Source: Sulfuritalea hydrogenivorans sk43H (lineage in GTDB: Bacteria > Pseudomonadota > Gammaproteobacteria > Burkholderiales > Rhodocyclaceae). From it: DNA of 64,000 nucleotides. How positions within the stretch are numbered: the stretch's first letter is position 1; every line of letters starts with the position of its first letter. Location of the stretch: assembly GCF_000828635.1 (NCBI RefSeq), contig NZ_AP012547.1:2604001-2668000 (forward strand), in the 5' to 3' direction. The notes under the pieces were generated by a model that ran no database searches, was not told the DNA's origin, and worked only from the letters and a program-made list of their open reading frames with translations. Shown here one piece after another: positions 1 through 64,000 of this stretch. The position numbers and the translations under genes were made by a program.

Positions 1-1566
1 AAGCCCTTCAGCCTGCGGCAACTGGTCGTGCGCAGCCACTCGGTGACCAGCTACCGGGCGCAGGAAAAGGGGCTGGCGCTGATCGAGCAGATCGATCCGG
101 AGGTTCCCGACGTTCTGGTGGGCGACAGCCTGCGCGTGGAGCAGATCCTGCTGAACCTGCTCTCGAACGCCGTGAAATTCACCACCACCGGCCGGGTGGA
201 ACTGCGCATCGGCATTCATGATCGCGAAGCGAAGCGCCTGTGCCTGAACATCGAAGTGGAGGACACCGGGATCGGCATGAGCGAAGAGGGAATCGCCCTG
301 CTGTTCAAACCCTTCTCGCAGACCGACGCCTCGATGACGCGCAAATATGGCGGCACCGGCCTCGGCCTGGCGATCTGCAAGCGCCTGGCCGAAATGATGG
401 ACGGCGACATCGGCGTCACCAGCCGCGAGGGCAGCGGCACGACCTTCCGGGTCAGGCTCTGGCTCGGCCTGGATGAAACCGGCGCGTTGCCGATCGAAAC
501 GGAGCAACCGGAGGAGTCGACGCAGATACGTTACCGGGATGTGCGGGTGCTGGTGGTGGATGACCAGCCGTTCAACCGCGACGTGGTCGAAGGACTGCTC
601 GCCGCGGTCGGCGTCACTCCGCATCTGGCGGACAACGGCCAGGAAGCGCTCGACATGCTGTCCCTGGGCACGGACAGCTTCGATCTGGTGCTGATGGATA
701 TCCAGATGCCGGTGATGGACGGCCTCACGGCGACCCGGGTGATCCGCAAGCTGGAAGGCTTTGCGCAGCTGCCGATCATCGCCATGACGGCGCATACGAT
801 GGCGCACGAAAAGGAGAAAAGCGCCGATGCCGGCATGAACGACCATATCGGCAAACCCTTCGACGAATCCGGCTTCTACCAGATGCTGGCGAAATGGATT
901 CCGCGCCACAAGCACTATCTGCCGGCCGTCGCGGAACCCCGCCCGGCTTCGACCAACGGAATGCCGCTGCTGGCCGGCGTCGATACCCGTGCCGGACTGG
1001 CGCTGCTGCTCGGCGACGAGACGCGCTATCGGCACTGGCTGGGCGACTTTGTCGCCGAGGCCCCCGCCGCCATGAAGCAGATACGGCTGGCGCTCGCCGC
1101 CGGCACGCCGGAGGCGGCCAGCATGACGGCGCATACCCTGAAGGGACGCATGGGCCTGCTCGGCATGAAGACCCTGCATGCCGTCGCCTCGGCCCTCGAA
1201 ACGGCCATAGACAACGCCTCGCCGGCGAGCGAACTGCTGCTCGACCTGGAACGCGGCGTCGCCGCCATGTGCGCCGAAATTCAGCAAGGGCTCGGCCCCG
1301 TCACCCCGCCGGAAACCGCTGCCGAAGCCTTGCCCGGGGAACTGCCGCCCGGAACGCCGCCGGCTTCCGTGACCCGCCTGATCGAACGCTTGCAGGCCGG
1401 CGACAGCGATTGCGACCTGCTGGTCCGGGACTGTCTCGCCGAACTCAAGGACACGGCCTGGGTGCCGTGCCTGCACCACGTACTGATCCATATCCAGAAC
1501 TTTGACTTTGACGCCGCCATCGCCCTGCTTTCCGGCAAGCGGCAGGCGCGGAACAAGGGGGGCTGA
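1..1566 (+). CDS. Hybrid sensor histidine kinase / response regulator with HPt domain, 5' end outside window
   Basis: The reading frame is open from the first base, so the gene starts upstream and only its C-terminal 521 codons are visible. Counted from base 1, a HATPase_c domain covers about residues 40-150, with an N box (NAVKFT, near 57), a G1 box (DTGIGM, near 88) and a G2 box (GGTGLGLAIC, near 117). A receiver domain follows (VLVVDDQP near 183; predicted phospho-acceptor Asp near 233 in LMDIQMP). A C-terminal HPt domain has its His near residue 378 (HTLKG). The layout is a BarA-type phosphorelay kinase; the input domains and phospho-accepting His of the kinase core are outside the window. 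The stop lies 3 bases before the next gene, so it probably shares an operon with the two response regulators downstream. The signal sensed cannot be told from this part. Confidence 0.95.
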   Translation, partial: KPFSLRQLVVRSHSVTSYRAQEKGLALIEQIDPEVPDVLVGDSLRVEQILLNLLSNAVKFTTTGRVELRIGIHDREAKRLCLNIEVEDTGIGMSEEGIALLFKPFSQTDASMTRKYGGTGLGLAICKRLAEMMDGDIGVTSREGSGTTFRVRLWLGLDETGALPIETEQPEESTQIRYRDVRVLVVDDQPFNRDVVEGLLAAVGVTPHLADNGQEALDMLSLGTDSFDLVLMDIQMPVMDGLTATRVIRKLEGFAQLPIIAMTAHTMAHEKEKSADAGMNDHIGKPFDESGFYQMLAKWIPRHKHYLPAVAEPRPASTNGMPLLAGVDTRAGLALLLGDETRYRHWLGDFVAEAPAAMKQIRLALAAGTPEAASMTAHTLKGRMGLLGMKTLHAVASALETAIDNASPASELLLDLERGVAAMCAEIQQGLGPVTPPETAAEALPGELPPGTPPASVTRLIERLQAGDSDCDLLVRDCLAELKDTAWVPCLHHVLIHIQNFDFDAAIALLSGKRQARNKGG

Positions 1567-1569
1567 CCC

Positions 1570-2706
1570 ATGGACAAACTGATACTGCTGGTCGATGACG
1601 ATCCCGCCGTGCTGGCAATCCTCAAGGAAAGCCTGCGGCCGCATTACCAGATCCGTATCGCCACCAACGGCCGGAAAGCGCTGGAACTGGCGCACCTGCA
1701 ACCGCTGCCGGACCTGATCCTGCTCGACGTCAAGCTGCCCGACATGCACGGCTACGACGTCTGCACCCGGCTCAAGCAGGATCCGTTGACGGCAGCCATT
1801 CCGGTGATGTTCCTGTCCAGTCATTCCGATGTGGGCCACATCACCCACGGTCTCGAACTCGGCGCCGTGGATTACGTCAGCAAGCCGGTCGCGCCGCCGA
1901 TCCTGCTGGCTCGCGTCCGCACCCATCTGCGCCTGCGCGAAGCGGGCGACCTGCTGCGCGACCAGAATGTGCATCTGGAAAGCCTGGTCAGCAAGCGTAC
2001 CCGCGACCTCGAAGCCAGAACCATGGAGCTGCAGGCCCGCACCTCGGATTTGCAACTCAGCCAGGATCTCACCATCGTCGCGCTGGGCTCGATCGCCGAA
2101 ACCCGCGACAACGAAACCGGCAACCACATTCACCGCACCCGGGCCTACGTCCAGGTCATGGCCCGGCGACTGGCTCCCACGCCCCGTTATCGGAATACCG
2201 TCTCGGAGGAACAATGGACCATGATCTGGAAATCCGCGCCATTGCACGACATCGGCAAAGTCGGCATACCCGACCACATCCTGCTCAAGCCGGACAAACT
2301 CACCGTGGAAGAATTTTCGGTGATGAAGCGCCACCCCGCCATCGGACGCGACGCGCTGCGCGATGCCGAAGCGCGGATGGGTACGGAAGGATCGTTTCTC
2401 AGCATCGCCAAGGAGATCGCCTACGGCCACCACGAACGCTGGGATGGCACCGGCTACCCGCAGGGACTCAGCGGAGAGGCGACGCCGCTCTCGGCGCGGC
2501 TGATGGCGCTGGCCGACGTCTACGACGCCCTGATCCACAAGCGCGTCTACAAGCCCGCGTGGTCTCACGCGGAAGCCGTCGAGATGATCCGCGAGGGGCG
2601 CGGCAAACATTTCGATCCATCGCTGGTCGACTGCTTTCTGGAAGACGCCGACGAGTTTCGTTACATCGCATCGAGATTCAGCGACGACGCTGAAGAGGAA
2701 AATTGA
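1570..2706 (+). CDS. Response regulator with HD-GYP c-di-GMP phosphodiesterase domain
   Basis: 378 residues. An N-terminal receiver domain (ILLVDDDPA; predicted phospho-acceptor Asp53 in LLDVKLP) is joined by a coiled-coil-like linker (about 125-170) to an HD-GYP domain. That domain shows HDIGKVGIPD from residue 226 and HHERWDGTGYP from about 287, the metal ligands and GYP signature of the RpfG family, which hydrolyses cyclic di-GMP. The ATG at 1570 follows a G-rich Shine-Dalgarno stretch (AAGGGGGG) 7 bases upstream and 3 bases after the kinase stop. The preceding hybrid kinase is the likely phosphate donor, by context only. Length and domain order match the two-domain RpfG class. Confidence 0.95.
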   Translation: MDKLILLVDDDPAVLAILKESLRPHYQIRIATNGRKALELAHLQPLPDLILLDVKLPDMHGYDVCTRLKQDPLTAAIPVMFLSSHSDVGHITHGLELGAVDYVSKPVAPPILLARVRTHLRLREAGDLLRDQNVHLESLVSKRTRDLEARTMELQARTSDLQLSQDLTIVALGSIAETRDNETGNHIHRTRAYVQVMARRLAPTPRYRNTVSEEQWTMIWKSAPLHDIGKVGIPDHILLKPDKLTVEEFSVMKRHPAIGRDALRDAEARMGTEGSFLSIAKEIAYGHHERWDGTGYPQGLSGEATPLSARLMALADVYDALIHKRVYKPAWSHAEAVEMIREGRGKHFDPSLVDCFLEDADEFRYIASRFSDDAEEEN

Positions 2707-3849
2707 ATGAGTGAGACTTTCCGGGTATTTGCAGTAGACGACGATCCATTCGTCCTCGACATCATCCACAGGATTCTCGACACCGAGTGCGAAGTGGAAA
2801 CCTTCGACAGCGTCGAAGCCTGCGCGCCGCGCCTGGAGACGGTCAAACCCGACATGTTCCTGCTCGACGTGCGGATGCCCGGCATGGACGGCTATGCCTT
2901 CTGCCGCCAGCTCAAGGACGACGAGAACTTTTCGACTATTCCGGTCACCTTCGTATCCGGGCAGGACACCATCGATGCCAGGATCAAGGGCTACGATGCC
3001 GGCGGCGAGGATTTCATCGTCAAGCCCTTCGAAGTGGAGGAAGTGCTGCGCAAGGTCAAGGTCGCCAAGCAGATCGTGCAAGCGCGCCTCGCCCTGGAAC
3101 AGCAGGCCAAGGAGGCGCAGAAGTTTTCCTTCATGGTCATGTCCACCATGGAGGAAGCCGGGATTGCCCTCAATTTCATGTGCCAGCTGGTGGCCTGGGA
3201 AACCGAGCAGGACATCGCCAACGGCCTGCTCGAACTGTTGCAGCGCTATCGCCTCGAAGGCGTGGTGCAGACGCGCATCGCCGAACGCTCACTGACCGTC
3301 AGCGCCGCGGGCACCAACCTGCCGCTTGAAGTATCGGTGATGAACCACGTCAGCGGCCTCGACCGCATTTTCGATTTCCGCAACCGCAGCGTGCACAACT
3401 TCGAGCGCGTCACGCTGATGGTGAGCAACCTGCCGCTGGACAACCCGGACTACTGCGGCCGCCTGCGCGACAATCTTTCGATCGCCGCGAAGGGCGCCGA
3501 ATCCAAGCTGCAATCACTGGAGGCGCTGGAACTCAACAGCCGCAACCAGGCCGGCATCCTGGCGACGCTGGACTACGTGCGCGCCTCCGCCGAAGCGCTG
3601 CGCCAGGCCAACCAGAAGAGCCACATGGCGGCCGACAACCTCATGATCGCCGTCGAACAGAAACTGGTGAACGCCTTCGTCCACCTGGGATTGACCGAGA
3701 ACCAGGAGCACAAGGTGTCCGACCTGGTAAGCGACGTGATGAAGCAGCAGCAGGAGTTGCTGGACAACAGCGAAGAGACCGATCGCGTGCTGAAGGACCT
3801 CGGCGAACGGCTGGGGCAGCTGGGTCTGGGTGCCGCAAAGAATCCCTGA
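2707..3849 (+). CDS. Response regulator with long uncharacterised helical output region
   Basis: 380 residues. A CheY-like receiver (VFAVDDDPF; predicted acceptor Asp in LLDVRMPGMDG, about residue 55; conserved Lys in VKPF) is followed by roughly 250 residues that I do not recognise as a DNA-binding, GGDEF, EAL or HD-GYP output. This part begins with a helical stretch (about 125-150), has a mixed region (about 160-270) and ends with a strongly helical, Gln/Glu-rich segment that may form a coiled coil. The ATG directly abuts the previous stop (TGA-ATG) with GAGGAAAA upstream, so translation is probably coupled. It is the third gene of the phosphorelay operon and may act through protein contact rather than DNA binding; that is inference. 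Confidence 0.85.
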   Translation: MSETFRVFAVDDDPFVLDIIHRILDTECEVETFDSVEACAPRLETVKPDMFLLDVRMPGMDGYAFCRQLKDDENFSTIPVTFVSGQDTIDARIKGYDAGGEDFIVKPFEVEEVLRKVKVAKQIVQARLALEQQAKEAQKFSFMVMSTMEEAGIALNFMCQLVAWETEQDIANGLLELLQRYRLEGVVQTRIAERSLTVSAAGTNLPLEVSVMNHVSGLDRIFDFRNRSVHNFERVTLMVSNLPLDNPDYCGRLRDNLSIAAKGAESKLQSLEALELNSRNQAGILATLDYVRASAEALRQANQKSHMAADNLMIAVEQKLVNAFVHLGLTENQEHKVSDLVSDVMKQQQELLDNSEETDRVLKDLGERLGQLGLGAAKNP

Positions 3850-3891
3850 CGCAAGGACCGGCGCCGCATGACGCTGCCCGGACAGCGCAAC

Positions 3892-3912
3892 AGTCGGCGC
3901 TGGCGGCGCGGC
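3892..3912 (+). repeat. Short dispersed repeat family A, copy 1
   Basis: One of nine near-identical 21-base elements in this window, consensus GTCGGCGCTGGCGAYACGGC preceded by A. This copy differs at two positions and lies between two convergent genes. Other copies are listed below; they occur on both strands and, when inside genes, in different reading frames. Confidence 0.55.
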
Positions 3913-3923
3913 GATGCGCGCCG

Positions 3924-5135
3924 CTACAACCAGCGCTGCATCGAATAGCCGCCGACGATCGGCCGCTGCAGGGCGGCGCCGGCGATCTGGCGGCCCCACT
4001 TGAATTCCTTGAACAGCACGATGAAGTTCCACATGTCGCGCAGCACCAGGCCGCGCTCGCGCCACGACAGCTTCATCAGCGCTTCGGGGAAATCCGCCTC
4101 GTGCGGCTTGTCGAAGGCAATTTTCAGCGGGTTCCACTGGTCGCTGCACCGGCGCACCTCGGATGCGATCATGCGGCGGTACATCTCCTGCACCGGGCGG
4201 TTGCGCAAGCGGGCCTCGACGATCGCCTCGCCGGAAATCGCACCCGAATGCAGCGCGCAGCTCATGCCCTCGCCGATCATGTTGAGGAAGCCGGCGGCCT
4301 GCCCGGTGAGCAGCACATTGCCCTTGCCGAAGACGTAGCGATTGATCAGCGAGGGGCCGAAGTTCTCGGCGCAGCCTTCGTGGTCGTCGCCGGCCGGCTT
4401 GAGGCGCACGCCGTGTTTTTCTTCGAGGTAGTTCTGCACCACCGCGTGCTTCTTCGCGAAATTGTCGCCGCGCTTGAAGCCGACGCCGACGATCTGGCGG
4501 CCGTCGCGCGCATGGCTCCAGGTGTAGTGACCGAGGCCCGGATGGAACCAGAAATGGAAATACTCGGAGGACAGCGGGCAATCGATGATCTCGTGGAATT
4601 TCTGGCCGACGAAAAACCACGGGATCTGCTTCGTGTAGTCGGGATAGACGGCGCGCACCACCAGCGAGCTGGGCCCGTCGGCGCCGATCACCTGGCGCGC
4701 CCGGTACGTCACCGGCTCGCCGTGCTTCCTGGCATGCACCAGCACGTGGTCGCCCTTCTCTTCCAGCCCGGCAAACGATGTCTGGTCGTGCACCTCGGCG
4801 CCGCTGCGCTGGATTGCCCAGTGGTCGGAATACTTGCGGTGCAGGTGCGGCGTGGTGCCGTGGAAGAAGTCCATCGGCATCGAGACCATGCTCGGGAAAT
4901 GGAAGGTCACGCCGCGGCAGGAGGTCGGCTCGTGCAGCGTCTCGCGCGGCAGCGGGCCGAAGTTCTCCAGCAGAAAGCGGTGCCCGCGCGGCGAGAGGAT
5001 GCCGCTGCAGATCTTGTGGCGCGGCAATTCCTTGCGCTCCAGAATTACGGTTTCCAGCCCGGCATCGACCGTGCGCTTGGCCGCCGCGGCCCCCGCCAGG
5101 CTGGCGCCGACGATCACGACATCAACAGTACGCAT
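3924..5135 (-). CDS. FAD-dependent oxidoreductase, geranylgeranyl reductase-like
   Basis: 403 residues. An N-terminal Rossmann dinucleotide-binding motif (VIVGASLAGAAAAK, residues 7-20) is followed by the ERK...HKICSG segment typical of the geranylgeranyl reductase / electron-transfer flavoprotein oxidoreductase superfamily, and a second FAD contact (GADGPSS, about residue 150). A GQAAGF motif near 290 completes the FAD fold. The ATG at 5135 has an AAGGGA stretch about 9 bases upstream. It points the same way as the Fe-S and FAD-oxidase genes behind it, but 188 bases with a palindromic repeat separate them, so co-transcription is uncertain. Substrate unknown: such enzymes saturate isoprenoid chains or oxidise other lipophilic substrates. 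Confidence 0.8.
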   Translation of the reverse strand: MRTVDVVIVGASLAGAAAAKRTVDAGLETVILERKELPRHKICSGILSPRGHRFLLENFGPLPRETLHEPTSCRGVTFHFPSMVSMPMDFFHGTTPHLHRKYSDHWAIQRSGAEVHDQTSFAGLEEKGDHVLVHARKHGEPVTYRARQVIGADGPSSLVVRAVYPDYTKQIPWFFVGQKFHEIIDCPLSSEYFHFWFHPGLGHYTWSHARDGRQIVGVGFKRGDNFAKKHAVVQNYLEEKHGVRLKPAGDDHEGCAENFGPSLINRYVFGKGNVLLTGQAAGFLNMIGEGMSCALHSGAISGEAIVEARLRNRPVQEMYRRMIASEVRRCSDQWNPLKIAFDKPHEADFPEALMKLSWRERGLVLRDMWNFIVLFKEFKWGRQIAGAALQRPIVGGYSMQRWL

Positions 5136-5162
5136 GCGGTATTTCCCTTTTCATTCTGTTTT

Positions 5163-5300
5163 CCGCAGATGACGCAGATTTTCACAGATTGAAGGCCGGC
5201 AATTCACTGGGTTGGAGACGATCACCGGCCACCTTGATGGCTGATGAGCCGGGCGCACCAATCTTGCTGATTCTTCTGCGCAAATCTGCGAAATCTGCGG
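5163..5300. repeat. Palindromic CGCAGATT repeat element, copy 1
   Basis: CCGCAGATGACGCAGATT (5163-5180) faces AATCTGCGAAATCTGCGG (5283-5300), an inverted repeat with two mismatches and a 102-base interior. A CACAGATTGAA string follows the left arm. The same arms and string recur at 59787-59864 around a different, shorter interior. It fills most of the gap between two minus-strand genes. Confidence 0.7.
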
Positions 5301-5323
5301 ACCAACTGCTTTTTCGAGGCTCA

Positions 5324-6244
5324 TCAAATTTCTGCCAGCTCGGCCAGATGCAGTACCGGCACGTCGGCCACGCGGCGCAGGATTGCGCGCTCGGCCGGGT
5401 TTTCGACAATGATGCGCGCGGGCCGGCGGCCTTGCAGCATCCAGCGCGCCTCCGCCTCATCCACGGCGGGAATCGCGATGCGCTGCAGGTCGAGGTTCAT
5501 TGCGCAGCCGGTGTCGGCGCGCAGCCCGTCGTAATGGCCGACCAGGCGCTCGTAATCGGCATGGTAGGCGCGCGCCTCGATGACGTAGAAGTCGGCGCTG
5601 GCGAGACGGCGACGGATCGCGCCGACATTGCCGAGCGCTTCGCCCAGGCCTTGCAGGCGCGCAGCGGGCAGCCAGCGGCGCAATTGGCGCAGCAGGAGTC
5701 CGTCGCCGACAACCAGAGTGCGGCCGCCAAAGGTGGTTAGCCCGCGCAGAAATGCGCGCTGGCGCAGCGTATCGATGGCATCGCCGGTTTCCAGCGCCAG
5801 CGCGATGTCGGCGCCGTCATCGGCGGCGACGGCGATGCCGAGCAGCGCCTGCACGCGTGTCAGCAGCACGGGATCGGCGCGCAAGGCAGCGCCGGGCAGC
5901 AGCAGCGCGCCAGCCGGGGCCACCCCGGCACTCGCGGCGGCCTGTGCGAACTTCGCCTGCTGCGCAACGAGTTCCGGCTGACGCGGCAAAGCGCGGCGCA
6001 GCTCCATGATCATGCCGGTCAGGTCGATTCGCTCGGGACACACCGGATCGCAGGCGCCGCACAAGGAGCAGGCATCCAGCGGGGGCGCCAGTTCGGCCGC
6101 CGTGGCGCCGCACTGCAGGGCCTTGGCGAGGCCTTCCGGGCTGAAGCGCGGATCACGCCGGTTGCGCCACATCGGGCACACCAGCCGGCACAGGCCGCAG
6201 CCGCTGCAGGCAGGAAATTCGCGGGGATGGGCGTCGGAATACAT
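5324..6244 (-). CDS. 4Fe-4S dicluster protein, GlpC/HdrD-like electron-transfer subunit
   Basis: 306 residues. Two ferredoxin-type cluster motifs stand near the N-terminus: CSGCGLCRLVCP (residues 13-24) and CSLCGACDPVCPE (about 59-71), each C-x2-C-x2-C-x3-CP. The remainder resembles the C-terminal half of glycolate/glycerol-3-phosphate oxidase Fe-S subunits but lacks the two CCG repeats of full-length HdrD/GlpC. The start codon overlaps the stop of the FAD oxidase upstream by one base (TGATG), so the two are translationally coupled and probably form one enzyme passing electrons from the flavin to the membrane. The residues near 5590-5610 are encoded by a dispersed repeat copy. No membrane segment is visible. 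Confidence 0.8.
   Translation of the reverse strand: MYSDAHPREFPACSGCGLCRLVCPMWRNRRDPRFSPEGLAKALQCGATAAELAPPLDACSLCGACDPVCPERIDLTGMIMELRRALPRQPELVAQQAKFAQAAASAGVAPAGALLLPGAALRADPVLLTRVQALLGIAVAADDGADIALALETGDAIDTLRQRAFLRGLTTFGGRTLVVGDGLLLRQLRRWLPAARLQGLGEALGNVGAIRRRLASADFYVIEARAYHADYERLVGHYDGLRADTGCAMNLDLQRIAIPAVDEAEARWMLQGRRPARIIVENPAERAILRRVADVPVLHLAELAEI
5590..5610 (+). repeat. Dispersed repeat family A, copy 2
   Basis: One mismatch to the family consensus. It lies inside the 4Fe-4S protein gene and is read there as part of LASADF. Confidence 0.5.
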
Positions 6245-7800
6245 CAGAAAATCACGTCGCGGTTGAGGATCATGGCCGGATCGGCCCTGCGCTTCATGGC
6301 GAGGTGCTTGTCCACCAAGGCATCGCCGAAGACGCGGCGGATGTAGCCTTTCATCATGCCGCCGAAGCGGTAATAGCTGGCGCCGAGATCCACTCCGATG
6401 TCGTAGATGGCGTTCTTGAAGGCCTGGAAATGGTCGCGGCTATATACCTCGCCCTCGATCATCGGCTCGAATTCGCAGCCGTAGGCCCAGCCTTCCGCGC
6501 CGGGCGGGACGCAGGACATTTCGTAGTGGGGCTGGTGGTCCGGCCGCAGCTTGATGCCGACGCAATACAGCGTGTAGTGCCTGAAATATTTGCGGCACAC
6601 CGCGTTGCCGCGCTCCACGGCTTCGATGAACTTGTCCGCCGGCGTCGCCAGGTCGGGAATCACCATCTGCCGCGAGCCCCAGTGCTTCCACACCGCGCGC
6701 GAAAACACCACGCTGCGGTCGTGCATCTTGCCGTCGCGATGGAACTCGGGCCGGCGGAACTCGGGGAAGACTGCCTGCTTGCGTTGCAGCAGGTACAGCG
6801 CTTCGCCGATCCGCCACGGCCGCAGCGCGTAGTGCCCGAGCATGCACAGCGCGAAACCGGCTTCGCCGAAACCGCGCAGGCGCGCTTCCCAGTTGGCCTT
6901 GAACGCCGCCTCGCGCTCGTCGGAATCGAAAGCCACCAGCAGGTTCACCGCGCAATCCATGATGGTGAGGATGCCCGAGTAGTCGCTGGCATCGTTGCGA
7001 TCGAGCATTTGCAGATCCTCGATCGCGGTGCGCAGCGAGGAATAGTAGTAGTAGTGCATGGCAATGGGCGTATAGGGCCGTATGCGCAGCGTCGCCTCGG
7101 TGATGATGCCGAACTGGCCGTAGCCGAGGATCACGCGCTGGAACAGTTCGGCGTTCTCGTCGTCCGAGCATTCGACGATCTCGCCGCTCGGCGTCACCAC
7201 TTGCAACGACACCGCCTGATCGGCGCTGCAGCCGAGCCGCGCCGAATTGACATCGATGCCGCCGACACCGAGCGTGCCGCCCACCGAGGACGTCAGGTTG
7301 AGTGGTGCCGAGAGGTAATCCAGATTTTCGCGGCGCAGTTCCTCGGCCAGGCTGTGCCAGTAGATGCCGGCCTCGACACGAACCGTCAGCGCCGTCGCGT
7401 CGATGGCGATCACCCGGCTCATGCCGCTCATGTCGAGCAGGACGCCGCCGAAGGCCACCGATTCGCCCTCGGTGGTCAGCCCGCCGCCGCGCACCGTGAC
7501 CGGTACCCGGTGAACCTGCGCCGCCTTGAGCAGTTGCGAAACCTGGGCAGCACTGCGCGCCACCACCACGCCGTGAGGCAGACCGTAGGCCGTGCCGCCG
7601 GCATCGGTGGCATAGACGCCGCAGGCCGCGGCGCCCTCGGCGAGTTCGACCCCCGAAGCACGCAAGGCCGCGACGAAGTCCTGCCAGCCGGCGCCGTTCC
7701 AGCGCGCGGGATTGGTCTGCTGTCGCTTGATGCCCTGCAAGGCATCGGGGGCTACCGGGCAAGGGCCGACGGTGCCGGGTTCTACGGGCGGGATGAACAA
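6244..7800 (-). CDS. FAD-binding (PCMH-type) oxidase, GlcD/4-cresol dehydrogenase-like
   Basis: 518 residues. A PCMH-type FAD-binding domain covers about residues 65-260; VRGGGLTTEGES is the pyrophosphate-binding loop, and VGGTLGVGGIDVNSARLG contacts the flavin. The C-terminal part matches the substrate domain of vanillyl-alcohol/4-cresol or glycolate oxidase-like enzymes. The first in-frame start after an upstream TAA is TTG at 7800; no convincing Shine-Dalgarno is seen, so a later start is possible. It precedes and overlaps (TGATG) the 4Fe-4S protein, the arrangement of GlcD-GlcF and other respiratory 2-hydroxyacid or alcohol dehydrogenases. Substrate cannot be assigned from sequence. Confidence 0.8.
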   Translation of the reverse strand: MFIPPVEPGTVGPCPVAPDALQGIKRQQTNPARWNGAGWQDFVAALRASGVELAEGAAACGVYATDAGGTAYGLPHGVVVARSAAQVSQLLKAAQVHRVPVTVRGGGLTTEGESVAFGGVLLDMSGMSRVIAIDATALTVRVEAGIYWHSLAEELRRENLDYLSAPLNLTSSVGGTLGVGGIDVNSARLGCSADQAVSLQVVTPSGEIVECSDDENAELFQRVILGYGQFGIITEATLRIRPYTPIAMHYYYYSSLRTAIEDLQMLDRNDASDYSGILTIMDCAVNLLVAFDSDEREAAFKANWEARLRGFGEAGFALCMLGHYALRPWRIGEALYLLQRKQAVFPEFRRPEFHRDGKMHDRSVVFSRAVWKHWGSRQMVIPDLATPADKFIEAVERGNAVCRKYFRHYTLYCVGIKLRPDHQPHYEMSCVPPGAEGWAYGCEFEPMIEGEVYSRDHFQAFKNAIYDIGVDLGASYYRFGGMMKGYIRRVFGDALVDKHLAMKRRADPAMILNRDVIF

Positions 7801-7883
7801 GATGAATTACCTGAAAGTCAGGCCGTCAATGATACCGTCGCGAGACTCTATGCCGCCATCCGGCAACCGCGAAAAATTCATAA

Positions 7884-8204
7884 TCAATCCTTGTCCTCAA
7901 GGTCATCCTGCAGGGCTGTTTCGTAATCCTGTCCACCGTAGAACACTCCAATGATCGAAACCTGCCGGGCATCTGCATCGAACGCGATCACCGTCCGCCC
8001 TTTATAGTTGGTGATACGCAAGCCCGGACGAATGTCATCGCGCTGGGCACCGCGCAGGGGAGATGTTTCCAGCGTCTCACAGTAGGTGATGATGGCATTG
8101 ACGTAGCGTTCGGCGATGCCGGGCGATGCTGCCGAAGCAATGTACCGGTACAGGTCTGCAAGCTGCTCTTCCGCTTCTGGCGAGAAGATGACGCGAAATT
8201 TCAT
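7884..8204 (-). CDS. parE: ParE/RelE-family toxin
   Basis: 106 residues. The start (MKFRVIFSPEAEEQLADLY) and the later GLRITNYKGRTVIAFD and VSIIGVFYGG segments match the RelE/ParE plasmid-stabilisation fold, with length typical for the family. The ATG overlaps the last bases of the antitoxin gene (ATGA), giving coupled translation with antitoxin first, the usual ParDE order. ParE toxins poison DNA gyrase while RelE cleaves ribosome-bound mRNA; sequence alone favours ParE because the partner is a ParD-type protein. Confidence 0.85.
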   Translation of the reverse strand: MKFRVIFSPEAEEQLADLYRYIASAASPGIAERYVNAIITYCETLETSPLRGAQRDDIRPGLRITNYKGRTVIAFDADARQVSIIGVFYGGQDYETALQDDLEDKD

Positions 8205-8482
8205 TTCGCCTTGCCGGACATCGCCTTGTGTTCGGCGGCAATCCGGGCGCGCACCTTGTCAGGACTGACAGCACGGGAAGGATCGGCCTTCAATGCATCG
8301 TAGGCGGGCCCAACCTGGTCATTCAGCCAGCGCTCCATGGCACGCTCGCGCGCCATCAGCGCCCGCAAGCCATCGCGGAACACTTCGCTTTCGGTGGCAT
8401 AGGCGCCGGTCGCCACCATCGACTTCACCAGTCCGGCCATTTCATTTGGCAGGGTGATGCTGAATTGCTGGGTTGTGCGCAT
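8201..8482 (-). CDS. parD: ParD-type antitoxin
   Basis: About 93 residues. The N-terminus (RTTQQFSITLPNEMAGLV) is a ribbon-helix-helix DNA-binding domain and the region ATESEVFRDGLRAL is the second helix seen in ParD/CopG proteins. The charged C-terminus (about 55-93) would wrap the toxin. I choose ATG 8482 because GGGAG stands five bases upstream; a GTG at 8494 is possible but has no better site. The promoter region carries a perfect 19-base palindrome at 8501-8519, the expected autoregulatory operator. It is the first gene of the toxin-antitoxin operon. Confidence 0.85.
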   Translation of the reverse strand: MRTTQQFSITLPNEMAGLVKSMVATGAYATESEVFRDGLRALMARERAMERWLNDQVGPAYDALKADPSRAVSPDKVRARIAAEHKAMSGKAK

Positions 8483-8500
8483 ATTGGCTCCCACGGAATG

Positions 8501-8519
8501 TGTAGGATTTAATCCTACA
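8501..8519. promoter_or_regulatory. Palindromic operator of parDE
   Basis: TGTAGGATT-T-AATCCTACA is a perfect inverted repeat with 9-base arms, starting 18 bases before the parD ATG. Position and symmetry fit binding of the ribbon-helix-helix antitoxin. Confidence 0.7.
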
Positions 8520-8667
8520 CATTTGGATCATTCATTTCAATCTCGCCCCCGCGACAGCAATCGCCGCCGCCCGCTCCCCTGCTGTTGAGGTTCGCGAAAT
8601 CCAATCTGCCCGCGTTAACGCCAATCAAGCACTTTTGCAATGATGGGCGGGATGATGGGAGCAAAAC

Positions 8668-8693
8668 AAAAAAGCGCCCCGGAAGGCGCTTTT
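8668..8693 (-). terminator. Rho-independent terminator after tRNA-Asp
   Basis: Read on the minus strand, GCGCC and GGCGC arms extended by A/T pairs enclose a short loop and run into a T6 tract, about 14 bases after the tRNA 3' end. The stem is A-flanked on the other side, so it could work in both directions. Confidence 0.8.
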
Positions 8694-8706
8694 CTGCTTG
8701 AAACGT

Positions 8707-8783
8707 TGGCGGAGTGGACGGGACTCGAACCCGCGACCCCCGGCGTGACAGGCCGGTATTCTAACCAACTGAACTACCACTCC
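8707..8783 (-). tRNA. tRNA-Asp (GTC)
   Basis: 77 bases including an encoded CCA end. Acceptor stem GGAGTGG/CCACTCC with discriminator G; D-arm TAGTTCAG; anticodon loop CCTGTCACG giving anticodon GTC (Asp); T-arm GGGTTCGAGTCCC. All stems pair. A terminator follows at 8668-8693. Confidence 0.97.
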
Positions 8784-8846
8784 GCGTTGGAAGGCGCGCA
8801 TTGTGCCACAGGCGACCGGGCCGCGCAATGAATTGCGGGAGAAATT

Positions 8847-9740
8847 TCACGCCGTGCTCCAGACTGCACGGATGACACTGAATGCAGCGGCGATGGCCGG
8901 CTCGTTGCGACGCGCGCGCAGACACAGAAACCCCAGTTCTGCCGGCACCTCGACCCGATCGGCCACCGCGATACCGCTTGCATGCGCCGCACGCAGGGCG
9001 ATGCTGTCGCGCGCCAGCGAAAGGCCGACGCCGGACTTGACCAGATCGAGCATCGAGGGTTCGAGATCGACCTGGGCAACGATGCGCGGGCTGGCCCCGG
9101 CTTCCCGGAAAATGCCGGCGAGCAGGCGATGATGAGCCGAGTCCGGCGGCGTACCGATCCACGGCAGGCGCGCCAGTGCCTTCCAGTCCTTGCCGCGCAC
9201 CCGTTCCTGCCAGTTTGGCGGAGCGATCACGCGATAGTTGAACCCCGTCAGCGTCTGCACCTCGAAAGCTACGTCGACATCGCTCATGCCCGGAGCACCG
9301 AGGGTATAGGCCACGTCGAGACGATTGGCGGCGACATCGCGCCGCACCGCGCCGGACATGCCGTGAGCGAGATCGGTGCTGAGGCCGGGGTGATGTTCCA
9401 CCAGCCGCTTGAGAAAGGGGCCCAGGCGCAGGAATTCCGGATCGACAATGGTACCGATGCGCAGCCGGCCGCCCACCTGCCCGCCGATCCCGGCCGCCAG
9501 GCTGTCCAGTTCGGTGGCGGCATCCAGTGCGCGCTGCGCCGCCGGCAGCAATTGTTCCCCGGCACGCGTCAGGCGCATGCCGCGCGGCGTGCGCTCGAAC
9601 AGCAGCAGCCCGAGTTGTTCGTGCAGCTTTTTCAGTTGCAGGGATAGCGCGGGCTGGCTCAGATGCAGGCGCTGTGCCGTGCGCGTGAGGTTGCCCTCGC
9701 GCGCCAGGGTGACGAAGGTGCGAATCAGATTGAAGTCCAT
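8847..9740 (-). CDS. LysR-family transcriptional regulator
   Basis: 297 residues. The N-terminal winged helix-turn-helix (FVTLAREGNLTRTAQRLHLS, then QPALSLQLKKLHEQLG) is the LysR DNA-binding domain, with an effector-binding periplasmic-binding-like domain from about residue 90. It is divergent from mmsA with 112 bases between the starts, the usual LysR arrangement, so it probably controls the mmsA-GMC-MBL operon and itself. An inverted repeat with 11-base arms abuts its start codon. The inducer is unknown; a substrate or intermediate of the divergent pathway is the obvious guess. Confidence 0.92.
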   Translation of the reverse strand: MDFNLIRTFVTLAREGNLTRTAQRLHLSQPALSLQLKKLHEQLGLLLFERTPRGMRLTRAGEQLLPAAQRALDAATELDSLAAGIGGQVGGRLRIGTIVDPEFLRLGPFLKRLVEHHPGLSTDLAHGMSGAVRRDVAANRLDVAYTLGAPGMSDVDVAFEVQTLTGFNYRVIAPPNWQERVRGKDWKALARLPWIGTPPDSAHHRLLAGIFREAGASPRIVAQVDLEPSMLDLVKSGVGLSLARDSIALRAAHASGIAVADRVEVPAELGFLCLRARRNEPAIAAAFSVIRAVWSTA

Positions 9741-9771
9741 CGCTGGATATTAGCGCTGCAAATATCCAGCG
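9741..9771. promoter_or_regulatory. Inverted repeat between lysR and mmsA, probable LysR operator
   Basis: CGCTGGATATT (9741-9751) and AATATCCAGCG (9761-9771) are perfect complements separated by nine bases. The inner T-N11-A pattern typical of LysR boxes is present. It touches the lysR start codon and lies about 80 bases before mmsA. Confidence 0.7.
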
Positions 9772-9852
9772 CAAGCATTTCTCATTGGATTTCGCACCGG
9801 GAACGCGCTCTAATGAGCCTCCCCATCCTCCAATCCCGACCAAGAGAACGCC

Positions 9853-11370
9853 ATGAACCTCCAATTCATCAACGCCGCCGACCTGGTCGGCCACTGGATC
9901 AACGGCCATGCCGACGCCGGCGCCGGCACGCGCGTGGGCGAGGTATTCAATCCGGCCGAGGGCCGCGTCGCGCGCCAGGTCGCGCTGGCAACCCGTGCCG
10001 ACGTCGATCGCGCCGTGGCCGCCGCCCGCGCCGCCTTCGCCGACTGGGGCTCCGCCGCGCCGCAGCGCCGCGCCCGCGTCATGTTCAAGTTCCGCGACCT
10101 GGTTGACCAGTATTCGACCGACATCGCCAAGCTGCTCTCCGCCGAGCACGGCAAGACCCTGCCCGACGCGCTGGGCGAGGTGCAGCGCGGCCTCGAAGTC
10201 ATCGAGTTCGCCTGCGGCATTCCGCAACTGCTCAAGGGCCAGCATTCGCACGGCATCGGCGGCGGCATCGACCACTGGAACCAGCGCATGCCGCTGGGGG
10301 TCACGGCCGGAATCACGCCCTTCAATTTTCCCTTCATGGTGCCGATGTGGATGGCGCCGATGGCGCTGGCCTGCGGCAACACCTTCATCCTCAAGCCTTC
10401 GGAGCGCGATCCGTCGCCCTCGCTGTTCGCCGCCGAACTGCTGCGCGAGGCGGGGCTGCCGGCGGGCGCCTTCAATGTGATCCAGGGCGACAAGGAAGCG
10501 GTCGACGCCCTGCTCGAACATCCCTTTGTTTCGGCGGTGTCCTTCGTCGGCTCGACGCCGATCGCGAAATACATCCAGGCCCACGGCATCGCCCACGGCA
10601 AGCGCGTGCAAGCGCTGGGCGGGGCGAAGAACCACATGGTGGTAATGCCCGATGCCGACCTCGACGGCGCCGCCGACGCGCTGATCGGCGCCGCCTACGG
10701 TTCGGCCGGCGAACGCTGCATGGCGATCTCGGTCGCCGTCGCCGTCGGCAGCTGCGCCGACGATCTGGTGGCGCGCGTCCTCGCACGGGCGAAGAAGCTG
10801 AAAGTCGGCGCTGGCGATGCGGCGAACGTCGAGATGGGGCCGCTGGTGACGGCGGTCCATCGCGACAAGGTGGCCGGCTACATCGCCGCCGGCGTGCAGG
10901 AAGGCGCCAAGCTGGTGCTCGACGGCCGCGAAGGCCTCACCGGCGAACTGGCGCAGGGCTTCTTCATCAACCCGACGCTGTTCGACAACGTCACGCCCAA
11001 CATGAGCATCTATCAGGAGGAAATCTTCGGCCCGGTGCTCTGCGTGGTGCGGGTGCCGACCTTCGCCGCCGCGGTCGAGCTGATCAACCGCCACACGTTT
11101 GCCAACGGCGTCGCCTGTTTCACCCGCGACGGCGGCACGGCGCAGGCCTTCATCCAGAAGATCGAGGTCGGCATGGTCGGCATCAACGTGCCGATCCCGG
11201 TGCCCATGGCCTGGCATTCCTTCGGCGGCTGGAAGGCCAGCCTGTTCGGCGACCACCACATCTACGGCGAGGAAGGCGTGCGCTTCTACACGCGCTACAA
11301 GGCCATCATGCAACGCTGGCCGGGGTCCGAATCGAAAGGCCCCGAGTTTGTCATGCCGGTAAATAAATGA
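9853..11370 (+). CDS. mmsA: CoA-acylating methylmalonate-semialdehyde dehydrogenase
   Basis: 505 residues, the usual length. It shows the aldehyde dehydrogenase fold with the MmsA-specific sequences [15 protein letters not shown] (about 155-170), the NAD-binding GSTPIAKYI near 235 and the catalytic Cys in GSAGERCMA (about 287). The C-terminal [11 protein letters not shown] segment also fits MmsA. It would oxidise (methyl)malonate semialdehyde to propionyl- or acetyl-CoA in the cytoplasm, as in valine, inositol or beta-alanine breakdown. It is the first gene of an operon, overlapping the next start by 4 bases (ATGA). No mmsB partner follows; a GMC dehydrogenase takes that place, suggesting oxidation of another alcohol. 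Residues near 318 coincide with a dispersed repeat copy. Confidence 0.93.
10803..10823 (+). repeat. Dispersed repeat family A, copy 3
   Basis: One mismatch to the consensus. Inside mmsA, read as KVGAGDAA. This match could owe something to conserved protein sequence. Confidence 0.4.
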
Positions 11371-12992
11371 CGCAGGCCAGAGATTTCGGCGAGTTCGATT
11401 ACGTCATCGCCGGCGGCGGCACGGCCGGCTGCGTGCTGGCCAACCGGCTGTCGGCCGATCCCGACGTGACGGTGCTGCTGCTCGAAGCCGGCGGCAAGGA
11501 CGACTGGATATGGATCCACATCCCGATCGGCTATCTCAAATGCATCAACAACCCGCGCACCGACTGGTGCTACAAGACGGAAGCCGAGCCGGGACTCAAC
11601 GGCCGCTCGATCATCTACGCCCGCGGCAAGGTGCTGGGCGGCTGCTCGTCGATCAACGGCATGCTCTACCTGCGCGGCCAGGTGCGCGACTACGACGAGT
11701 GGGCGCAGGTCACCGGCGATTCGCGCTGGAACTGGGACAGCGTGCTGCCGGTGTTCAGGCAGAGCGAGGACTACTGGGGCGGCGCCGACGAAATGCACGG
11801 CGACAAGGGCGAGTGGCGCGTGGAAAAGCAGCGCCTGCACTGGGACATCCTCGACCGCTACACGCAGGCCGCGCAGCAGGCCGGCATCCCGTTCAGGCAG
11901 GACTACAACCGCGGCGACAATTTCGGCATCGGCCACTTCGAGGTGAACCAAAAGAAGGGCGTGCGCTGGAATGCGTCGAAGGCCATGCTGCGGCCGGTGC
12001 TGCACCGGCCCAACCTGAAGGTGGTGACCGGCGCGCTGATCGACAAGCTCATCCTCGACGGCAAGGAAGCGCGCGGCGTCGAGTTCAGCCTCGACGGTGT
12101 GCCACACCGCGTCGCGGCGCGCATCGAAACCCTGCTCACCGCCGGAGCGATAGGCTCGCCGACCATCCTGCAACGCTCGGGCATCGGCCCCGCCAACTTG
12201 CTGCATAACCGCGGCGTACCGCTGGTGCATGAGCTGCCCGGCGTCGGCGGCAACCTGCAGGACCACCTGCAGTTGCGCATGATCTTCAAGGTACATGGCA
12301 TCACCACGCTGAACCAGCGCGCCCACAGCCTGTGGGGCAAGGCGATGATGGGCCTCGAATATGCGCTGTTTCGCTCGGGCCCGCTGTCGATGGCGCCCAG
12401 CCAGCTCGGCGGCTTTTTCCACTCTTCGCCCGAGGTGGCGACCCCCGACCTGGAGTTCCACGTCCAGCCGCTGTCGCTGGAGAAATTCGGCGATCCGCTG
12501 CACTCTTTCCCGGCCTTCACCGCGAGCGTCTGCAACCTGCGTCCGTCCTCGCGCGGCGTGGTGCATATCCGCGACCGCAACCCGGCGACGGCGCCGGTCA
12601 TCGCACCGAACTACCTGTCGACCGAAAACGACCGCCGGGTCGCCGCGCGCGCCCTGCGCCTGACGCGCAACATCGTCGCCCAGCCTGCCATGGCGCCCTA
12701 CCGGCCCGAGGAGCACCAGCCCGGCGCGCAGAAGCAGAGCGACGAGGAGCTTGCAAAAGCGGCCGGCGACATCGGCACCACCATCTTCCACCCGACCTGC
12801 ACCTGCGCCATGGGCCGGGCCGACGATGTCAACGCCGTGGTCGATCCGGAGCTGCGGGTGCGCGGCATCGGCCGCCTGCGCGTGATCGATGCCTCGATCA
12901 TGCCGACGATTACTTCCGGCAACACCAATGCGCCGACGGTCATGATCGCCGAGCGCGGCGCGGCGCTGATCCATGCCGCGAGGAAAACATGA
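11367..12992 (+). CDS. GMC-family FAD-dependent alcohol/choline dehydrogenase-like oxidoreductase
   Basis: 541 residues. The N-terminal FAD site ([18 protein letters not shown], residues 11-28), the GMC signature 1 region ([19 protein letters not shown], about 85-103) and signature 2 ([17 protein letters not shown]) are all present. The catalytic His is in HPTCTCAMG near the C-terminus, with the partner Asn/His in [12 protein letters not shown] enzymes oxidise alcohols to aldehydes with electrons leaving to a quinone or other acceptor. Its start overlaps mmsA (ATGA) and its stop overlaps the next gene (ATGA), so the three proteins are made together. Alcohol to aldehyde (GMC), then aldehyde to acyl-CoA (MmsA) is a plausible sequence; the substrate is not known. 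Confidence 0.92.
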
Positions 12993-13936
12993 ACACCTTG
13001 ATCGACTACAAGAACGGCATCTACGCCTTCGATGCCGGCTACGTCCGCCCGCTACTCGCCGCCATCCATCTGATCGAAAGCGACGGCCGCGTCGCCTTCG
13101 TCGATACCGCCAATTTCGAAGTCATGCCGCAGGCGCTGGCGGCACTGGCCGCGCGCGGCCTCGGCCCGGAGGCGGTGGATTACGTGATCCTCACCCACAT
13201 CCATCTCGACCATGCCGGCGGTGCCGGCGTGATGATGCAAGCCTTCCCCAACGCGAAGCTGGTCGTGCATCCTCGCGGCGCGCGGCACATGATCGAGCCG
13301 ACCAAACTGATGGCCGGCGTCGAGGGCGTCTATGGCAGGGAACGCGCACTCCGCATGTACGGCAAGCTGATCCCGATTTCCGCCGAGCGCATCATCGAGG
13401 CTCACGACAATACGGTCGTGAAGCTCGGTTCGCGCGAATTGCTGTGCATCGACTCGCCCGGCCATGCCCGCCACCACATTGCCATCGTGGACCGCCAGAC
13501 CGGCGGAATCTTCACCGGCGACACCTTCGGCATTTCCTACCGCGAACTGGATGTCGACGGCCGGCCGCTGATCTTCCCCTCCTCGACGCCGATCCAGTTC
13601 GATCCGGACGAGATGCGCGCTTCCATCGAGCGCATGCTCGCCTTCAACCCCGAAGCCGTCTATCTGACGCACTTCAGCCGGCTGGCGCCGCCCGCCGAAC
13701 TGGGACGCAAGGTGCTGCGCCTGCTCGACCAGTATGTCGCGATTGCCCTTGCCGCCGGCGAAGACGAGGACAAGACGGCGAGCATCCGCGATGGACTGAC
13801 AAGGCTCCTGCTGACCGAGGCGCACGCCCATGGCTGCCGGTTGAGCGACGAGGAAATCCTTGAAATCTGGCACCTTGACCTGGAACTCAATGCGCAAGGA
13901 CTGGCCTTCTGGCTCGATGCCCAGGAAGCTGACTGA
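12989..13936 (+). CDS. Metallo-beta-lactamase-fold hydrolase
   Basis: 315 residues. The metal-binding motif THIHLDHAGG (about residue 68) is the H-x-H-x-D-H signature, with further ligands in the DSPGHARHH segment and TGDTFG. The C-terminal third (about 215-315) is a helical extension often found in MBL-fold thioesterase or lactonase-like proteins. ATG 12989 lies in a 4-base overlap with the GMC gene stop. Within this catabolic operon it could open a lactone or cleave a thioester; that is inference. The operon seems to end here: an imperfect hairpin without a T-run follows at 13944-13967. Confidence 0.88.
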   Translation: MNTLIDYKNGIYAFDAGYVRPLLAAIHLIESDGRVAFVDTANFEVMPQALAALAARGLGPEAVDYVILTHIHLDHAGGAGVMMQAFPNAKLVVHPRGARHMIEPTKLMAGVEGVYGRERALRMYGKLIPISAERIIEAHDNTVVKLGSRELLCIDSPGHARHHIAIVDRQTGGIFTGDTFGISYRELDVDGRPLIFPSSTPIQFDPDEMRASIERMLAFNPEAVYLTHFSRLAPPAELGRKVLRLLDQYVAIALAAGEDEDKTASIRDGLTRLLLTEAHAHGCRLSDEEILEIWHLDLELNAQGLAFWLDAQEAD

Positions 13937-14182
13937 CCGCACAGCGGAATCCCTGCTGCGATTCCGCCAAAACACGCCGGGTTACCCAGAGTAATCATGG
14001 GCAAACCAATGCGACGCTTTGCCGCAGCGCAGCATGCAAACCCCTGTGAATACGATGATTTCTTGTCCTGAATCAAATGCCCAAGAACCCGTGTTGGGGT
14101 ATCCTCGCGCCCCATATGTATCGAGTTTCCGAAAGTTCGTTTCAACCGCGCGCTGCAGCGCGCTCACGTAAAGGGCAGAAAC
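13937..14182. other. Intergenic region before the heme-copper oxidoreductase cluster
   Basis: 246 bases with no gene that I can support. It holds a hairpin GCGGAATC / GATTCCGC (13944-13967) without a following T-run and presumably the promoter of the next cluster; I see no TTGAY-N4-RTCAA box here. Confidence 0.5.
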
Positions 14183-14332
14183 ATGGCGAATAACAACGAC
14201 GAAGATGTTCCCTTCATGCAGAAGTTGCTGGATAACCACTTCCTGCTCCTGTTCCTGGGAGTAGCGTCTCCCGGCGTTCTCTATATCTTGTGGGGCATTG
14301 TGGACATCATGAGTGTCCCCCTCGCCAAGTAA
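14183..14332 (+). CDS. Small single-span subunit of B-family heme-copper oxidoreductase (subunit IIa-like)
   Basis: A 49-residue protein with an acidic N-terminus (MANNNDEDVPFMQKLLDNH) and one transmembrane helix (about 20-42, LLLFLGVASPGVLYILWGIV). GGGC stands eight bases before the ATG. It sits 27 bases ahead of the CuA subunit gene. Thermus ba3 oxidase has a comparable one-helix subunit IIa, so I read it as the small membrane subunit of the complex made by the next two genes. The assignment rests on size, topology and position; sequence similarity cannot be judged at this length. Confidence 0.75.
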   Translation: MANNNDEDVPFMQKLLDNHFLLLFLGVASPGVLYILWGIVDIMSVPLAK

Positions 14333-14359
14333 TCAATCCAGTCAACCAGGGAGAATCAT

Positions 14360-14899
14360 ATGAGCGCAATCCTGCCGCCTTCAGAGCGGTTGTGGTGGAA
14401 AACACCGATTTCGGGGCAAGAATGGACGTGGATCGGCATCGCCTTCGTCTGGGCCATGATCATGTTCGTCATGATGGTCTATTGGCACATCAACGGTAAG
14501 CAGAACCTCTCGAACGAGGTTTACAAGACAACAACCGAAATGTTCACGGCCAAGACGGAAGCCTTCGTCAAGGAAAACACCATTCGTACCGAAACCGATC
14601 AGCAGATTCCGGTAGCCAAGCCGAATGCCAAGGGCGAAGCCTTCCTGCTGGCACGTTTGTGGGCCTGGTATCCGATTCTGGAACTGGAAGCCGGCAAGAC
14701 CTACAAGATTCATCTGTCGTCTGTCGACTACAACCATGGCTTCTCGCTGCAGCCGACCAACATCAATATCCAGGTCATCCCCGGCTATGAGCATGTGGTC
14801 AAGATGACACCGACCAAGGCCGGCACCTACGCCATCGTTTGTAATGAATACTGCGGCATCGGGCACCACACGATGCTTGGCCGTATTTACGTGAAATAA
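14360..14899 (+). CDS. Heme-copper oxidoreductase subunit II with CuA site (CbaB/NorS-like)
   Basis: 179 residues, short like ba3-type subunit II. One N-terminal membrane helix (about 22-44) anchors a periplasmic cupredoxin domain. CuA ligands are visible: His in DYNHGF (about 126) and the C-terminal CNEYCGIGHHTM motif (C-x3-C-x3-H-x2-M). It therefore accepts electrons from a periplasmic cytochrome c or cupredoxin. AGGGAG stands six bases before ATG 14360. It lies 12 bases before the catalytic subunit gene. The CuA site is found both in ba3 oxygen reductases and in the sNOR (NorSY) type of nitric oxide reductase, so this subunit does not settle which reaction the complex performs. Confidence 0.92.
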   Translation: MSAILPPSERLWWKTPISGQEWTWIGIAFVWAMIMFVMMVYWHINGKQNLSNEVYKTTTEMFTAKTEAFVKENTIRTETDQQIPVAKPNAKGEAFLLARLWAWYPILELEAGKTYKIHLSSVDYNHGFSLQPTNINIQVIPGYEHVVKMTPTKAGTYAIVCNEYCGIGHHTMLGRIYVK

Positions 14900-14911
14900 G
14901 GGGGACCATAG

Positions 14912-16609
14912 ATGGCAACTACTTACCGTACCTGTCCGCGCACCGGGCTGCAGTTCGACCTCGATGCCGACAAACTGATGCGCTGGAACGCCGTAGCCGG
15001 CGTGCTCTGGCTTCTCGTGGGCGGCATCACCGCCCTGCTGGTGATTCTGACCCGCTGGCCAGCCATCAAGCTGCTGCCGGCGGATCAGTTCTACCTGATC
15101 CTGACGGCCCACGGCATCGACATGCTGATCCTGTGGATCATCTACTTTGAAATGGCGGTGCTCTACTTCGCCTCGTCGACCCTGCTGCGATGCCGACTTG
15201 CCACGCCCAAAGTGGCCTGGCTCGGTTTCTGGCTGATGGCAATAGGCGGCATCGTGACCAACGTCGCCATCTTCCAGGGCGAGTCGAGCGTGATGTTCAC
15301 GTCCTATGTGCCGATGCAGGCCGCGCCGCACTTCTACCTCGGCATCATCCTGTTTGCCGTGGGCGCGCTGATCGGCTGTGGCGTGTTCTTCGGTACGCTG
15401 GTGATCGCCAAGCGCGAGAAGACCTACACCGGCTCACTGCCACTGGTTACCTTCGGTGCATTGACGGCGGCCATCATCGCGGTATTCACCATCCTCTCCG
15501 GCGCCGCGATTCTGATCCCGACCTTCCTCTGGTCTGTGGGCCTGATCAAGGAAGTCGATCCGCAGCTGTATCGCATGATCTGGTGGGCACTGGGTCACTC
15601 CTCGCAGCAGATCAACGTTGCCGCCCACGTCTCGATCTGGTACCTGATCGCCGCCGTGGTGTTCGGCGCCAAGCCGCTGTCGGAAAAGGTCTCGCGCTTC
15701 GCCTTCCTGCTCTACATCCTGTTCCTGCAACTGGCCAGCGCGCACCATCTGCTGTCCGACCCGGGCATGAGCGCGGAATGGAAAGTGCTGAACACGTCGT
15801 ACTTCATGTACTTCGCGGTGCTGGCCTCGATGATCCACGGCTTCACGGTTCCGGGCGCGATCGAAGCGGCGCAGCGCAAGAAGGGCTTCACCAACGGCCT
15901 GTTCGAGTGGCTGCGCAAGGCTCCGTGGGGCAACCCATTGTTCTCGGGCATGTTCATCTCGCTGGTCGGCTTCGGCTTCCTCGGCGGCATTTCGGGCGTC
16001 GTTCTGGGCACCGAGCAGATCAACATGCTGATGCACAACACCTTCTACGTGCCGGGCCATTTCCATACCACGGTCGTCGTCGGTACCACGCTGGCCTTCA
16101 TGTCGATCACCTACCTGCTGGTGCCGACGCTGTTCCGGCGTGAAATGATGTTCCCGAAACTGTGCCAGATCCAGCCCTACCTCTACGGTCTCAGCATGTG
16201 CGTGCTCGGCCTGGTGATGATGGGCGCCGGCACGCTGGGCGTTTCCCGCCGTCACTGGGACATGGCCTTCTCGGGTGCACCGTTCCAGTATGAGTGGCCG
16301 GGTGCCGCTTACCTGATGATGGGTCTCACCGGCATCTTCGGCGTGATCGCGGTCATCGGTGGCGGTCTGTGGATATTCCTGGTGGTATGGTCGCTGTTGT
16401 TCGGCAAGAAGCTCGACGGTGGTCCGATCTCCGACAAGCCGACGCCGATTCCGGACCAGACCGCTGCGGCAGCGGCGTCCCACGCGGGTAGCGAAGAGCA
16501 TATCGGCGTACCGGGCACCGTGGTTCTGGCCATGACGTTGCTGGTCTGCTTCGTCCTCTACTACTTCGTGAATTGGAAGTACCTGTCCGAAGTCTGGGGT
16601 CTCAGCTGA
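14912..16609 (+). CDS. B-family heme-copper oxidoreductase subunit I, NorY-like (possible NO reductase) or ba3 oxidase
   Basis: 565 residues, 13 or so membrane helices. Heme and CuB ligands are in place: His67 (helix II), His229 in WWALGH (helix VI), His278-His279 in ASAHHLL (helix VII) and His383/His385 in PGHFHT (helix X). The sequence aligns well with Thermus ba3 from helix VI onward. However, the helix VI motif reads GHSSQQ, so the position four after His229, the cross-linked Tyr of B-family oxygen reductases (GHPxVY), is Gln233. Loss of that Tyr is a mark of nitric-oxide-reducing branches. Gene order (CuA subunit, catalytic subunit, later senC) is that of norSY-senC (also called coxB2A2-senC) in ammonia oxidisers. 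I favour NO reduction but cannot exclude oxygen reduction. Confidence 0.9.
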   Translation: MATTYRTCPRTGLQFDLDADKLMRWNAVAGVLWLLVGGITALLVILTRWPAIKLLPADQFYLILTAHGIDMLILWIIYFEMAVLYFASSTLLRCRLATPKVAWLGFWLMAIGGIVTNVAIFQGESSVMFTSYVPMQAAPHFYLGIILFAVGALIGCGVFFGTLVIAKREKTYTGSLPLVTFGALTAAIIAVFTILSGAAILIPTFLWSVGLIKEVDPQLYRMIWWALGHSSQQINVAAHVSIWYLIAAVVFGAKPLSEKVSRFAFLLYILFLQLASAHHLLSDPGMSAEWKVLNTSYFMYFAVLASMIHGFTVPGAIEAAQRKKGFTNGLFEWLRKAPWGNPLFSGMFISLVGFGFLGGISGVVLGTEQINMLMHNTFYVPGHFHTTVVVGTTLAFMSITYLLVPTLFRREMMFPKLCQIQPYLYGLSMCVLGLVMMGAGTLGVSRRHWDMAFSGAPFQYEWPGAAYLMMGLTGIFGVIAVIGGGLWIFLVVWSLLFGKKLDGGPISDKPTPIPDQTAAAAASHAGSEEHIGVPGTVVLAMTLLVCFVLYYFVNWKYLSEVWGLS

Positions 16610-16635
16610 TCACCTGCTGAACAGGCACAAGGCTT

Positions 16636-16702
16636 CCCCGCACTCCGGTGCGGGGAACCTGCCTGAATCGGGCTTGGCCAGCAGGCCCGATTCAAGCAGG
16701 TT
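16636..16702 (+). other. Two consecutive hairpins between the catalytic subunit and ctaB
   Basis: CCCCGCAC-TCCG-GTGCGGGG (16636-16655) is followed by an 18-base-arm hairpin (16656-16673 with 16685-16702, one mismatch) ending in TTT. They could terminate part of the transcripts or protect the upstream mRNA end, lowering ctaB expression relative to the oxidoreductase genes. Confidence 0.6.
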
Positions 16703-16728
16703 TCAGAAGTGGCAAAAACTACAACGAT

Positions 16729-16738
16729 CCCCCCCCCC
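16729..16738 (+). repeat. C10 homopolymer upstream of ctaB start
   Basis: Ten consecutive C, ending 11 bases before the chosen ctaB ATG, where a ribosome-binding site would be expected. It could slip in replication or be misread in assembly. Confidence 0.8.
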
Positions 16739-16749
16739 AAAGACGCTTG

Positions 16750-17640
16750 ATGGAATCGACGCTGCCCCCCAACAAATCAACCGGCTTCCCCTTCCGTGCC
16801 ATCATGGGAGTGTTCAAGCTGCGCATCGGCGTCGTAATAACCTTTACCGCACTGGCCGGTTTGTCGGTAAGCGCCGGCCCCAGCCTGAGCCTCGCGCAAC
16901 TCATCATCCTGACGCTTGCCGTGCTGGTTTCCTCAGCCAGCGCGGGCGCCTTCAACCAGTATTACGAACACGACATCGATCCCCTGATGTCGCGCACCAG
17001 CAAACGCCCCTTCGCCACCGGTGAAATCAAACACGGACCGATCTGGCTGCTGATCATTTTCGGGCTGATGGCACTGTCCGTCGCCGCTGCCTGGCTCGCG
17101 CTCAATGCCTGGGCCGCGATGTTCACCTTCCTCGGCGCATTCTTCTACGCGATCGTCTATACGGTCTGGCTCAAGCGTCGCACCTGGCTCAACATCGTGT
17201 TCGGCGGTCTGGCGGGCAGTTGGGCTGTCCTGGCGGGAGCAACCGCGGCCGATCCGCAGGTCGGCGCCGTGCCGCTTGCCCTCGCCTTCGTGCTCTTTCT
17301 GTGGACCCCGCCGCACTTCTGGAGCCTGGCGATTGCCTTTCGCGAGGACTACGCTGCCGCCGGCGTCCCCATGCTGCCGGTGGTCGTCGGCGACAAGCGC
17401 GCGGCACAAACCATTTTCGCCAGCACCCTGGCTCTGGTGGCTGCGTCCTTCCTGCCGCTGGCCTTCGGCCTCGGCGCAATCTACTTTGCCGGCGCCGCTG
17501 TCGGTGGCGCCCTGTTCATCCAGAAGGCCTGGCGCCTGATGCGGAACACCAACCGTGAAACAGCCATGACCTGCTTCCATGCCTCACTGGCTCAGTTGAC
17601 TCTGGTACTCACTGCTGCAATCATCGACGCTCGTTTTTAG
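16750..17640 (+). CDS. ctaB: Protoheme IX farnesyltransferase (heme O synthase)
   Basis: 296 residues from ATG 16750, the normal length; an open frame extends upstream to 16648 but would cross the C10 tract and both hairpins, so I reject the longer form. The UbiA-family prenyl-diphosphate site NQYYEHDIDPLMSRTSKRP (about 67-85) and the second motif YTVWLKRRTWLNIVFGG (about 137-153) identify a CyoE/CtaB enzyme. It farnesylates heme B to heme O in the membrane, supplying the heme-copper enzyme encoded upstream. No ctaA is in the window, so conversion to heme A cannot be shown. No good Shine-Dalgarno precedes the ATG. Confidence 0.93.
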   Translation: MESTLPPNKSTGFPFRAIMGVFKLRIGVVITFTALAGLSVSAGPSLSLAQLIILTLAVLVSSASAGAFNQYYEHDIDPLMSRTSKRPFATGEIKHGPIWLLIIFGLMALSVAAAWLALNAWAAMFTFLGAFFYAIVYTVWLKRRTWLNIVFGGLAGSWAVLAGATAADPQVGAVPLALAFVLFLWTPPHFWSLAIAFREDYAAAGVPMLPVVVGDKRAAQTIFASTLALVAASFLPLAFGLGAIYFAGAAVGGALFIQKAWRLMRNTNRETAMTCFHASLAQLTLVLTAAIIDARF

Positions 17641-17657
17641 CCAGGCGTCCCCTCCCC

Positions 17658-18536
17658 GTGATCCATCATTGTTTTCGTGCTGCGCTTGCAGCGGCCCTGG
17701 TCTTTGCAGCGCCTTGCGCCCTGTCGGCCGACAAGCCCGGAGAGCCCAAGCTGGCCCAGCAGCCCCAGGGAGCGCGGACCGGTCTGGTCCTCACCACGCT
17801 TGACGAGAAGGCGGCGCTTGAACGCTCGCAGGGCGTGATCGGCAAGCCGGTGGGTGACCATGTACTGCTCGATCGGCAGGAGCGGCCGACACCGCTGGCC
17901 AAGTACCGCGGCAAACCCCTGCTGGTGAATTTCATCTACACCGCCTGCTTCAATGTCTGCCCCACCACCACCAAGAATCTGCAAAAGGCCGTCGAGACAA
18001 CCGTCAGCGTGCTCGGAGCCGATCGCTTCAATATCGTCAGCATCGGCTTCAACCAGCCCTTCGATTCGCCACAAGCCATGAAGGCCTTCGCCACCCAGTA
18101 CGGCATCCATCTGCCGAACTGGGAATTCCTCAGCCCGGCGGCGGCGATCGTCGACGAATTGACGCGTGATTTCGGCTTCAGCTATGTAGCGACGACCGCC
18201 GGCTTCGACCACATGAACCAGGTCACCATCGTTGATGCCGAGGGCAGGATTTTCAGGCAGGTGTATGGCGAGACCTTCACCGCCGCGGACTTGGCGGAGC
18301 CGCTCAAGGCGATGATTACCGGCGCGCCGATCCCGCCCCAAATCGGCACCCTGGCGGAAATTGCCGACCGCATCCGGATACTTTGTTCCGTCTATGACCC
18401 CACCACCGGCAAATACCGCACCAACTACGCGCTGTATTTCGAGATCGTCGGCTTCATCAGCTTCATGATCTTCATGCTCTGGGTGGCCTGGAGCTTCACG
18501 AAAAAACGCCGCGACGACAAGATTCAATCAGGTTGA
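17658..18536 (+). CDS. senC: SCO1/SenC/PrrC-family copper assembly protein with C-terminal anchor
   Basis: 292 residues starting at GTG 17658. A signal sequence (about 1-23) leads to a thioredoxin-like SCO domain with the copper motif TACFNVCPTT (C-x3-C, about residue 97) and a conserved His in the GFDHMNQ segment. A C-terminal membrane helix (about 260-282) is followed by a basic tail; most SCO proteins are anchored at the other end. SCO proteins deliver copper to, or reduce, the CuA site, here that of the upstream subunit II. The presence of senC after subunits II and I matches norSY-senC clusters. The stop codon lies inside an FNR-type box serving the next gene. Confidence 0.9.
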   Translation: MIHHCFRAALAAALVFAAPCALSADKPGEPKLAQQPQGARTGLVLTTLDEKAALERSQGVIGKPVGDHVLLDRQERPTPLAKYRGKPLLVNFIYTACFNVCPTTTKNLQKAVETTVSVLGADRFNIVSIGFNQPFDSPQAMKAFATQYGIHLPNWEFLSPAAAIVDELTRDFGFSYVATTAGFDHMNQVTIVDAEGRIFRQVYGETFTAADLAEPLKAMITGAPIPPQIGTLAEIADRIRILCSVYDPTTGKYRTNYALYFEIVGFISFMIFMLWVAWSFTKKRRDDKIQSG

Positions 18537-18546
18537 TACGAGTCAA
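18533..18546. promoter_or_regulatory. FNR/DNR-type box before cytochrome b fusion operon
   Basis: TTGAT-ACGA-GTCAA, one step from the FNR consensus TTGAT-N4-ATCAA. It overlaps the senC stop codon and lies about 95 bases before the next start. Confidence 0.55.
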
Positions 18547-18640
18547 GTCGGATAAGGTCCGGCTCGTATATCATTAACCGCTAATAATCCCCCCGGTAGC
18601 CAAATGGTTAACGGGTGCCGGTGTTACGGAATCTCCCAAC

Positions 18641-20203
18641 GTGAGCTTGCACGCAGCCTTGCGCGGCAACGCGCAAACCTTCTTCGAACATATCGAGAAT
18701 TTTCTCGATGCGTCCTTTGGCGGCACGGATAATCCATTGCGCCATCTGGGCGCTCTCGGCTTGTTTTTTCTCTGGATACTGGTCGCCACCGGGCTCTATC
18801 TCTACACGGTGCTCGATACCAGCATCGAAGGCGTCTACAGCTCGATCGGCTACCTGTCGCAGGAACAGTGGTATCTCGGTGGCATACTGCGCAGCCTGCA
18901 CCGCTACGCATCGAACGGATTCGTGCTGGTCATGATGCTGCATCTGGTGCGGGAATGGGCCTACGGCCGCTATTACGGCTTTCGCCTCTATTCCTGGGTC
19001 ACCGGCGTACCGCTGATCTGGTTCGCCTACATTTCGGGCATCGGCGGCTACTGGATCGTCTGGGACCGGCTGGCGCAGTTTTCCGCGGTCGCGACCACGG
19101 AGCTGCTCGACTGGCTGCCGTTCTTCAACGAACCGACGGCACGCAACTTCCTCATGCCGGATTCGATCAACGATCGATTTTTCACGGTACTGGTGTTCAT
19201 CCACATCGGCGTTCCGCTGATGCTGATCCTCGGCCTCTGGGCCCACGTCAATCGCATCAGCAAGGTGGACTACCTGCCTTCGCGGCGCGTGATGCTGGCA
19301 ACCCTGGCCAGCTTTCTGGTGCTGGCCCTGTTCATTCCGGCGCAGAGCCAGGCGCCCGCGAACCTGGCCGTGGTCGCGACCGACCTGCCGCTGAACTGGT
19401 TCATCCTCTTCATCCATCCGCTGACCGACATCACATCGCCGGCAGCTGTCTGGACACTCGTCTTCGGCACGACGATCCTGCTCTTCGCCCTGCCCTTCCT
19501 GCCTCACCCGGCCGCCCAGCCGATTGCCGTGGTCGATGCGGCCAATTGCAACGGCTGCAGCCGCTGCCACGTCGATTGTCCCTACGAGGCGATCACCATG
19601 GCGATTCATCCCGACAAGCCGGGCCACAAGATCGCCATTGTCGATCCCGACAACTGCGCCGGTTGCGGCATCTGCGCCGGCGCCTGTCCGTCATCGACAC
19701 CGTTCCGCAGCCAGGAACGGCTGGTGACGGGCATCGACATGCCGCAGCAACCGGTCGATGTCATGCGCCAGCAACTCGAAGCCGAAGTGGCACGGCTTTC
19801 CGGCAAAACCAGACTGCTTGTCTTCGGCTGCGACAAGGGCGCCGACGTGCGCGGCCTGGCCGCGATGGATACCGCAGCCATCAGCCTGATCTGCACTGGC
19901 ATGCTGCCGCCCTCCTTCATCGAATACGCCCTGCGCAGCGGCGTCGATGGCATCGTCGTCACCGGCTGCCGCGATGGCGGTTGCGATTTCCGCCTCGGCA
20001 TGCAATGGACCCGGGAGCGGCTGGCCCACCAGCGCGAACCCTATTTGCGCAGCCTCGTACCCATGGATCGACTGCAAGTGGTCCCCGCGTCGCGCGACGA
20101 AGGCATGCAACTCGCCGCCGCCGTGCAAGAATTCAGAACCCAGCTTGAAACCCGAACGGTCACCAGCAGCAGACCTCCCGCCTATTCCCGGAGAAGAATA
20201 TGA
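18641..20203 (+). CDS. Cytochrome b6-like / 2[4Fe-4S] ferredoxin / MvhD-like fusion protein
   Basis: 520 residues, GTG start. Residues 1-295 form a cytochrome b domain of about six helices. Two H-x13-H pairs (from HRYASNG and HIGVPL) give bis-His ligation of two b hemes. The position of the quinol-oxidation PEWY motif reads PLNW. A ferredoxin domain follows with CNGCSRCHVDCP (from 303) and CAGCGICAGACP (from 339). The C-terminus (about 390-500) resembles the MvhD/FrhD hydrogenase delta family, with Cys near 397, 418, 443 and 448 (GCRDGGC); the usual second Cys of the first pair is absent. No Rieske protein or cytochrome c1 is encoded nearby. I infer a membrane electron-transfer subunit linking quinone hemes to a cytoplasmic iron-sulfur or flavin partner. 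It is the first gene behind an FNR-type box. Confidence 0.85.
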   Translation: MSLHAALRGNAQTFFEHIENFLDASFGGTDNPLRHLGALGLFFLWILVATGLYLYTVLDTSIEGVYSSIGYLSQEQWYLGGILRSLHRYASNGFVLVMMLHLVREWAYGRYYGFRLYSWVTGVPLIWFAYISGIGGYWIVWDRLAQFSAVATTELLDWLPFFNEPTARNFLMPDSINDRFFTVLVFIHIGVPLMLILGLWAHVNRISKVDYLPSRRVMLATLASFLVLALFIPAQSQAPANLAVVATDLPLNWFILFIHPLTDITSPAAVWTLVFGTTILLFALPFLPHPAAQPIAVVDAANCNGCSRCHVDCPYEAITMAIHPDKPGHKIAIVDPDNCAGCGICAGACPSSTPFRSQERLVTGIDMPQQPVDVMRQQLEAEVARLSGKTRLLVFGCDKGADVRGLAAMDTAAISLICTGMLPPSFIEYALRSGVDGIVVTGCRDGGCDFRLGMQWTRERLAHQREPYLRSLVPMDRLQVVPASRDEGMQLAAAVQEFRTQLETRTVTSSRPPAYSRRRI

Positions 20204-20218
20204 CGACATTCCCCCCGG

Positions 20219-20266
20219 CCCCCTTGCCAAGCAAGGGGGTGACGATTGTTCGCGGGCAATGCCCGC
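20219..20266. other. Two small hairpins in the gap after the cytochrome b-MvhD gene
   Basis: CCCCCTTGC-CAA-GCAAGGGGG (20219-20239) and GCGGGCA-A-TGCCCGC (20252-20266). A CTTGGGGCGGC string just after them recalls the 80-base repeat at 40777-40936, so this gap may be a decayed relative of that element. Confidence 0.6.
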
Positions 20267-20317
20267 TCCATGCAACTGGCTGTTCCTTCTTGGGGCGGCT
20301 CTACGAAGGGACTCATC

Positions 20318-20833
20318 ATGGCTAAACCCGCCGCCATCGTCGGCCAGATCATCCTTTATGGCGCGTTCGCCGCCTTCATCGGCTACTTCGCCACCGCGCC
20401 CACCTACAAGCAGATACCCGACGACGTCGCGCTGATCAAGCTCTCGATGAGCCATCTCGGCGGCCGCGAATGTCGCAAGCGCACTGCCGAGGAGCTGGCC
20501 AAGCTGCCACCCAACATGCGCGCGCCGCTCGATTGCCCGCGCGGACGTTCCGACATCAAGCTGGTGCTGGAACTCGACGGCAAGCCGATGTTCGAGACCG
20601 TGATGCATCCCACCGGGCTTTCCAAGGACGGCGTTTCCACCGTCTACAAGCGCTTCGAAGTGAAGGCCGGCACCTATCGGCTCGCGGTGAAAATGAACGA
20701 CAATCTGGTCATCAATCGCGACTTCAATTTCGTCAAGGAAGAGCAAGTCACGCTGAAGCCGGCACAGGTGCTGGTGGTCGACTTCAATCCGGACAAGGGC
20801 GGCCTGTTTTTCCAGCAAGCCGCCGCGAAATAA
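20318..20833 (+). CDS. Membrane-anchored protein of unknown function between the two cytochrome b fusions
   Basis: 171 residues from ATG 20318, preceded by GAAGGG eight bases upstream; an open frame from 20246 would cross the hairpins and I reject it. One N-terminal helix (about 8-27, IVGQIILYGAFAAFIGYFAT) is followed by a mostly polar domain with a beta-rich look (DIKLVLELDGKPMFETVM, YRLAVKMNDNLVINRDFNFV), reminiscent of small periplasmic or FixH-like accessory domains, though I do not recognise a family. Two Cys (near 49 and 71) could form a disulfide. Placed between and in line with two cytochrome b fusion genes, it is probably part of, or assembles, the same complex. Confidence 0.75.
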   Translation: MAKPAAIVGQIILYGAFAAFIGYFATAPTYKQIPDDVALIKLSMSHLGGRECRKRTAEELAKLPPNMRAPLDCPRGRSDIKLVLELDGKPMFETVMHPTGLSKDGVSTVYKRFEVKAGTYRLAVKMNDNLVINRDFNFVKEEQVTLKPAQVLVVDFNPDKGGLFFQQAAAK

Positions 20834-20884
20834 GCACCCGGGCACTCAACCGAAACTCTCCATCCTTCTGCGCGGATACAGACC

Positions 20885-22798
20885 ATGCTGACCCTCCTCC
20901 AAAAACTCGTGCGCTGGTTTTTCATGCGCGCGGAGAACCTGTTCAATGTCGCCTTCGGCGAAAAGATCAACCCCTTCTACCACCTCGGCACCATCAGCTT
21001 CTGGCAGTTCTGGCTGCTGATCGGCACCGGCCTCTACCTCTATGTCTTTGCCGATACCGCGGTGCATGATGCCTACGAGTCGGTCGAGCGCATCACGCAT
21101 GACCAGTGGTGGGCCGGCGGCATCATGCGCAGCGTGCATCGCTATGCCACCGACGGCATGATCCTGACCATGCTGCTGCACATGATGCGGCACTTCGCCT
21201 ATGACCGCTACCGCGGCTTCCGCTGGTTCTCCTGGGCCACCGGCATCGGCCTGATCTGGCTGGTGTATATCTCCGGCCTCAACGGCTTCATGCTGGTGTG
21301 GGACAAGCTGGCGCAGTTCGTCGTCGTCGCCACCGCCGAGTGGTTCGACATCCTGCCGATGTTCAACGGCACCCTGATCCGCAATTTCATCTACCAGGAA
21401 AACGTCACCAGCCGGCTGTTCACGCTGCTCGCCTTCATCCACATCGGCGCGCCGCTGATTGCCGGCGTCATCGCCTGGGTGCATGTGCAGCGCGTGCCGC
21501 GCGCCCACGTCAATCCGCCGCGCGAGATCGCCATCGCCTTTACCCTGATGTTTGTCGTTCTGGCGCTGGTCAAGCCGGTGGTGAGCCAGGGCGGTGAAGC
21601 AGACATGCTGGTGGTGCCGACCAACATCGCCTTCGACTGGTTCCAGATGCCGGTGCTGGCGCTGGTCTATGTCGTCGATCCGCTGTATCTGTGGTTCGGC
21701 ATCGTCGGCTTGTCCGTGCTGCTGTTCCTCGCGCCATGGCTGCCGCCCAAGCGCATGGGCGCGGCCCCGGCCGAAGCCGTCGTCACCTTCCATCCCGACC
21801 ACAGGACCGTCGCCATCCGCTTCGACGAAACCCTGCTCGATGCCGGCCTGCGCCATGACATCAACCTGCCTTACGAGTGCCGCAACGGCGGCTGTGGCCA
21901 GTGCAAATGCACGGTGCTCTCCGGCAATGTCGATCCGGGCCTGTACCAGCCGAACGCCCTTTCGGCCGAGGAACGCGCGGCGGGCAAGGTGCTGCTGTGC
22001 TGCGCCACGGCACTGGGCGACGTCGAAATCGAGTACGCGGCACCAGCGGTGCCCAGTGCGATTCGCCAGTACACCGCCCACGTGGTGACCATGGAAAGGC
22101 TGACCCACGACGTCATGCGCGTCATGCTCAAGCTGCCGCACGGGCAACAGATTTCGTTCAGGGCCGGGCAGTACATCAACATCATCCTCGACGACGGCCA
22201 GCGCCGCGCCTTCTCCTTCGCCAATCCGCCCCATCAGCCCGACCTGATCGAACTGCAGATCCGCCTGATGCCGGGCGGTCGCTTCACTACCCATGTGTTC
22301 GAACACATGAAGGAAGACGATGCCGTGCAGTTCGAAGGCCCGCTGGGCGATTTCTCGCTGCGCGAATCCGAGCGGCCGATCGTCTTCGTCGCCGGCGCCA
22401 CCGGCTTTGCGCCGGTCAAGAGCATGGTCGAAGATGCCTTCCATCGCGGTCTCAAGCGCCCCATCTACCTCTATTGGGGCGTGCGCAAGCTGGCCGACCT
22501 GTATCTGCCGGACCTGCCGCAACGATGGGCGCGCGATCACGAGAATTTCCACTTCATCCCCGTGCTCTCCGATGCCACGCCCGAAGATAACTGGAGCGGC
22601 CGCACCGGGCTGGTGCACGAGGCCATTCTCGAAGACTTCCCGGATCTCAGGGGCAAGGAGATTTACGCATGCGGCTCGGTAAAGATGGTCGAGGCGATCT
22701 TCCCGTCGCTGAAGAACCAGGGCGCAGAGGAAGGCATGTGCTTCTCCGATGCCTTCACCGTCTCGGCGCGTTCGATGGCATTCCAGCCGAAGCAGTAG
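20885..22798 (+). CDS. Cytochrome b6-like / [2Fe-2S] ferredoxin / FAD-NAD(P) reductase fusion protein
   Basis: 637 residues. The N-terminal cytochrome b domain (about 1-300) has two H-x13-H pairs (HRYATDG and HIGAPL) for two b hemes; the PEWY position reads AFDW. A plant-type [2Fe-2S] domain follows (CRNGGCGQCKC from 332, LLCCA near 378). The C-terminal 240 residues are a ferredoxin-NADP reductase module: RRAFSFAN binds FAD and GATGFAPVKSM the nicotinamide nucleotide. The cytoplasmic part would exchange electrons with NAD(P)H and pass them through the [2Fe-2S] cluster to the membrane hemes. I know of no characterised enzyme with this order. It is the third gene in line with the cytochrome b-MvhD fusion and probably its partner. 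A hairpin follows at 22813-22840. Confidence 0.87.
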   Translation: MLTLLQKLVRWFFMRAENLFNVAFGEKINPFYHLGTISFWQFWLLIGTGLYLYVFADTAVHDAYESVERITHDQWWAGGIMRSVHRYATDGMILTMLLHMMRHFAYDRYRGFRWFSWATGIGLIWLVYISGLNGFMLVWDKLAQFVVVATAEWFDILPMFNGTLIRNFIYQENVTSRLFTLLAFIHIGAPLIAGVIAWVHVQRVPRAHVNPPREIAIAFTLMFVVLALVKPVVSQGGEADMLVVPTNIAFDWFQMPVLALVYVVDPLYLWFGIVGLSVLLFLAPWLPPKRMGAAPAEAVVTFHPDHRTVAIRFDETLLDAGLRHDINLPYECRNGGCGQCKCTVLSGNVDPGLYQPNALSAEERAAGKVLLCCATALGDVEIEYAAPAVPSAIRQYTAHVVTMERLTHDVMRVMLKLPHGQQISFRAGQYINIILDDGQRRAFSFANPPHQPDLIELQIRLMPGGRFTTHVFEHMKEDDAVQFEGPLGDFSLRESERPIVFVAGATGFAPVKSMVEDAFHRGLKRPIYLYWGVRKLADLYLPDLPQRWARDHENFHFIPVLSDATPEDNWSGRTGLVHEAILEDFPDLRGKEIYACGSVKMVEAIFPSLKNQGAEEGMCFSDAFTVSARSMAFQPKQ

Positions 22799-22800
22799 GC

Positions 22801-22821
22801 GCCGTATCGCCGGCGCCGACT
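22801..22821 (-). repeat. Dispersed repeat family A, copy 4
   Basis: One mismatch on the minus strand, two bases after the cytochrome b-FNR fusion stop. It provides the left arm of an imperfect hairpin (22813-22840) between convergent genes, without a T-run. Confidence 0.65.
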
Positions 22822-22846
22822 CCTGAAAGGGAGTTGGCGCGCGGCG

Positions 22847-23611
22847 TCAGCGTCCGCCGGCAACGTCGATCGATGCGCCGGTCGTGTAAGAGGCCGCGTC
22901 GGAGAGCAGCCACAGCACGGCCCGCGCAACCTCTTCGGCGGTTCCGCCGCGCCTCATCGGAATTGCGTCCTTCACTCGCTCCACCCGGCCGGGCTCACCG
23001 CCGCTGGCGTGGATGTCCGTGTAGATGACACCGGGACTGACGGCATTGACGCGGATGCCTTCGGCAGCCACTTCCTTAGCCAGACCAACGGTGAAGGTAT
23101 CGATCGCCCCCTTCGATGCCGCATAGTCGACGTACTCGCCGGGCGCCCCGAGGCGTGACGCGCGCGAGGACAGGTTGACGATGGCGCCGCCGGCTCCGCC
23201 ATGCCTGGTCGACATCCTGCGTATGGCTTCCCGGGCGCAGATGAAGCTACCGATCACGTTGGTGGCAAAAATCCGGCCGATGCGCGCGGCATCCATGTCC
23301 TCGACCCGGCCCTGCCTTTCCAGAATTCCCGCATTGTTGACCAGGGCGGTGACGCGCCCCAGCGATGCATCGACCTGGCCGAAAAGCCTGACGACATCCT
23401 GCTCCACGGCAACGTCTGCCTGGACGGCAAGGGCCACGCCGCCTTTTGCGGCAATCGAGGCAACCAGCTCATCGGCAGCGGCCTGGTTGCTCAGGTAACT
23501 CAGGCAAACCGCGTAGCCATCCGCTGCCGCAAGGCGCGCGATGGCCGCACCGATCCCCCTGCCGCCGCCGGTGACGATCAACACCTTCTTCATGCCCGGA
23601 CGGGATGTCAT
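22847..23611 (-). CDS. Short-chain dehydrogenase/reductase
   Basis: 254 residues. The NAD(P) motif TGGGRGIGAAIA (about 14-25), NNAG (near 95), the catalytic Ser in NLSSRASRLG and the YAASK pair (about 162) mark a classical SDR of the FabG/glucose dehydrogenase type. ATG 23611 overlaps the stop of the esterase gene upstream by 4 bases (ATGA), which supports this start over Met7. It is therefore likely expressed with the esterase and the HD-GYP gene. Substrate unknown. Confidence 0.9.
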   Translation of the reverse strand: MTSRPGMKKVLIVTGGGRGIGAAIARLAAADGYAVCLSYLSNQAAADELVASIAAKGGVALAVQADVAVEQDVVRLFGQVDASLGRVTALVNNAGILERQGRVEDMDAARIGRIFATNVIGSFICAREAIRRMSTRHGGAGGAIVNLSSRASRLGAPGEYVDYAASKGAIDTFTVGLAKEVAAEGIRVNAVSPGVIYTDIHASGGEPGRVERVKDAIPMRRGGTAEEVARAVLWLLSDAASYTTGASIDVAGGR

Positions 23612-24318
23612 GCGGCTGCCATCCGTTCCATGAGCCAGCGCCCGATCTCCCGGACTTCCTCAAGGCAGACGGAATGCGGCATCGGATATTCGTGCCACTC
23701 GATCCGGTAGCCATGGCGCGCCAGGAAATCCCGCGCGCGGATTCCCAGTTCGGGCGACACCACATCGTCCTCGCTGCCGTGGGCCGCAAAAATCGGCACC
23801 GCCCGGTTGGCAGCCGTCGCCTCCCCTTCAAGCAGCTTCGGCGTCGGAATGTAGGTCGAAAGCGCAATGACGCCCGCCAGCGACTCGGGATGCGTCAGTG
23901 CCGACGTGTAGGCCACCGCCCCGCCCTGCGAAAAGCCCGCCACGAAAATCCGCGCGCAAGGCACGCCGCGCCGGTTTTCCCTCTCGATCAGGCGGCGTAT
24001 CGACTGCCGGGAAGAGAGGATTCCGGCGGTGTCTACGACACGACTGTCGCTGTCGAGCGAAATGATGTCGTACCAGGCCGGCATCACGTAACCCCCGTTA
24101 CAGGTCACGGCGATGCTGGGCGCATGCGGAAAGATGAAGCGGATTCCGTGACTGCCATCCAGTCCCAGTTCCGGCACCACAGCCTCGAAATCCGAGCCAT
24201 CGGCGCCCAGGCCATGCATCCAGATCACCGAGAACCGCGGGCTTGCGGCGGTCGTCACTTCGATGGCGGGAAGCACCTCGGCCATGTCGCCGTGCGCTGT
24301 GGAGTTTCCGGCATTCAT
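23608..24318 (-). CDS. Carboxylesterase / phospholipase of the alpha/beta-hydrolase fold
   Basis: 236 residues from ATG 24318. The nucleophile elbow AGFSQGGAV (G-x-S-x-G, about 125) with the Asp in GSEDDVV and His in MPHSVC completes a catalytic triad. The HGLGADGSDFE start and overall length match the bacterial carboxylesterase (YpfH / acyl-protein thioesterase-like) family, acting on short acyl esters in the cytoplasm. An open frame upstream to 24618 overlaps the HD-GYP coding region and is rejected. It starts 11 bases after the HD-GYP stop and overlaps the SDR start, so the three genes are probably one transcript. Confidence 0.9.
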   Translation of the reverse strand: MNAGNSTAHGDMAEVLPAIEVTTAASPRFSVIWMHGLGADGSDFEAVVPELGLDGSHGIRFIFPHAPSIAVTCNGGYVMPAWYDIISLDSDSRVVDTAGILSSRQSIRRLIERENRRGVPCARIFVAGFSQGGAVAYTSALTHPESLAGVIALSTYIPTPKLLEGEATAANRAVPIFAAHGSEDDVVSPELGIRARDFLARHGYRIEWHEYPMPHSVCLEEVREIGRWLMERMAAA

Positions 24319-24329
24319 CGCAGGAATGG

Positions 24330-25535
24330 CTATTGCATATAGCGGCCGGGGTCGATGCCCCACTTCTCCGGCACTGCGTGACCGACGATCCTGTCGTCGG
24401 ACGCCTTCGCCAGATCGATTTCCCGCGGGGTGACGTAGAGACCGAGCTTGCTGTCGAAAATCACCTTGACCAGCGGATGCAGCAGGCTGCTTGCCGCCTG
24501 TTCGAGGACGATGCCGATGCGACCGGATTCGAGCATCACCAGTGTGCCGACCGGGTAGATGCCGATGGCGCGCATGAACTGTTGCACCAGCAGCGGATCG
24601 AAGTGGAACTTGCTCCACTCGAATATCTTGCGCAGCGCCTCGTGCGGCGCCATGCCCTTGTGATAGACCCGATTCGACGTAATGGCATCGTAGACATCGC
24701 AGATCGCCGCCATGCGACCCATTTGGGAAATCTCCTCGCCCTTCAGTCCCAGCGCATAGCCCGAACCGTCGTGGCGCTCGTGGTGCTCGCGGGCGACCAG
24801 GATCGATATTTCGCCGATGCCGGGCGTCTCTTCGAGGATGGATTTGCTCTCGACGACATGGCCCTTCATGATCCGGAACTCCTCGTCGGTGAGCGCACCG
24901 GGCTTGTTGAGTATCCGATCCGGAATCCGCACCTTCCCGATGTCATGCAACAGGCCGCCGACGCCGGCAAGGCGGGTAGTCTCCGCATCAAGTCCCGTGG
25001 CATGGCAGAAGGTCACCAGCAGCGCGCAGACGGAGACGGAATGCTGGAAGGTATAGTCGTCCTTGTTCTTGACCCGGCACAGCGAGAGCAGCGCGCCCGA
25101 ATTGCGCAGGATGGATTCGGTCAGCTGTTCGACCACCGGTTCCACCGCCTCGACCTCCACCTGCTTGCCGAGGCGCACATCGTTCATGATGTTGTGGATG
25201 AGCTTGTTGGCCTCGGTCTGCACTTTCTCCGCGCGCCCCATTTCTTCGCGCACGCTGGCCCGACGCTGGGGCACATCCTCCGCCGCCACGCGCAGCATCT
25301 CGGCCTCGATCTCCTTCCGCACGTCGTGCTCGGTCGGCGCGTGGGCCACGTCGTGGCCTTTGGACGGGTCGATATAGACTTCGCGGATGCCGCTGTCGAC
25401 GATCTCGCGTATCGTCGCCTCGTCATCCACCGCGAAGTGGTTGCGGACAAAAGGATGATCCATCCACCCGGCGCCGAGGTCGGCGATGTACATGCCGGGT
25501 TTCAGTTCCGCAACGGGGATCTTTTTGTTGGGCAT
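24330..25535 (-). CDS. HD-GYP c-di-GMP phosphodiesterase with DUF3391 N-terminus
   Basis: 401 residues. The N-terminal part (MPNKKIPVAELKPGMYIADL; about 1-130) matches the DUF3391 domain. The HD-GYP domain follows with LLHDIGKVRIPD (about 205), the further metal ligands in FQHSVSV and REHHERHDGSGYALGL and a typical C-terminal end. There is no receiver domain, so control must come through the N-terminal part. It begins 56 bases after the stop of the heme-copper-oxidase-like gene in the same direction. Confidence 0.93.
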   Translation of the reverse strand: MPNKKIPVAELKPGMYIADLGAGWMDHPFVRNHFAVDDEATIREIVDSGIREVYIDPSKGHDVAHAPTEHDVRKEIEAEMLRVAAEDVPQRRASVREEMGRAEKVQTEANKLIHNIMNDVRLGKQVEVEAVEPVVEQLTESILRNSGALLSLCRVKNKDDYTFQHSVSVCALLVTFCHATGLDAETTRLAGVGGLLHDIGKVRIPDRILNKPGALTDEEFRIMKGHVVESKSILEETPGIGEISILVAREHHERHDGSGYALGLKGEEISQMGRMAAICDVYDAITSNRVYHKGMAPHEALRKIFEWSKFHFDPLLVQQFMRAIGIYPVGTLVMLESGRIGIVLEQAASSLLHPLVKVIFDSKLGLYVTPREIDLAKASDDRIVGHAVPEKWGIDPGRYMQ

Positions 25536-25591
25536 GGCCCATTCTAGTGGAATCGGGGTGCGGCCCGGAACCGGCGAAAATGGGCGCTAAC

Positions 25592-26932
25592 TCATGGCTT
25601 GCGCGGCAGCATCACCTTGAGGCAAACCAGCACGAACATGATGCCGCCGATCACCGCGATCAGGCCGCCAAGACCCATCATGCCCATGCCGATCTTCTGC
25701 GGCAGCGTGGTCAGGGCCTGCTCGGCGCCGGCCACCTTGCGCTGCACGCCGTAGCCGCCGGACCAGGCCAGGCCGAGCACATGAATCAGCTGTCCGCCGC
25801 CATACACATAGGGCTGCCAGCGCGCCATTTTTCCCTCGACCTCGCCGAAGCCCAGTTGCGGCAGCAGCACATAAGCCAGGCCCATGAAAGCCAGCGTCAC
25901 GCCGACCGTGGAGCCGTGATAGTGCGCCGGGATCACCACGTTGGCGCCCTGGATCATGTAAGCCAGCACGCCGCCGACTGCGAACAGCGAAAACGAGGCG
26001 ATGAACGCCGATTTCGCCGCATGCGGCGCCACCTTGCGCATCGCCATCAGGCCAAGGAAGCCGACCAGAATCAGCGGCGCCATGTACGGGTGGCCCCAGA
26101 TCATCAGCTTGGCGAAAAGCTCCATGTGCGGCAGTTCGCCGGCCGGAATGGTCAGGTAGATCGCCGGCACCACCAGCAGCGGCAGCGCAGCGATCCAGAA
26201 CATCACCGACAACGCGCGCGGCGAAACGATGCCGCCGGCGCCCAGACTGGCCGCGATCGACAGCCAGGCCACCACCATCAGCAGCGCGTGCTGGAATTGC
26301 AGCGTGTGGCCGCCGCCCCAGAACAGCACCTCGAAGTAGAGCTTTGGCTCGATTTCGGCGTCGCGCGGCACGATCAGCCACGACCAGACAAAAGCCATCA
26401 GCGCCAGGGCGGCCGCCACCGCGCCGAGAAAGGCGCCGAGTTGCAACGGTGCGCCGAAGAAAGGACGCGGCCAGGTGGTGATCAGCGCGCGCAGCACGGC
26501 GAGGCTGAAGCCCGCGCCGCAGATCCACAAGGAAGCGTAGAACACCTTCTGCTGCAACACCGGAATGTAATTGTTGAGCACCGGATCGGCGCCCGGCAGG
26601 AAAGGCGAAACCGTCATTACCGCGGTACCCAGCGCCGCCAGCACGAAGCCGCCCCAGCCCAGCCACGGCACGCCGTCACGTCCCAGGGCGCTCCAGATCA
26701 CCGCGGCGAAGGCCATGAACCAGACCGCAACGGAAAGGTCCACGTGAACAACCAGCGCCGAGCGGAAGAAATCCTTCAGCGGAAAGACATCCTGAATCCC
26801 CGGCGTGCGCGACAACACCAGCAGGATGGCCAGCAGGCCGGAACCGATCAGGGCCATCAGCCCCAACCACAACCATGCCCTGGCAAGGGTTTTTGGCGCC
26901 CCGCCGGAAACCGTGACGATATGCGAATTCAC
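25592..26932 (-). CDS. Heme-copper oxidase subunit I-like protein lacking the CuB His-His pair
   Basis: 446 residues, about 12 membrane helices, GTG start at 26932. His63 in helix II and His337/His339 in helix X (IPAHYHGS) match heme ligands, and His209 (WGGGH, helix VI) matches the first CuB ligand. Helix VII (about 241-264, PLLVVPAIYLTIP) has no His-His pair, and no HH occurs anywhere in the protein. A normal CuB site, hence ordinary oxygen or NO reduction, is therefore doubtful. Length resembles cbb3/NOR-type subunit I without extensions. It is divergent from an SCO lipoprotein gene, 96 bases apart, suggesting a copper-linked job all the same. It could be a heme relay, a gas-binding protein or a decayed reductase. 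Confidence 0.8.
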   Translation of the reverse strand: MNSHIVTVSGGAPKTLARAWLWLGLMALIGSGLLAILLVLSRTPGIQDVFPLKDFFRSALVVHVDLSVAVWFMAFAAVIWSALGRDGVPWLGWGGFVLAALGTAVMTVSPFLPGADPVLNNYIPVLQQKVFYASLWICGAGFSLAVLRALITTWPRPFFGAPLQLGAFLGAVAAALALMAFVWSWLIVPRDAEIEPKLYFEVLFWGGGHTLQFQHALLMVVAWLSIAASLGAGGIVSPRALSVMFWIAALPLLVVPAIYLTIPAGELPHMELFAKLMIWGHPYMAPLILVGFLGLMAMRKVAPHAAKSAFIASFSLFAVGGVLAYMIQGANVVIPAHYHGSTVGVTLAFMGLAYVLLPQLGFGEVEGKMARWQPYVYGGGQLIHVLGLAWSGGYGVQRKVAGAEQALTTLPQKIGMGMMGLGGLIAVIGGIMFVLVCLKVMLPRKP

Positions 26933-27028
26933 TATTGCTCCGCGAAAAATGAGAGAAGTATACGGCAAGGGCCGCGCGTAAAACCGGGTAAACTGCTTAT
27001 TGACCTGACTACCACCCATTCCGTTTCC

Positions 27029-27613
27029 ATGAAGCTGCTGTCGGCCCTCCTTTTGTCCATCGCCCTGCTGCTGGCCGGATGTTCCGAGCCGAAGCGCTTT
27101 GTCTCCACCGATCTTTCGATGGTGGACTGGGGCAAGGATTTCAGCCTCACCGATCACAAGGGCCAGCCGCGCCGGCTCGCCGATTTTCGCGGCAAGGCCG
27201 TGGTGCTGTTCTTCGGTTATACCCAGTGCCCCGATGTCTGCCCCACCACGCTGACCATCATGCGCGACGCGATGACGCTGCTCGGCGAAGACGCCAAACG
27301 CGTACAGGTGCTGTTCGTCACCGTCGATCCGGCGCGCGATACCCCGCAACTGCTGGCCCAATATGTACCCGCGTTCAATCCGGACTTCCTCGGCCTCTAT
27401 GCCGACGAAAAAACCATCGCGGCGCTGGCGAAGGATTTCAAGGTGTTCTATGCCAAACAGCCGGGCTCGACGCCCGATACGTACAGCATCGACCACTCCA
27501 CCGGCAGCTATGCCTTCGACCCGAACGGCAAGCTGCGACTGTTGCTGCGGCACGGCGAAGCGCCCGCCAACGTGGCCGCCGACCTCAAACTGCTGCTCAG
27601 CGAAAAACAGTGA
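27029..27613 (+). CDS. SCO-family copper chaperone lipoprotein
   Basis: 194 residues. A lipoprotein signal (LLLAGC, Cys18) anchors a thioredoxin-like SCO domain with YTQCPDVCPTT (C-x3-C, about residue 72) and the conserved His in SIDHSTG (about 156). It would handle copper at the periplasmic face. It is divergent from the CuB-less heme-copper-oxidase-like gene and is followed after 13 bases by a YdbL-like protein. This is one of three SCO proteins in the window (others at 17658 and 52513). Confidence 0.92.
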   Translation: MKLLSALLLSIALLLAGCSEPKRFVSTDLSMVDWGKDFSLTDHKGQPRRLADFRGKAVVLFFGYTQCPDVCPTTLTIMRDAMTLLGEDAKRVQVLFVTVDPARDTPQLLAQYVPAFNPDFLGLYADEKTIAALAKDFKVFYAKQPGSTPDTYSIDHSTGSYAFDPNGKLRLLLRHGEAPANVAADLKLLLSEKQ

Positions 27614-27626
27614 CACAAGGACCCCG

Positions 27627-28082
27627 ATGAAATTTAAACGCTACGCCCTCCTGTTTGCCTGCCTCGCCCTCCCCGTCGCGGCGGCCGATTCTGCAAAAGA
27701 TTCCGCCAAAGACGCCGCCAAACCAGCCATCAATCTGGACATCGGCGCGCCGACGGTCATTGTCGTCAAGCATTCGCTGACGCAACGCACCTCGCGCCTG
27801 GTGCGCTTTTACGAAGCCGGCGAAATCGGCCTCGGACACGACGGCCTCATCTACCTGCGCGACAACTCCAGGATGTCGCTGGCCAAGCGTCAGATTGCGG
27901 AAAAGCTCATTGATGCGGAAAACCCCGAGCGCAGGGCCCTGATCCAGGCCCTCGCCGACAGCAACCACCGGCGCGACGCCGAGCCTGAAATCTGGGAACT
28001 GATGCGCGAACGCTGGAACAAGCAGTGGAAATCCGGCTGGTGGCTGCGCGACGCACAAGGCAAGTGGAGCAAGAAACCCTGA
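27627..28082 (+). CDS. Exported YdbL/DUF1318-like protein
   Basis: 151 residues with a signal peptide (MKFKRYALLFACLALPVAAA, cleaved near 20). Two SAKDSAKD-type repeats follow, then a region with the E-x-G-x-G..DG-x-IYLRD...A-x-RQIAEKLI pattern and a C-terminal WLRDAQGKW resembling the end of YdbL proteins (DUF1318). Function of that family is poorly defined; in enteric bacteria YdbL sits with the YnbE/YdbH outer-membrane lipid-transport proteins. No such partners are here. It shares the strand with the SCO gene and may be co-transcribed. Confidence 0.6.
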   Translation: MKFKRYALLFACLALPVAAADSAKDSAKDAAKPAINLDIGAPTVIVVKHSLTQRTSRLVRFYEAGEIGLGHDGLIYLRDNSRMSLAKRQIAEKLIDAENPERRALIQALADSNHRRDAEPEIWELMRERWNKQWKSGWWLRDAQGKWSKKP

Positions 28083-28131
28083 TCCGGCAGGACGGCTGTC
28101 ACCGAATCCCTGAAGAAGCCAACCCCGCATC

Positions 28132-30093
28132 ATGGCTGCGAAAACTCCTCATCCGATAAAAAAATCGCGAGGCAAACATGGCGCGGCAAAGACGGCGCCA
28201 CGCCCTGCCGCCATTTCAGGCGTACAGGACCCGGACACCTGGGATGAAGCCGCCTGCGATGGCATCATCGGGCAACTGTGGACGCTGCGCGACAAATTGC
28301 TGGCCTACGAGAACAGCCTGGCGCCCCAACTGGACAAGCTCGACCCCGGCCATCGGGCCAGCGCCCGCAATTTCGCCCACTACCTGCGCTTGCGCCAGAG
28401 CGATCGCCGCCCGCTGCAGGAATCGCTGGCCCGCGTCGGCCTGTCCTCGCTCGGGCGCGCCGAATCCCACGTCCTGGCCAACCTCGACAAGGTCCTCGGC
28501 ATTCTGCACCGGATGACCGGCAAGCCCTGGCGCCCACCCTTGCAGGACGAGCCCGCGGGCATGGGAAGCAGCCGGAAGCTGCTCGAACGGCACACCGACG
28601 AACTGCTCGGAGCGCCGCCTCCGGGACGGGCGGTACGCATCATGGTCACCCTGCCGAGCGAAGCCGCGGCCGATTTCGGCATGATCCGGCAACTGGTGCA
28701 GTCCGGCATGGACATCGCCCGCATCAACTGCGCCCATGACGGACCGGACGCGTGGCGGGCCATGGCCGCCAACGTCCGCCGTGCAGCCAGGGCGGAACGG
28801 CGGCCGGTGCGCATCCTCATGGATGTCGGCGGACCAAAGCTGCGCACCGGCATCATTCCCGCGGGCGCCCCCGTGCTCAAGCTGCGGCCCCTGCGCGACG
28901 GGTTCGGCCGCGTCGTCACGCCCTGCCTCGTCGGTTTGCGCGCCAGCGGAGCGAGCCTGCCGATCGCCGGCGCGCAAGCCCACATCGGTGTCGACGCCGC
29001 CTGGCTCGAACAGCTTGAACCCGGCGACCATCTCGACCTGACCGACGCGCGCGGCGCCAAACGCAGCCTGCTGGTAGTGCAATGCGAAGATGCCGGCGTC
29101 CTCGCGGAATGCACCCGGACGGCCTACCTGGTCCCGGAAACCCGGCTCAAGCGCCGGCGCAAGGGCGCTCGCCCGCGCAGCAGCGACGTGTCCGACCTGC
29201 CCAGTCCGGAAGGCAGCCTGGAACTGGTGCGCGGCGCAATCCTGCGCCTGACGCGCGATGCCAATCACGCGCCGGTTTTCAAGTCGAAGAAAAAGCAGCG
29301 GCAGCCGGTTCCCGCCGTCGCATGCACCCTGCCCGAAATCTTCAAGGACGTCTGCGTCGGCGAACGCATCTGGTTCGACGACGGACGCATCGGCGGCGTG
29401 ATCCGGCGCATTGAAAAGGACTGGCTCGAAGTCGAAATCACCCATGCCCGCGACTGCGGCGAAAAGCTGGCCGGCGACAAGGGCATCAACCTGCCGGACA
29501 GCCAGCTCAAGCTGCCGGCCCTGACCGCGAAGGACATCGAGGATCTGGCCATCGTCGCCGAGGAAGCCGATCTGGTCGGGCTGTCGTTCGTGCAGCGCGC
29601 CAGCGACATCACGACGCTACGCGCCGGCCTGCGCCAGCTTGGCAAGCCGGACCTCGGCATCGTGCTCAAGATCGAAACACGACGGGCCTTCGAGAACCTT
29701 CCCGAACTGATGTTCGCGGCGATGGCCTGCAAGGCGGCCGGAATCATGATCGCGCGCGGCGACCTCGCCGTCGAATGCGGCTACGAACGCCTCGCCGAAG
29801 TGCAGGAGGAAATCCTCTGGGCTGCCGAAGCCGCGCACATGCCGGTGATCTGGGCCACCCAGGTTCTCGAAACGCTGGCCAAAACCGGCCTGCCCTCGCG
29901 CGCCGAAATCACCGATGCCGCCATGGGCGAGCGCGCGGAATGCGTGATGCTCAACAAGGGGCCGCACATCACCGAAGCCATGCGCACCCTGGACGACATC
30001 CTGCGCCGCATGCAGGCACATCAGGCCAAGAAGCGGCCGCTGCTGCGCGCACTGCGCGCATGGTCCCTGCCGTCGGAAATCCAGAGCCAGTAG
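28132..30093 (+). CDS. Pyruvate kinase-like protein with 150-residue N-terminal extension
   Basis: 653 residues against about 470 for normal pyruvate kinase. Residues 1-160 are an unrelated basic and helical extension. The pyruvate kinase barrel follows: GMDIARINCAHDG (about 195; normally R-x-NxSHG), DVGGPKLRTG (about 230), WFDDGRIGG (about 415), the catalytic Lys in VLKIETRRAF (about 513), ARGDLAVECG (about 540) and ATQVLETL (about 577). MLNKG replaces the usual MLSGETA and the C-terminal allosteric domain seems missing. It may be a regulatory or altered-substrate member; similar long pyruvate-kinase-like proteins exist in proteobacteria. Stands 50 bases after the YdbL-like gene. Confidence 0.85.
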   Translation: MAAKTPHPIKKSRGKHGAAKTAPRPAAISGVQDPDTWDEAACDGIIGQLWTLRDKLLAYENSLAPQLDKLDPGHRASARNFAHYLRLRQSDRRPLQESLARVGLSSLGRAESHVLANLDKVLGILHRMTGKPWRPPLQDEPAGMGSSRKLLERHTDELLGAPPPGRAVRIMVTLPSEAAADFGMIRQLVQSGMDIARINCAHDGPDAWRAMAANVRRAARAERRPVRILMDVGGPKLRTGIIPAGAPVLKLRPLRDGFGRVVTPCLVGLRASGASLPIAGAQAHIGVDAAWLEQLEPGDHLDLTDARGAKRSLLVVQCEDAGVLAECTRTAYLVPETRLKRRRKGARPRSSDVSDLPSPEGSLELVRGAILRLTRDANHAPVFKSKKKQRQPVPAVACTLPEIFKDVCVGERIWFDDGRIGGVIRRIEKDWLEVEITHARDCGEKLAGDKGINLPDSQLKLPALTAKDIEDLAIVAEEADLVGLSFVQRASDITTLRAGLRQLGKPDLGIVLKIETRRAFENLPELMFAAMACKAAGIMIARGDLAVECGYERLAEVQEEILWAAEAAHMPVIWATQVLETLAKTGLPSRAEITDAAMGERAECVMLNKGPHITEAMRTLDDILRRMQAHQAKKRPLLRALRAWSLPSEIQSQ

Positions 30094-30245
30094 CGCGAAC
30101 GGCTAGCGACCCGGAGTCAAACCGTGCCGCGCAGGTTTGACTGATGCATCCGCAAGAATTGCCGTCCTGCCGGCCTGGTCGCGCAAGGTAATTTTGGCGC
30201 GGCAAACAGGCCCGCTTCAGCCCTCTCCAGTAAAATGGTCTGATC

Positions 30246-31685
30246 ATGCACCCTGGGTCATTCCTTCTAGCCCTGTTGCTGCTGTTCTGGAACGGCCTTG
30301 CCGGCGCCGCGCCGGACAGCCGCAACCTGCAAGTCGCGGCCGGCGGCGAGAAGCGCGTCGCGTTGGTCATCGGCAACAGTGCCTATCCCGGCCTGGCGGC
30401 CCTCAAGAACCCCGTCAATGACGCCAGCGACATCGCGGCCAAGCTCAGGAGTCTTGGCTTCGACGTCACGCTCAAGACCAATGTCAATCTCAAGCAAATG
30501 CTGCGCGCCATGACGGAGTTCGGCGGCAAACTCTCGGATGGCAGTGTCGCCTTGTTCTTCTACGCTGGCCACGGCATGCAGGTGCGCGGCAAGAACTACC
30601 TGATCCCCGTCGATGCCGAAATCCTCAGTGAAGCCGCCGTCAGCAGCGAAGCCGCTGATGCTGACCAACTGCTCGATAAACTCGCGCCTGCTCGCGTCAG
30701 CATGGTCATCCTCGACGCCTGCCGCAACAACCCCTTCGAACGCAAGTTCCGCAGCAGCGGCGGTGGCGGTCTTGCGCAGATGAATGCACCGGCGGGTACC
30801 CTGGTGGCTTACGCCACTGCTCCAGGCAAGACTGCGTCGGATGGAACGGGCCGCAATGGTCTTTACACCCAGGAACTGCTCCGTGCCATGGGTGAGCCCA
30901 ACCGGAAGGTCGAGGACGTCTTCAAGCGTGTCCGCACCAACGTGCTCAAGAAGAGCGGGGAAACCCAGATCCCATGGGAGTCCTCCAGCCTGACTGGCGA
31001 TTTCTACTTCATGCCGGGAGCTGCACTGACGCCATCCCTTGCTGCGCCTGAAACGCCTCCTCCGCCTGCAACGGCTGTTGATGAAGCCGAAAGGATGCTT
31101 TGGCAGGCAGTCGAACAGAGCAACAACCCGGCCGATTATGAAATCTATCTGAAGCAGTATTCTCGCGGCCACTATGTTCAGCTGGCGATGGCGCGCCTTG
31201 ATCAACTCAAGGAGGAAGCAGCCACGCAGGAGGAATCAAATGCCTGGAAGACAGCTGAACAGGGGAGTAAAGCCGATGTTGCAACCTACCTGGAACGCTT
31301 TCCGAATGGAAAATATGCCGGCCTGGCACGACTGCGGCTGGCCAGGATTCAGACGGAAGAAACAAAGGCGACAGACATCTATGTGGGGAAATGGATTTGT
31401 GTCATGAAGGCTGCGACCGGACCCGGCCACACGTGCCATTTTGAAATCACTCGCGGCAGGAACAACGATATTCTGATTGCCGGTGCCTACGAATGGAAAG
31501 GATTTATTGGAGCTGGCGTGAAAAAGCCGTTTTCGAATGCGCGGCTTTTAGATGATCAGCTTGAGTTTCAAATAGTGAATATCAGTGACCACCCGAATAG
31601 CACGGTAAAACTTCGTCCTGTCAGTGCTTCCCGGCTTGAAGGCACGGTAAATGACAGTAGTTTGATCTACGCGACGAAGCAATAG
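30246..31685 (+). CDS. Exported caspase-like (peptidase C14 / orthocaspase) protein
   Basis: 479 residues. After a signal peptide (about 1-21) comes a caspase-fold domain (about 35-255) with the catalytic His in YAGHGMQ (about 106) and Cys in LDACRNNP (about 160), both intact. A region with Ala/Glu-rich helices and repeat-like YEIYLKQYSRGHYVQLA / VATYLERFPNGKYAGLA segments (about 290-365) follows, and a C-terminal beta-rich domain of unknown type. The sequence after about 31240 is less GC-rich than the neighbours, so the C-terminal part may be acquired. Such secreted orthocaspases cleave after basic residues. No defence partner genes are nearby. Hairpin-forming sequence at 30115-30142 precedes the gene. 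Confidence 0.88.
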   Translation: MHPGSFLLALLLLFWNGLAGAAPDSRNLQVAAGGEKRVALVIGNSAYPGLAALKNPVNDASDIAAKLRSLGFDVTLKTNVNLKQMLRAMTEFGGKLSDGSVALFFYAGHGMQVRGKNYLIPVDAEILSEAAVSSEAADADQLLDKLAPARVSMVILDACRNNPFERKFRSSGGGGLAQMNAPAGTLVAYATAPGKTASDGTGRNGLYTQELLRAMGEPNRKVEDVFKRVRTNVLKKSGETQIPWESSSLTGDFYFMPGAALTPSLAAPETPPPPATAVDEAERMLWQAVEQSNNPADYEIYLKQYSRGHYVQLAMARLDQLKEEAATQEESNAWKTAEQGSKADVATYLERFPNGKYAGLARLRLARIQTEETKATDIYVGKWICVMKAATGPGHTCHFEITRGRNNDILIAGAYEWKGFIGAGVKKPFSNARLLDDQLEFQIVNISDHPNSTVKLRPVSASRLEGTVNDSSLIYATKQ

Positions 31686-31795
31686 TGCAATGAAAATCTC
31701 AAGGCTGATGCGAAATTAATGGCCTGATATTTGATCTGACAGCAGGCCGAATAGTCTGACAGTGTGACTGCACGAGGCGGCAATCCCCGCCAGCC

Positions 31796-33445
31796 TCAGT
31801 GGCTGGTTCCCTCCGAGCGCATGATCTTGTTGTAGAGGTTGTATTTCCCGACCGGCTTGTCCATCGGGATGCGCTTCACTTCCTTGAAGGTGGCCGCGTC
31901 GAACACGATCAGCGCGCCGCCGTCGGCCTTGCGCTCCCACAGGCTGGCCAGCACGTACTTGCCGTCGCGAGTGAACTCGACGTGGGCCAGGGTCTTGCCC
32001 GGGTTGGTCTTCACCTCGGCGACTTTCTCCAGAGTGCGCTTGTCGATCACCTGCAGCGTGTCCTTGCCTTTCGACATCATCGAGTCGGTCCACGCATAGG
32101 GCGTGTTCTCGTGGCTGCGCATGAAAAAGCCGGGGCCGAGGGTCGGAATGGTCTTGATCGTGCTCCAGTCCTTCATGTCGATCACCGTGATGAGGCCTTC
32201 CTTGAGGTTTGGCGTGGCCATCACCATGCGATCCTGCGCCCCCTGCGGCGGCTTGTAGTTCCAGGTGATGCCGGAACCCAGGTGCGGCATGCCGGGGAGT
32301 TTGAGGTCGGCGATCTTCTTGCGCACATCGAGGTGCACCACCTGGCCCTTGCCCGCCTCGCGGCTGGAACCCATCAGTTCGGAATAATTCTGGGTGAAGA
32401 AGAAATCGTCGAGCGGCTCGGTGAGGAAGGTGCGGCGCGGATTCAGGAAGCCGGGGATGAAGCTGCCTTCCTTGTACTTGAAGTCGTGGATCATGCCGAC
32501 GGGGATGTCGTCGGCCTTGGGGTTGTAGCTGATCTCCCACACCTCGGGCACGTCCTTCAGCGCGGCAACGAAGCTCTGGCGCGGCGCGGCGTCATATACC
32601 GCCGAGACGCGCGAGCTTTCCTTGCGGTCCTTGTCCAGCACCGGATGCACCTTGAGCAGGTTGAGGTCGGCGTCGAGCAGCACCAGTGTGTGCGGCAGGT
32701 AGTTGGCCACCGCGAGGTATTTGCCGTCGCCGGAGACGGCGACGTTGCGCGTATTGATGCCGGCGCGGATCTCGGCCACCACCTTGAGGTTCCAGATGTC
32801 GAACTTGGTGATCCAGCCGTCGCGCGAGGCGAAGAACACGTAGCGCCCGTCGGGCGTGAACTTCGGCCCGCCGTGCAGGGCGTAGCGCGAAGGGAAACGG
32901 TGGATCGGCTCCAGCTTGTCGCCGTCGAGAATGGTGACGTGGTGGTCGCCAGTCTCGACCACGATGAACAGGTTCATCATGTCCACGCCCTGGAACACCT
33001 CGGCCGGCTTGGCCGACAGGCTGCCCGGTGCGAAATTGACGATGCGCGAAGCCTTGATGTCGGCCTCGGAGAGAGTCGGCGCTGGCGACACGGCGGTATA
33101 GATGTAGTCGGCCAGCGCGGCGATCTCATCCTTGTTGAGGCGGTCCGCAAAACCCAGCATCTGGGTCGCGGCGCGGCCTTCGGTAATGGTCTTGATCGCC
33201 TCGGGCTTGCGCAAGCGCGCCAGACTCTCCGGCAGCAACGCCGGCCCCGTCACACCGAGCCGGCCGGGACCGTGGCAGACGGCGCAATGCTGCTGGTAAA
33301 GCGGCGCTGGATCGGCCGCGATCGACGACGCGGCAATTGCGGCCAGGCCGCAAAGCAGGCCCAGATGCCGCATCAGATTCCGCACCGAAAGCCTTGTTCC
33401 CGCTCGCGGCGCTGCCGACATGCCGACTGTATGTTGGTTTTTCAT
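31796..33445 (-). CDS. nirN: NirN, cytochrome c / cytochrome d1-type protein of heme d1 maturation
   Basis: 549 residues from ATG 33445, seven bases after the FNR-gene stop. A signal sequence (about 22-44) is followed by a c-type heme domain (CAVCH, Cys54/Cys57/His58) and an eight-bladed d1-type propeller; FPSRYALHGGPKF, ASRDGWITKFD, TLGPGFFMRSHE and the end KPVGKYN...SEGTSH fit NirN rather than nitrite reductase NirS. NirN is a periplasmic dihydro-heme d1 dehydrogenase completing heme d1 for NirS. No nirS, nirF, nirE or nirDLGH is in the window; nirJ lies 20 kb away. It is the last gene of a nosL-nosL-fnr-nirN operon. A dispersed repeat copy covers part of the linker between domains. Confidence 0.9.
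   Translation of the reverse strand: MKNQHTVGMSAAPRAGTRLSVRNLMRHLGLLCGLAAIAASSIAADPAPLYQQHCAVCHGPGRLGVTGPALLPESLARLRKPEAIKTITEGRAATQMLGFADRLNKDEIAALADYIYTAVSPAPTLSEADIKASRIVNFAPGSLSAKPAEVFQGVDMMNLFIVVETGDHHVTILDGDKLEPIHRFPSRYALHGGPKFTPDGRYVFFASRDGWITKFDIWNLKVVAEIRAGINTRNVAVSGDGKYLAVANYLPHTLVLLDADLNLLKVHPVLDKDRKESSRVSAVYDAAPRQSFVAALKDVPEVWEISYNPKADDIPVGMIHDFKYKEGSFIPGFLNPRRTFLTEPLDDFFFTQNYSELMGSSREAGKGQVVHLDVRKKIADLKLPGMPHLGSGITWNYKPPQGAQDRMVMATPNLKEGLITVIDMKDWSTIKTIPTLGPGFFMRSHENTPYAWTDSMMSKGKDTLQVIDKRTLEKVAEVKTNPGKTLAHVEFTRDGKYVLASLWERKADGGALIVFDAATFKEVKRIPMDKPVGKYNLYNKIMRSEGTSH
33074..33094 (+). repeat. Dispersed repeat family A, copy 5
   Basis: Exact consensus. It lies in the nirN linker, where the opposite strand encodes AVSPAPT. 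The identical 21 bases at 52206-52226 are read as KVGAGDTA in another gene. Confidence 0.65.
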
Positions 33446-33452
33446 TCCGGAC

Positions 33453-34175
33453 TCAGCCCTCTTGTGCGATTTTTTCCAGCGCGGCAATGTCGCCGCGAAA
33501 ATATTTGGTGTTCTTGCTGCCGTAGATGTACTGCAGGATGCCGAGCCGCTTGAACTCCGAAACCAGGCGGCTGACGGTCTCGAAGGTAATGCCGAGGATC
33601 GCCGCCATGTCCTCGCCGGTGAAGCGGATGATGCGGTCGCTGTTTCCGGTACGCAGCTTCAACAGCAGCCGCGCCATGCGGGTGCGCGCCGGAATGTTGC
33701 CGCCGACAATCTGCGCCAGCCAGTTCTGCGCCTCGCTCAAGGCCGCCTGCGATGTCTCCATCAGGCGCATCTGCAGGCTGCCGTGGCTCTCGATGAACTT
33801 GTGGAAGTACGGCATCGGAATGCGGCAGGCCCGCACCGTGCCGACCGCAATCGCGGAATATTCGTGACGCTCGCGGAAGGTGGCTTCGAGTCCGGCGACA
33901 TCGCCAATCTTCAGCACGCGCACGATGCGAACCACGCCGCTGGGTTCGTAATGCACCATCTTCACCGCGCCGCCACGGATGCAATACACCGCGTCGGCCG
34001 GCGTATCCATGGCGAACAGGGTGGCGCCGGGCGCGAAATCGAAATCGTCGATCCCGGCATGGAAATCGATCAGGTCTTCCAGCGAAACATCGCCGCACAC
34101 CATCTCGAGCCGTAGCGCGCAGGCGTTGCAATTGCTGCGTCCCTGGCAGCTCCTGTGATGATTGGTCTTGGTCAT
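33453..34175 (-). CDS. FNR/CRP-family transcriptional regulator with N-terminal cysteines
   Basis: 240 residues from ATG 34175. The N-terminus carries Cys10, 16, 19 and 27 (C-x5-C-x2-C-x7-C), with further Cys later, compatible with an oxygen-sensitive [4Fe-4S] cluster. A cyclic-nucleotide-like beta roll follows. The C-terminal helix-turn-helix contains ETVSR, matching the E-x-x-SR readout of FNR, which recognises TTGAT-N4-ATCAA. Five such boxes occur in the window, one ahead of this operon at 35485. It lies between nosL-like genes and nirN, so it is a good candidate for the local anaerobic or NO-responsive regulator. Whether oxygen or NO is the signal cannot be told. Confidence 0.92.
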   Translation of the reverse strand: MTKTNHHRSCQGRSNCNACALRLEMVCGDVSLEDLIDFHAGIDDFDFAPGATLFAMDTPADAVYCIRGGAVKMVHYEPSGVVRIVRVLKIGDVAGLEATFRERHEYSAIAVGTVRACRIPMPYFHKFIESHGSLQMRLMETSQAALSEAQNWLAQIVGGNIPARTRMARLLLKLRTGNSDRIIRFTGEDMAAILGITFETVSRLVSEFKRLGILQYIYGSKNTKYFRGDIAALEKIAQEG

Positions 34176-34224
34176 GGCAATTGGGCGTCGGCAACGGTTG
34201 TCCGACGCGAAGTAACAGATTATA

Positions 34225-34245
34225 AGTCGGCGCCGGCGGTACGGC
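34225..34245 (+). repeat. Dispersed repeat family A, copy 6
   Basis: Two mismatches. It fills much of the 88-base gap between the FNR-like gene and the nosL-like gene before it. Confidence 0.5.
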
Positions 34246-34263
34246 GGCGGCGGTGACGCTAGC

Positions 34264-34755
34264 TCAGAACTTTCCGTCGTCGAGCCTGAAGGGAAGATCC
34301 TTCGCCACCTGCTCGAACGTGAGGATGCGCCTGCCTTTGTGATCCTTGAGAAAATCGGCCGCATCCTCCCTGCTCGCCAGCGCGACCAGCTCATGGCCCA
34401 TCGGCCCCAGCACGTCGGAGCCGACCACGAACCAGGCCTTGCGCGCATCGACCGGCTGCAGGTTGTAGAAGTCGGTGACCCACAATGCAGCCATGTCCTC
34501 GCGCTTGTGGCCGGCGACATACTTCGCCGGCTCGAACCACATCTTGAACATGTCCTTGGCGCCGTCGAAATGGTGCGCGTGACCATCCTTGTACACGATG
34601 GTGGCGATCCAGTTCGGGTACTTCGAGACCAGCATGCCGCACACCGGGCAAAGATCCTTCGGCCCCGGCTTCGGCAACTTCGCCGCGCCCTGCGCCAGCG
34701 TCGCCGCGGGCAGCAGCGACGCGAGCAGGAACAGGAGCAGTGCGCGGCGATTCAT
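34264..34755 (-). CDS. NosL-like copper protein
   Basis: 163 residues. A signal peptide (about 1-22) without a lipobox Cys precedes a NosL-type domain starting with CPVCGM (Cys36, Cys39, Met41), the copper(I)-binding signature. DGHAHHFDGAKDMF and the later aromatic residues follow the family pattern. NosL is an outer-membrane copper chaperone for the CuZ site of nitrous oxide reductase; this copy would be a soluble periplasmic variant. It follows a second NosL-like gene after seven bases in an operon with the FNR-like regulator and nirN. Confidence 0.85.
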   Translation of the reverse strand: MNRRALLLFLLASLLPAATLAQGAAKLPKPGPKDLCPVCGMLVSKYPNWIATIVYKDGHAHHFDGAKDMFKMWFEPAKYVAGHKREDMAALWVTDFYNLQPVDARKAWFVVGSDVLGPMGHELVALASREDAADFLKDHKGRRILTFEQVAKDLPFRLDDGKF

Positions 34756-34762
34756 GGCAGCC

Positions 34763-35368
34763 TCAGCCCTGCTTGTGCATCATCATTTTCTTGCGACGCT
34801 CCTCGCGGTTCTTGCGAATCTGCGCCACGTCGGCCGCCATGTCGAGATAGGACTGCTTCAGCGCCTCGTTGAAGTCGCCGAATTCCCCGCCGTGTTTCTG
34901 CTTGAATTGTTCCGCCACTTCCTTCGCCGCGAAGGAATGCTTGCTGCGCTTGGTCATCGCATGCTTGAGGTCGGCGCCGATCAGGTAAGTCAGTTTCTCC
35001 ACCGCCAGCAGCGGACGCGGCTCGGCCGTGCTGCCGTAATCCGGACCCAGGATCGCCTTCGGTTCGCGGTCGATGTTCACGCCAAGGCTCAGGCCCAGGC
35101 AATGGATCGAGCAGGTGCCGTCGACCAGGTCGTCGCTGTACTGGACCAGCATCCGGGTGCGGTGATGCTCCTTGCGGTCCATGCCGCAGTAGGGGCACTT
35201 CGGATACTTTTCCAGCTCGTTTTCCAGCGGCTTGGCATCTGCCGGCTTCTTCGGCGTGAATTGCGCCGGCGTACCATCCGTGGCACAGGCCTGCTGCGCC
35301 TGCGCGCCGCCGGCCGCCAGGCCGACTCCGGCGAGCAATGAGAGTTTGAGTGCTTCGCGTCTGTCCAT
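34763..35368 (-). CDS. NosL-family protein, cysteine-rich variant
   Basis: 201 residues from ATG 35368 (AAGGAG seven bases upstream; the Met five residues earlier lacks a site). A twin-Arg-like start (MDRREALKLSLLAGVGLAAG) suggests Tat export, fitting a protein folded with its metal. CPYCGM (Cys58, Cys61) and CSIHC (Cys86, Cys90) give four Cys, two more than ordinary NosL. The C-terminal 60 residues are highly charged, ending in KKMMMHKQG. It is the first gene of the operon behind the FNR box at 35485. Probable copper carrier for NosZ or a related cuproenzyme. Confidence 0.82.
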   Translation of the reverse strand: MDRREALKLSLLAGVGLAAGGAQAQQACATDGTPAQFTPKKPADAKPLENELEKYPKCPYCGMDRKEHHRTRMLVQYSDDLVDGTCSIHCLGLSLGVNIDREPKAILGPDYGSTAEPRPLLAVEKLTYLIGADLKHAMTKRSKHSFAAKEVAEQFKQKHGGEFGDFNEALKQSYLDMAADVAQIRKNREERRKKMMMHKQG

Positions 35369-35697
35369 GATGGACTCCTTCATTAATGGGAAATGTGCAG
35401 TGCAATATTAGGCGTTGCGAATGCACTTTCTCTGCGGCATTTTGCCGCAGCGCGGCGTGCGGCAGCGCAATTTCACGCGCGTCTTTGATCACGATCAAAA
35501 ATCGGCCAGTCGAGGCAACAGCGCGACACCATGCCGCGCGGCGAATCGCCGCATGTGGCGTTTCGCCGCATAACTTTTGGTCCGAACGGCGACAGAATTC
35601 GCCACCCTAATTATTTGCGACGACGACTGACGGGTAACTCAACTTGACCGCGAGTCTGTCGTCACAACGGCTCGAACATCATCCCAAGGAAGCAACA
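35369..35697. other. Divergent regulatory region between nosL-like and TonB-receptor genes
   Basis: 329 bases without a gene. It contains the FNR box 35485-35498, a hairpin CTGCGGCA-TTT-TGCCGCAG (35432-35450), and several overlapping GCGGC/GCCGC inverted repeats at about 35530-35572. An AAGGA site serves the receptor start at 35698. Confidence 0.8.
35485..35498. promoter_or_regulatory. FNR box, perfect consensus
   Basis: TTGAT-CACG-ATCAA matches the FNR/DNR consensus exactly. It lies 117 bases before the nosL-like operon start and 200 bases before the TonB-receptor start on the other side. Confidence 0.85.
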
Positions 35698-37875
35698 ATG
35701 AAGACCAGATATCCTCGTCCGAGTGAGCGCGTCAATAAATGCTGGGCGGCACTCGCCATTGCTGGACTCGTCGCGATTCCAGCAGCGCACGCACAGACGA
35801 ACCTCCCGGCCATCACCGTTACCGGCGCGGGCCTAGAGCCAAACGCCCGACTGCCGCTCGACACGACCACCCAGACCGGTAGCCGGCTTGGGCTGACGGC
35901 GCGCGAAACGGCGGCCACCGTCAACATCGTGGATCGTGACACGATCGATGAGCGGGGTGCTCGCAGCACGATAGAGGCTGTCAGCAGCGCGCCGGGTATC
36001 TCCGAACACGGCACCCCAGGATCGGGAGGCGTCCTGTCCTATCGCGGATTCACCAGTTCCCAGATCACGCAGATGTTCAACGGTATCGACGTCGGCTACA
36101 TCATTTCCACGTTTCCGGTGGACTCGTGGCTCCTGGATCGCGTCGAGGTGCTCGGCGGCGCCTCAAGCTTCCTCTACGGATCAGGGGCTGTCGGCGGCGC
36201 GGTGAACTACGTGAGCAAGCTGGCGACCAACCAGCCATTGACTCAGGAGACCCTGTTTCGTGCCGGCAGCTTTGGTCAGTACCAGGCAGCATACGGCGTC
36301 AATGGACGAGTCGGCGACGCGGACTCGCATCACTTTCTGCGTGCGGATGTCAGCACTCAAGGGTGGGATGGCTATGTTGAGCGGACCGATGGGCGGTCCT
36401 TTGTCTTCGCCGGTTCATGGCTGTGGGAGATCAGTCCGCGCCTGTCCCACACCCTTGCCTGGGAATACCAGACAAAGGACGAGCAGCCCTACTGGGGAAC
36501 GCCGCTGCTCAATCCCACGGTCAATTCGCAATTCGATCCGGCCGTTCGTTTCAAGAACTACAACGCCGCCGACGGCGCCTACGAGCAGGACGTGCAATGG
36601 TTCCGTTCCATCCTTGACTATCGCCTGTCGGCTGCCACGCAAATCAAGAATACGCTCTATCACTACGACGCCGATCGCGACTACCGTAACGTCGAGTCAT
36701 ATCGCTACAACGCCGCAAACACGCTTGTCACGCGCGGTTCGGCATATGCCACCGCGCACGGCCAAAGCCTGATCGGCGACAAGATTGAACTGTTGCACAA
36801 GGGCACGCTTCTGGGCATGCCATCCACGTCATCGATCGGGCTGGATATCAGTCGCAACAAGCAAACCCGTTACCCGGCTGCCACCGTCACCAACGTCAAC
36901 ACGGTAGACCCGGTGAATTTCACGGTTGGCAACTATTTCCAGATTGCCGGCACCGGCCTCGCGACCAATCCGGAACGTACCAACCGCCTATACACCAAGG
37001 CCATTTATGCCGAAAACCTGACCAAACTTACCAACAGATGGGGACTCATTTCCGGATTGCGCGCGGAACACATCAAACTGGCGGTGCAAAACTTCCGTAC
37101 CGTAAATGCGGATAACCCGCTCTACTTCGAGCAGACCTACACGCCGCTAACAGGGCGACTTGGCTTCATGTACGACATGACCCCGACCGCCAACGCCTAT
37201 CTCACCTACAGCACCGCCGCCGATCCGCCCGCTGGCATCCTCACCACAACCAACTACGGCGCCATCCAGAACTGGGATCTGACCACCGGCAATCAAATAG
37301 AACTCGGAAGTAAATTCGATTTTCTCGAAGGTCGCGGCAACGCGACGCTGGCGGCTTACAGGATCGTCCGCAAGAACCTCTCGACGCCAGACCCGGACAA
37401 TCCCAACGTCAGCGTTCCGATCGGCCAGCAGTCTTCACGCGGCATTGAAGCCCAAGCGGGGATTCGCCTGAATCGGCAATGGCGACTGCAAGGCAATCTC
37501 GCCGTGGTTTCGGCCCAGTACGACAAATTCATACAGAAAGTCGGCACTGTCGCCGTCTCCCGCGCCGGTAACCGCCCGACCAACATCCCGGCACACGTCG
37601 CCAACCTCTATCTAACATGGGATGCCAATGCGGCGTGGTCCACCACGCTGGAAACACGGTATGTCGGCGACCGCTACGCCGACGTTGCAAACGAGCAGCG
37701 TTTCAACGCCTACACTTTGTGGGGTGCCAGCGTGTCCTACAAGATTGACCGTCAAAACACGCTGACATTGCGCGGACGCAACCTCGGCGACGAAATCTAC
37801 TTCACGTCGGGCAGCAGCCAGGTCCGCATCGGCGAGCCGCGTGCGTTTGAGCTGGTCTTGCAAAGCAAGTTCTGA
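35698..37875 (+). CDS. TonB-dependent outer-membrane receptor, siderophore type
   Basis: 725 residues from ATG 35698 with AAGGA eight bases upstream. Signal peptide to AHA (about 28), then a plug domain (ETAATVNIVDRDTIDERGA, SYRGFTSSQITQMFNGID, VEVLGGASSFLYGSGAVGG) and a 22-strand barrel ending in Phe (LVLQSKF). The plug resembles ferric-siderophore receptors of the FhuA/FepA-like group. PepSY membrane protein, tonB, exbB and exbD follow in one operon, so the energy source is encoded with the receptor. A PepSY partner hints at siderophore reduction in the periplasm. Substrate could be a ferric siderophore or, given the setting, another metal complex. Confidence 0.93.
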   Translation: MKTRYPRPSERVNKCWAALAIAGLVAIPAAHAQTNLPAITVTGAGLEPNARLPLDTTTQTGSRLGLTARETAATVNIVDRDTIDERGARSTIEAVSSAPGISEHGTPGSGGVLSYRGFTSSQITQMFNGIDVGYIISTFPVDSWLLDRVEVLGGASSFLYGSGAVGGAVNYVSKLATNQPLTQETLFRAGSFGQYQAAYGVNGRVGDADSHHFLRADVSTQGWDGYVERTDGRSFVFAGSWLWEISPRLSHTLAWEYQTKDEQPYWGTPLLNPTVNSQFDPAVRFKNYNAADGAYEQDVQWFRSILDYRLSAATQIKNTLYHYDADRDYRNVESYRYNAANTLVTRGSAYATAHGQSLIGDKIELLHKGTLLGMPSTSSIGLDISRNKQTRYPAATVTNVNTVDPVNFTVGNYFQIAGTGLATNPERTNRLYTKAIYAENLTKLTNRWGLISGLRAEHIKLAVQNFRTVNADNPLYFEQTYTPLTGRLGFMYDMTPTANAYLTYSTAADPPAGILTTTNYGAIQNWDLTTGNQIELGSKFDFLEGRGNATLAAYRIVRKNLSTPDPDNPNVSVPIGQQSSRGIEAQAGIRLNRQWRLQGNLAVVSAQYDKFIQKVGTVAVSRAGNRPTNIPAHVANLYLTWDANAAWSTTLETRYVGDRYADVANEQRFNAYTLWGASVSYKIDRQNTLTLRGRNLGDEIYFTSGSSQVRIGEPRAFELVLQSKF

Positions 37876-37885
37876 AACAGGAACG

Positions 37886-39457
37886 ATGAGGATCATGAGT
37901 GTCGCGAAGCGTTGGCTCTATATCGCGCATCGCTGGACGGGCATCGCCGTATGCCTTCTCATGGCAGTGTGGTTTCTTTCGGGCGTAGTGATGATGTACG
38001 TGGGCTACCCGAAGCTGACACCGCTTGAACGACTGGAACACCTGCCCGACCTCTCGCTGAGCGAAAGCTGCTGCATATCGCCGCAGCAGGCGTTATCGGC
38101 TGCCCGGAAAGCCCTGCCGGAAATATCCAGCGCGAGCGAAAAACCAGCACGAGGCAGAGTTGGCGACGGTTTGCCGGCATTGAGTCTGGTGATGATAGGC
38201 AACGCTCCCTACTGGCTCGCAAGTGACGGGCGCAACCGCCAGACCGCGGTTGAGGCCGCCACCGGCAAGGCAATGGATCACGTCGACGAAGCCCATGCAC
38301 TGATGGTCGCCCGGGCATTTGCGCCGGAAAGCCAACCGAGCCTGATGGAAGTGGTTCGCCAGGATATCTTCACTGTATCCCGCGGACTGGACCATCATCG
38401 TCCATTGTTCCGCATCGCCCTGAACGACACCAACGGAACAGAGTTGTACATCTCGTCGCGCACCGGTGAAGTCATTCGCGATTCGACGCGACTGGAACGC
38501 GGCTGGAACTATCTCGGTGCGATCCTCCATTTTTTCTATCCGCTCAAAGGCGAGTTCTTCGATAAATGGCGATCCGACATCATCATTTATACCGCCCTCG
38601 TCGGGACAGTACTCGCACTGCTCGGCATGTGGGTTGGCGTGCTGCGCTGGCGATTCAAGGGCAGATTCGCCAACGGATCGCGCAGCCCTTACCGAAACAA
38701 CTGGACACGCTGGCACCACATTTCCGGACTGCTCTTCGGATTGATCACCCTGACTTGGGTCTTGAGCGGAATGCTTTCCCTCAACCCGTGGAGAGTCTTT
38801 GAATCCGGTGGTCCCAGGCCGGACCACCGCGCATTTGCCGGAGTCAGCCTTGAGCACGCCCGTTTCACGCTCTCGCCTGGCGAAGCCGTCAGACGAGCCA
38901 ATTTCCCGGTTCGAGAAATCAGCGTCAGGCTGTTCGATGGGCATCCGTATTATCTCCTGCGTGCCGCTGACGGACGTTCCGAAATCGTTGCCGCCGACGA
39001 TTCAAGTAACGCCAACAGACCCATTGAGATGATTCCGAAAGATGCCTTGCTCGCTGCCGCCGCAAGGCTGATCCCCGATTACACTATCATCCGCGCGACT
39101 CTTCTGACGGACTACGACAACTATTACTATGGTCGTCAGCCGCACAACCTGAGCGGCCATATTGAACGGCGCCTGCCGGTGTTGCGGGTGGAATTCGACG
39201 ATCCGCACCACACCTGGGTCCATCTCGATCCCCATACCGCAAGTATTTTCAACAGCCTCGACAGTACCGGGAGAGTCCGACGCTGGCTGTTCAATTTCCT
39301 TCACAGTTTCGATCTGCGCGGATTCGTCAATCGCCGCCCTCTCTGGGACACGACGCTAATCCTGCTTAGCATCGGCGGTTTCGTACTTTGCATCAGCGGC
39401 GTGGTGATCGGCTGGCGCCGCTTGCGCCGCCCGGCATTCACAAAGGCTGCGGAATGA
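37886..39457 (+). CDS. PepSY-associated inner-membrane protein, putative metal-chelate reductase
   Basis: 523 residues from ATG 37886 (AGGA upstream). Four or five membrane helices: one at about 13-37, one near 210-260, one near 290-305 and one near the C-terminus (about 485-508). Two PepSY-like periplasmic regions lie between. Conserved His near membrane ends (YIAHRWTG, RWHHISG, FLHSFDLRG) fit heme b ligation as in ferric-siderophore reductases of the FhuF-independent PepSY type. The stop overlaps the tonB start (ATGA). In this operon it would reduce imported ferric (or cupric) complexes; that is inference from context. Confidence 0.85.
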   Translation: MRIMSVAKRWLYIAHRWTGIAVCLLMAVWFLSGVVMMYVGYPKLTPLERLEHLPDLSLSESCCISPQQALSAARKALPEISSASEKPARGRVGDGLPALSLVMIGNAPYWLASDGRNRQTAVEAATGKAMDHVDEAHALMVARAFAPESQPSLMEVVRQDIFTVSRGLDHHRPLFRIALNDTNGTELYISSRTGEVIRDSTRLERGWNYLGAILHFFYPLKGEFFDKWRSDIIIYTALVGTVLALLGMWVGVLRWRFKGRFANGSRSPYRNNWTRWHHISGLLFGLITLTWVLSGMLSLNPWRVFESGGPRPDHRAFAGVSLEHARFTLSPGEAVRRANFPVREISVRLFDGHPYYLLRAADGRSEIVAADDSSNANRPIEMIPKDALLAAAARLIPDYTIIRATLLTDYDNYYYGRQPHNLSGHIERRLPVLRVEFDDPHHTWVHLDPHTASIFNSLDSTGRVRRWLFNFLHSFDLRGFVNRRPLWDTTLILLSIGGFVLCISGVVIGWRRLRRPAFTKAAE

Positions 39458-40071
39458 TCGCAGCGTCACCGCGCTGGCCCGGCCTCGTATTCGTTATCCT
39501 GCTGCATGCAGCGGCGCTGGGAGCGCTCTGGCAGCATCGTCTGCTGCCGTCGTCAAGCACGATCGACGCCTTGTTTGTCCACTTCATCGCGCCGCCGGCA
39601 CCGCCGAAAGCAGAGAAGCCAAAGTCGCCACCGCCTAAACCTCAACGCGTGGAAAAGCCGCAGCCACGACAACTGGTGGCCGAAGCCCCCGTAACGGCAC
39701 CGATCGACTACGTTGCGCCGCTGCCTCCCCGCCAAGAACCGGTGATAGACGCGCCGCGCATGCCCTTGTCCGCCAATCCGATGGCCCTCGGATCGGAACT
39801 TTCGCTGGCTTGTCCGGAACGCGCGCCGCCTGTCTATCCGGCCATGTCACGTCGCCTCGGAGAGGTTGGCATTGTCGTACTGCGCGTCGAACTCGACGAA
39901 CAGGGACTGGTAGCAAACGCCAAAGTCGAGACCGCCAGCGGTTTCGAGCGCCTCGATCATGCCGCATTGGCCGCCGTGAAGACCTGGCGCTGCAACCCGC
40001 CGCAGCGCAATGGCCAGCCGACGCGCGCCATCGCGAAACAACCCTTTCATTTCGTCTTGCAAGGACACTGA
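39454..40071 (+). CDS. tonB: TonB-family energy transducer
   Basis: 205 residues. An N-terminal membrane helix (about 9-26) is followed by a Pro/Lys-rich spacer (APPKAEKPKSPPPKPQRVEK) and a C-terminal TonB domain (about 125-205; VYPAMSRRLGEVGIVVLRVE, KTWRCNPPQRNGQPT). ATG 39454 overlaps the PepSY gene stop. It couples the proton motive force through ExbB/ExbD, encoded next, to the receptor at the start of this operon, and perhaps also to the OprC-like receptor downstream. Confidence 0.93.
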   Translation: MIAASPRWPGLVFVILLHAAALGALWQHRLLPSSSTIDALFVHFIAPPAPPKAEKPKSPPPKPQRVEKPQPRQLVAEAPVTAPIDYVAPLPPRQEPVIDAPRMPLSANPMALGSELSLACPERAPPVYPAMSRRLGEVGIVVLRVELDEQGLVANAKVETASGFERLDHAALAAVKTWRCNPPQRNGQPTRAIAKQPFHFVLQGH

Positions 40072-40074
40072 CTC

Positions 40075-40854
40075 ATGGAACCGACCGCAGCCACCGGGCT
40101 TGGCTTTGCCCATTTCCTTTCCCAGACCGACGGTGTCGGCAAGGGCGTGCTCGCCGTGCTGCTGATGCTTTCGGTGGCAAGCTGGTACCTGATCGTTACC
40201 CGTGCCATTGCCAACACGCTGGCGCAAAAGCGGGCAGACGCCTTTCTCGCCCGCTTCTGGGCAGCGCCGTCACTGCAGGCGGCGGACACCGTGCTCACCG
40301 ATCCGGCACTGGCCAATCCCTTCTCCGAACTGGCCCGACAGGCGCTCAAGGCAGCCGCGAACAACGCCGCGCACGGGCAGCAGAACCTGGCCGCGGCCGG
40401 CGGCTTTGGCGAGTTGCTGACGCGAGTGCTGCGCAACGGCATCGAGCAGGAGTCCGCCGCCGCGGAACATGGCCTGACGGTGCTGGCTTCGGCCGGCTCG
40501 GCAGCCCCCTACGTCGGCCTGTTCGGCACCGTATGGGGCATCTACCACGCGCTGGTGCAGATCGGTCTTTCCGGGCAGGGAACGCTGGACAAGGTGGCAG
40601 GCCCGGTCGGCGAGGCGCTGATCATGACGGCGCTGGGATTGGCCGTGGCGATTCCCGCGGTACTCGCCTACAACGCCTTCAATCGGCGCAACCGCCTCTG
40701 GCTGGCCCGGCTGGACGCCTTCGCGCACGACGTCTACGTCCTGCTCACCGTGGGCAAACCTGCCGGAGAAATCCTGAACCCCCAAGCCCACATTCATCCC
40801 CTGCCCACCCGGGGGGCGCATGCCTCCCTTGGGGCGGCCCGACGGGAGGCATGA
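40075..40854 (+). CDS. exbB: ExbB/MotA/TolQ proton channel protein with repeat-encoded tail
   Basis: 259 residues. Three membrane helices (about 18-40, 140-165, 180-205) with the conserved GSAAPYVGLFGTVWGI and GLAVAIPAVLAYNAF segments of ExbB. The last 24 or so residues (from AHIHPL to AARREA) are encoded by the first unit of an 80-base tandem repeat that then recurs outside the gene, so the native C-terminus was probably earlier, near GKPAGEI. The tail is Ala/Arg/His-rich and lies on the cytoplasmic side. Follows tonB by three bases. Confidence 0.93.
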   Translation: MEPTAATGLGFAHFLSQTDGVGKGVLAVLLMLSVASWYLIVTRAIANTLAQKRADAFLARFWAAPSLQAADTVLTDPALANPFSELARQALKAAANNAAHGQQNLAAAGGFGELLTRVLRNGIEQESAAAEHGLTVLASAGSAAPYVGLFGTVWGIYHALVQIGLSGQGTLDKVAGPVGEALIMTALGLAVAIPAVLAYNAFNRRNRLWLARLDAFAHDVYVLLTVGKPAGEILNPQAHIHPLPTRGAHASLGAARREA

Positions 40855-40936
40855 TGAGCCCCCACGCTCACTTTCATTCGCTGCCCCCCGAGGGGGCGCA
40901 TGCCTCCCTTGGGGCGGCCCGACGGGAGGCATGACA
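40777..40936 (+). repeat. Two tandem 80-base repeat units across the end of exbB
   Basis: Unit 1 (about 40777-40856) and unit 2 (about 40857-40936) align at exact 80-base spacing. The 42 bases at 40813-40854 recur identically at 40893-40934. Each unit holds CCTCCC...GGGAGG inverted arms around TTGGGGCGGCCCGAC. Unit 1 encodes the ExbB tail; the GGGAGG at the end of unit 2 serves as ribosome-binding site of exbD. Confidence 0.9.
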
Positions 40937-41355
40937 TGGCAATGGGAAGCTTCGACAGCCGTCGCCACACGCCGCCGATGGCCGACATGAACGTGGTACC
41001 GCTGGTGGACGTGATGCTGGTGCTGCTGGTGATCTTCATCGTCACCGCGCCCTTGCTCACGCATGCGGTGAAGATCGACCTGCCCAAGGCGTCCTCCAGC
41101 GCAAATGTGACCAAGCCCGAGCACATCGAGTTCGGCATCCGCGAAAGCGGCGAACTGTTCTGGAGCGGCGAGCCGGTGAGCCTTGGCGATCTCGGCCCGC
41201 GTTTCAAAGCGGAGGCGCAGCGGCAACCGCAACCTGAACTGCACCTGCGCGCCGATCGCAATGCGCGCTATGAGCGCGTGGCCGAGGTGATGGCAACCGC
41301 GGCCAAGGCCGGACTCACGCGCATCGGCTTCGTCACCGAACCCGCTGGACAATGA
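40936..41355 (+). CDS. exbD: ExbD/TolR biopolymer transport protein
   Basis: 139 residues from ATG 40936; GGGAGG inside the 80-base repeat lies six bases upstream. One membrane helix near the N-terminus (about 22-42) carries the essential Asp in LVDVMLVLLVIF (about residue 25). The periplasmic domain (about 55-139) has the ExbD pattern (ELHLRADRNARYERVAEVM). Completes the TonB-ExbB-ExbD motor. Confidence 0.93.
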   Translation: MAMGSFDSRRHTPPMADMNVVPLVDVMLVLLVIFIVTAPLLTHAVKIDLPKASSSANVTKPEHIEFGIRESGELFWSGEPVSLGDLGPRFKAEAQRQPQPELHLRADRNARYERVAEVMATAAKAGLTRIGFVTEPAGQ

Positions 41356-41379
41356 TGCAGGGATGATGACCCGGCGTCG

Positions 41380-41688
41380 TCATGGATGACTCTCGTCCTG
41401 ATTCGTCGTCCGGCTGATTCCGCAAAGCAGGTCACTTTCGATGTCCTGATGCGCCGTGCATTGCTGCGCGCCACACAGATTGCCACCGAAGAGACGGCAC
41501 AACTCGGATACTTTCCGCCTCCAATCCTCATCGAGATTCGACGAGCGGGGAACGGGCCACGTTTCGAGAAGGACGGTCAGATCGAGTACCTCGCCCGCAA
41601 TTCTGGCGATCTCCCCGGAGCAGTTGCGATCCTCCAGGATCCGCCGGACTCTGATGGCGACCTCGTCAGAAAGATTGATGCTGATCAT
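41380..41688 (-). CDS. Hypothetical small protein, doubtful
   Basis: A 102-residue open frame with a soluble, charged, helical N-terminal half (MISINLSDEVAIRVRRILED) and a Cys-rich second half (LCRLFGGNLCGAQQCTAHQ). No family recognised and only a weak GGGC site before the ATG. A 128-residue frame on the plus strand (41386-41772) competes for the same bases. The minus-strand protein looks more natural in composition, but neither is convincing. Confidence 0.3.
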   Translation of the reverse strand: MISINLSDEVAIRVRRILEDRNCSGEIARIAGEVLDLTVLLETWPVPRSSNLDEDWRRKVSELCRLFGGNLCGAQQCTAHQDIESDLLCGISRTTNQDESHP

Positions 41689-41812
41689 GAGTGCCCGGTT
41701 TCAATGCGCGGAATGGAACCGATATTCTCGCTTCGCCTACCGAAATTTCATGTGGCATATCACCGCATGTGACATCAAGTCGCAGATCGCCGACCGTGCC
41801 GTTCCGATTTCA

Positions 41813-41826
41813 TTGATCAAAATCAA
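41813..41826. promoter_or_regulatory. FNR box before the copper receptor gene
   Basis: TTGAT-CAAA-ATCAA, exact consensus, 154 bases before the oprC start. Confidence 0.8.
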
Positions 41827-41979
41827 GAGACATGTCTGCCGACAACAAGCTGCGACGGCTTGCCGCGCGGCCGATCGTCACATGCGGCCTTCGGTCGCAC
41901 GAGCGCGTGATCGCCGGCCTCTAACATGCGCGGCAATTCATCTGTCTCCAATTGTCTTGCCACTATCGGATCAACTCCA

Positions 41980-44244
41980 ATGCAACGAAAATTCCTGTCA
42001 GCTACCCTAGCGGCATTGCCCTGCATCGCCTTCGCGACCGACGATGTGAAAACCCTGAGTACCCTAGTCATTACCGGCCAGAGCACCGCCGAGAAATTCC
42101 GTGGCGATGCGGTGGATAGCGTCAGCCTCGCGGGCCAGCGCGCAGCCACCAGCGATACCGCCACCCTGTTGCGCGACGTGCCCGGCGTCAGCCTCTACGG
42201 CGCCGGCGCGGTTTCCAGCCTGCCGGCGATCCACGGCCTGGCCGACGACCGGTTGCGCATCAAGGTGGACGGCATGGACCTGATCTCCGCCTGCGGCAAC
42301 CACATGAATCCGCCACTGTCCTACATCGACCCGACGGCAGTAGGCAGCATCAAGGTCTTCGCCGGGATTGCGCCGGTGAGTTCCGGCGGCGACAGCATCG
42401 GCGGCACGATTTTGGTCGACTCCGCCACGCCGGAATTCGCCAGGGCCGGCCAGGGCACGCTGACCAAGGGCGAGGCCGGCGTGTTCTATCGCAGCAACGG
42501 CAACGCCAATGGCGGCAACCTTTCCGCGACCATCGCCAGCGAGAAACTCAGCGTGAGCTACAGCGGCTCGACCGCGAAGGGCGACGACTATACGGCCGGC
42601 GGCAATTTCAAGCCGGCGGGACGGGCCTTCATCGCCGATGGCCGCTCGATCCAGAACTCGACCAAATGGCTGGCGGGCGATGAAGTCGGCTCGACCATGT
42701 ACAAGTCGACCAACCAGTCGCTGGGCTTCGCCCTGCGTCATGACAATCACCTGGTCGAGTTCAAGGTCGGCACGCAGGACATTCCCTACCAGGGCTTTCC
42801 GAACCAGCGCATGGACATGACCGCCAACGACGGCGTGCATCTCAACCTGCGCTACACCGGCCAGTTCGACTGGGGCAGCCTGCAGGCGCGCGTCTACCGC
42901 GAGCAGACGCGGCACAAGATGAACTTCCTGGAAGACAAGGCCTATTGGTACCGGGGCAATCCGACGCCGCCGCCGGTGGCAATTCCGGCGCCCGGCATGC
43001 CGATGGACACGGAAGGAAGCAACACCGGCGCGACCCTCAAGGCCGACATCATCCTGTCGGAACGCGACCTGCTGCGCGTCGGCGCCGAGCTCCAGCAGTA
43101 TCGTTTCAGCGACTGGTGGCCGCCGGCGGGCAATGGCGGCATGTCGCCGAACACCTTCTGGGACATCAACAATGGGGAACGCGACCGCCATGCCGTGTTC
43201 GGCGAGTGGGAGGCTCGCTGGAATCCGCAATGGACCAGCCTGCTCGGCGTGCGTCACGAAACCGTGAAGATGAATACTGGCACCGTCCAGGGCTACAACG
43301 CAGGCTACGCGGCCGACGCCACGCGATTCAACAACAGCGACCGCCGCAAGACCGATCGCAACTGGGACATCACCGCCCTCGCCCGCCATGCGCCGACGAA
43401 AACACAAACCATCGAGTTCGGCTATGCGCGCAAGACCCGCTCGCCCAATCTGTATGAGCGCTACACATGGTCGACCGGCGGCATGGCCATGTTCATGATC
43501 AACATGGTGGGCGACGGCAACGGCTACGTCGGCAACCTCGACCTGAAGCCGGAAGTCGCGCACACGCTGAGCGCCACCTTCGACTGGCACGATGCCGAAC
43601 AAAAGAGCTGGGGGCTGAAGGTGACGCCCTACGCCACCTACGTCAAGGACTACATCAACGCCCAGCGCTGCTTCACCGGCGCGGGGGTCTGCGTCGCGGC
43701 GAACGTGACCCGAACCAACGACTTCGTGTTCCTCAAGTACGGCAACCAGGACGCCAGGCTCCATGGCCTAGACATCACCGGCCATCTGCCGCTGGCGCGC
43801 AATACCGGATTCGGCAGCTTCACCCTGTCCGGCATGTTGAGCTATGTCAGGGGCAAGACGGCCGACGGCGCCAGCGACAATCTCTACAACATCATGCCGC
43901 TGAACGCCAAGCTGGCGCTGGAACAGAATCTCGGCAACTGGAGCGGCACGGCGGAAACCCAGCTCGTGGCGCGCAAGTCGGATGTTTCGCAAGTCCGCAA
44001 CGAGGTCGTGACGCCGGGTTATGCCCTGCTCAACCTGCGCGGCAGCTACACTTGGAAGCAGATGCGCTTCGATGTCGGCATCGACAACGTGTTCGACAGG
44101 CTTTACTTCCATCCGCTGAGCGGCGCCTACGTCGGCCAAGGGGTCACCATGCCGCCGACGGCATCCGCAGGAACTCCGCCCTGGGGCACCGCCATCCCCG
44201 GCATGGGCCGCTCGATTTACGCGGGGATGAATTACAAGTTCTGA
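41980..44244 (+). CDS. oprC: TonB-dependent copper receptor, OprC/NosA-like
   Basis: 754 residues from ATG 41980; an ATG at 41926 is possible but would bury the signal peptide (about 1-19). A plug domain with SACGNHMNPPLSYI (Cys105-x3-Met109) matches the copper-binding C-x3-M site of OprC, and the barrel ends with a C-terminal Phe. OprC/NosA imports copper across the outer membrane and was first found as needed for nitrous oxide reductase in Pseudomonas stutzeri. The perfect FNR box upstream fits induction under denitrifying conditions. Energy would come from the TonB operon just upstream. A strong terminator follows at 44269. Confidence 0.92.
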   Translation: MQRKFLSATLAALPCIAFATDDVKTLSTLVITGQSTAEKFRGDAVDSVSLAGQRAATSDTATLLRDVPGVSLYGAGAVSSLPAIHGLADDRLRIKVDGMDLISACGNHMNPPLSYIDPTAVGSIKVFAGIAPVSSGGDSIGGTILVDSATPEFARAGQGTLTKGEAGVFYRSNGNANGGNLSATIASEKLSVSYSGSTAKGDDYTAGGNFKPAGRAFIADGRSIQNSTKWLAGDEVGSTMYKSTNQSLGFALRHDNHLVEFKVGTQDIPYQGFPNQRMDMTANDGVHLNLRYTGQFDWGSLQARVYREQTRHKMNFLEDKAYWYRGNPTPPPVAIPAPGMPMDTEGSNTGATLKADIILSERDLLRVGAELQQYRFSDWWPPAGNGGMSPNTFWDINNGERDRHAVFGEWEARWNPQWTSLLGVRHETVKMNTGTVQGYNAGYAADATRFNNSDRRKTDRNWDITALARHAPTKTQTIEFGYARKTRSPNLYERYTWSTGGMAMFMINMVGDGNGYVGNLDLKPEVAHTLSATFDWHDAEQKSWGLKVTPYATYVKDYINAQRCFTGAGVCVAANVTRTNDFVFLKYGNQDARLHGLDITGHLPLARNTGFGSFTLSGMLSYVRGKTADGASDNLYNIMPLNAKLALEQNLGNWSGTAETQLVARKSDVSQVRNEVVTPGYALLNLRGSYTWKQMRFDVGIDNVFDRLYFHPLSGAYVGQGVTMPPTASAGTPPWGTAIPGMGRSIYAGMNYKF

Positions 44245-44268
44245 GGAAGCTCGCGCTCGGCAAACCGA

Positions 44269-44291
44269 CGCCGGCCTCGCGCCGGCGTTTT
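44269..44291 (+). terminator. Rho-independent terminator of oprC
   Basis: CGCCGGC-CTCGC-GCCGGCG followed by TTTT, 24 bases after the oprC stop. Confidence 0.85.
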
Positions 44292-44306
44292 CTCGCGAGG
44301 AAAGTC

Positions 44307-44358
44307 ATGTCTCCGGTGGCGCCGAAGACGGTATCCCTTGCGGACGGTGCCGGCGACG
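44307..44358 (+). repeat. Dispersed repeat family B, copy 1
   Basis: About 52 bases: ATG-CTCCGG start, then the core GTATCCCTTGCGGACGG and a GCTGGCG-like end (here GCCGGCG). This copy lies between the oprC terminator and the convergent TauE/SafE-like gene. Other copies are at 47286, 57466 and 58843. Confidence 0.7.
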
Positions 44359-44391
44359 CCCCGCAACAAGTCCCCTGGTGGGACACGGCGT

Positions 44392-45093
44392 TCAGGCCAC
44401 CAGCTTGTACATCACCAGGTAGAAGCGCACGCCCTGCCACAGCGTCGCCACGCCCAGCGCAATGACGAACAGCGCGGCGAGCTTCTGCAAGCCGCCGCGC
44501 AGTTTCGGTCCGAGCTTGCCGAACAGCACCGAGGCGAACAGCATCGACGGCAGCGTCCCGGCGCCGAAGGCCAGCATCAGCAGCATGCCTTCGGGCGGGC
44601 TCGCTGCGGTGGTGGCCTTGACCGCCATGGCCATGGTCATCGAGCAGGGCATCAGGCCGTTGATCGCGCCGCTGATGGCGGCGCCGAGCACCGGACCTTT
44701 TTGCGAGGCGGTGACGAACTGTTTGCGCAGCCAGGCCATCGGCGCGAAACCATAGGCGTTGCGGATCGGCGAGACGCCGAGCAGGTCGAGGCCGAGCAAT
44801 ATCACGATGGCGCCGGCGAGGATCTGCAGCACGCCCTGCGCCAGCCCCGTCATGCCGCTGGCCACCAGCACCGTGCCGAGCAGCGCGGCGACGAGACCGA
44901 CGCCGGCGTAAATGGCTATGCGCGAGGCGTGATAGGCGGCGTAGGGCCACGGCCCCTTCGCCTGCAGCTTCATGAAGCAGCCCGACACCAGCCCGCCGCA
45001 CATGCCGATGCAATGGCCGCTGCCGAGCAGGCCGACCATGAACGCGGCCCAATAGGAAAACTCGGCGATGTGCGCGTGCTGGCTGTGATCCAC
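44392..45093 (-). CDS. TauE/SafE-like (DsbD-type) membrane protein of the copper cluster
   Basis: 233 residues, GTG start at 45093, six to seven membrane helices. The conserved segments LGSGHCIGMCGGLV (about 23-36) and GLMPCSMTMAM (about 138) carry Cys/Met in membrane helices, as in the sulfite-exporter TauE/SafE-like family found next to cco and copper ATPase genes. A His-rich start (MDHSQHAHI) adds metal-binding potential. Starts four bases after the copper ATPase stop, so it belongs to that operon. A role in copper or reductant transfer across the membrane is inferred. Confidence 0.82.
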   Translation of the reverse strand: MDHSQHAHIAEFSYWAAFMVGLLGSGHCIGMCGGLVSGCFMKLQAKGPWPYAAYHASRIAIYAGVGLVAALLGTVLVASGMTGLAQGVLQILAGAIVILLGLDLLGVSPIRNAYGFAPMAWLRKQFVTASQKGPVLGAAISGAINGLMPCSMTMAMAVKATTAASPPEGMLLMLAFGAGTLPSMLFASVLFGKLGPKLRGGLQKLAALFVIALGVATLWQGVRFYLVMYKLVA

Positions 45094-45097
45094 CCGG

Positions 45098-47575
45098 CTA
45101 CTTTTGCAGCCGCAGCGAGTTGGTGACCACCGAGACCGAACTCATGGCCATCGCCGCCGCCGCGATCATGGGATTGAGGCGGCCGGCCGCCGCGACCGGA
45201 ATCGCGACGACGTTGTAGCCCAGCGCCCAGAACAGGTTCTGGCGGATGATGCCCATGGTGCGGCGCGAAAGTTCGATGCCGCCGGCGACGCGCGCGATGT
45301 CGCCGCCGACCAGCGTGATGTCGGCCGATTCGACCGCGATGTCGGCGCCGCCGCCGATGGCGAAGCCGACGTCTGCCGCCGCCAGCGCGGGTGCATCGTT
45401 GATGCCGTCGCCGATCATGCCGACACGGCGGTTTTCGGCTTGAAGCGCGCGGATCAGTTCCAGCTTGTCGGCCGGCGTGGCGCGCGCGATGACGCGGTCG
45501 ATGCCGACCTGGCGCGCGACGTGATTCGCGACCGCCGCGACATCGCCCGTTGCCATCACGGTTTGCAGCCCGAGCCGGTGCAGCAGCGCGATGGCTTCCT
45601 TGGCCCCGGGGCGCGCCTGGTCGGCAATGGCGAACAGCGCAACGCAGACGCCGTCGATGGCGACATACACCGGCGTCTTGCCCTGCTCGGCCCAGGCCTG
45701 CGCCTGATCCTGTTGGGCGCGGAAGTCGATGCCGGCCGCTTCCAGCAGCGTGGCGTTGCCGACCAGGATTTCGCTGTGGTCATCGGCCAGGGCGCGGACG
45801 CCGCGGCCGGGCCAGGCTTCGAAATCAAGAGTCGGCGCCGGCGACACGGCGCGTGCGCGGCACCAGGCGTTGATTGCGCGCGCCAGGAAGTGTTCGGAGT
45901 GCGCCTCGACCCCGGCGACCAGCGCCAGCGTGCGCGCTTCGTCGCGCCCTTCGAGCAGCAGGAAATCCGTCACCGTCGGCTTGCCCTCGGTGATGGTGCC
46001 GGTCTTGTCGAACACCAGCGTGTTCAGCGTGGCGGCGGTCTCCAGCGCCTCGCCGTTGCGGATATAAATGCCGCGCCGCGCCGCCTGTCCGGTGCCGACC
46101 ATGATCGCGGTCGGCGTCGCCAGCCCGAGCGCGCAGGGGCAGGCGATCAGCAGCACGGCCACCGAGTGCGCCAGCGCGCGCGAGGCCGGATGCCCGGCCA
46201 TGAGCCAGCCCGCCAGCGTCAGTCCGCCGATGCCGGCCACCGCCGGCACGAAGCGCGCCGAAATGCGGTCGGCGAGTTTCTGCACCGGCAGTTTGCTGCC
46301 CTGCGCATGGTCGACCAGCTTGACGATGCCCGACAGTACCGTGTCGCCGCCGACCGCCGTGACGCGCATGATGAAGCCGCCATTGCCGTTGAGGCAGCCA
46401 CCGACCACGACGTCGCCGATGCCTTTCGACACCGGCAGCGATTCGCCGGTGAGCATGGATTCGTCGAGATTCGATGCGCCCTCCTCCACCACGCCGTCGG
46501 TCGGCACCTTGTCGCCGGGCCGCACGCGCAAACGATCGCCGGGTTGTACGTCGTCGATGGCAATGATTTCGTCGCCGCCGGCGGTGACGCGAATCGCGGT
46601 TTCGGGTTGCAGTTCGATGAGTTTGCGGATCGCTTCGGAGGCCTTGCCCTTGGCGCGCTCTTCCATGTAGCGGCCGCCGAGGACGAAGGCGACGATGGCC
46701 GCCGCCGATTCGAAATAGACGTGGTGATGCGGGCGCAAAACGCCCGGCAGGCTGTAGAGATATGCGGCGCCGGCGCCCATGCTGATCAGCGTGTCCATGT
46801 TGGCTTCGCGCTGCTTCGCCAATGCCCAGGCCTTCCTGAAAATCTCGCTGCCGCTGCCGAATACCACGACGGTCGACAGGCCCAGTTCCAGCAGCCGCAG
46901 CACCGGCGATTGATGCATCAGCATGCCGGAGACCATCACCGGCGCGGTCAGCCAGGCGGCATGGATCAGGCGCTTCTTGGCATCGGCCAGCCGCGCCTTT
47001 TCGCGCTCGACGATCAGCCGACGCTGCGCCAGGGTATCCATCGGTCGCGCCTCGTAGCCAAGCCGACCGACCGTGGCGAAGAGTTCCTCGCGCGGCAGAT
47101 GGCCCTTGACCGTAACCGTGCCGGCGGCGAAGTTAACCGCCGCCGCATCCACGCGCGGGTCGCGCTGCAGGCTCATCTCGATCAGCAGCGCGCAGGAGGC
47201 GCAGGTCATGCCTTCGACGGCGGCGTTGCATTCCTGCGCGGGGCCGTCGATAGCCGTCGCCGAAACCGGCTCAGGCGAAAGATTTATGCCTCCGGGAAAC
47301 CCGGAGGCGGTATCCCTTGCGGACGGCGCTGGCGCCACGGCGATATTGCCGATCACGGCATCGACGATCGCCAGCAGGCGCTCTTCGGCAAGCTGCGACG
47401 GGTCGTAATGCAGTGTCACCGAGCCGATCTGCGGCACGGCCCGCACGTCCTTCACCGCGCCGTGCTTGCGCAGCAGGATTTCGAGGATGTAGCAGCGTTC
47501 GGGCTGCTTGTTCAACGCCGGCGCGACGAGCCTGATGCGACGTGAAAGACGATGGACGACGCGGAAGTTTTTCAT
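45098..47575 (-). CDS. copA: Copper-translocating P-type ATPase with two metal-associated domains
   Basis: 825 residues from ATG 47575. The first domain (about 1-80) looks HMA-like but lacks C-x2-C; the second has GMTCASC (Cys125/Cys128). Family motifs: CPC in [13 protein letters not shown] (about 478), [11 protein letters not shown] (about 522), HSEHFLARA replacing the usual HP motif, and [10 protein letters not shown] near the end. The HP Pro is thus Phe (SEHF). The linker between the two metal domains ([18 protein letters not shown]) is encoded by a family B repeat, and a later stretch (AVSPAPT) by a family A repeat. It overlaps the gene upstream by 4 bases. It exports Cu(I) to the periplasm, either for tolerance (CopA) or for cuproenzyme assembly (CcoI/CtpA); context favours assembly. 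Confidence 0.93.
45830..45850 (+). repeat. Dispersed repeat family A, copy 7
   Basis: One mismatch. Inside the copper ATPase gene, where the minus strand encodes AVSPAPT between the HP-like motif and the DFEAWPGRG motif. Confidence 0.6.
47286..47336 (+). repeat. Dispersed repeat family B, copy 2
   Basis: In frame inside copA, between the degenerate and the functional metal-binding domain. CCTCCGGGAAACCCGGAGG at its left end forms a hairpin; the core GTATCCCTTGCGGACGG is exact. Confidence 0.8.
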
Positions 47576-48252
47576 GGCTGTGCGACAGGCACCGGCTTCG
47601 CCGTGGTCTTGGCAACCTCGGCTGCAATCGCCTTGCGATAGCGCACCAGCAGGAACATCAGGTAGAACACCGTCAGCCAGGCATTGGCATGCTTGACCGG
47701 GTCTTTCAACCAGCGCTGGCTGATGAGTTCCCAATGCACCTTGACCAGGTAGAAGGCGACCAGGTCGTTGAGGAAATTGATGATCGCTTTTTCGCTCAGT
47801 GCATTGGCCAGCATCGGCTGCAGCCTGGCCTGCAGGCTGCCGGGCGCGGCCTGCGGGTGGCGCAGGCGCTCGATCCGGCCGCGCAGATTGGCAAAGGCGC
47901 GGCGCGCCTGGCGGGCAGCGTCATGCAGGCCCGGGTTGAGCTTCCCGGCCAGCGTTGTCATCGTGTTGCGGGCTGGCGCCGCGGCAATCGCTTCGTCAGG
48001 CAGCGCATGCAGGCAGGCCTTCAACCCCCGCGCCACATCGGCGGCGGTGCAGACATGGGCGTCGTAGCTCACGGCCAGTCGACGTTGAGAGACATAAAAC
48101 GTCACGCGATAGACGCCCGCCACCTGCCGCAGGGCGCCGTCGATCAGCTCAGCGGCCCCGGCATGGCAAAGCTCCGCGGGAAGCTCCAGACGCAAATAGC
48201 CGGCCTCCCGATGGCGGACGACAATGCGTCGCGCCAGATCGTTGGCATTCAT
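47572..48252 (-). CDS. HMA_2-like membrane-associated protein of the copper operon
   Basis: 226 residues. The N-terminal 85 residues ([17 protein letters not shown]..., [21 protein letters not shown]) have the beta-alpha-beta pattern of degenerate heavy-metal-associated domains without C-x2-C, similar to the first domain of the ATPase next door. A basic helical middle part follows and one membrane helix near 192-207 ([15 protein letters not shown]). The stop overlaps the ATPase start (ATGA). Likely an accessory or docking protein for the ATPase; function not established. Confidence 0.7.
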
Positions 48253-48258
48253 GAAACC

Positions 48259-48636
48259 CTACTCGGCGGCTTGCGCGTCCGGGCTCGCCGGCGCAGCGGC
48301 TGCCTGCGCTTCGGTTTCCTTCGCTTCGGCCATCAGATCATCGAGGTTCTCGCGCTGCTGCATGACGAAGTCCTTGCCCATGCCGATGGCCTTGGATACC
48401 GCCAGCACGATTTCCTTCTCATGCTTGCGCAGCAGGTAGCCGACCGCAATGCCACCGGCAATGCCGCCCGCCAGCAACATCAGGGGGCTGCGCAGCAAAC
48501 CGTGGCCGACCAATGTGCGGGTTGCCGCATAGCCGGTCGCGGCCATCATTGCGCCTTTCGCCACCGGATGGCTCATCATGCCCGCGCCCGCGCCCATCAT
48601 GCCGGCACCGTGTTTCATCATTTCTTCGTTCATCAT
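48259..48636 (-). CDS. Small Met-rich membrane protein
   Basis: 125 residues. The N-terminus is rich in Met and Gly (MMNEEMMKHGAGMMGAGAGMM), a composition typical of copper-handling peptides. Two hydrophobic, glycine-zipper-like segments (about 22-45 and 49-68) follow, then a charged amphipathic helix (about 80-105) and an Ala-rich tail. GGGAG lies eight bases before the ATG. Six bases separate it from the HMA_2-like gene. No family recognised. Confidence 0.7.
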   Translation of the reverse strand: MMNEEMMKHGAGMMGAGAGMMSHPVAKGAMMAATGYAATRTLVGHGLLRSPLMLLAGGIAGGIAVGYLLRKHEKEIVLAVSKAIGMGKDFVMQQRENLDDLMAEAKETEAQAAAAPASPDAQAAE

Positions 48637-48662
48637 TTTGAGCTCCCTCGAATCTCCACAAT

Positions 48663-48842
48663 TTAATTGTCCGCCAACGGATCGGGCGATTTATTGATCT
48701 GGTGCAACATTTCGTAAATTCCCTTGCAACCTTCGCAACAGAAGGCCAGGGATTTTTCCGGCGTTTCCAGCAGGAAAGGCTTGATGCCTACCGGCAGGCT
48801 GCACAGGTCGCAGGGTGCCTTGGGGTCGGGGGATGCACTCAT
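48663..48842 (-). CDS. Small four-plus-cysteine metal-binding protein (TRASH-like)
   Basis: A 59-residue protein, MSASPDPKAPCDLCSLPVGI at its start, with C-x2-C at Cys11/Cys14 and FCCEGCKGIYEML at 34-46. This C-x2-C...FCC-x2-C pattern matches the short metal-binding module at the N-terminus of CcoI/FixI-type copper ATPases and TRASH domains. Here it is free-standing, next to a copper ATPase that lacks it. The ATG overlaps the stop of the TlpA-like gene (ATGA). It probably hands copper to the ATPase or NosZ pathway; inference from motif and context. Confidence 0.8.
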   Translation of the reverse strand: MSASPDPKAPCDLCSLPVGIKPFLLETPEKSLAFCCEGCKGIYEMLHQINKSPDPLADN

Positions 48843-49333
48843 TTCAGGGCTTCCAGCGCCGCCCGCTCGAAGCCGGCCTCGTCGGCTTCGCCGATCAGCT
48901 TGGCGCGCACGATGCCCTTCGCGTCAACAAAGTAGGTGGTGGGCAGGCCGACCACGCCGTAGCGCTTTGCAATCGAGGAGTCTTCGTCCAGCAGCGCCGG
49001 GTAGCTGACGCCGAGTTTTTTCATGAATTCGACGACGGTCTTCCTGTCCTGTCCGGCATTGATCGCGATGACCTCCAGCCCGCGCGGCTTGAGGCGCTGG
49101 TAGACCTTCTCGATGTCCTTCATCTCGCCTTCGCAGTACTTGCACCAGTCGGCCCAGAAGCGGATCACCAACGGCTTGCCGGCCCAGGCCGCCGGGAAGT
49201 GGGCGGGCATGCCGTCGGCGCGGAAGGTCTGGAAGGTCGGCGCGATGTCGCCGATGTTGAGTTTGGCCGGCGGTTTGTCGCCGCCGCAAGCGGCCAACAG
49301 CAGGATCGACAGCGCGGTGATGAGAAATCGCAT
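48839..49333 (-). CDS. TlpA-like thioredoxin lipoprotein
   Basis: 164 residues. Lipoprotein signal (LLLAACGG, Cys16) and a thioredoxin fold with WADWCKYC (C-x2-C, about residue 63) and the cis-Pro in VGLPTTYF. TlpA-type proteins keep copper-site cysteines reduced, for example in CuA assembly together with SCO. Overlaps both neighbours (TGATG upstream, ATGA downstream), so it is firmly part of the copper operon. Confidence 0.9.
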   Translation of the reverse strand: MRFLITALSILLLAACGGDKPPAKLNIGDIAPTFQTFRADGMPAHFPAAWAGKPLVIRFWADWCKYCEGEMKDIEKVYQRLKPRGLEVIAINAGQDRKTVVEFMKKLGVSYPALLDEDSSIAKRYGVVGLPTTYFVDAKGIVRAKLIGEADEAGFERAALEALK

Positions 49334-50340
49334 CAATGCTCCAGCAGTATCAGTCGGGATTGCCAGATCATCGCCGTGGCAATGGCGGCGGTCAAGGCAA
49401 AGCCGTTGGCGGCGATGGCGGCGAGATTGCGCGAGAAGCCCGGCACGATCTCGCGCAGGCTGGCGATGCGGGCAAAGGGCTGGATCGCGCCGACTGCCAG
49501 GCCCGCCGCGGTGGCGCCGAACAGCGGCAGGTAGAGCCAGTAGCCCTGGTAGCCGTATTCGGGCTTGAGGATGCAGAACGGACAGTGGTGGTTCGGGTGC
49601 TCGTAGATGTAGAGCGAGACGAAGGAAAGTATGCCGGCGATGGACGCAGCGAAGCCGATGGCGCTGGCTGCCGCCAGCGCGTAGGCGCTGCCACGCCCGC
49701 CGGCAAGTCCGTGCCACGCCGCCACCGCGATGGCGGCGCCGAGGCTGCCATAGAACAGCCACATCGCCGGCCGCGGCGGCAGGGCCGAGGCTTCGGCCGC
49801 CAGTGTCGGGCTGCCCTCGGAAAACAGGCTGCCGCAGCAGGAAGTGATGACGTCGGCCTTGAGGCCGAGGAAATATTGCAGTTCGACCCAGCCGCTCGCC
49901 ACCAATAGCGGCGCCAGCAAAAGCAGCAGCGCGTACTTGATTCGCACCAGCGGATAGTCGCGGGCACGGCTGTCGATGTGGTTGATCGCCAGCCACATCG
50001 CGGCGAGGAAGAACACGGCGATCTTGGCATTGAGCGCCGGAAAGCCGAAAGCATTGACGTTGAGCGTGCCTACCGCGCACATGGCGCCGACGAACATGCC
50101 CGACATCTTCTCGGCATTGAAGACGAACAGCAGCACGGCGGCGAGTTGCAGCGCGAGGACGAAGCTCAGCAGCGTCGAGAACAGGTAGGTGCGGCGTTCG
50201 AGTTGCAGTTGCCGCTCGCTGCCGCTCCCGATGTCCCAGCGCCGGATCACTTCCAGCGCGAACGGCGCGCTCGCCGCCAGCGCCAGCACACACAGCGCGG
50301 AGGCCAGCAGGAGTGCGATGATGGCGGGCTGGAACAGCAT
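49333..50340 (-). CDS. Polytopic membrane protein with Cys motifs, unknown function
   Basis: 335 residues, eight or nine predicted membrane helices. Cys pairs SCCGSLF (about 166) and HHCPFCILK (about 253) face the same side by rough topology and could bind metal or form disulfides. I do not recognise the family. It shares a TGATG overlap with the TlpA-like thioredoxin, which may act on these cysteines. The start is separated from the ABC ATPase stop by 25 bases that consist almost wholly of a family A repeat. Confidence 0.75.
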   Translation of the reverse strand: MLFQPAIIALLLASALCVLALAASAPFALEVIRRWDIGSGSERQLQLERRTYLFSTLLSFVLALQLAAVLLFVFNAEKMSGMFVGAMCAVGTLNVNAFGFPALNAKIAVFFLAAMWLAINHIDSRARDYPLVRIKYALLLLLAPLLVASGWVELQYFLGLKADVITSCCGSLFSEGSPTLAAEASALPPRPAMWLFYGSLGAAIAVAAWHGLAGGRGSAYALAAASAIGFAASIAGILSFVSLYIYEHPNHHCPFCILKPEYGYQGYWLYLPLFGATAAGLAVGAIQPFARIASLREIVPGFSRNLAAIAANGFALTAAIATAMIWQSRLILLEH

Positions 50341-50343
50341 GAA

Positions 50344-50364
50344 AGTCGGCGCTGGCGATACGGC
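50344..50364 (+). repeat. Dispersed repeat family A, copy 8
   Basis: Exact consensus. It makes up nearly all of the 25-base gap between two genes of the copper operon. Confidence 0.75.
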
Positions 50365-50365
50365 G

Positions 50366-51043
50366 TCAGCGCGAATCGATGATGCGGCCGTCGCGCATGT
50401 CGATCACCCGCTGCACCACGTCGGATTCGACCACCAGCGGATCATGGCTGGTGAGCAGGATGGTGCGCCCCTGACCGGCGAGGCTTTCCAGGATGCCCAT
50501 GAATTCATTCGCGAGGTGGGTGTCGAGGTTGGCGGTGGGCTCGTCGGCGATCAGCAGTTCGGGGTCGTTGATCAGCGCACGGCAGATGGCGACGCGCTGC
50601 TGTTCGCCGCCGGAGAGCCATTCGACCTTGGCGTGGCGGCGGTGGCCGAGCTTGAGGCCGACCAGCAATTCCTCGGCGCGCTCCAGCAACTCGCGGCGCG
50701 GCCGCCCGGTCGGGTAGGCCGGCAGGATGATGTTGTCCAGCGCCGACAGGCCCTTGATCAGGTTGAACTGCTGGAAGATGAAGCCGAAGCGCTTGCGCCG
50801 AATCTCGGTCAGGAAACGCTCGGGCAGGCCGGAGATGTCCTCGCCCTCCAGCCGCACGCGACCCTCGGTCGGCCGCGCCAGGCAGCCGATGATGGTCAGC
50901 AGGGTTGTCTTGCCCGAACCGCTGGGGCCGCGCAAGGCGGTCACCTTGTTGGCCTCGATGCTCAGGTCGATGCCGTCGAGCGCCCAGTACTCGTTTTCAT
51001 GGCCCTGATTGAAAGCCTTGCGGATGGCGTGGAGTTCGATCAT
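50366..51043 (-). CDS. ABC transporter ATP-binding protein, MacB/LolD type
   Basis: 225 residues. Walker [10 protein letters not shown] (about 39-47), Q-loop FQQFN, signature [10 protein letters not shown] (about 143), Walker B LLIADEP and the His switch SHDP. Family features are those of MacB/LolD-type ATPases working with FtsX-like permeases. The permease lies one base upstream in the same operon. Such pairs extract or export lipoproteins and other periplasmic cargo; here the copper/denitrification setting suggests a cofactor or an assembly factor as cargo. Confidence 0.92.
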
Positions 51044-51044
51044 G

Positions 51045-52181
51045 TCAGCCCCGCATCACCGCATCCGGGTCGGTGATCGCCGCCTTCCAGATCGGCACCA
51101 GCACCGCCGCCGCGTAAGGCACGACGGTGAAGAAGAACAGCGTCGCCACCTGCAGGCCGTCGATGTGCGGCGTCAACTGGAAACGCGGGTAGAGCACCGC
51201 CCAACCCTTCAGCACCGGCTCGAACAACGAGGCTGCGAAATGGAACACATGCACGTAGGCGGCGATGAAGCCAACGAGAAAGGCGGTCAGCGAAATCAGC
51301 AGGCCTTCCCAGAATTTCATCTTGATCACGTCGCCGGTCTCCCAACCGATCGCCTTCAGTATCCCGATCTCGCGCTTCTCCTCGGCCGAAAGCCCCGAGG
51401 CCTTCTCCCAGGCGAGGATGCCGAAAGCCAGGATGGCGGCGGACAACAGCGCCAGCACAATGCCTTCGCGCCAGTCGAAGATCGATGCATAGGTGCGCAG
51501 CACTTCGTCCTTCAGGATGGGCCGCGCGTCGGGCAGCGCGGCAGCGAGCTTGATCGCGACGTTGCGCACTTCCTGCGGATTGGCCACCGACAGCGCGATG
51601 TCGGTGTAGTGGCCCGCGGGGTAGTCGAAGAAGGCGCGGAAATTCTGCTCGCTCATCAGCACCAGGTCGGCGCTGACCAGCTCGGATGCCTGCGGCAGCA
51701 CGTCGGCGACGATGAAGGTGTGCAGCTTGCCGGAATACGAGCGGAAGGAAATGCCGTTGTTTTTGGCCAGCCCTCGCGAACGCTCCAGCGCCGGGCCGAC
51801 GACGATCTCGCCCGCCGCCGGCGGATTCTCCGCCGGCACCATGAAGGTGTAGTTGGCCTTGGTTACCGCGTCGTAGTAGTAGCCCCAGAGGCGGCCTTCC
51901 ATTTTCTGTACGCCCCGGATGCGGCCGATCTTTTCCATGTAGCCGGGCGGTATCAGGTCGTGACGGCCGGCCACCATGCGCTGCACGATGACCTCGGGCG
52001 AGGCCGCCAGCACGCGCGCCGCCTCCTGCCGCAAAGCGTGGGTGTAGAGCGTCACCGAAGCGAGCATGAACACCAGCACCGCATACACGAACAGCAAGCC
52101 GAGGTTGCGCGTCTTGCGTCGTGCCAGCGAAACCAGCGTGAAATCGATCAGGTAGCGCTGCTTTGCCAGCCAGAGCTTCAT
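51045..52181 (-). CDS. ABC transporter permease, FtsX/MacB type
   Basis: 378 residues. One N-terminal membrane helix (about 27-48), a large periplasmic domain (about 50-240) and three C-terminal helices (about 240-262, 290-315, 345-368) are the FtsX-like layout, with the conserved SAEEKREIGILKAIG loop. Starts in a 4-base overlap with the small gene before it and ends one base before its ATPase. Similar ABC pairs occur in clusters for nitrous oxide reductase assembly (compare NosDFY), but this pair is of another type. Confidence 0.88.
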   Translation of the reverse strand: MKLWLAKQRYLIDFTLVSLARRKTRNLGLLFVYAVLVFMLASVTLYTHALRQEAARVLAASPEVIVQRMVAGRHDLIPPGYMEKIGRIRGVQKMEGRLWGYYYDAVTKANYTFMVPAENPPAAGEIVVGPALERSRGLAKNNGISFRSYSGKLHTFIVADVLPQASELVSADLVLMSEQNFRAFFDYPAGHYTDIALSVANPQEVRNVAIKLAAALPDARPILKDEVLRTYASIFDWREGIVLALLSAAILAFGILAWEKASGLSAEEKREIGILKAIGWETGDVIKMKFWEGLLISLTAFLVGFIAAYVHVFHFAASLFEPVLKGWAVLYPRFQLTPHIDGLQVATLFFFTVVPYAAAVLVPIWKAAITDPDAVMRG

Positions 52182-52513
52182 TTCGCGGCGCTCCCTTCAG
52201 CTGCCGCCGTGTCGCCAGCGCCGACTTTCAGCAATCCGGCCGGCGGCGAGATCAGCGAGCCGGTGGGGAAATGTTCGAGCGCCAGCGGATGATCCTGGAA
52301 GGCCGAATGCAGGTCCGCCTGCGAGGGATGCCGGGTGTAGCGCGCTTCGGTGAATAGCGCGAGGTCGGTCAGGCGCAATTGCGCCACCAGGCGCGTGCGT
52401 TCGGCCTCGTCGGCCCCGGCCGCCGCACGCAGGCGCGCGGCATCGACGAAGCAGAGCCCGAACGCGCAGCCCCCCGCGACCAGCAACAGCAAGGCGCGAT
52501 CGGCGGGACGCAT
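52178..52513 (-). CDS. Small anchored protein, unknown function, with repeat-encoded tail
   Basis: 111 residues. A membrane helix (about 5-23) precedes a charged helical part (about 28-60) and a region with TRHPSQADLHSAFQDHPLAL, containing several His. The C-terminus (LLKVGAGDTAAAEGSAAK) is partly encoded by a family A repeat and may be an acquired extension. It overlaps the SCO gene upstream (TGATG) and the permease downstream (ATGA), so it probably works with both. No family recognised. Confidence 0.75.
   Translation of the reverse strand: MRPADRALLLLVAGGCAFGLCFVDAARLRAAAGADEAERTRLVAQLRLTDLALFTEARYTRHPSQADLHSAFQDHPLALEHFPTGSLISPPAGLLKVGAGDTAAAEGSAAK
52206..52226 (-). repeat. Dispersed repeat family A, copy 9
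   Basis: Exact consensus on the minus strand, coding KVGAGDTA at the end of the small anchored protein. Confidence 0.7.
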
Positions 52514-53097
52514 CACAGCAGTTTCCTCACGGTCGCCACCACCTTCCCGGTGGGCACGCCCATCGGCAGCAATTCCGCGACCTTGCCGTCGGGACCGATG
52601 ACGAAGGTCTGCGAGCTGTGATCGACGGCATAGCCACCGTCGGGGCGCGTCGGCTGGCGCAGGTAGCCGACGCCGAAGGACTTGGCGATCGCGGCAGTCT
52701 CCGTCGCCGTGCCCACCGCGCCGACCATCGACGGATGGAAATAGGCGACGTAGTCCTTGAGCTTGGCCGGCGTATCGCGTTCGGGATCGACCGAGATCAT
52801 GATCATCCGCGTCTTCGCCCGTTCCGCCGGCGTCAATGCATTGAGTGCAGCGGCGCCCGCAGCCATCGAGACCGGACAGATGTCCGGGCAATTGACGTAG
52901 CCGAAATAGATCAACAGCACGTTGCCGCGCAATGCTCGGGTGTCCACCGGACCGGCGGCGCTTTGGAGGACGAAATCGCCGCCCTCGGGACGCGCGACCA
53001 GTACCCGTTCCCCGGTGCCGGAATCGGAACAGGCGGTGAGCAGTGCAATGGCGCAAGCCGTGACAAAGCTGCGCAGAAAACAGCTCGTAGAGTTCAT
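52513..53097 (-). CDS. SCO-family copper chaperone lipoprotein
   Basis: 194 residues from ATG 53097. Lipobox LLTAC (Cys22) and a SCO domain with YVNCPDICPVS (C-x3-C, about 77) plus the conserved His in AVDHSSQ (about 160). Third SCO protein of the window and the one inside the copper/nos series, so a plausible CuA-site assembly factor for NosZ. Overlaps the next gene by one base. About 100 non-coding bases separate it from the small membrane-protein gene upstream. Confidence 0.92.
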   Translation of the reverse strand: MNSTSCFLRSFVTACAIALLTACSDSGTGERVLVARPEGGDFVLQSAAGPVDTRALRGNVLLIYFGYVNCPDICPVSMAAGAAALNALTPAERAKTRMIMISVDPERDTPAKLKDYVAYFHPSMVGAVGTATETAAIAKSFGVGYLRQPTRPDGGYAVDHSSQTFVIGPDGKVAELLPMGVPTGKVVATVRKLL

Positions 53098-53198
53098 TTC
53101 ATTCGGCTTTCCGCGGTATTTCAAGGCAGCGGAGCGAGTGCAACAGACGCGCACCCACCGGCCCAGGCGGCCGGATCGGAAGGATCGATGCAGTGCGG

Positions 53199-53381
53199 CT
53201 AGACGCGGTTGGCGGCGCGCATCAGGGCGCCACGCAGGGCGATCGTCAGGCTCGAACCGAGGCCGATGCGCTGGGCCACGGCCGGCAGGATGATCAGCGA
53301 TGCCAGAGCGAAACCCGCGCCGAGCAGCAGCGATCCCATCTCGCCTTTGCCGGTCGCCGTATCCTGTGGGTTCTGTGTCAT
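53199..53381 (-). CDS. Small one- or two-helix membrane protein
   Basis: 60 residues with a polar start (MTQNPQDTATGKGEM) and one long or two short hydrophobic helices (about 16-52). GGGAGA stands eight bases before the ATG, supporting translation. No family recognised. An FNR-type box lies 105 bases upstream. Probably the first gene of the SCO/ABC transcript. Confidence 0.6.
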   Translation of the reverse strand: MTQNPQDTATGKGEMGSLLLGAGFALASLIILPAVAQRIGLGSSLTIALRGALMRAANRV

Positions 53382-53485
53382 CGGGTATCTCCCTCAATTC
53401 GATTCGCGTATGAGGGATCATAAGACTCGATGCTCGGGACGCTGTGCGACATAGTGTCGCAGCCGGGTGACATTCTTCAGGCGAA

Positions 53486-53499
53486 TTGACCCAGGTCAA
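53486..53499. promoter_or_regulatory. FNR/DNR-type box (GTCAA variant) before the SCO/ABC operon
   Basis: TTGAC-CCAG-GTCAA, perfectly palindromic half-sites, overlapping the nirJ stop codon. Confidence 0.5.
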
Positions 53500-54638
53500 G
53501 CGACACCGACCTCCTCGTCGCCGAGGTAGCAGCCGGGGTCTTCCGACCACGGATCGCCGGTGAGTTGCTGGGCGCGTACCCGCGTGTTGCCGCCGCAGAT
53601 GTCGAAATGGACGCAGGCGCCGCAACGCCCGCCCACCGTGCGCGGATGCGCCTTGAGGCCGGCCATCAGCGGGTCCGACGTATCCATCCAGATATCGCCA
53701 AAAGGCCGCTCGCGGACATTGCCCAGCGTGTGGTGCCACCACATGGTGTCGGGATGGACGTTGCCCAGGTTGTCGATGTTGGCAACGTTGATGCCGCTCG
53801 AATTGCCGCCCCACTGCACCAGCTTCTTCCGGATGTGCTCGAGCTTCTCCGGGAAACGCCGCTGCAGCCAGTAGAGCAGATACACGCCGTCGGCATCGTT
53901 GTTGCCGGTGGTGAATTCTTTCTGCAGGCCTCGTTCCTGGTAGTCCCAGCAGGTGTCGAACAGCAAGTCCATGGCGCTGCGGGTCATCTGGTGCAAGGCA
54001 TCGTCCTTGCGGTTCTTGTTGCCGCGCCCGGCGTAATTGAGATGCGAGAAATAGAAGCGGTCGATGCCCTCGTCCTCGACCAGCTTGAGCAGGCCGGGCA
54101 GGTCCTGGAAATTGTCCTGTGTCATGGTGTAGCGCACGCCGACCTTGAGCCCGGCTTCGCGGCACAGGCGGATGCCGGCCAGCGACAGATCGAAGGCGCC
54201 CTTCATGCGGCGGAACTTGTCGTGCGTGGCGCCCAGGCCGTCGAGGCTGACGCCGACGTAGTCGTAGCCGATTTCCCTGATGCGTTCGCACAGCGGCGCG
54301 TCGATCAGCGTGCCATTGGAAGACAGCGCGGTGAAGAAGCCCATCTGCTTCGAGCGCGCGGAAATTTCGAAGATGTCGGGCCGCAACAACGGTTCGCCAC
54401 CCGACAGGATCAGGGCCGGAACCTTGAACGCCTTGAGTTGATCCATGACGGCGAATACTTCGGCGGTACTCAGCTCCCCCGCAAAATCCTTGTCGGCGGA
54501 AATCGAATAGCAATGCTTGCAGGTCAGGTTGCAGCGACGGATCAGGTTCCAGATCACCACCGGCCCCGGTGGCTTGCGCACCGGCCCGATGGGCGTCGGC
54601 GCGGCGATTTCCTGCATGAATTGGGAGATTCTGAACAT
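53496..54638 (-). CDS. nirJ: Radical SAM protein NirJ of heme d1 biosynthesis
   Basis: 380 residues. The radical SAM motif CNLTCKHC (Cys36, Cys40, Cys43) is followed by SGGEPLLRPD and a SPASM-type C-terminal cluster region (CGACVHFDICGGN, then Cys near 368). TGNNDADGVYLLYWL and HPDTMWWHH are characteristic of NirJ. It converts the side chains of a siroheme-derived precursor on the way to heme d1, the cofactor of cytochrome cd1 nitrite reductase. Other heme d1 genes except nirN are not in the window. An FNR-type box ends 34 bases before the start codon. The position between nos and copper genes is unusual for nirJ. Confidence 0.93.
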   Translation of the reverse strand: MFRISQFMQEIAAPTPIGPVRKPPGPVVIWNLIRRCNLTCKHCYSISADKDFAGELSTAEVFAVMDQLKAFKVPALILSGGEPLLRPDIFEISARSKQMGFFTALSSNGTLIDAPLCERIREIGYDYVGVSLDGLGATHDKFRRMKGAFDLSLAGIRLCREAGLKVGVRYTMTQDNFQDLPGLLKLVEDEGIDRFYFSHLNYAGRGNKNRKDDALHQMTRSAMDLLFDTCWDYQERGLQKEFTTGNNDADGVYLLYWLQRRFPEKLEHIRKKLVQWGGNSSGINVANIDNLGNVHPDTMWWHHTLGNVRERPFGDIWMDTSDPLMAGLKAHPRTVGGRCGACVHFDICGGNTRVRAQQLTGDPWSEDPGCYLGDEEVGVA

Positions 54639-54671
54639 GGGCCGATTCTACTCAAATGCCGCGCAGGCACA

Positions 54672-54685
54672 TTGACAGCAGTCAA
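54672..54685. promoter_or_regulatory. FNR/DNR-type box (GTCAA variant) before nirJ
   Basis: TTGAC-AGCA-GTCAA with perfectly palindromic half-sites, in the 82-base gap between nosD and nirJ. Confidence 0.6.
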
Positions 54686-54720
54686 TCGAAACCCGCCATG
54701 TCCCTATCGGCGACATGCCA

Positions 54721-55941
54721 TTACTTCATGCGCGGCCGAGGGTCTTGCAGGACCCGGTGCGGCGTCGAGAAAGGCGCCAGGCGTTCCAGAAAATCCAGCA
54801 TTTCGAGCACCGGCGAATTGCGGAAGAAGGTCGCCATCGGGGTTTCCATCCAGATCCGGTCGGCGAACAAATAGACCTCGTGCGGCGTGTCGCCGATGCC
54901 GTCGCCGTTGCGGTCGAATCCCTGATAGTCGTCCCAGTAATTGCCGCGCCACTTGTTGGCGCTGCCGGCGCCAGGCGCGCTGATCGCCACCGTGGTGAGG
55001 TTGTTCTCGAAGCGGTTGTCGAAGAAGCGATGGCCGCCCTCCTCGCCGTAGAAAAACAGGCCGATGATGTTGTGCGCGAAGCGGTTGTTCTTCACCGTCA
55101 GCTTGCCCACCGATTCCGGCGGCGCGTCGACCCGCAGTCCCACCGAGCAGTGCAGCACTTCGTTGTTCTCGACCAGGGCGTCGTTGCTCTCCTTGAACAC
55201 GATGCCGCCACCGCCGCCGGTCAGTGCGTGGGCGACATGGTTGCCGCGCAGCACTAGATCCGGCGAATAGAGCACGATGATGCCGGTGCCGGTATCCGAC
55301 AGGCGGTTGTTCTCGACCAGCAGGCGTGGCGAGAAAATGATGTGCATGCCGTAACGGCCGTCAGTGAAATGATTGCCGACAATCCGGTTGTCCGCCGAGT
55401 TGGCGAAGGTCAGGTCGCGCGCCCGGATGAAGCGGTTGCCCTCGATCACGTTGTGCTGGCTGTACCAGAGTCGAATGGCATCGCCGCGCATGCCCTGATC
55501 GAGTTTCTTGCCGGTAACCCGGTTGTTCGCGATGCGCGAACGATTGACCCGCTTGAGATGGATGCCGAACAGCACGTCATCGAGTTCGTTGTCCTCGACC
55601 CGGTGGTCGTCGCCTTCGAGCAATACGCCTGCGTCGACCCGGTCGTGCGAATCGCCGCTACCGGTCAGCCGCAGGCCGCGCAGCGTCACGCCATTGGCGG
55701 CAACGGAAAGCACCGTGCTCTTGCCGTCGCCGACGATAACGGCCTGGCGGCCGCCTTCCAGCGTCAGCGGTCGGGTGATCGACGCCGGACCGGCGTAGGA
55801 GCCGGGAGGCAGACGCAGAGTACCGCCGGCCGGCGTGGCATCGATCAGGGGCTGCAAGGCCGCTGGCGGCATGGCCAACGCCGGCAGCGCCAACCCGAAG
55901 CACAGCGACAAGCCAAGGCGCAGGGCGATGTTTACACTCAT
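54721..55941 (-). CDS. nosD: NosD-like parallel beta-helix protein, second copy
   Basis: 406 residues. Signal peptide to ALA (about 23), then right-handed beta-helix repeats rich in N-x-I/V...NN (DHRVEDNELDDVLFGIH and similar) and the NosD end WRGNYWDDYQGFDRNGDGIGDTPHEVY. It is a periplasmic protein that works with the NosFY ABC transporter to mature the copper centre of nitrous oxide reductase. A second, more basal NosD is encoded at 61698-63089 in the same series; the two share the C-terminal block closely. This one is last in the visible nos row, after tlpA and ubiA-like genes. Confidence 0.9.
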   Translation of the reverse strand: MSVNIALRLGLSLCFGLALPALAMPPAALQPLIDATPAGGTLRLPPGSYAGPASITRPLTLEGGRQAVIVGDGKSTVLSVAANGVTLRGLRLTGSGDSHDRVDAGVLLEGDDHRVEDNELDDVLFGIHLKRVNRSRIANNRVTGKKLDQGMRGDAIRLWYSQHNVIEGNRFIRARDLTFANSADNRIVGNHFTDGRYGMHIIFSPRLLVENNRLSDTGTGIIVLYSPDLVLRGNHVAHALTGGGGGIVFKESNDALVENNEVLHCSVGLRVDAPPESVGKLTVKNNRFAHNIIGLFFYGEEGGHRFFDNRFENNLTTVAISAPGAGSANKWRGNYWDDYQGFDRNGDGIGDTPHEVYLFADRIWMETPMATFFRNSPVLEMLDFLERLAPFSTPHRVLQDPRPRMK

Positions 55942-55963
55942 CGCATCACCAACACGACAGGCT

Positions 55964-56917
55964 TCAGATCGTGCGGCTCCACGGGGTGGCTAGAACGATG
56001 GCCAGGACCAGACCATGAAGGCTGGCGGCAAGGATGGTCGATTTCAGCGCGGGGGTGAGCTGCGCCGGTTGCCCGGCATTGGACCAGAGCTGGCGGGCTG
56101 CGGCGACACTGGCGGCAGCGGGCAGCAAGGCGATCATGGCTGCCTTGGGCAGATGGCCCAGCAGCACCATCAGCAGGGGCCAGCCGTAGGCCAGCGCGGC
56201 AATCACCACATAACCCCAGCGTGCCTTGGCCACGCCCAGCCGCACCACCATCGTGTGCTTGCCGGCACTGGCATCGGCCTTCACATCCGGAAACTGGTTG
56301 ATGTAAAGCACGTTGGCCACCAGCAGGGCAAAGCCAAGACCGGCGGCAACCGGGACAAAAGCAAAGCCGTGGCGCTGCACGAAGTCGCTGCCGACGACGA
56401 CCAGCAGCCAACCCGCGGTGATGGCGAATTCGCCCAGCCCGCGGCTCTGCAGCTTGAGCGGCGGCGCGGAGTACGACCAGCCCACCACCAGACCGGCCAG
56501 GCCGATCAGGATCAGGCCAGAGGCGCTGACGGCGGTCAGCCACAGTCCGGCGGGAACCACCGCGGCGAGCAGCGCATAGCCAAAGATGCCCGTGGCGCGC
56601 TGCGAGAGAACGCCGTTCTGGATGAAGCGACTCCCACCGGTGAAGGGAAACTGGCGCTCGGTGTTGACCGCGTCGCAGCCGGAAATCGCATCGTAGTAGT
56701 CGTTGATGACATTGGCGCCGGCGTGCGCCATCAGGGCAAAGAACAAGGTCGCCGTGGCCAGCGCGGGCCCGATGGGGATGCCGGAATATGCTGCAGTAGC
56801 CAGGCCCAGCAGGCATCCGACGAAGGTGACCGAGAGAAACGCCGGCCGCGTCGCCGCGAAGTAGCGCAGAAACGGGTTGTGCAGCGCGTCCAGGGTGGGT
56901 TCCATTGGCTTCGGCAT
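55964..56917 (-). CDS. UbiA-family prenyltransferase (MenA-like) inside the nos cluster
   Basis: 317 residues, about nine membrane helices. The two prenyl-diphosphate motifs are intact: NVINDYYDAISGCD (about 70-83) and NQFPDVKADASAGKHT (about 205-220). Overall it resembles 1,4-dihydroxynaphthoate polyprenyltransferase (MenA) more than CtaB or UbiA. Position 22 bases before nosD and 31 after tlpA ties it to the nos genes. It might make a prenylated quinone used as electron donor, or modify another aromatic cofactor; no other menaquinone gene is in the window. Confidence 0.87.
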   Translation of the reverse strand: MPKPMEPTLDALHNPFLRYFAATRPAFLSVTFVGCLLGLATAAYSGIPIGPALATATLFFALMAHAGANVINDYYDAISGCDAVNTERQFPFTGGSRFIQNGVLSQRATGIFGYALLAAVVPAGLWLTAVSASGLILIGLAGLVVGWSYSAPPLKLQSRGLGEFAITAGWLLVVVGSDFVQRHGFAFVPVAAGLGFALLVANVLYINQFPDVKADASAGKHTMVVRLGVAKARWGYVVIAALAYGWPLLMVLLGHLPKAAMIALLPAAASVAAARQLWSNAGQPAQLTPALKSTILAASLHGLVLAIVLATPWSRTI

Positions 56918-56948
56918 GGGGAGTGTCCTCGATCTGTGTCCTGCTTGC

Positions 56949-57539
56949 TTATTTAAGAGCCGTCTCGGCGGCGGCTTCGATTTCGGCTTTTTTCATGGCG
57001 CCCAGCTTGCTCGCCACGATCTCGCCCTGTCGGTTGATGACTATGGTGAACGGCAGGCCGGCCTTGGGATTGCCCAGTGCCTGCATCAGCTCGATGCCCT
57101 TGTCCCTGGCCAGCAGCACCGGGTAGTTCATCTCGTAGGCCTTCATGAAATCGCGCACCGATTCGGCCTTGTCTTCGAGGCCGATGCCGAGCACCACCAG
57201 TCCCTTCTTCCGGTACTTGTCGTGGGCCTTGATCAGCTCCGGAATCTCGACCCGGCACGGGCCGCACCAGCGTGCCCAGAAATTCACGACCATGGGCTTG
57301 CCGCGATAGCTTTCCAGCGCAACAGGCTTTTCGTCGGTGCCGGTCAGCGTTGCAGCGAACAGCGCGTCGCTGCCGGCGGCATGTGCCATTCCGGCGGCCA
57401 ACACGGCGGCGACGGCCACAATTCGCCGTTGCCTGTCCGCGAAGCGGAATCCCAGGCACGCAAAGCGAGCCAGCGCCGTCCGCGGGGGATACCGCCACCG
57501 GCTCCGCCGGAGACATGGCTTCTGATCCGCCTGCGTCAC
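56949..57539 (-). CDS. TlpA-like periplasmic thioredoxin of the nos cluster
   Basis: 196 residues from GTG 57539, which overlaps the nosY stop by 4 bases (GTGA). Residues 6-40 are very Arg-rich (PCLRRSRWRYPP...) and are encoded by a family B repeat; they precede the hydrophobic signal helix VAVAAVLAAGMAHA. A GTG at 57419 would give a normal short signal peptide, so the long form may be an artefact of repeat insertion. The thioredoxin domain carries WARWCGPC (C-x2-C) and a cis-Pro in GLPFTI. It likely keeps NosZ, NosL or SCO copper ligands reduced. Confidence 0.85.
   Translation of the reverse strand: MTQADQKPCLRRSRWRYPPRTALARFACLGFRFADRQRRIVAVAAVLAAGMAHAAGSDALFAATLTGTDEKPVALESYRGKPMVVNFWARWCGPCRVEIPELIKAHDKYRKKGLVVLGIGLEDKAESVRDFMKAYEMNYPVLLARDKGIELMQALGNPKAGLPFTIVINRQGEIVASKLGAMKKAEIEAAAETALK
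57466..57516 (-). repeat. Dispersed repeat family B, copy 3
   Basis: Minus-strand copy with CTCCGGCGGAGCCGGTGGCG and a core variant GTATCCCCCGCGGACGG. It forms the 5' part of the tlpA gene just after the nosY stop. Confidence 0.75.
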
Positions 57540-58363
57540 GGCAAGTCGCCGCGGCGGAACAGCTGATAACCGAGGGTCGCCGCAGCGACGCCGAGCACCG
57601 TCGGATAGACCAGGGCGAATACCTTGTAGCCGGTGACGCCGAACATGTCGAGAATCACATAGGCCGATGGCCCGAGCACGATCAGCTGCGGGTCGAACAG
57701 TGCCAGCGCGGCGGTGCGGAACACCTGCAGAGGGTTGGCCAGCGCCATGGTGACCGCGACTTCCGGCGTGACCTTGCCCTGGATCATGACGCCGAGCAGG
57801 ATCAGGTCGAGGAACAGCAGCAGCGTCAGCCAGACGAGGAAGGCGGCGCCCTGCGCCATGTCGGTGCTGCGCGCCAACGCCGAGATCAGCATGCCGATGC
57901 CGAGGAAGCAGGCGGCCATCACGGCGAGCAAGCCGGTGTAGTAGCCGAAGATGCCCCACGGCACTTCGATGCCGCGCACCAGCGCAATCAGCACCGCCAG
58001 CACCATGGCGCCGAACACCGGCAGGAAGATCACGATGTAGCGGCCGAGGATCTTGCCCCAGAACCACGCCGCAAGCGAGACCGGCAGCGACAGCAGGTAT
58101 TCATAGACGCCGGCCTCGCGGTCGCCCGCCACCGAACGCACGGTGGTGATGAGGACGAAGATCGGCAGGATCGCCATGGTCAGTTGGATGTAGGTGACCA
58201 GCAGGCGCGACAGGCCGATGAAGCCCAGCACGCGCGATTCGGTCAGGCCGAAGAGGAACAGCAGCGCGACGATGCCGCCGAATACCAGCGTGTAGATCTG
58301 GAACCAGCGCGCGCGCAGCGATTCGACGATGTCGAGTTTGGCGGTAAGCCAGAGTTGTTTCAT
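57536..58363 (-). CDS. nosY: NosY, ABC transporter permease for nitrous oxide reductase maturation
   Basis: 275 residues, six membrane helices (from about 25-45 to 245-265). The SVAGDREAGVYEYLLSLPVS segment is the conserved cytoplasmic loop of NosY/ABC-2 permeases. With NosF it forms the transporter that, together with NosD, provides a sulfur species for CuZ assembly. Starts nine bases after the nosL stop and overlaps the tlpA start. Confidence 0.92.
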   Translation of the reverse strand: MKQLWLTAKLDIVESLRARWFQIYTLVFGGIVALLFLFGLTESRVLGFIGLSRLLVTYIQLTMAILPIFVLITTVRSVAGDREAGVYEYLLSLPVSLAAWFWGKILGRYIVIFLPVFGAMVLAVLIALVRGIEVPWGIFGYYTGLLAVMAACFLGIGMLISALARSTDMAQGAAFLVWLTLLLFLDLILLGVMIQGKVTPEVAVTMALANPLQVFRTAALALFDPQLIVLGPSAYVILDMFGVTGYKVFALVYPTVLGVAAATLGYQLFRRGDLP

Positions 58364-58372
58364 GCGTATTCC

Positions 58373-58837
58373 CTACTTTCCCTTGGCCAGCACATGCTGG
58401 CGCATTTCTTCGAAATCGAAGGCACCCGCCTCCGGATAGGCGATGGCACCGTAGTTGTAGCCCATGGGCGAAGTCTTGCCACCGACATAGTGTGCCTTGC
58501 GCGCCTCCAGCCATTTCTCGCCCTGGCTGGCGACATCGGCGACCCAGAACCGGGTGGCGGGCTCCGTCAGCCACGGGTAGTCCCTCGCCTTGTCGCGCAG
58601 CCAGAACGCCGCACATCCGATGTCGTCGAACTTGAACACGACGTTTTTCTCGCCGCCGCGCATTTCCGCGGCAAAGCGGCGATCGGAAATCACCATGCTG
58701 CAACGGACGCAAGTGTCCCGATCCCATTTGATCTCGGCCATGCCCTCCGGCCACGAGCCGGTCTTGCCGCAGGCCGAGAGCGCGGTCGCCAGCGGCGTCA
58801 GCGACAGGCCCGCGGCGATAAAACGACGCCGATCCAT
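58373..58837 (-). CDS. nosL: NosL copper chaperone of the nos cluster
   Basis: 154 residues from ATG 58837. The N-terminus (MDRRRFIAAGLSLTPLATALSACG) combines twin arginines with a lipobox-like ALSAC, so a Tat-exported lipoprotein is likely. CVRCSM (about 43-48) is the NosL copper(I) site and KFDDIGCAAFWL, SPMGYNYGAIAY follow the family. It overlaps the nosF stop by one base (TGATG), giving order nosF-nosL-nosY. Third NosL homologue in the window. Confidence 0.9.
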   Translation of the reverse strand: MDRRRFIAAGLSLTPLATALSACGKTGSWPEGMAEIKWDRDTCVRCSMVISDRRFAAEMRGGEKNVVFKFDDIGCAAFWLRDKARDYPWLTEPATRFWVADVASQGEKWLEARKAHYVGGKTSPMGYNYGAIAYPEAGAFDFEEMRQHVLAKGK

Positions 58838-59757
58838 CAATTCGCCGACTCGCCAGCACCGTCCGCAAGGGATGCCGCCCCCGGCTCCGCCGGAGGCATA
58901 ACTTTTCCCGCTTCCTGCAGGGAATAATCGCTGATCAGCGCGACGTAGCGCGATGTCATTCCCATGAAGCGCAGGCGATCGGGACCGGGGACTTCGCCCT
59001 CCCATTCCAGGCCATTGCCGAGATCGCGGAAGTTCCAGGTCTGCATTGCCTTGGTGAATGCGGCCTCGTTGCGCTTGATCGAGATGCGGCAGGCGAACTG
59101 GCCGGAGAGCGACACATCGTCGGCCACGCGGTCGTCCAGCACCACCTTGCCCATGTCCATTTCGATCACGCGATTCACCAGCGCCGACACCTCGTTCAGG
59201 CGATGGCTGGATATCAGCATGGTGACGTCCTCCTGCCGCTCGGCGAGGAGTTCGAAGAATATCTTGCGCGCCTCGGGGTCGAGGTTGGCGGCCGGTTCGT
59301 CCATCACCAGCACCTTGGCATCGCGTCCGAGCGCGATCGCGATCAGCAGCTTCTGTTTCATGCCGCCGGAGAGCTTGACGAAAGGCCGCGCCAGGATCGG
59401 CGTCAGATCGAGGCCCAGGCGCTGCGCCAGTTCATGAATGCGCACCGGATCGGTGCCGCACAGAGCGGCGGAAAAATCGATCAACTGGGCCACCGGCATT
59501 TTCAGCGGCGGCGGCAGTTGCGGCACGAAACCGATCGCGCCCAGCACTGCCGTGCGCTCCTGGCGCGGATCGCGACCGTCGATCGTCACCTGGCCGTCGA
59601 AAGTGTATTCGCCCAGCAGGCAGCGAATCAGGGTGGTCTTCCCGGCGCCGTTGGAGCCGATCAGGGCGACGCGCTCGGACAGGCCGATGTCGAGGCTGAT
59701 GTCGTCCAGTACGCGAGTCTTGCGAAAGCTTTTTGCTACGTTTGAAAAACGGATCAT
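58837..59757 (-). CDS. nosF: NosF, ABC transporter ATPase for nitrous oxide reductase maturation
   Basis: 306 residues. Walker A GSNGAGKTT (34-42), signature LSGGMKQKLL (about 135), Walker B VLVMDEP and SSHR switch. The N- and middle parts are typical NosF. The last 20 residues (VMPPAEPGAASLADGAGESA) are encoded by a family B repeat and probably are an acquired tail. It is separated from nosH by 118 bases that hold a palindromic CGCAGATT element, so the mRNA may be processed there. Confidence 0.92.
   Translation of the reverse strand: MIRFSNVAKSFRKTRVLDDISLDIGLSERVALIGSNGAGKTTLIRCLLGEYTFDGQVTIDGRDPRQERTAVLGAIGFVPQLPPPLKMPVAQLIDFSAALCGTDPVRIHELAQRLGLDLTPILARPFVKLSGGMKQKLLIAIALGRDAKVLVMDEPAANLDPEARKIFFELLAERQEDVTMLISSHRLNEVSALVNRVIEMDMGKVVLDDRVADDVSLSGQFACRISIKRNEAAFTKAMQTWNFRDLGNGLEWEGEVPGPDRLRFMGMTSRYVALISDYSLQEAGKVMPPAEPGAASLADGAGESAN
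58843..58899 (-). repeat. Dispersed repeat family B, copy 4
   Basis: Minus-strand copy with CTCCGGCGGAGCC arms and the core variant GCATCCCTTGCGGACGG, ending GCTGGCGAGTCGGCG, a string also shared in part with family A. It encodes the NosF C-terminal tail up to the stop codon. Confidence 0.8.
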
Positions 59758-59786
59758 GGCTCGGAAGTAAGAACGAAAGGCGTTGT

Positions 59787-59864
59787 CCGCAGATTTCGCA
59801 GATTACACAGATTGAAAACCGAAATAGGGTTCGCCTTAATCCGCGAAATCTGCGAAATCTGCGG
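59787..59864. repeat. Palindromic CGCAGATT repeat element, copy 2
   Basis: CCGCAGATTTCGCAGATT (59787-59804) and AATCTGCGAAATCTGCGG (59847-59864) are perfect complements with a 42-base interior; a CACAGATTGAAA string follows the left arm as in copy 1. It lies between nosH and nosF. Confidence 0.85.
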
Positions 59865-59875
59865 ATCAAGGGTCT

Positions 59876-60856
59876 TCATAGCAGCTTGGAAAGGCCCTTG
59901 ACGTCGAAGGTAAGCGAACCCGTGGGGCAGGTGTCGACGCAGAGTCCGCAGCGGGTGCAATCGGGGCCGATCGGAATTTCGGTGTCCACCGCACGTCCCT
60001 TGATGACGGTATCGAGCACATGCGGGACCAGGCAGACCTTGCGGCAATCGCCTTCGTGGAAGCAACCATCGAGTTTGTACTTGATGCGCACCGGCGAGAA
60101 GATGCCGACCACGCCGTAAGTCAGGCCGATCGGACAGGCATAGCGGCACCAGGCGCGGCGCGAAAAGAACACTTCGAACACCAGCAGCGCCAGCACCCAC
60201 AACAGGGCCAGGCCCGGACCGTAGATCAGCGCCCGCGAGACGATGCCGGTCGGTGAAATCGCCTCGAACACGGTGTAGCCGGTGGCCAGGGCCAGGACCG
60301 CGAACACGATCCACGAGAGGGTGCGCAGGCGACGATCGATATTCTGGTCGGTCACCAGTTTCTTCTTCACCAGCCAGAGATGGATCTTCTCCGCGCCTTC
60401 CGCCAGAAGATGATAAGGACATACCCAGGAACAGAATGTGCGCCCGCCCAGCAGCAGCCAGAGGACGAACACCGTACCGGTGCCGATCACCAGATTGACG
60501 ATGATGTGCTTGTGCGCCAGCATCACCTGCAGCGCCGAGTTCAAGTCGATCAGGTGAAAACCGATGAAGCGCGATGCCGTCAGTGCACCTTCGAGAATCT
60601 GGATATCAAGCCAGAATGAAACCGTGAACAGCAGGTTCGCCACGACGAGCACCGCCCAGCGCCGGTTGCGCCATTTGTGCACCTTCTGCGCATTTTCATG
60701 CGCGACCATGGCTTCCTGCAGGCGCTCCTTGTTGGTGGCGCGCTTGAGGATGTGGATTTCCTGGGCACGCTCGGAAATCGCCCCTGGCTTTTTCGCCTCG
60801 CGGCCGAACATCACCGCGATCTGGTCGAAGAATCGGCGTTTGAGGTAGATATTCAT
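59876..60856 (-). CDS. nosH: NosH, NapH/NosR-like membrane iron-sulfur protein
   Basis: 326 residues from ATG 60856. Four to five membrane helices with the two C-x3-CP motifs of the NapH/NosR family (FCSWVCPYHL about 165; WCRYACPIGL about 253) and C-terminal ferredoxin-type clusters (CFHEGDCRKVC and CTRCGLCVDTCP). It would take electrons from the quinol pool toward NosG and NosZ. Overlaps the nosG stop (ATGA). The nosB-nosD-nosG-nosH-nosF order is that of clade II nos clusters such as Wolinella, in which no NosR is present. Confidence 0.9.
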   Translation of the reverse strand: MNIYLKRRFFDQIAVMFGREAKKPGAISERAQEIHILKRATNKERLQEAMVAHENAQKVHKWRNRRWAVLVVANLLFTVSFWLDIQILEGALTASRFIGFHLIDLNSALQVMLAHKHIIVNLVIGTGTVFVLWLLLGGRTFCSWVCPYHLLAEGAEKIHLWLVKKKLVTDQNIDRRLRTLSWIVFAVLALATGYTVFEAISPTGIVSRALIYGPGLALLWVLALLVFEVFFSRRAWCRYACPIGLTYGVVGIFSPVRIKYKLDGCFHEGDCRKVCLVPHVLDTVIKGRAVDTEIPIGPDCTRCGLCVDTCPTGSLTFDVKGLSKLL

Positions 60857-61701
60857 GTGTTCCACACCTCGCGCGCGTCGATCACGATACAGGTCGGCTC
60901 CACGGGGCAGATCATCTCGCAGACGCCACAACCGACGCAGGGTTCATGCACCACCGGCGACTTGCGCTTGGTGCCGTCCGGGGCAAACACGGTTTCGATT
61001 GAAATCGCTCCCTTGACCGGGCATTCGCGCACGCAAAGGTCGCACTCGGCGACATCATAGGGATGATCGGCGACGCGGATCGGCTTCCAGCGATTCACCT
61101 CCATGTAGCGCATGCGGCCCTTGAACGATGCCCCGCGCACTTGTCCCTTGAAACCCTTGCCCTGTATTGCAAGGCAGGCTTCCGGTCGCGTCAGGCGCGC
61201 GACGCCGATGCGCTCGCTCAGGTTCAGTGTCGGTTCGGCATCCTTTTCCTTGGCCTTGAGGATGGGTGCGGCTGCCAGTTTGGCGCCCTTGCGCACGCCG
61301 AGGAAGGCCGGCTTCTTGTAGACCAGCGACCCGGTGGGACACGCCAGGATGCACTGCACCGCATCGCAGGAGAAATCGCAGGCCTGCTCGCGCGCATCGA
61401 TGTAAGGTGCGCCAACGCCAAAACCGTCGACCAGGTCAGCAAGCTTGATCGCCTGTACCGGGCAGACCTGAACGCATTGCCCGCACTTGATGCAGGACGA
61501 CAGGAAATCCTTTTCGTCCAGCGCACCCGGGGGCCGCAGACGCTTTTTCTGGGCATAGACCAGGGGCAGATAGCCGGAGAGCGCAGCGCCCATCACCCCG
61601 CCGGTCAGCAGAATGGTGCGCAACACGCGACGGCGCGCCTGTTGCGCACGTTCCCGCGATTGAGGCGGTTTTCCGGCTGAAGGTGGTGTCGATTCGCTCA
61701 T
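60853..61701 (-). CDS. nosG: NosG, NapG-like ferredoxin with four iron-sulfur clusters
   Basis: 282 residues. An Arg-rich start and a hydrophobic stretch (RRRVLRTILLTGGVMGAALS, about 24-43) suggest Tat-type export or anchoring. Four cluster motifs follow: CIKCGQCVQVCP (70-81), the spaced CDFSCDAVQCILACP (about 108), CDLCVRECP (about 221) and CVGCGVCEMICP (about 256). Family NapG/MauM-like. Together with NosH it forms the electron route typical of clade II nos systems. Its start overlaps the nosD stop by 4 bases. Confidence 0.92.
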   Translation of the reverse strand: MSESTPPSAGKPPQSRERAQQARRRVLRTILLTGGVMGAALSGYLPLVYAQKKRLRPPGALDEKDFLSSCIKCGQCVQVCPVQAIKLADLVDGFGVGAPYIDAREQACDFSCDAVQCILACPTGSLVYKKPAFLGVRKGAKLAAAPILKAKEKDAEPTLNLSERIGVARLTRPEACLAIQGKGFKGQVRGASFKGRMRYMEVNRWKPIRVADHPYDVAECDLCVRECPVKGAISIETVFAPDGTKRKSPVVHEPCVGCGVCEMICPVEPTCIVIDAREVWNT

Positions 61702-63089
61702 TCTGTCACCTTACTCTTGATCAGTTGCGGCTTGGTGAAGCGCGGCTTGTCATCCTTCAGAGTCAGCTCCGGCGACGAAAAAGGCGCCAGTCGCTCAAGA
61801 AAATCCAGCAGTTCCATCACCGGCGAGTTCTTGAAGAACCGCGCCGGCGGCATTTCGATCCATATCTGGTCGGCGTAGGCATAGAGTTCGTAGGGCGTAT
61901 CGCCGATTCCGTTGTGATCGCGATCGAAGCCCTGGTAGTCGTCCCAGTAGTTGCCCCGCCATTCGTTGCGGCCGGATTCGCCGCGCCCGGCTTGCACCAC
62001 ATTGGTCAGGTTACCCTCAAAGACATTGTCGGTGACCACATTGCCGCCCAGTTCGCTGGTCAACTTTACCGCAATGCCGTTGTAGGCAAAGCGATTGTTG
62101 CGCACCCAGATCTTGCTGTCGGGCTGGAAGGGCGACAAATCGGAGCCGATGCCGACCGCGCAGTAGATGATCTCGTTGCCTTCGACTACCGCGTTGCTGG
62201 CCTCCTTGAACCCGACCGCCATGCCGGCGGCGCCGGTTGCATGGGAGATCAGGTTGTTGCGCAGCACTCCGCCCTCGGTGTACATGAAATACACGCCAAC
62301 GGAGTTGTCATAGAAGCTGTTGTCCTCGACCACGTTGTTGTTGGCGAACATGAAGTGGATCGAATAGCGGCTGCGCTTGCCGACATTCTTGCGATAGATG
62401 TTGTCGTGGGAATACCAGGCCACCATGTCGCGCGAATCGACCACCTCGTTGCCTTCGATCAGGTTGCGGTCGCTGTACCAGAGTCGCAGCCCGTCGCCGC
62501 GCACGCCAAGTTCGCGGGGCTTCGAACGTATCTTGTTGTTGCGCAGGACGCTGTCGCTCGACTGCTTCAGATCGATGCCGAACAGGCAGTTGTCGATCAC
62601 CAGACCCTCGATCACGTTGCGGTGACCACGCACATCCAGACACGAGTCGTCGGTATCGTGCGAATCGCCGGAGCCTGTCAGATGCAGGCCGCGCAATACC
62701 GCGCCGTCGGCTTGTAGCGAAAACACGGTACCCTTGTCGCCGGCGTCGATCGTCACCTGCCCGCCACCATCGATGATCAAGGGCTTGGTCATCACGACCG
62801 GGCCGGAATATGCGCCGGGCGGCGGACGCAGCGTCGAGCCCGCCGGTGCCGCATCCACCAGATCCTGGAACGGCTTCAAACCATGCACGCGCTTGTCGCG
62901 CTCATGGAGCATGTAGGTCGGCTTGGGCCGGTCCACGCCAACCCGCGGCGCGGTGGACAGGTCCGCTGTCGATCCGAAACCGGGGGGCTTGTCCTCGTCG
63001 GCGTCGCGGTCCGCGGGGCGCGCTACCAGCAGCGATGAGACACCGAGCAGCAAGGCAGGCAGCAAAGCCAGCCAGCGTTTCAGTTTCAT
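61698..63089 (-). CDS. nosD: NosD, periplasmic beta-helix maturation protein
   Basis: 463 residues. Signal peptide to ARP/AD (about 27), an acidic/polar segment (about 28-65), then beta-helix repeats (RNVIEGLVIDNCLFGIDLKQ and others) and the NosD end WRGNYWDDYQGFDRDHNGIG. Longer than the copy at 54721 because of the N-terminal segment. Lies in the canonical place between nosB and nosG, so it is probably the ancestral nosD of this cluster. It assists copper-sulfur centre assembly with NosFY. Confidence 0.93.
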   Translation of the reverse strand: MKLKRWLALLPALLLGVSSLLVARPADRDADEDKPPGFGSTADLSTAPRVGVDRPKPTYMLHERDKRVHGLKPFQDLVDAAPAGSTLRPPPGAYSGPVVMTKPLIIDGGGQVTIDAGDKGTVFSLQADGAVLRGLHLTGSGDSHDTDDSCLDVRGHRNVIEGLVIDNCLFGIDLKQSSDSVLRNNKIRSKPRELGVRGDGLRLWYSDRNLIEGNEVVDSRDMVAWYSHDNIYRKNVGKRSRYSIHFMFANNNVVEDNSFYDNSVGVYFMYTEGGVLRNNLISHATGAAGMAVGFKEASNAVVEGNEIIYCAVGIGSDLSPFQPDSKIWVRNNRFAYNGIAVKLTSELGGNVVTDNVFEGNLTNVVQAGRGESGRNEWRGNYWDDYQGFDRDHNGIGDTPYELYAYADQIWIEMPPARFFKNSPVMELLDFLERLAPFSSPELTLKDDKPRFTKPQLIKSKVTE

Positions 63090-63098
63090 GGCCGCGAC

Positions 63099-64000
63099 CT
63101 AGGAATTGCGCATTTGCCTGCGGCGCAGCAGCAGCGCCATCATCAGGCAGCCAAAGGCGACCAGCAGCAGCGCATAGCCCCAGTAGGGATAGGAATAGGT
63201 CGAGAACTGCGCCACCTTGCCTTCGCCAAACACGGTCGGCATGAATGGCTTGACGGTAAATGCCCCCCAGGGATGCATGTTGTGGCCGAAGAACCACAGC
63301 CAACCGGCGTATTCGATGACGAAGAACACGGGCATCAAGGCCGGCACCAATGCCAGCAGCAGCGAGAAGCCTCGGAACTTGGCCACGCCGGCGACCACGA
63401 TGGCCATCGCCACGATCAGGCCGACGATGACCCCGGTGGTGATGGTGCGCACGTTGTCGCCCCAGACCTTGATCTTGTCCGGCTCCTTGAAGAAGGTACC
63501 TGCCTCGCTGACGTAGGCGGCGATATGGGTTTCCATATGCCCCAGCACGAACTGATGCACCACCATCCACACCGCCACCGCGGCAAACCCTGCCGCCAGC
63601 ACCATCAGGCGCTTGCGGCCCTCCGGGGCGATGAAACCCAGCAGCATGACGACGAAAAAGCCGAAGAAGAACTTCGCCAGCGGCTTCTCCACCGGCGCAC
63701 CGGTGGAAATCGGGAACATGCCGACATAATGATTGATGGTGTTCATCTCGTGCACGCAGTCAAGACCTTCGGCATCCTTGTTGACGTTCTTCTGCGCATC
63801 GAGAACGGGGTTGTAGCGTTCCACGGTGTGATCGAGATCCTTTTGCAGGATCTCGCCGCTCATGCGGGTGCCCGTACCCGCGGCCCGGCAGCCGTTGTAC
63901 ACGCCATCGAAGTGGAAATGAATCCGGATGCCGTCAGGAAAGGCATCCTTCGGATAATTGGGCGCCGTCAGCGATACCCACCAGATCGGCGAGAAATAGG
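63099..64000 (-). CDS. nosB: NosB-like membrane protein, 5' end outside window
   Basis: The frame is open to the window edge (IWWVSLTAPNYPKDAFPDGI is read there), so the start and perhaps a signal peptide are missing; about 300 codons are visible. An initial periplasmic-type region with HFHFDGVYNGC is followed by a second segment (DCVHEMNTINHYVGMFP) and five to six membrane helices (about from codon 110 to the end), closing with a basic RRRQMRNS tail. Position before nosD and the sequence type match NosB of clade II nos clusters, whose role is unknown. nosZ is expected directly upstream, beyond 64000. Confidence 0.8.
   Translation of the reverse strand, partial: YFSPIWWVSLTAPNYPKDAFPDGIRIHFHFDGVYNGCRAAGTGTRMSGEILQKDLDHTVERYNPVLDAQKNVNKDAEGLDCVHEMNTINHYVGMFPISTGAPVEKPLAKFFFGFFVVMLLGFIAPEGRKRLMVLAAGFAAVAVWMVVHQFVLGHMETHIAAYVSEAGTFFKEPDKIKVWGDNVRTITTGVIVGLIVAMAIVVAGVAKFRGFSLLLALVPALMPVFFVIEYAGWLWFFGHNMHPWGAFTVKPFMPTVFGEGKVAQFSTYSYPYWGYALLLVAFGCLMMALLLRRRQMRNS

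Follow-up and report, generated by a model that had tools for sequence, protein, structure and literature searches.

Two cytochrome b fusion proteins as companions, and possible electron-input subunits, of an eNOR-type heme-copper enzyme

Introduction

What is the function of two membrane cytochromes that share a cytochrome b part, carry different soluble redox modules and lie beside a heme-copper enzyme? The question is raised by P5 and P7, encoded together with a smaller protein, P6, in a 64,000-nucleotide stretch of Sulfuritalea hydrogenivorans sk43H DNA (the window). It touches a known puzzle: in some nitrite reducers no nitric oxide reductase is recognised, and many such bacteria otherwise seem to have no enzyme that removes NO. 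Related loci occur in Accumulibacter, the bacteria behind biological phosphorus removal. The sections of PMC6446978 drawn on here place norZ in just a few Accumulibacter genomes and count the 'ba3' enzyme of these bacteria as an oxygen reductase.

The locus

The ORFs of P5, P6 and P7 are uninterrupted at the coordinates that the first-pass annotation had given. The features of the region are as follows.

14063..14076, no strand: FNR/DNR-like box before the eNOR genes, TTGTCCTGAATCAA, differing from TTGAY-N4-RTCAA at one position
14183..14332, plus: one-helix ORF of 49 aa, possibly a subunit IIa-like small subunit
14360..14899, plus: eNOR-type subunit II, cupredoxin
14912..16609, plus: eNOR-type subunit I, B-type heme-copper fold, Gln233 replacing the cross-linked Tyr
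16747..17640, plus: CtaB heme O synthase (ORF open from 16648; the start is our choice)
17658..18536, plus: SCO1/SenC-family protein, by family match
18533..18546, no strand: FNR/DNR-type box TTGATACGAGTCAA, between sco and P5
18641..20203, plus: P5, two-heme cytochrome b + 2[4Fe-4S] + MvhD-like domain, 520 aa, GTG start
20219..20239, no strand: short perfect inverted repeat between P5 and P6
20318..20833, plus: P6, one membrane helix + soluble beta-sandwich (predicted periplasmic), 171 aa
20885..22798, plus: P7, two-heme cytochrome b + [2Fe-2S] + FAD + NAD(P), 637 aa
25592..27010, minus: hco2, second COX1-superfamily protein, start not fixed
31799..33487, minus: NirS-type cytochrome d1-domain protein with N-terminal cytochrome c
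33456..34586, minus: Crp/FNR-family regulator adjoining the NirS-type gene, start not fixed

A Defluviimonas plasmid has an annotated ORF of 61-codon size at the position equivalent to the 49-aa ORF. In many relatives hco2 lies downstream of P6 on the same strand; row L195 of the hco2 alignment is a mis-assigned eNOR subunit I. Rieske, cytochrome c1, hydrogenase and Hdr families, described as absent nearby by the first-pass annotation, indeed found no match among the window genes scanned, which make up part of the window's ORFs. The rest of the genome holds a strong match to PF13631, presumably the bc1 cytochrome b, and a 772-aa, HdrA2-sized frame bearing an MvhD domain.

The neighboring heme-copper enzyme

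Q233 of subunit I aligns to the cross-linked Tyr of ba3, and Gln occupies this position in 53/53 relatives. Table A4 of PMC8756737, the part of that paper that bears on this residue, assigns Gln at the cross-linked Tyr position to eNOR and Asn to sNOR. Because the active-site residue is Gln, where NorSY requires Asn, an sNOR/NorSY identity, and with it the earlier label 'NorSY-like', was ruled out; by this residue the enzyme is an eNOR, with predicted nitric oxide reductase activity. The set of heme and CuB His (H67, H229, H278, H279, H383, H385) is complete in 53/53 sequences, and the CuA-type ligands of subunit II (C161, E163, C165, H169, M172), together with H126, are invariant in 56/56. 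All 138 loci with the motif read HSSQQ (138/138, four Accumulibacter loci included, many of the 138 being repeats of one genome), as does subunit I of the Defluviimonas plasmid. These four Accumulibacter loci, in which subunit I lies beside P5-P6-P7, bear the eNOR Gln. The subunit I of locus L259, just 50% identical and without the HSSQQ motif, was left unclassed.

The Gln, the cupredoxin subunit II and the B-type fold thus match eNOR, the ba3-a1 type of heme-copper nitric oxide reductase. In contrast with the locus described here, the published account has two subunits (PMC8756737), and P5, P6, P7 and hco2 are absent from the parts consulted of that paper and of PMC8879329.

The cytochrome b fusions

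Pfam matches bear out the first-pass reading of both proteins. P5 joins a two-heme cytochrome b (Cytochrome_B, 36-205) to two [4Fe-4S] motifs (within 295-352) and an MvhD-like domain (FlpD/MvhD, 410-503), while P7 joins a cytochrome b (Cytochrome_B, 25-201) to a [2Fe-2S] domain (Fer2, 304-376) and an FAD/NAD(P) reductase (FAD_binding_6, 399-490; NAD_binding_1, 501-605). All four heme-ligand His are retained in 98/98 P5/P7 sequences and R205 is present in 97/98, and the twelve Cys in the cluster-binding parts of P5 are conserved in 42/42. The family, the heme ligands, R205 and an ef-loop motif of the DWF/DWY type liken these proteins to the cytochrome b6/bc complexes. They differ in carrying a cytoplasmic redox fusion, in the replacement of PEWY and at position 35, which we take to correspond to the heme-binding Cys of b6 and which is H, Q, Y, N or W in the 98-sequence alignment. 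The Qo-like motif begins with Asp-Trp in 96/98 sequences and with Asn-Trp in 2/98, the window's P5 being one of the two, followed by Phe/Tyr in 94/98; the PEWY-type proline is missing from nearly all alignment rows displayed. No Rieske or c1/f family was found among the operon genes. The P7 sequences form a single clade.

Because the same fusions recur in dozens of separate assemblies, they are not assembly artefacts, and this explanation was dropped together with that of chance fusion. In P5, the order 2[4Fe-4S] + MvhD is that of the HdrA2 C-terminus (NF040770, positions 572-770), and this C-terminal part alone matched, P5 scoring 90 bits, far below the curated whole-protein cut-off of 1100. 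Unlike HdrA2, P5 showed no HdrA flavin domain and is attached to a cytochrome b, in an operon without HdrBC or hydrogenase. A third module, an NADPH diflavin reductase, is found on the same kind of cytochrome b in one relative (locus L102); known members of this reductase family are electron donors. The L102 contig also holds a P5 copy, which matches the diflavin-fused cytochrome b at 100% identity over 873 bp; gene conversion or misassembly is therefore possible.

P6 and a possible role in copper-site assembly

The membrane-anchored protein noted earlier between P5 and P7 is P6, which has a single N-terminal hydrophobic helix and found no family in Pfam or NCBIfam. Its soluble domain contains two near-invariant Cys and a His (C52, 79/81; C73, 78/81, one of the 81 rows being truncated by a contig end; H46, 77/81). 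In the class sample, P6 lies downstream of P5 on the same strand in 34/34 P5 genomes, with gaps of at most 626 bp. In two genomes (L131 and L132) P5 and P6 form a single open frame; at three loci (L230, L232, L233) the order is P7-P6-P5-P6, each fusion being followed by a P6; and on the named Defluviimonas plasmid the annotated sco, P5 and P6 genes overlap.

The gene order CtaB-SCO-P5-P6 and the conserved Cys and His of P6 would suit a role in maturation, in which P5-P6 sends electrons from the cytoplasm outward, where they reduce copper or disulfides for the SCO-dependent assembly of the eNOR copper sites. L102 also has a second gene of SCO type, along with some that, judged by eye, resemble copper chaperones. 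However, both Cys are missing from P6 of L252 and L259, and the swapping of large redox modules, like the presence of tandem P5 copies, would suggest flux rather than stoichiometric assembly. We regard a maturation role as distinctly unlikely.

Co-occurrence across genomes

Among the 369 genomes of the class sample, P5 was found in 34, eNOR in 33 and both in 32 (Fisher p about 1e-42, in sampled genomes that are phylogenetically non-independent). In the order sample, 23/23 eNOR genomes carry P5 (21) or P7 without P5 (2). P5 is thus a near-obligate companion of this eNOR. One genome (G264) has eNOR without P5 in its assembly, the eNOR sitting at a contig end, and in two (G157, G268) P5 and eNOR share a contig at a distance of about 14-16 kb.

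P5 and P6 are a constant pair, while P7 is variable: it is present in 3/34 P5 genomes of the class sample and in 15/20 intact order-level loci, and takes the place of P5 in two genomes of the order sample. A fixed set of three genes was accordingly dropped, and the co-occurrence expected from the first-pass annotation holds for P5 with P6 (34/34) and in part for P7. Where P7 adjoins the eNOR operon in L227-L229 it is divergently transcribed, and in G082 it has a separate locus.

Nitrite reduction genes and FNR/DNR-type boxes

PF02239 (NirS/NirF/NirN type), the marker used for nitrite-reduction genes of the cytochrome d1 type, was matched at E <= 1e-100 in 31/34 P5 genomes versus 2/33 genomes without P5, the latter picked at regular intervals along the class sample and unmatched in taxonomy. 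The family also matches NirF and NirN, and about 10 of the 31 P5 genomes score in the NirF/NirN range, where NirS is unproven. A single cNOR query at E <= 1e-20, run on partly fragmented genomes, gave no cNOR/qNOR match in 22/34 P5 genomes, including the window's own single-contig genome; its four nitrite-reducing controls were chosen after the scan for nitrite-reduction genes.

FNR/DNR-type boxes upstream of P5 and of eNOR are above background. Leaving aside loci with too little upstream sequence, a box with at most one mismatch lies within 450 bp upstream of coxB in 22/22 scored Sulfuritalea/Accumulibacter-type loci, and a perfect box precedes P5 in 35/37 and 36/40 such loci by two counts. 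In 17 phylum-level loci P5 had no perfect box before it. The scored group L101-L137 includes a few order-level loci, and the cytochrome b scored at L134 and L136 is P7. The consulted part of PMC6446978 assigns the 'ba3' genes of Accumulibacter UW-LDO-IC to an FNR-repressed cluster.

P7 and the Accumulibacter quinol reductase

P7 occurs at 77-78% identity in Accumulibacter loci (L074-L076, L078-L080, L083, L085, L093, L098), of which L078 is Ca. A. aalborgensis. The Accumulibacter protein of Garcia-Martin 2006 reportedly joins cytochrome b/b6 to NAD(P)/flavin domains. In the text consulted, PMC4930944 names Ca. A. aalborgensis as having a homologue of the 'novel quinol reductase', which it credits to Garcia-Martin 2006 and Skennerton 2015, and PMC6593511 refers to a 'cytochrome b/b6' of Accumulibacter. 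P7 is very probably this enzyme, for which an activity from quinol to NAD(P)+ has been proposed. The relevant parts of both papers (PMC4930944, PMC6593511) set it in an anaerobic TCA cycle and make no mention of eNOR, P5 or P6. The first-pass remark that no described system has this set is thus true in part, since P7 very probably has a published counterpart; the link to eNOR was not found in the literature searched. Among the title and abstract beginnings covered, mostly open-access, none linked eNOR to a fusion of cytochrome b with MvhD or with FNR, or described module exchange; the primary eNOR paper (PMC11214002 / 10.1073/pnas.2316422121), outside that scope, may already describe the neighbors.

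These reports raise the question of whether P7, and P5 with it, are pool quinone oxidoreductases unconnected to eNOR, acting as NAD(P)H/ferredoxin:quinone reductases or in reverse, as proposed for the Accumulibacter enzyme, which would reoxidise the quinol that succinate dehydrogenase forms. Besides the published proposals, the retained Qo-like DWF/DWY motif and the divergent or separate P7 genes of L227-L229 and G082 are consistent with such a role. The near-total co-occurrence with eNOR and the FNR/DNR boxes, in contrast, are unexpected for a general quinone enzyme, and on general bioenergetic grounds the reverse reaction, from quinol to NAD+, would be energetically uphill and would have to work against the membrane potential, unless a high-potential acceptor were coupled to it. 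We consider this reading unlikely.

A model for electron input to eNOR

The two look-alike membrane cytochromes probably feed eNOR, and we give about an even chance to a model in which a nitric oxide reductase system of the eNOR type takes up electrons through P5 and P7 as alternative input subunits. Homology to helices A-F of cytochrome b would put the fused module in the cytoplasm and the P6 domain outside. Electrons would enter P5 from a putative iron-sulfur or ferredoxin-type partner, through 2[4Fe-4S]/MvhD, and P7 from NAD(P)H, through FAD and [2Fe-2S], both in the cytoplasm. They would cross the membrane via the two b hemes to the periplasmic side. There the Qo-like site (DWF/DWY) or P6 would pass them to quinone, to the CuA of eNOR or to both, and eNOR would reduce NO to N2O. 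The cytoplasmic module would be swappable, the membrane part and P6 constant. Both the direction of electron flow and the acceptor are inferred. The proposal of a membrane unit that connects reductants of the cytoplasm to quinone or to the adjacent heme-copper enzyme has, to this extent, held up, as P5 and P6 almost always travel with that enzyme.

For the input model we count the P5/eNOR co-occurrence, P5 or P7 in every eNOR genome of the order sample, the constant P6 and its fusion to P5, the P7-P6-P5-P6 loci, the single P7 clade, the gene overlaps and HSSQQ motif of the Defluviimonas plasmid, the PF02239 enrichment, the 22/34 P5 genomes with no cNOR/qNOR match, the boxes and the diflavin module of L102. 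Against it stand the Asn of the window's own P5 where 96/98 sequences have the Qo-like Asp, the fact that a direct wire needs no quinone site, the Cys-less P6 of L252 and L259, the G264, G157 and G268 arrangements, and both the box-less phylum-level loci and the FNR-repressed UW-LDO-IC cluster. Moving electrons from the cytoplasm to the periplasm would, moreover, cost membrane potential. In the part of PMC8879329 consulted, eNOR is reported to accept electrons from cytochrome c, and it may therefore not need P5. If P5 and P7 do feed eNOR, NO reduction in these bacteria, and hence N2O release, would be linked directly to NAD(P)H or ferredoxin, beyond the bc1-cytochrome c chain alone, and the 'novel quinol reductase' would acquire a new, testable role.

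The same parts could also be arranged as a Rieske-free bifurcation of quinol at the Qo-like site, with one electron passing through P6/CuA to eNOR while the b hemes carry the second to NAD(P)+ or to an iron-sulfur partner of low potential. Such a scheme would draw on the DWF/DWY ef-loop motif, the near-obligate high-potential partner, the single-helix layout of P6, which resembles that of a Rieske protein, and cytoplasmic modules of low-potential type. NO reduction would then drive NAD(P)H production in the case of P7, or that of an iron-sulfur reductant of low potential in the case of P5, in a quinone-based bifurcation with interchangeable low-potential outlets. P6, however, has no Rieske motif or known cofactor and in two cases lacks both Cys, the energy balance looks unfavorable for NAD+ at the generally known potentials of ubiquinone and CuA, and the diflavin module of L102 better suits electron input; we see bifurcation as a long shot.

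By domain listing alone, RME88945.1 in the appendix table of PMC8756737 resembles P5 in its three domain types (cytochrome b6, DMSOR-beta, FlpD); it differs in being tabulated there among ORFs with a homologue of the cytochrome C1 domain.

Identity of the neighbouring heme-copper enzyme

The first-pass domain assignments for three neighbouring proteins, P5, P6 and P7, were borne out, and all three open reading frames are intact.

Features in the window
18641-20203: P5, cytochrome b + 2[4Fe-4S] + MvhD-like domain
20318-20833: P6, one membrane helix, no known family
20885-22798: P7, cytochrome b + [2Fe-2S] + FAD + NAD(P)
25592-27010 (minus strand): hco2, second COX1-superfamily protein

The same strand carries, upstream of P5, an ORF for a one-helix protein of 49 aa and genes for a cupredoxin subunit, heme-copper subunit I, CtaB and SCO; where assembly is continuous, the order is usually coxB-coxA-(ctaB)-sco-P5-P6, coxB and coxA encoding subunits II and I. 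In the gap between P5 and P6, an inverted repeat of 9 bp without mismatch (20219-20239) is a possible attenuator or mRNA-processing element.

The nearest solved structure to subunit I is the Thermus ba3 oxidase, whereas the cross-linked-tyrosine motif GHPIVY reads GHSSQQ in the window. Gln at the cross-linked-Tyr position and all six heme/CuB histidines are invariant in 53 of 53 subunit I relatives, as are the CuA-type ligands of subunit II (56/56), and QQ was found in all 138 loci with the motif, a set that contains many repeat fetches and four Accumulibacter loci. Since a table in PMC8756737 assigns Gln at this position to eNOR and Asn to sNOR, the enzyme is an eNOR; the earlier label "NorSY-like" did not hold, and a NorSY/sNOR identity was dropped. 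The norSY-senC-orf1 cluster described in ammonia oxidisers (PMC4940428, PMC6967387) concerns a different enzyme. According to PMC8879329, eNOR (ba3-a1) takes electrons from cytochrome c. One subunit I (L259, 50% identical) lacks the eNOR motif and was left out of the classification.

A conserved partner system

P5, P6 and P7 are a genuine, conserved partner system of eNOR. P5 was detected in 34 of 369 class-sample genomes (E <= 1e-60) and eNOR in 33 of the same genomes (E <= 1e-100), with both present in 32. The eNOR found without P5 (G264) lies at a contig end; the two genomes counted as having P5 without eNOR are G215, which is 77% complete, and G259, in which a partial eNOR sits at the edge of a contig (L107). 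P6 lies downstream of P5, in the same orientation, in the window and in all 33 class loci fetched, and the gaps between the two reach 626 bp. In two genomes of one genus (G157 and G268; loci L131 and L132), where P5 lies 14-16 kb from eNOR, P5 and P6 form one open frame, which argues for a single complex and places the C-terminal end of P5 on the side where P6 has its N-terminus.

Among 300 order-sample genomes, 23 carry eNOR; P5 is at the locus in 18 and elsewhere in three fragmented ones, while in the remaining two (G424, G501) P7 precedes P6 and is itself the sole match to P5. P5 also occurs in 33 of 319 phylum-sample genomes, four of them with two copies. Tandem P5-P5 genes (66-70% DNA identity over parts) precede a single P6 in L252, L254 and L259. 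On a plasmid of Defluviimonas sp. the operon is compact: the frame of P5 overlaps those of sco and P6, P5 and P6 are annotated "cytochrome b N-terminal domain-containing protein" and "hypothetical protein", and the subunit I gene likewise reads QQ. A hemerythrin-family gene lies in this operon immediately 3' of P6 (L276, NZ_CP156080.1, 16089-16493).

A search of genome contigs for P7 returned 45 loci, the named groups being Sulfuritalea, Sulfurisoma and Ca. Accumulibacter and the other labels Rhodocyclales, Rhodocyclaceae, Burkholderiaceae, Nitrosomonadales and beta- or proteobacterial MAGs; those closest to the window are Sulfuritalea-type, which makes the window part of a Sulfuritalea-like genome. 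Three of the 34 class-sample P5 genomes contain P7: the window's own, G082 (separate locus) and G342 (two pieces at contig ends). P7 is present at 15 of 20 order-sample loci with intact flanks, and all three genes occur together at 13 of the 20; the order P7-P6-P5-P6 was seen in L230, L232 and L233.

In many loci (L101-L137, L219-L234) hco2 follows P6. Across 44 aligned rows, among which L195 is an eNOR subunit I assigned to hco2 in error, the histidines H89, H235, H363 and H365 are invariant and H410 occurs in 43. The adjacent histidine pair of helix VII is not conserved in these rows, so the CuB site looks incomplete from the alignment. No NCBIfam match was found for three members checked, and none among solved structures.

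Cytochrome b and module exchange

The heme ligands His 87, 101, 188 and 202 are kept in all 98 P5/P7 sequences. Asp252-Trp253 stands in place of EW in the PEWY motif of bc complexes, with Asp in 96 of 98 and Asn in the window's P5. Twelve P5 cysteines are kept in 42/42. P7 sequences form a single clade (23 leaves, one truncated relative among them; support 1.0; midpoint rooting), and exchange of the cytoplasmic module therefore looks like one event. A third fusion, in one genome (L102:2672-5212, minus strand), joins the same cytochrome b to a CysJ/CPR-like flavodoxin/FAD/NADPH diflavin reductase; its cytochrome b matches a nearby P5 copy exactly over 873 bp, the product of gene conversion, of a recent duplication or of a misassembly. 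On this evidence the cytoplasmic module appears as a plug-in port.

Because BenC-like and diflavin reductases are electron donors, we infer by analogy that electrons would flow from the cytoplasmic module to the membrane. Candidate acceptors are quinone at a Qo-like site, or CuA via P6. Across 81 P6 sequences, C52 is conserved in 79, C73 in 78 and H46 in 77, and both cysteines are missing in two (L252, L259); the likeness of P6 to a Rieske protein is confined to its layout, and the Rieske motif is absent. The only other MvhD-domain match of the window's genome, a 772-aa, HdrA2-sized frame remote from the window (L004, contig position 2867162), is a possible soluble partner of P5.

Regulation and denitrification

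A perfect FNR/DNR-type box, TTGAY-N4-RTCAA with variable inner bases, lies 75-109 bp upstream of P5 in 35 of 37 Sulfuritalea/Accumulibacter-type loci; a second count keeping partial loci gave 36 of 40. In other groups perfect boxes precede P5 in 10/35 (L101-L137), 7/16 order and 0/17 phylum loci, against a background of 1.5% of random 200-bp stretches. Within 450 bp upstream of coxB they occur in 19/25 (L101-L137), 11/19 order and 7/9 phylum loci, and Sulfuritalea/Accumulibacter-type loci have 5/22 perfect and 22/22 with at most one mismatch (backgrounds 3.9% and 9.7%, respectively). Two perfect TTGAT-N4-ATCAA boxes elsewhere in the window (35485-35498, 41813-41826) each lie just ahead of a TonB-dependent receptor gene (35644-37875; 41926-44244, the latter closest to heme receptors).

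One form of the partner system has already been noticed in another context; as a functional unit, for which the mechanism is a proposed one, it is new within the literature searched. According to PMC6446978, every Accumulibacter genome has a ba3 oxidase and only a few have norZ; this ba3 is presumably the eNOR of the present loci. The high ba3 transcripts that the paper reports for strain UW-1 in the anaerobic stage fit eNOR, whereas its placement of the UW-LDO-IC ba3 in an FNR-repressed cluster does not.

A cytochrome-d1-domain protein (PF02239, covering NirS, NirF or NirN; E <= 1e-100) occurs in 31 of the 34 P5 genomes versus 2 of 33 without P5, the latter drawn from the same class sample without taxonomic matching; NirK exceeded the cut-off in 0/34 versus 2/33. 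A NorB query matched cNOR- or qNOR-like genes in 12 of the 34 P5 genomes (eight at E <= 1e-80, four at 1e-29 to 1e-36 in frames of ~800 aa) and in 4/4 nitrite-reducing genomes without P5; it found none in the window's own genome (one contig, 3.80 Mb). Within the window, 31.8-34.6 kb encodes a NirS-type protein and a regulator of the Crp/FNR family. Just before this region lies a gene for a caspase-domain (Peptidase_C14) protein (30246-31685).
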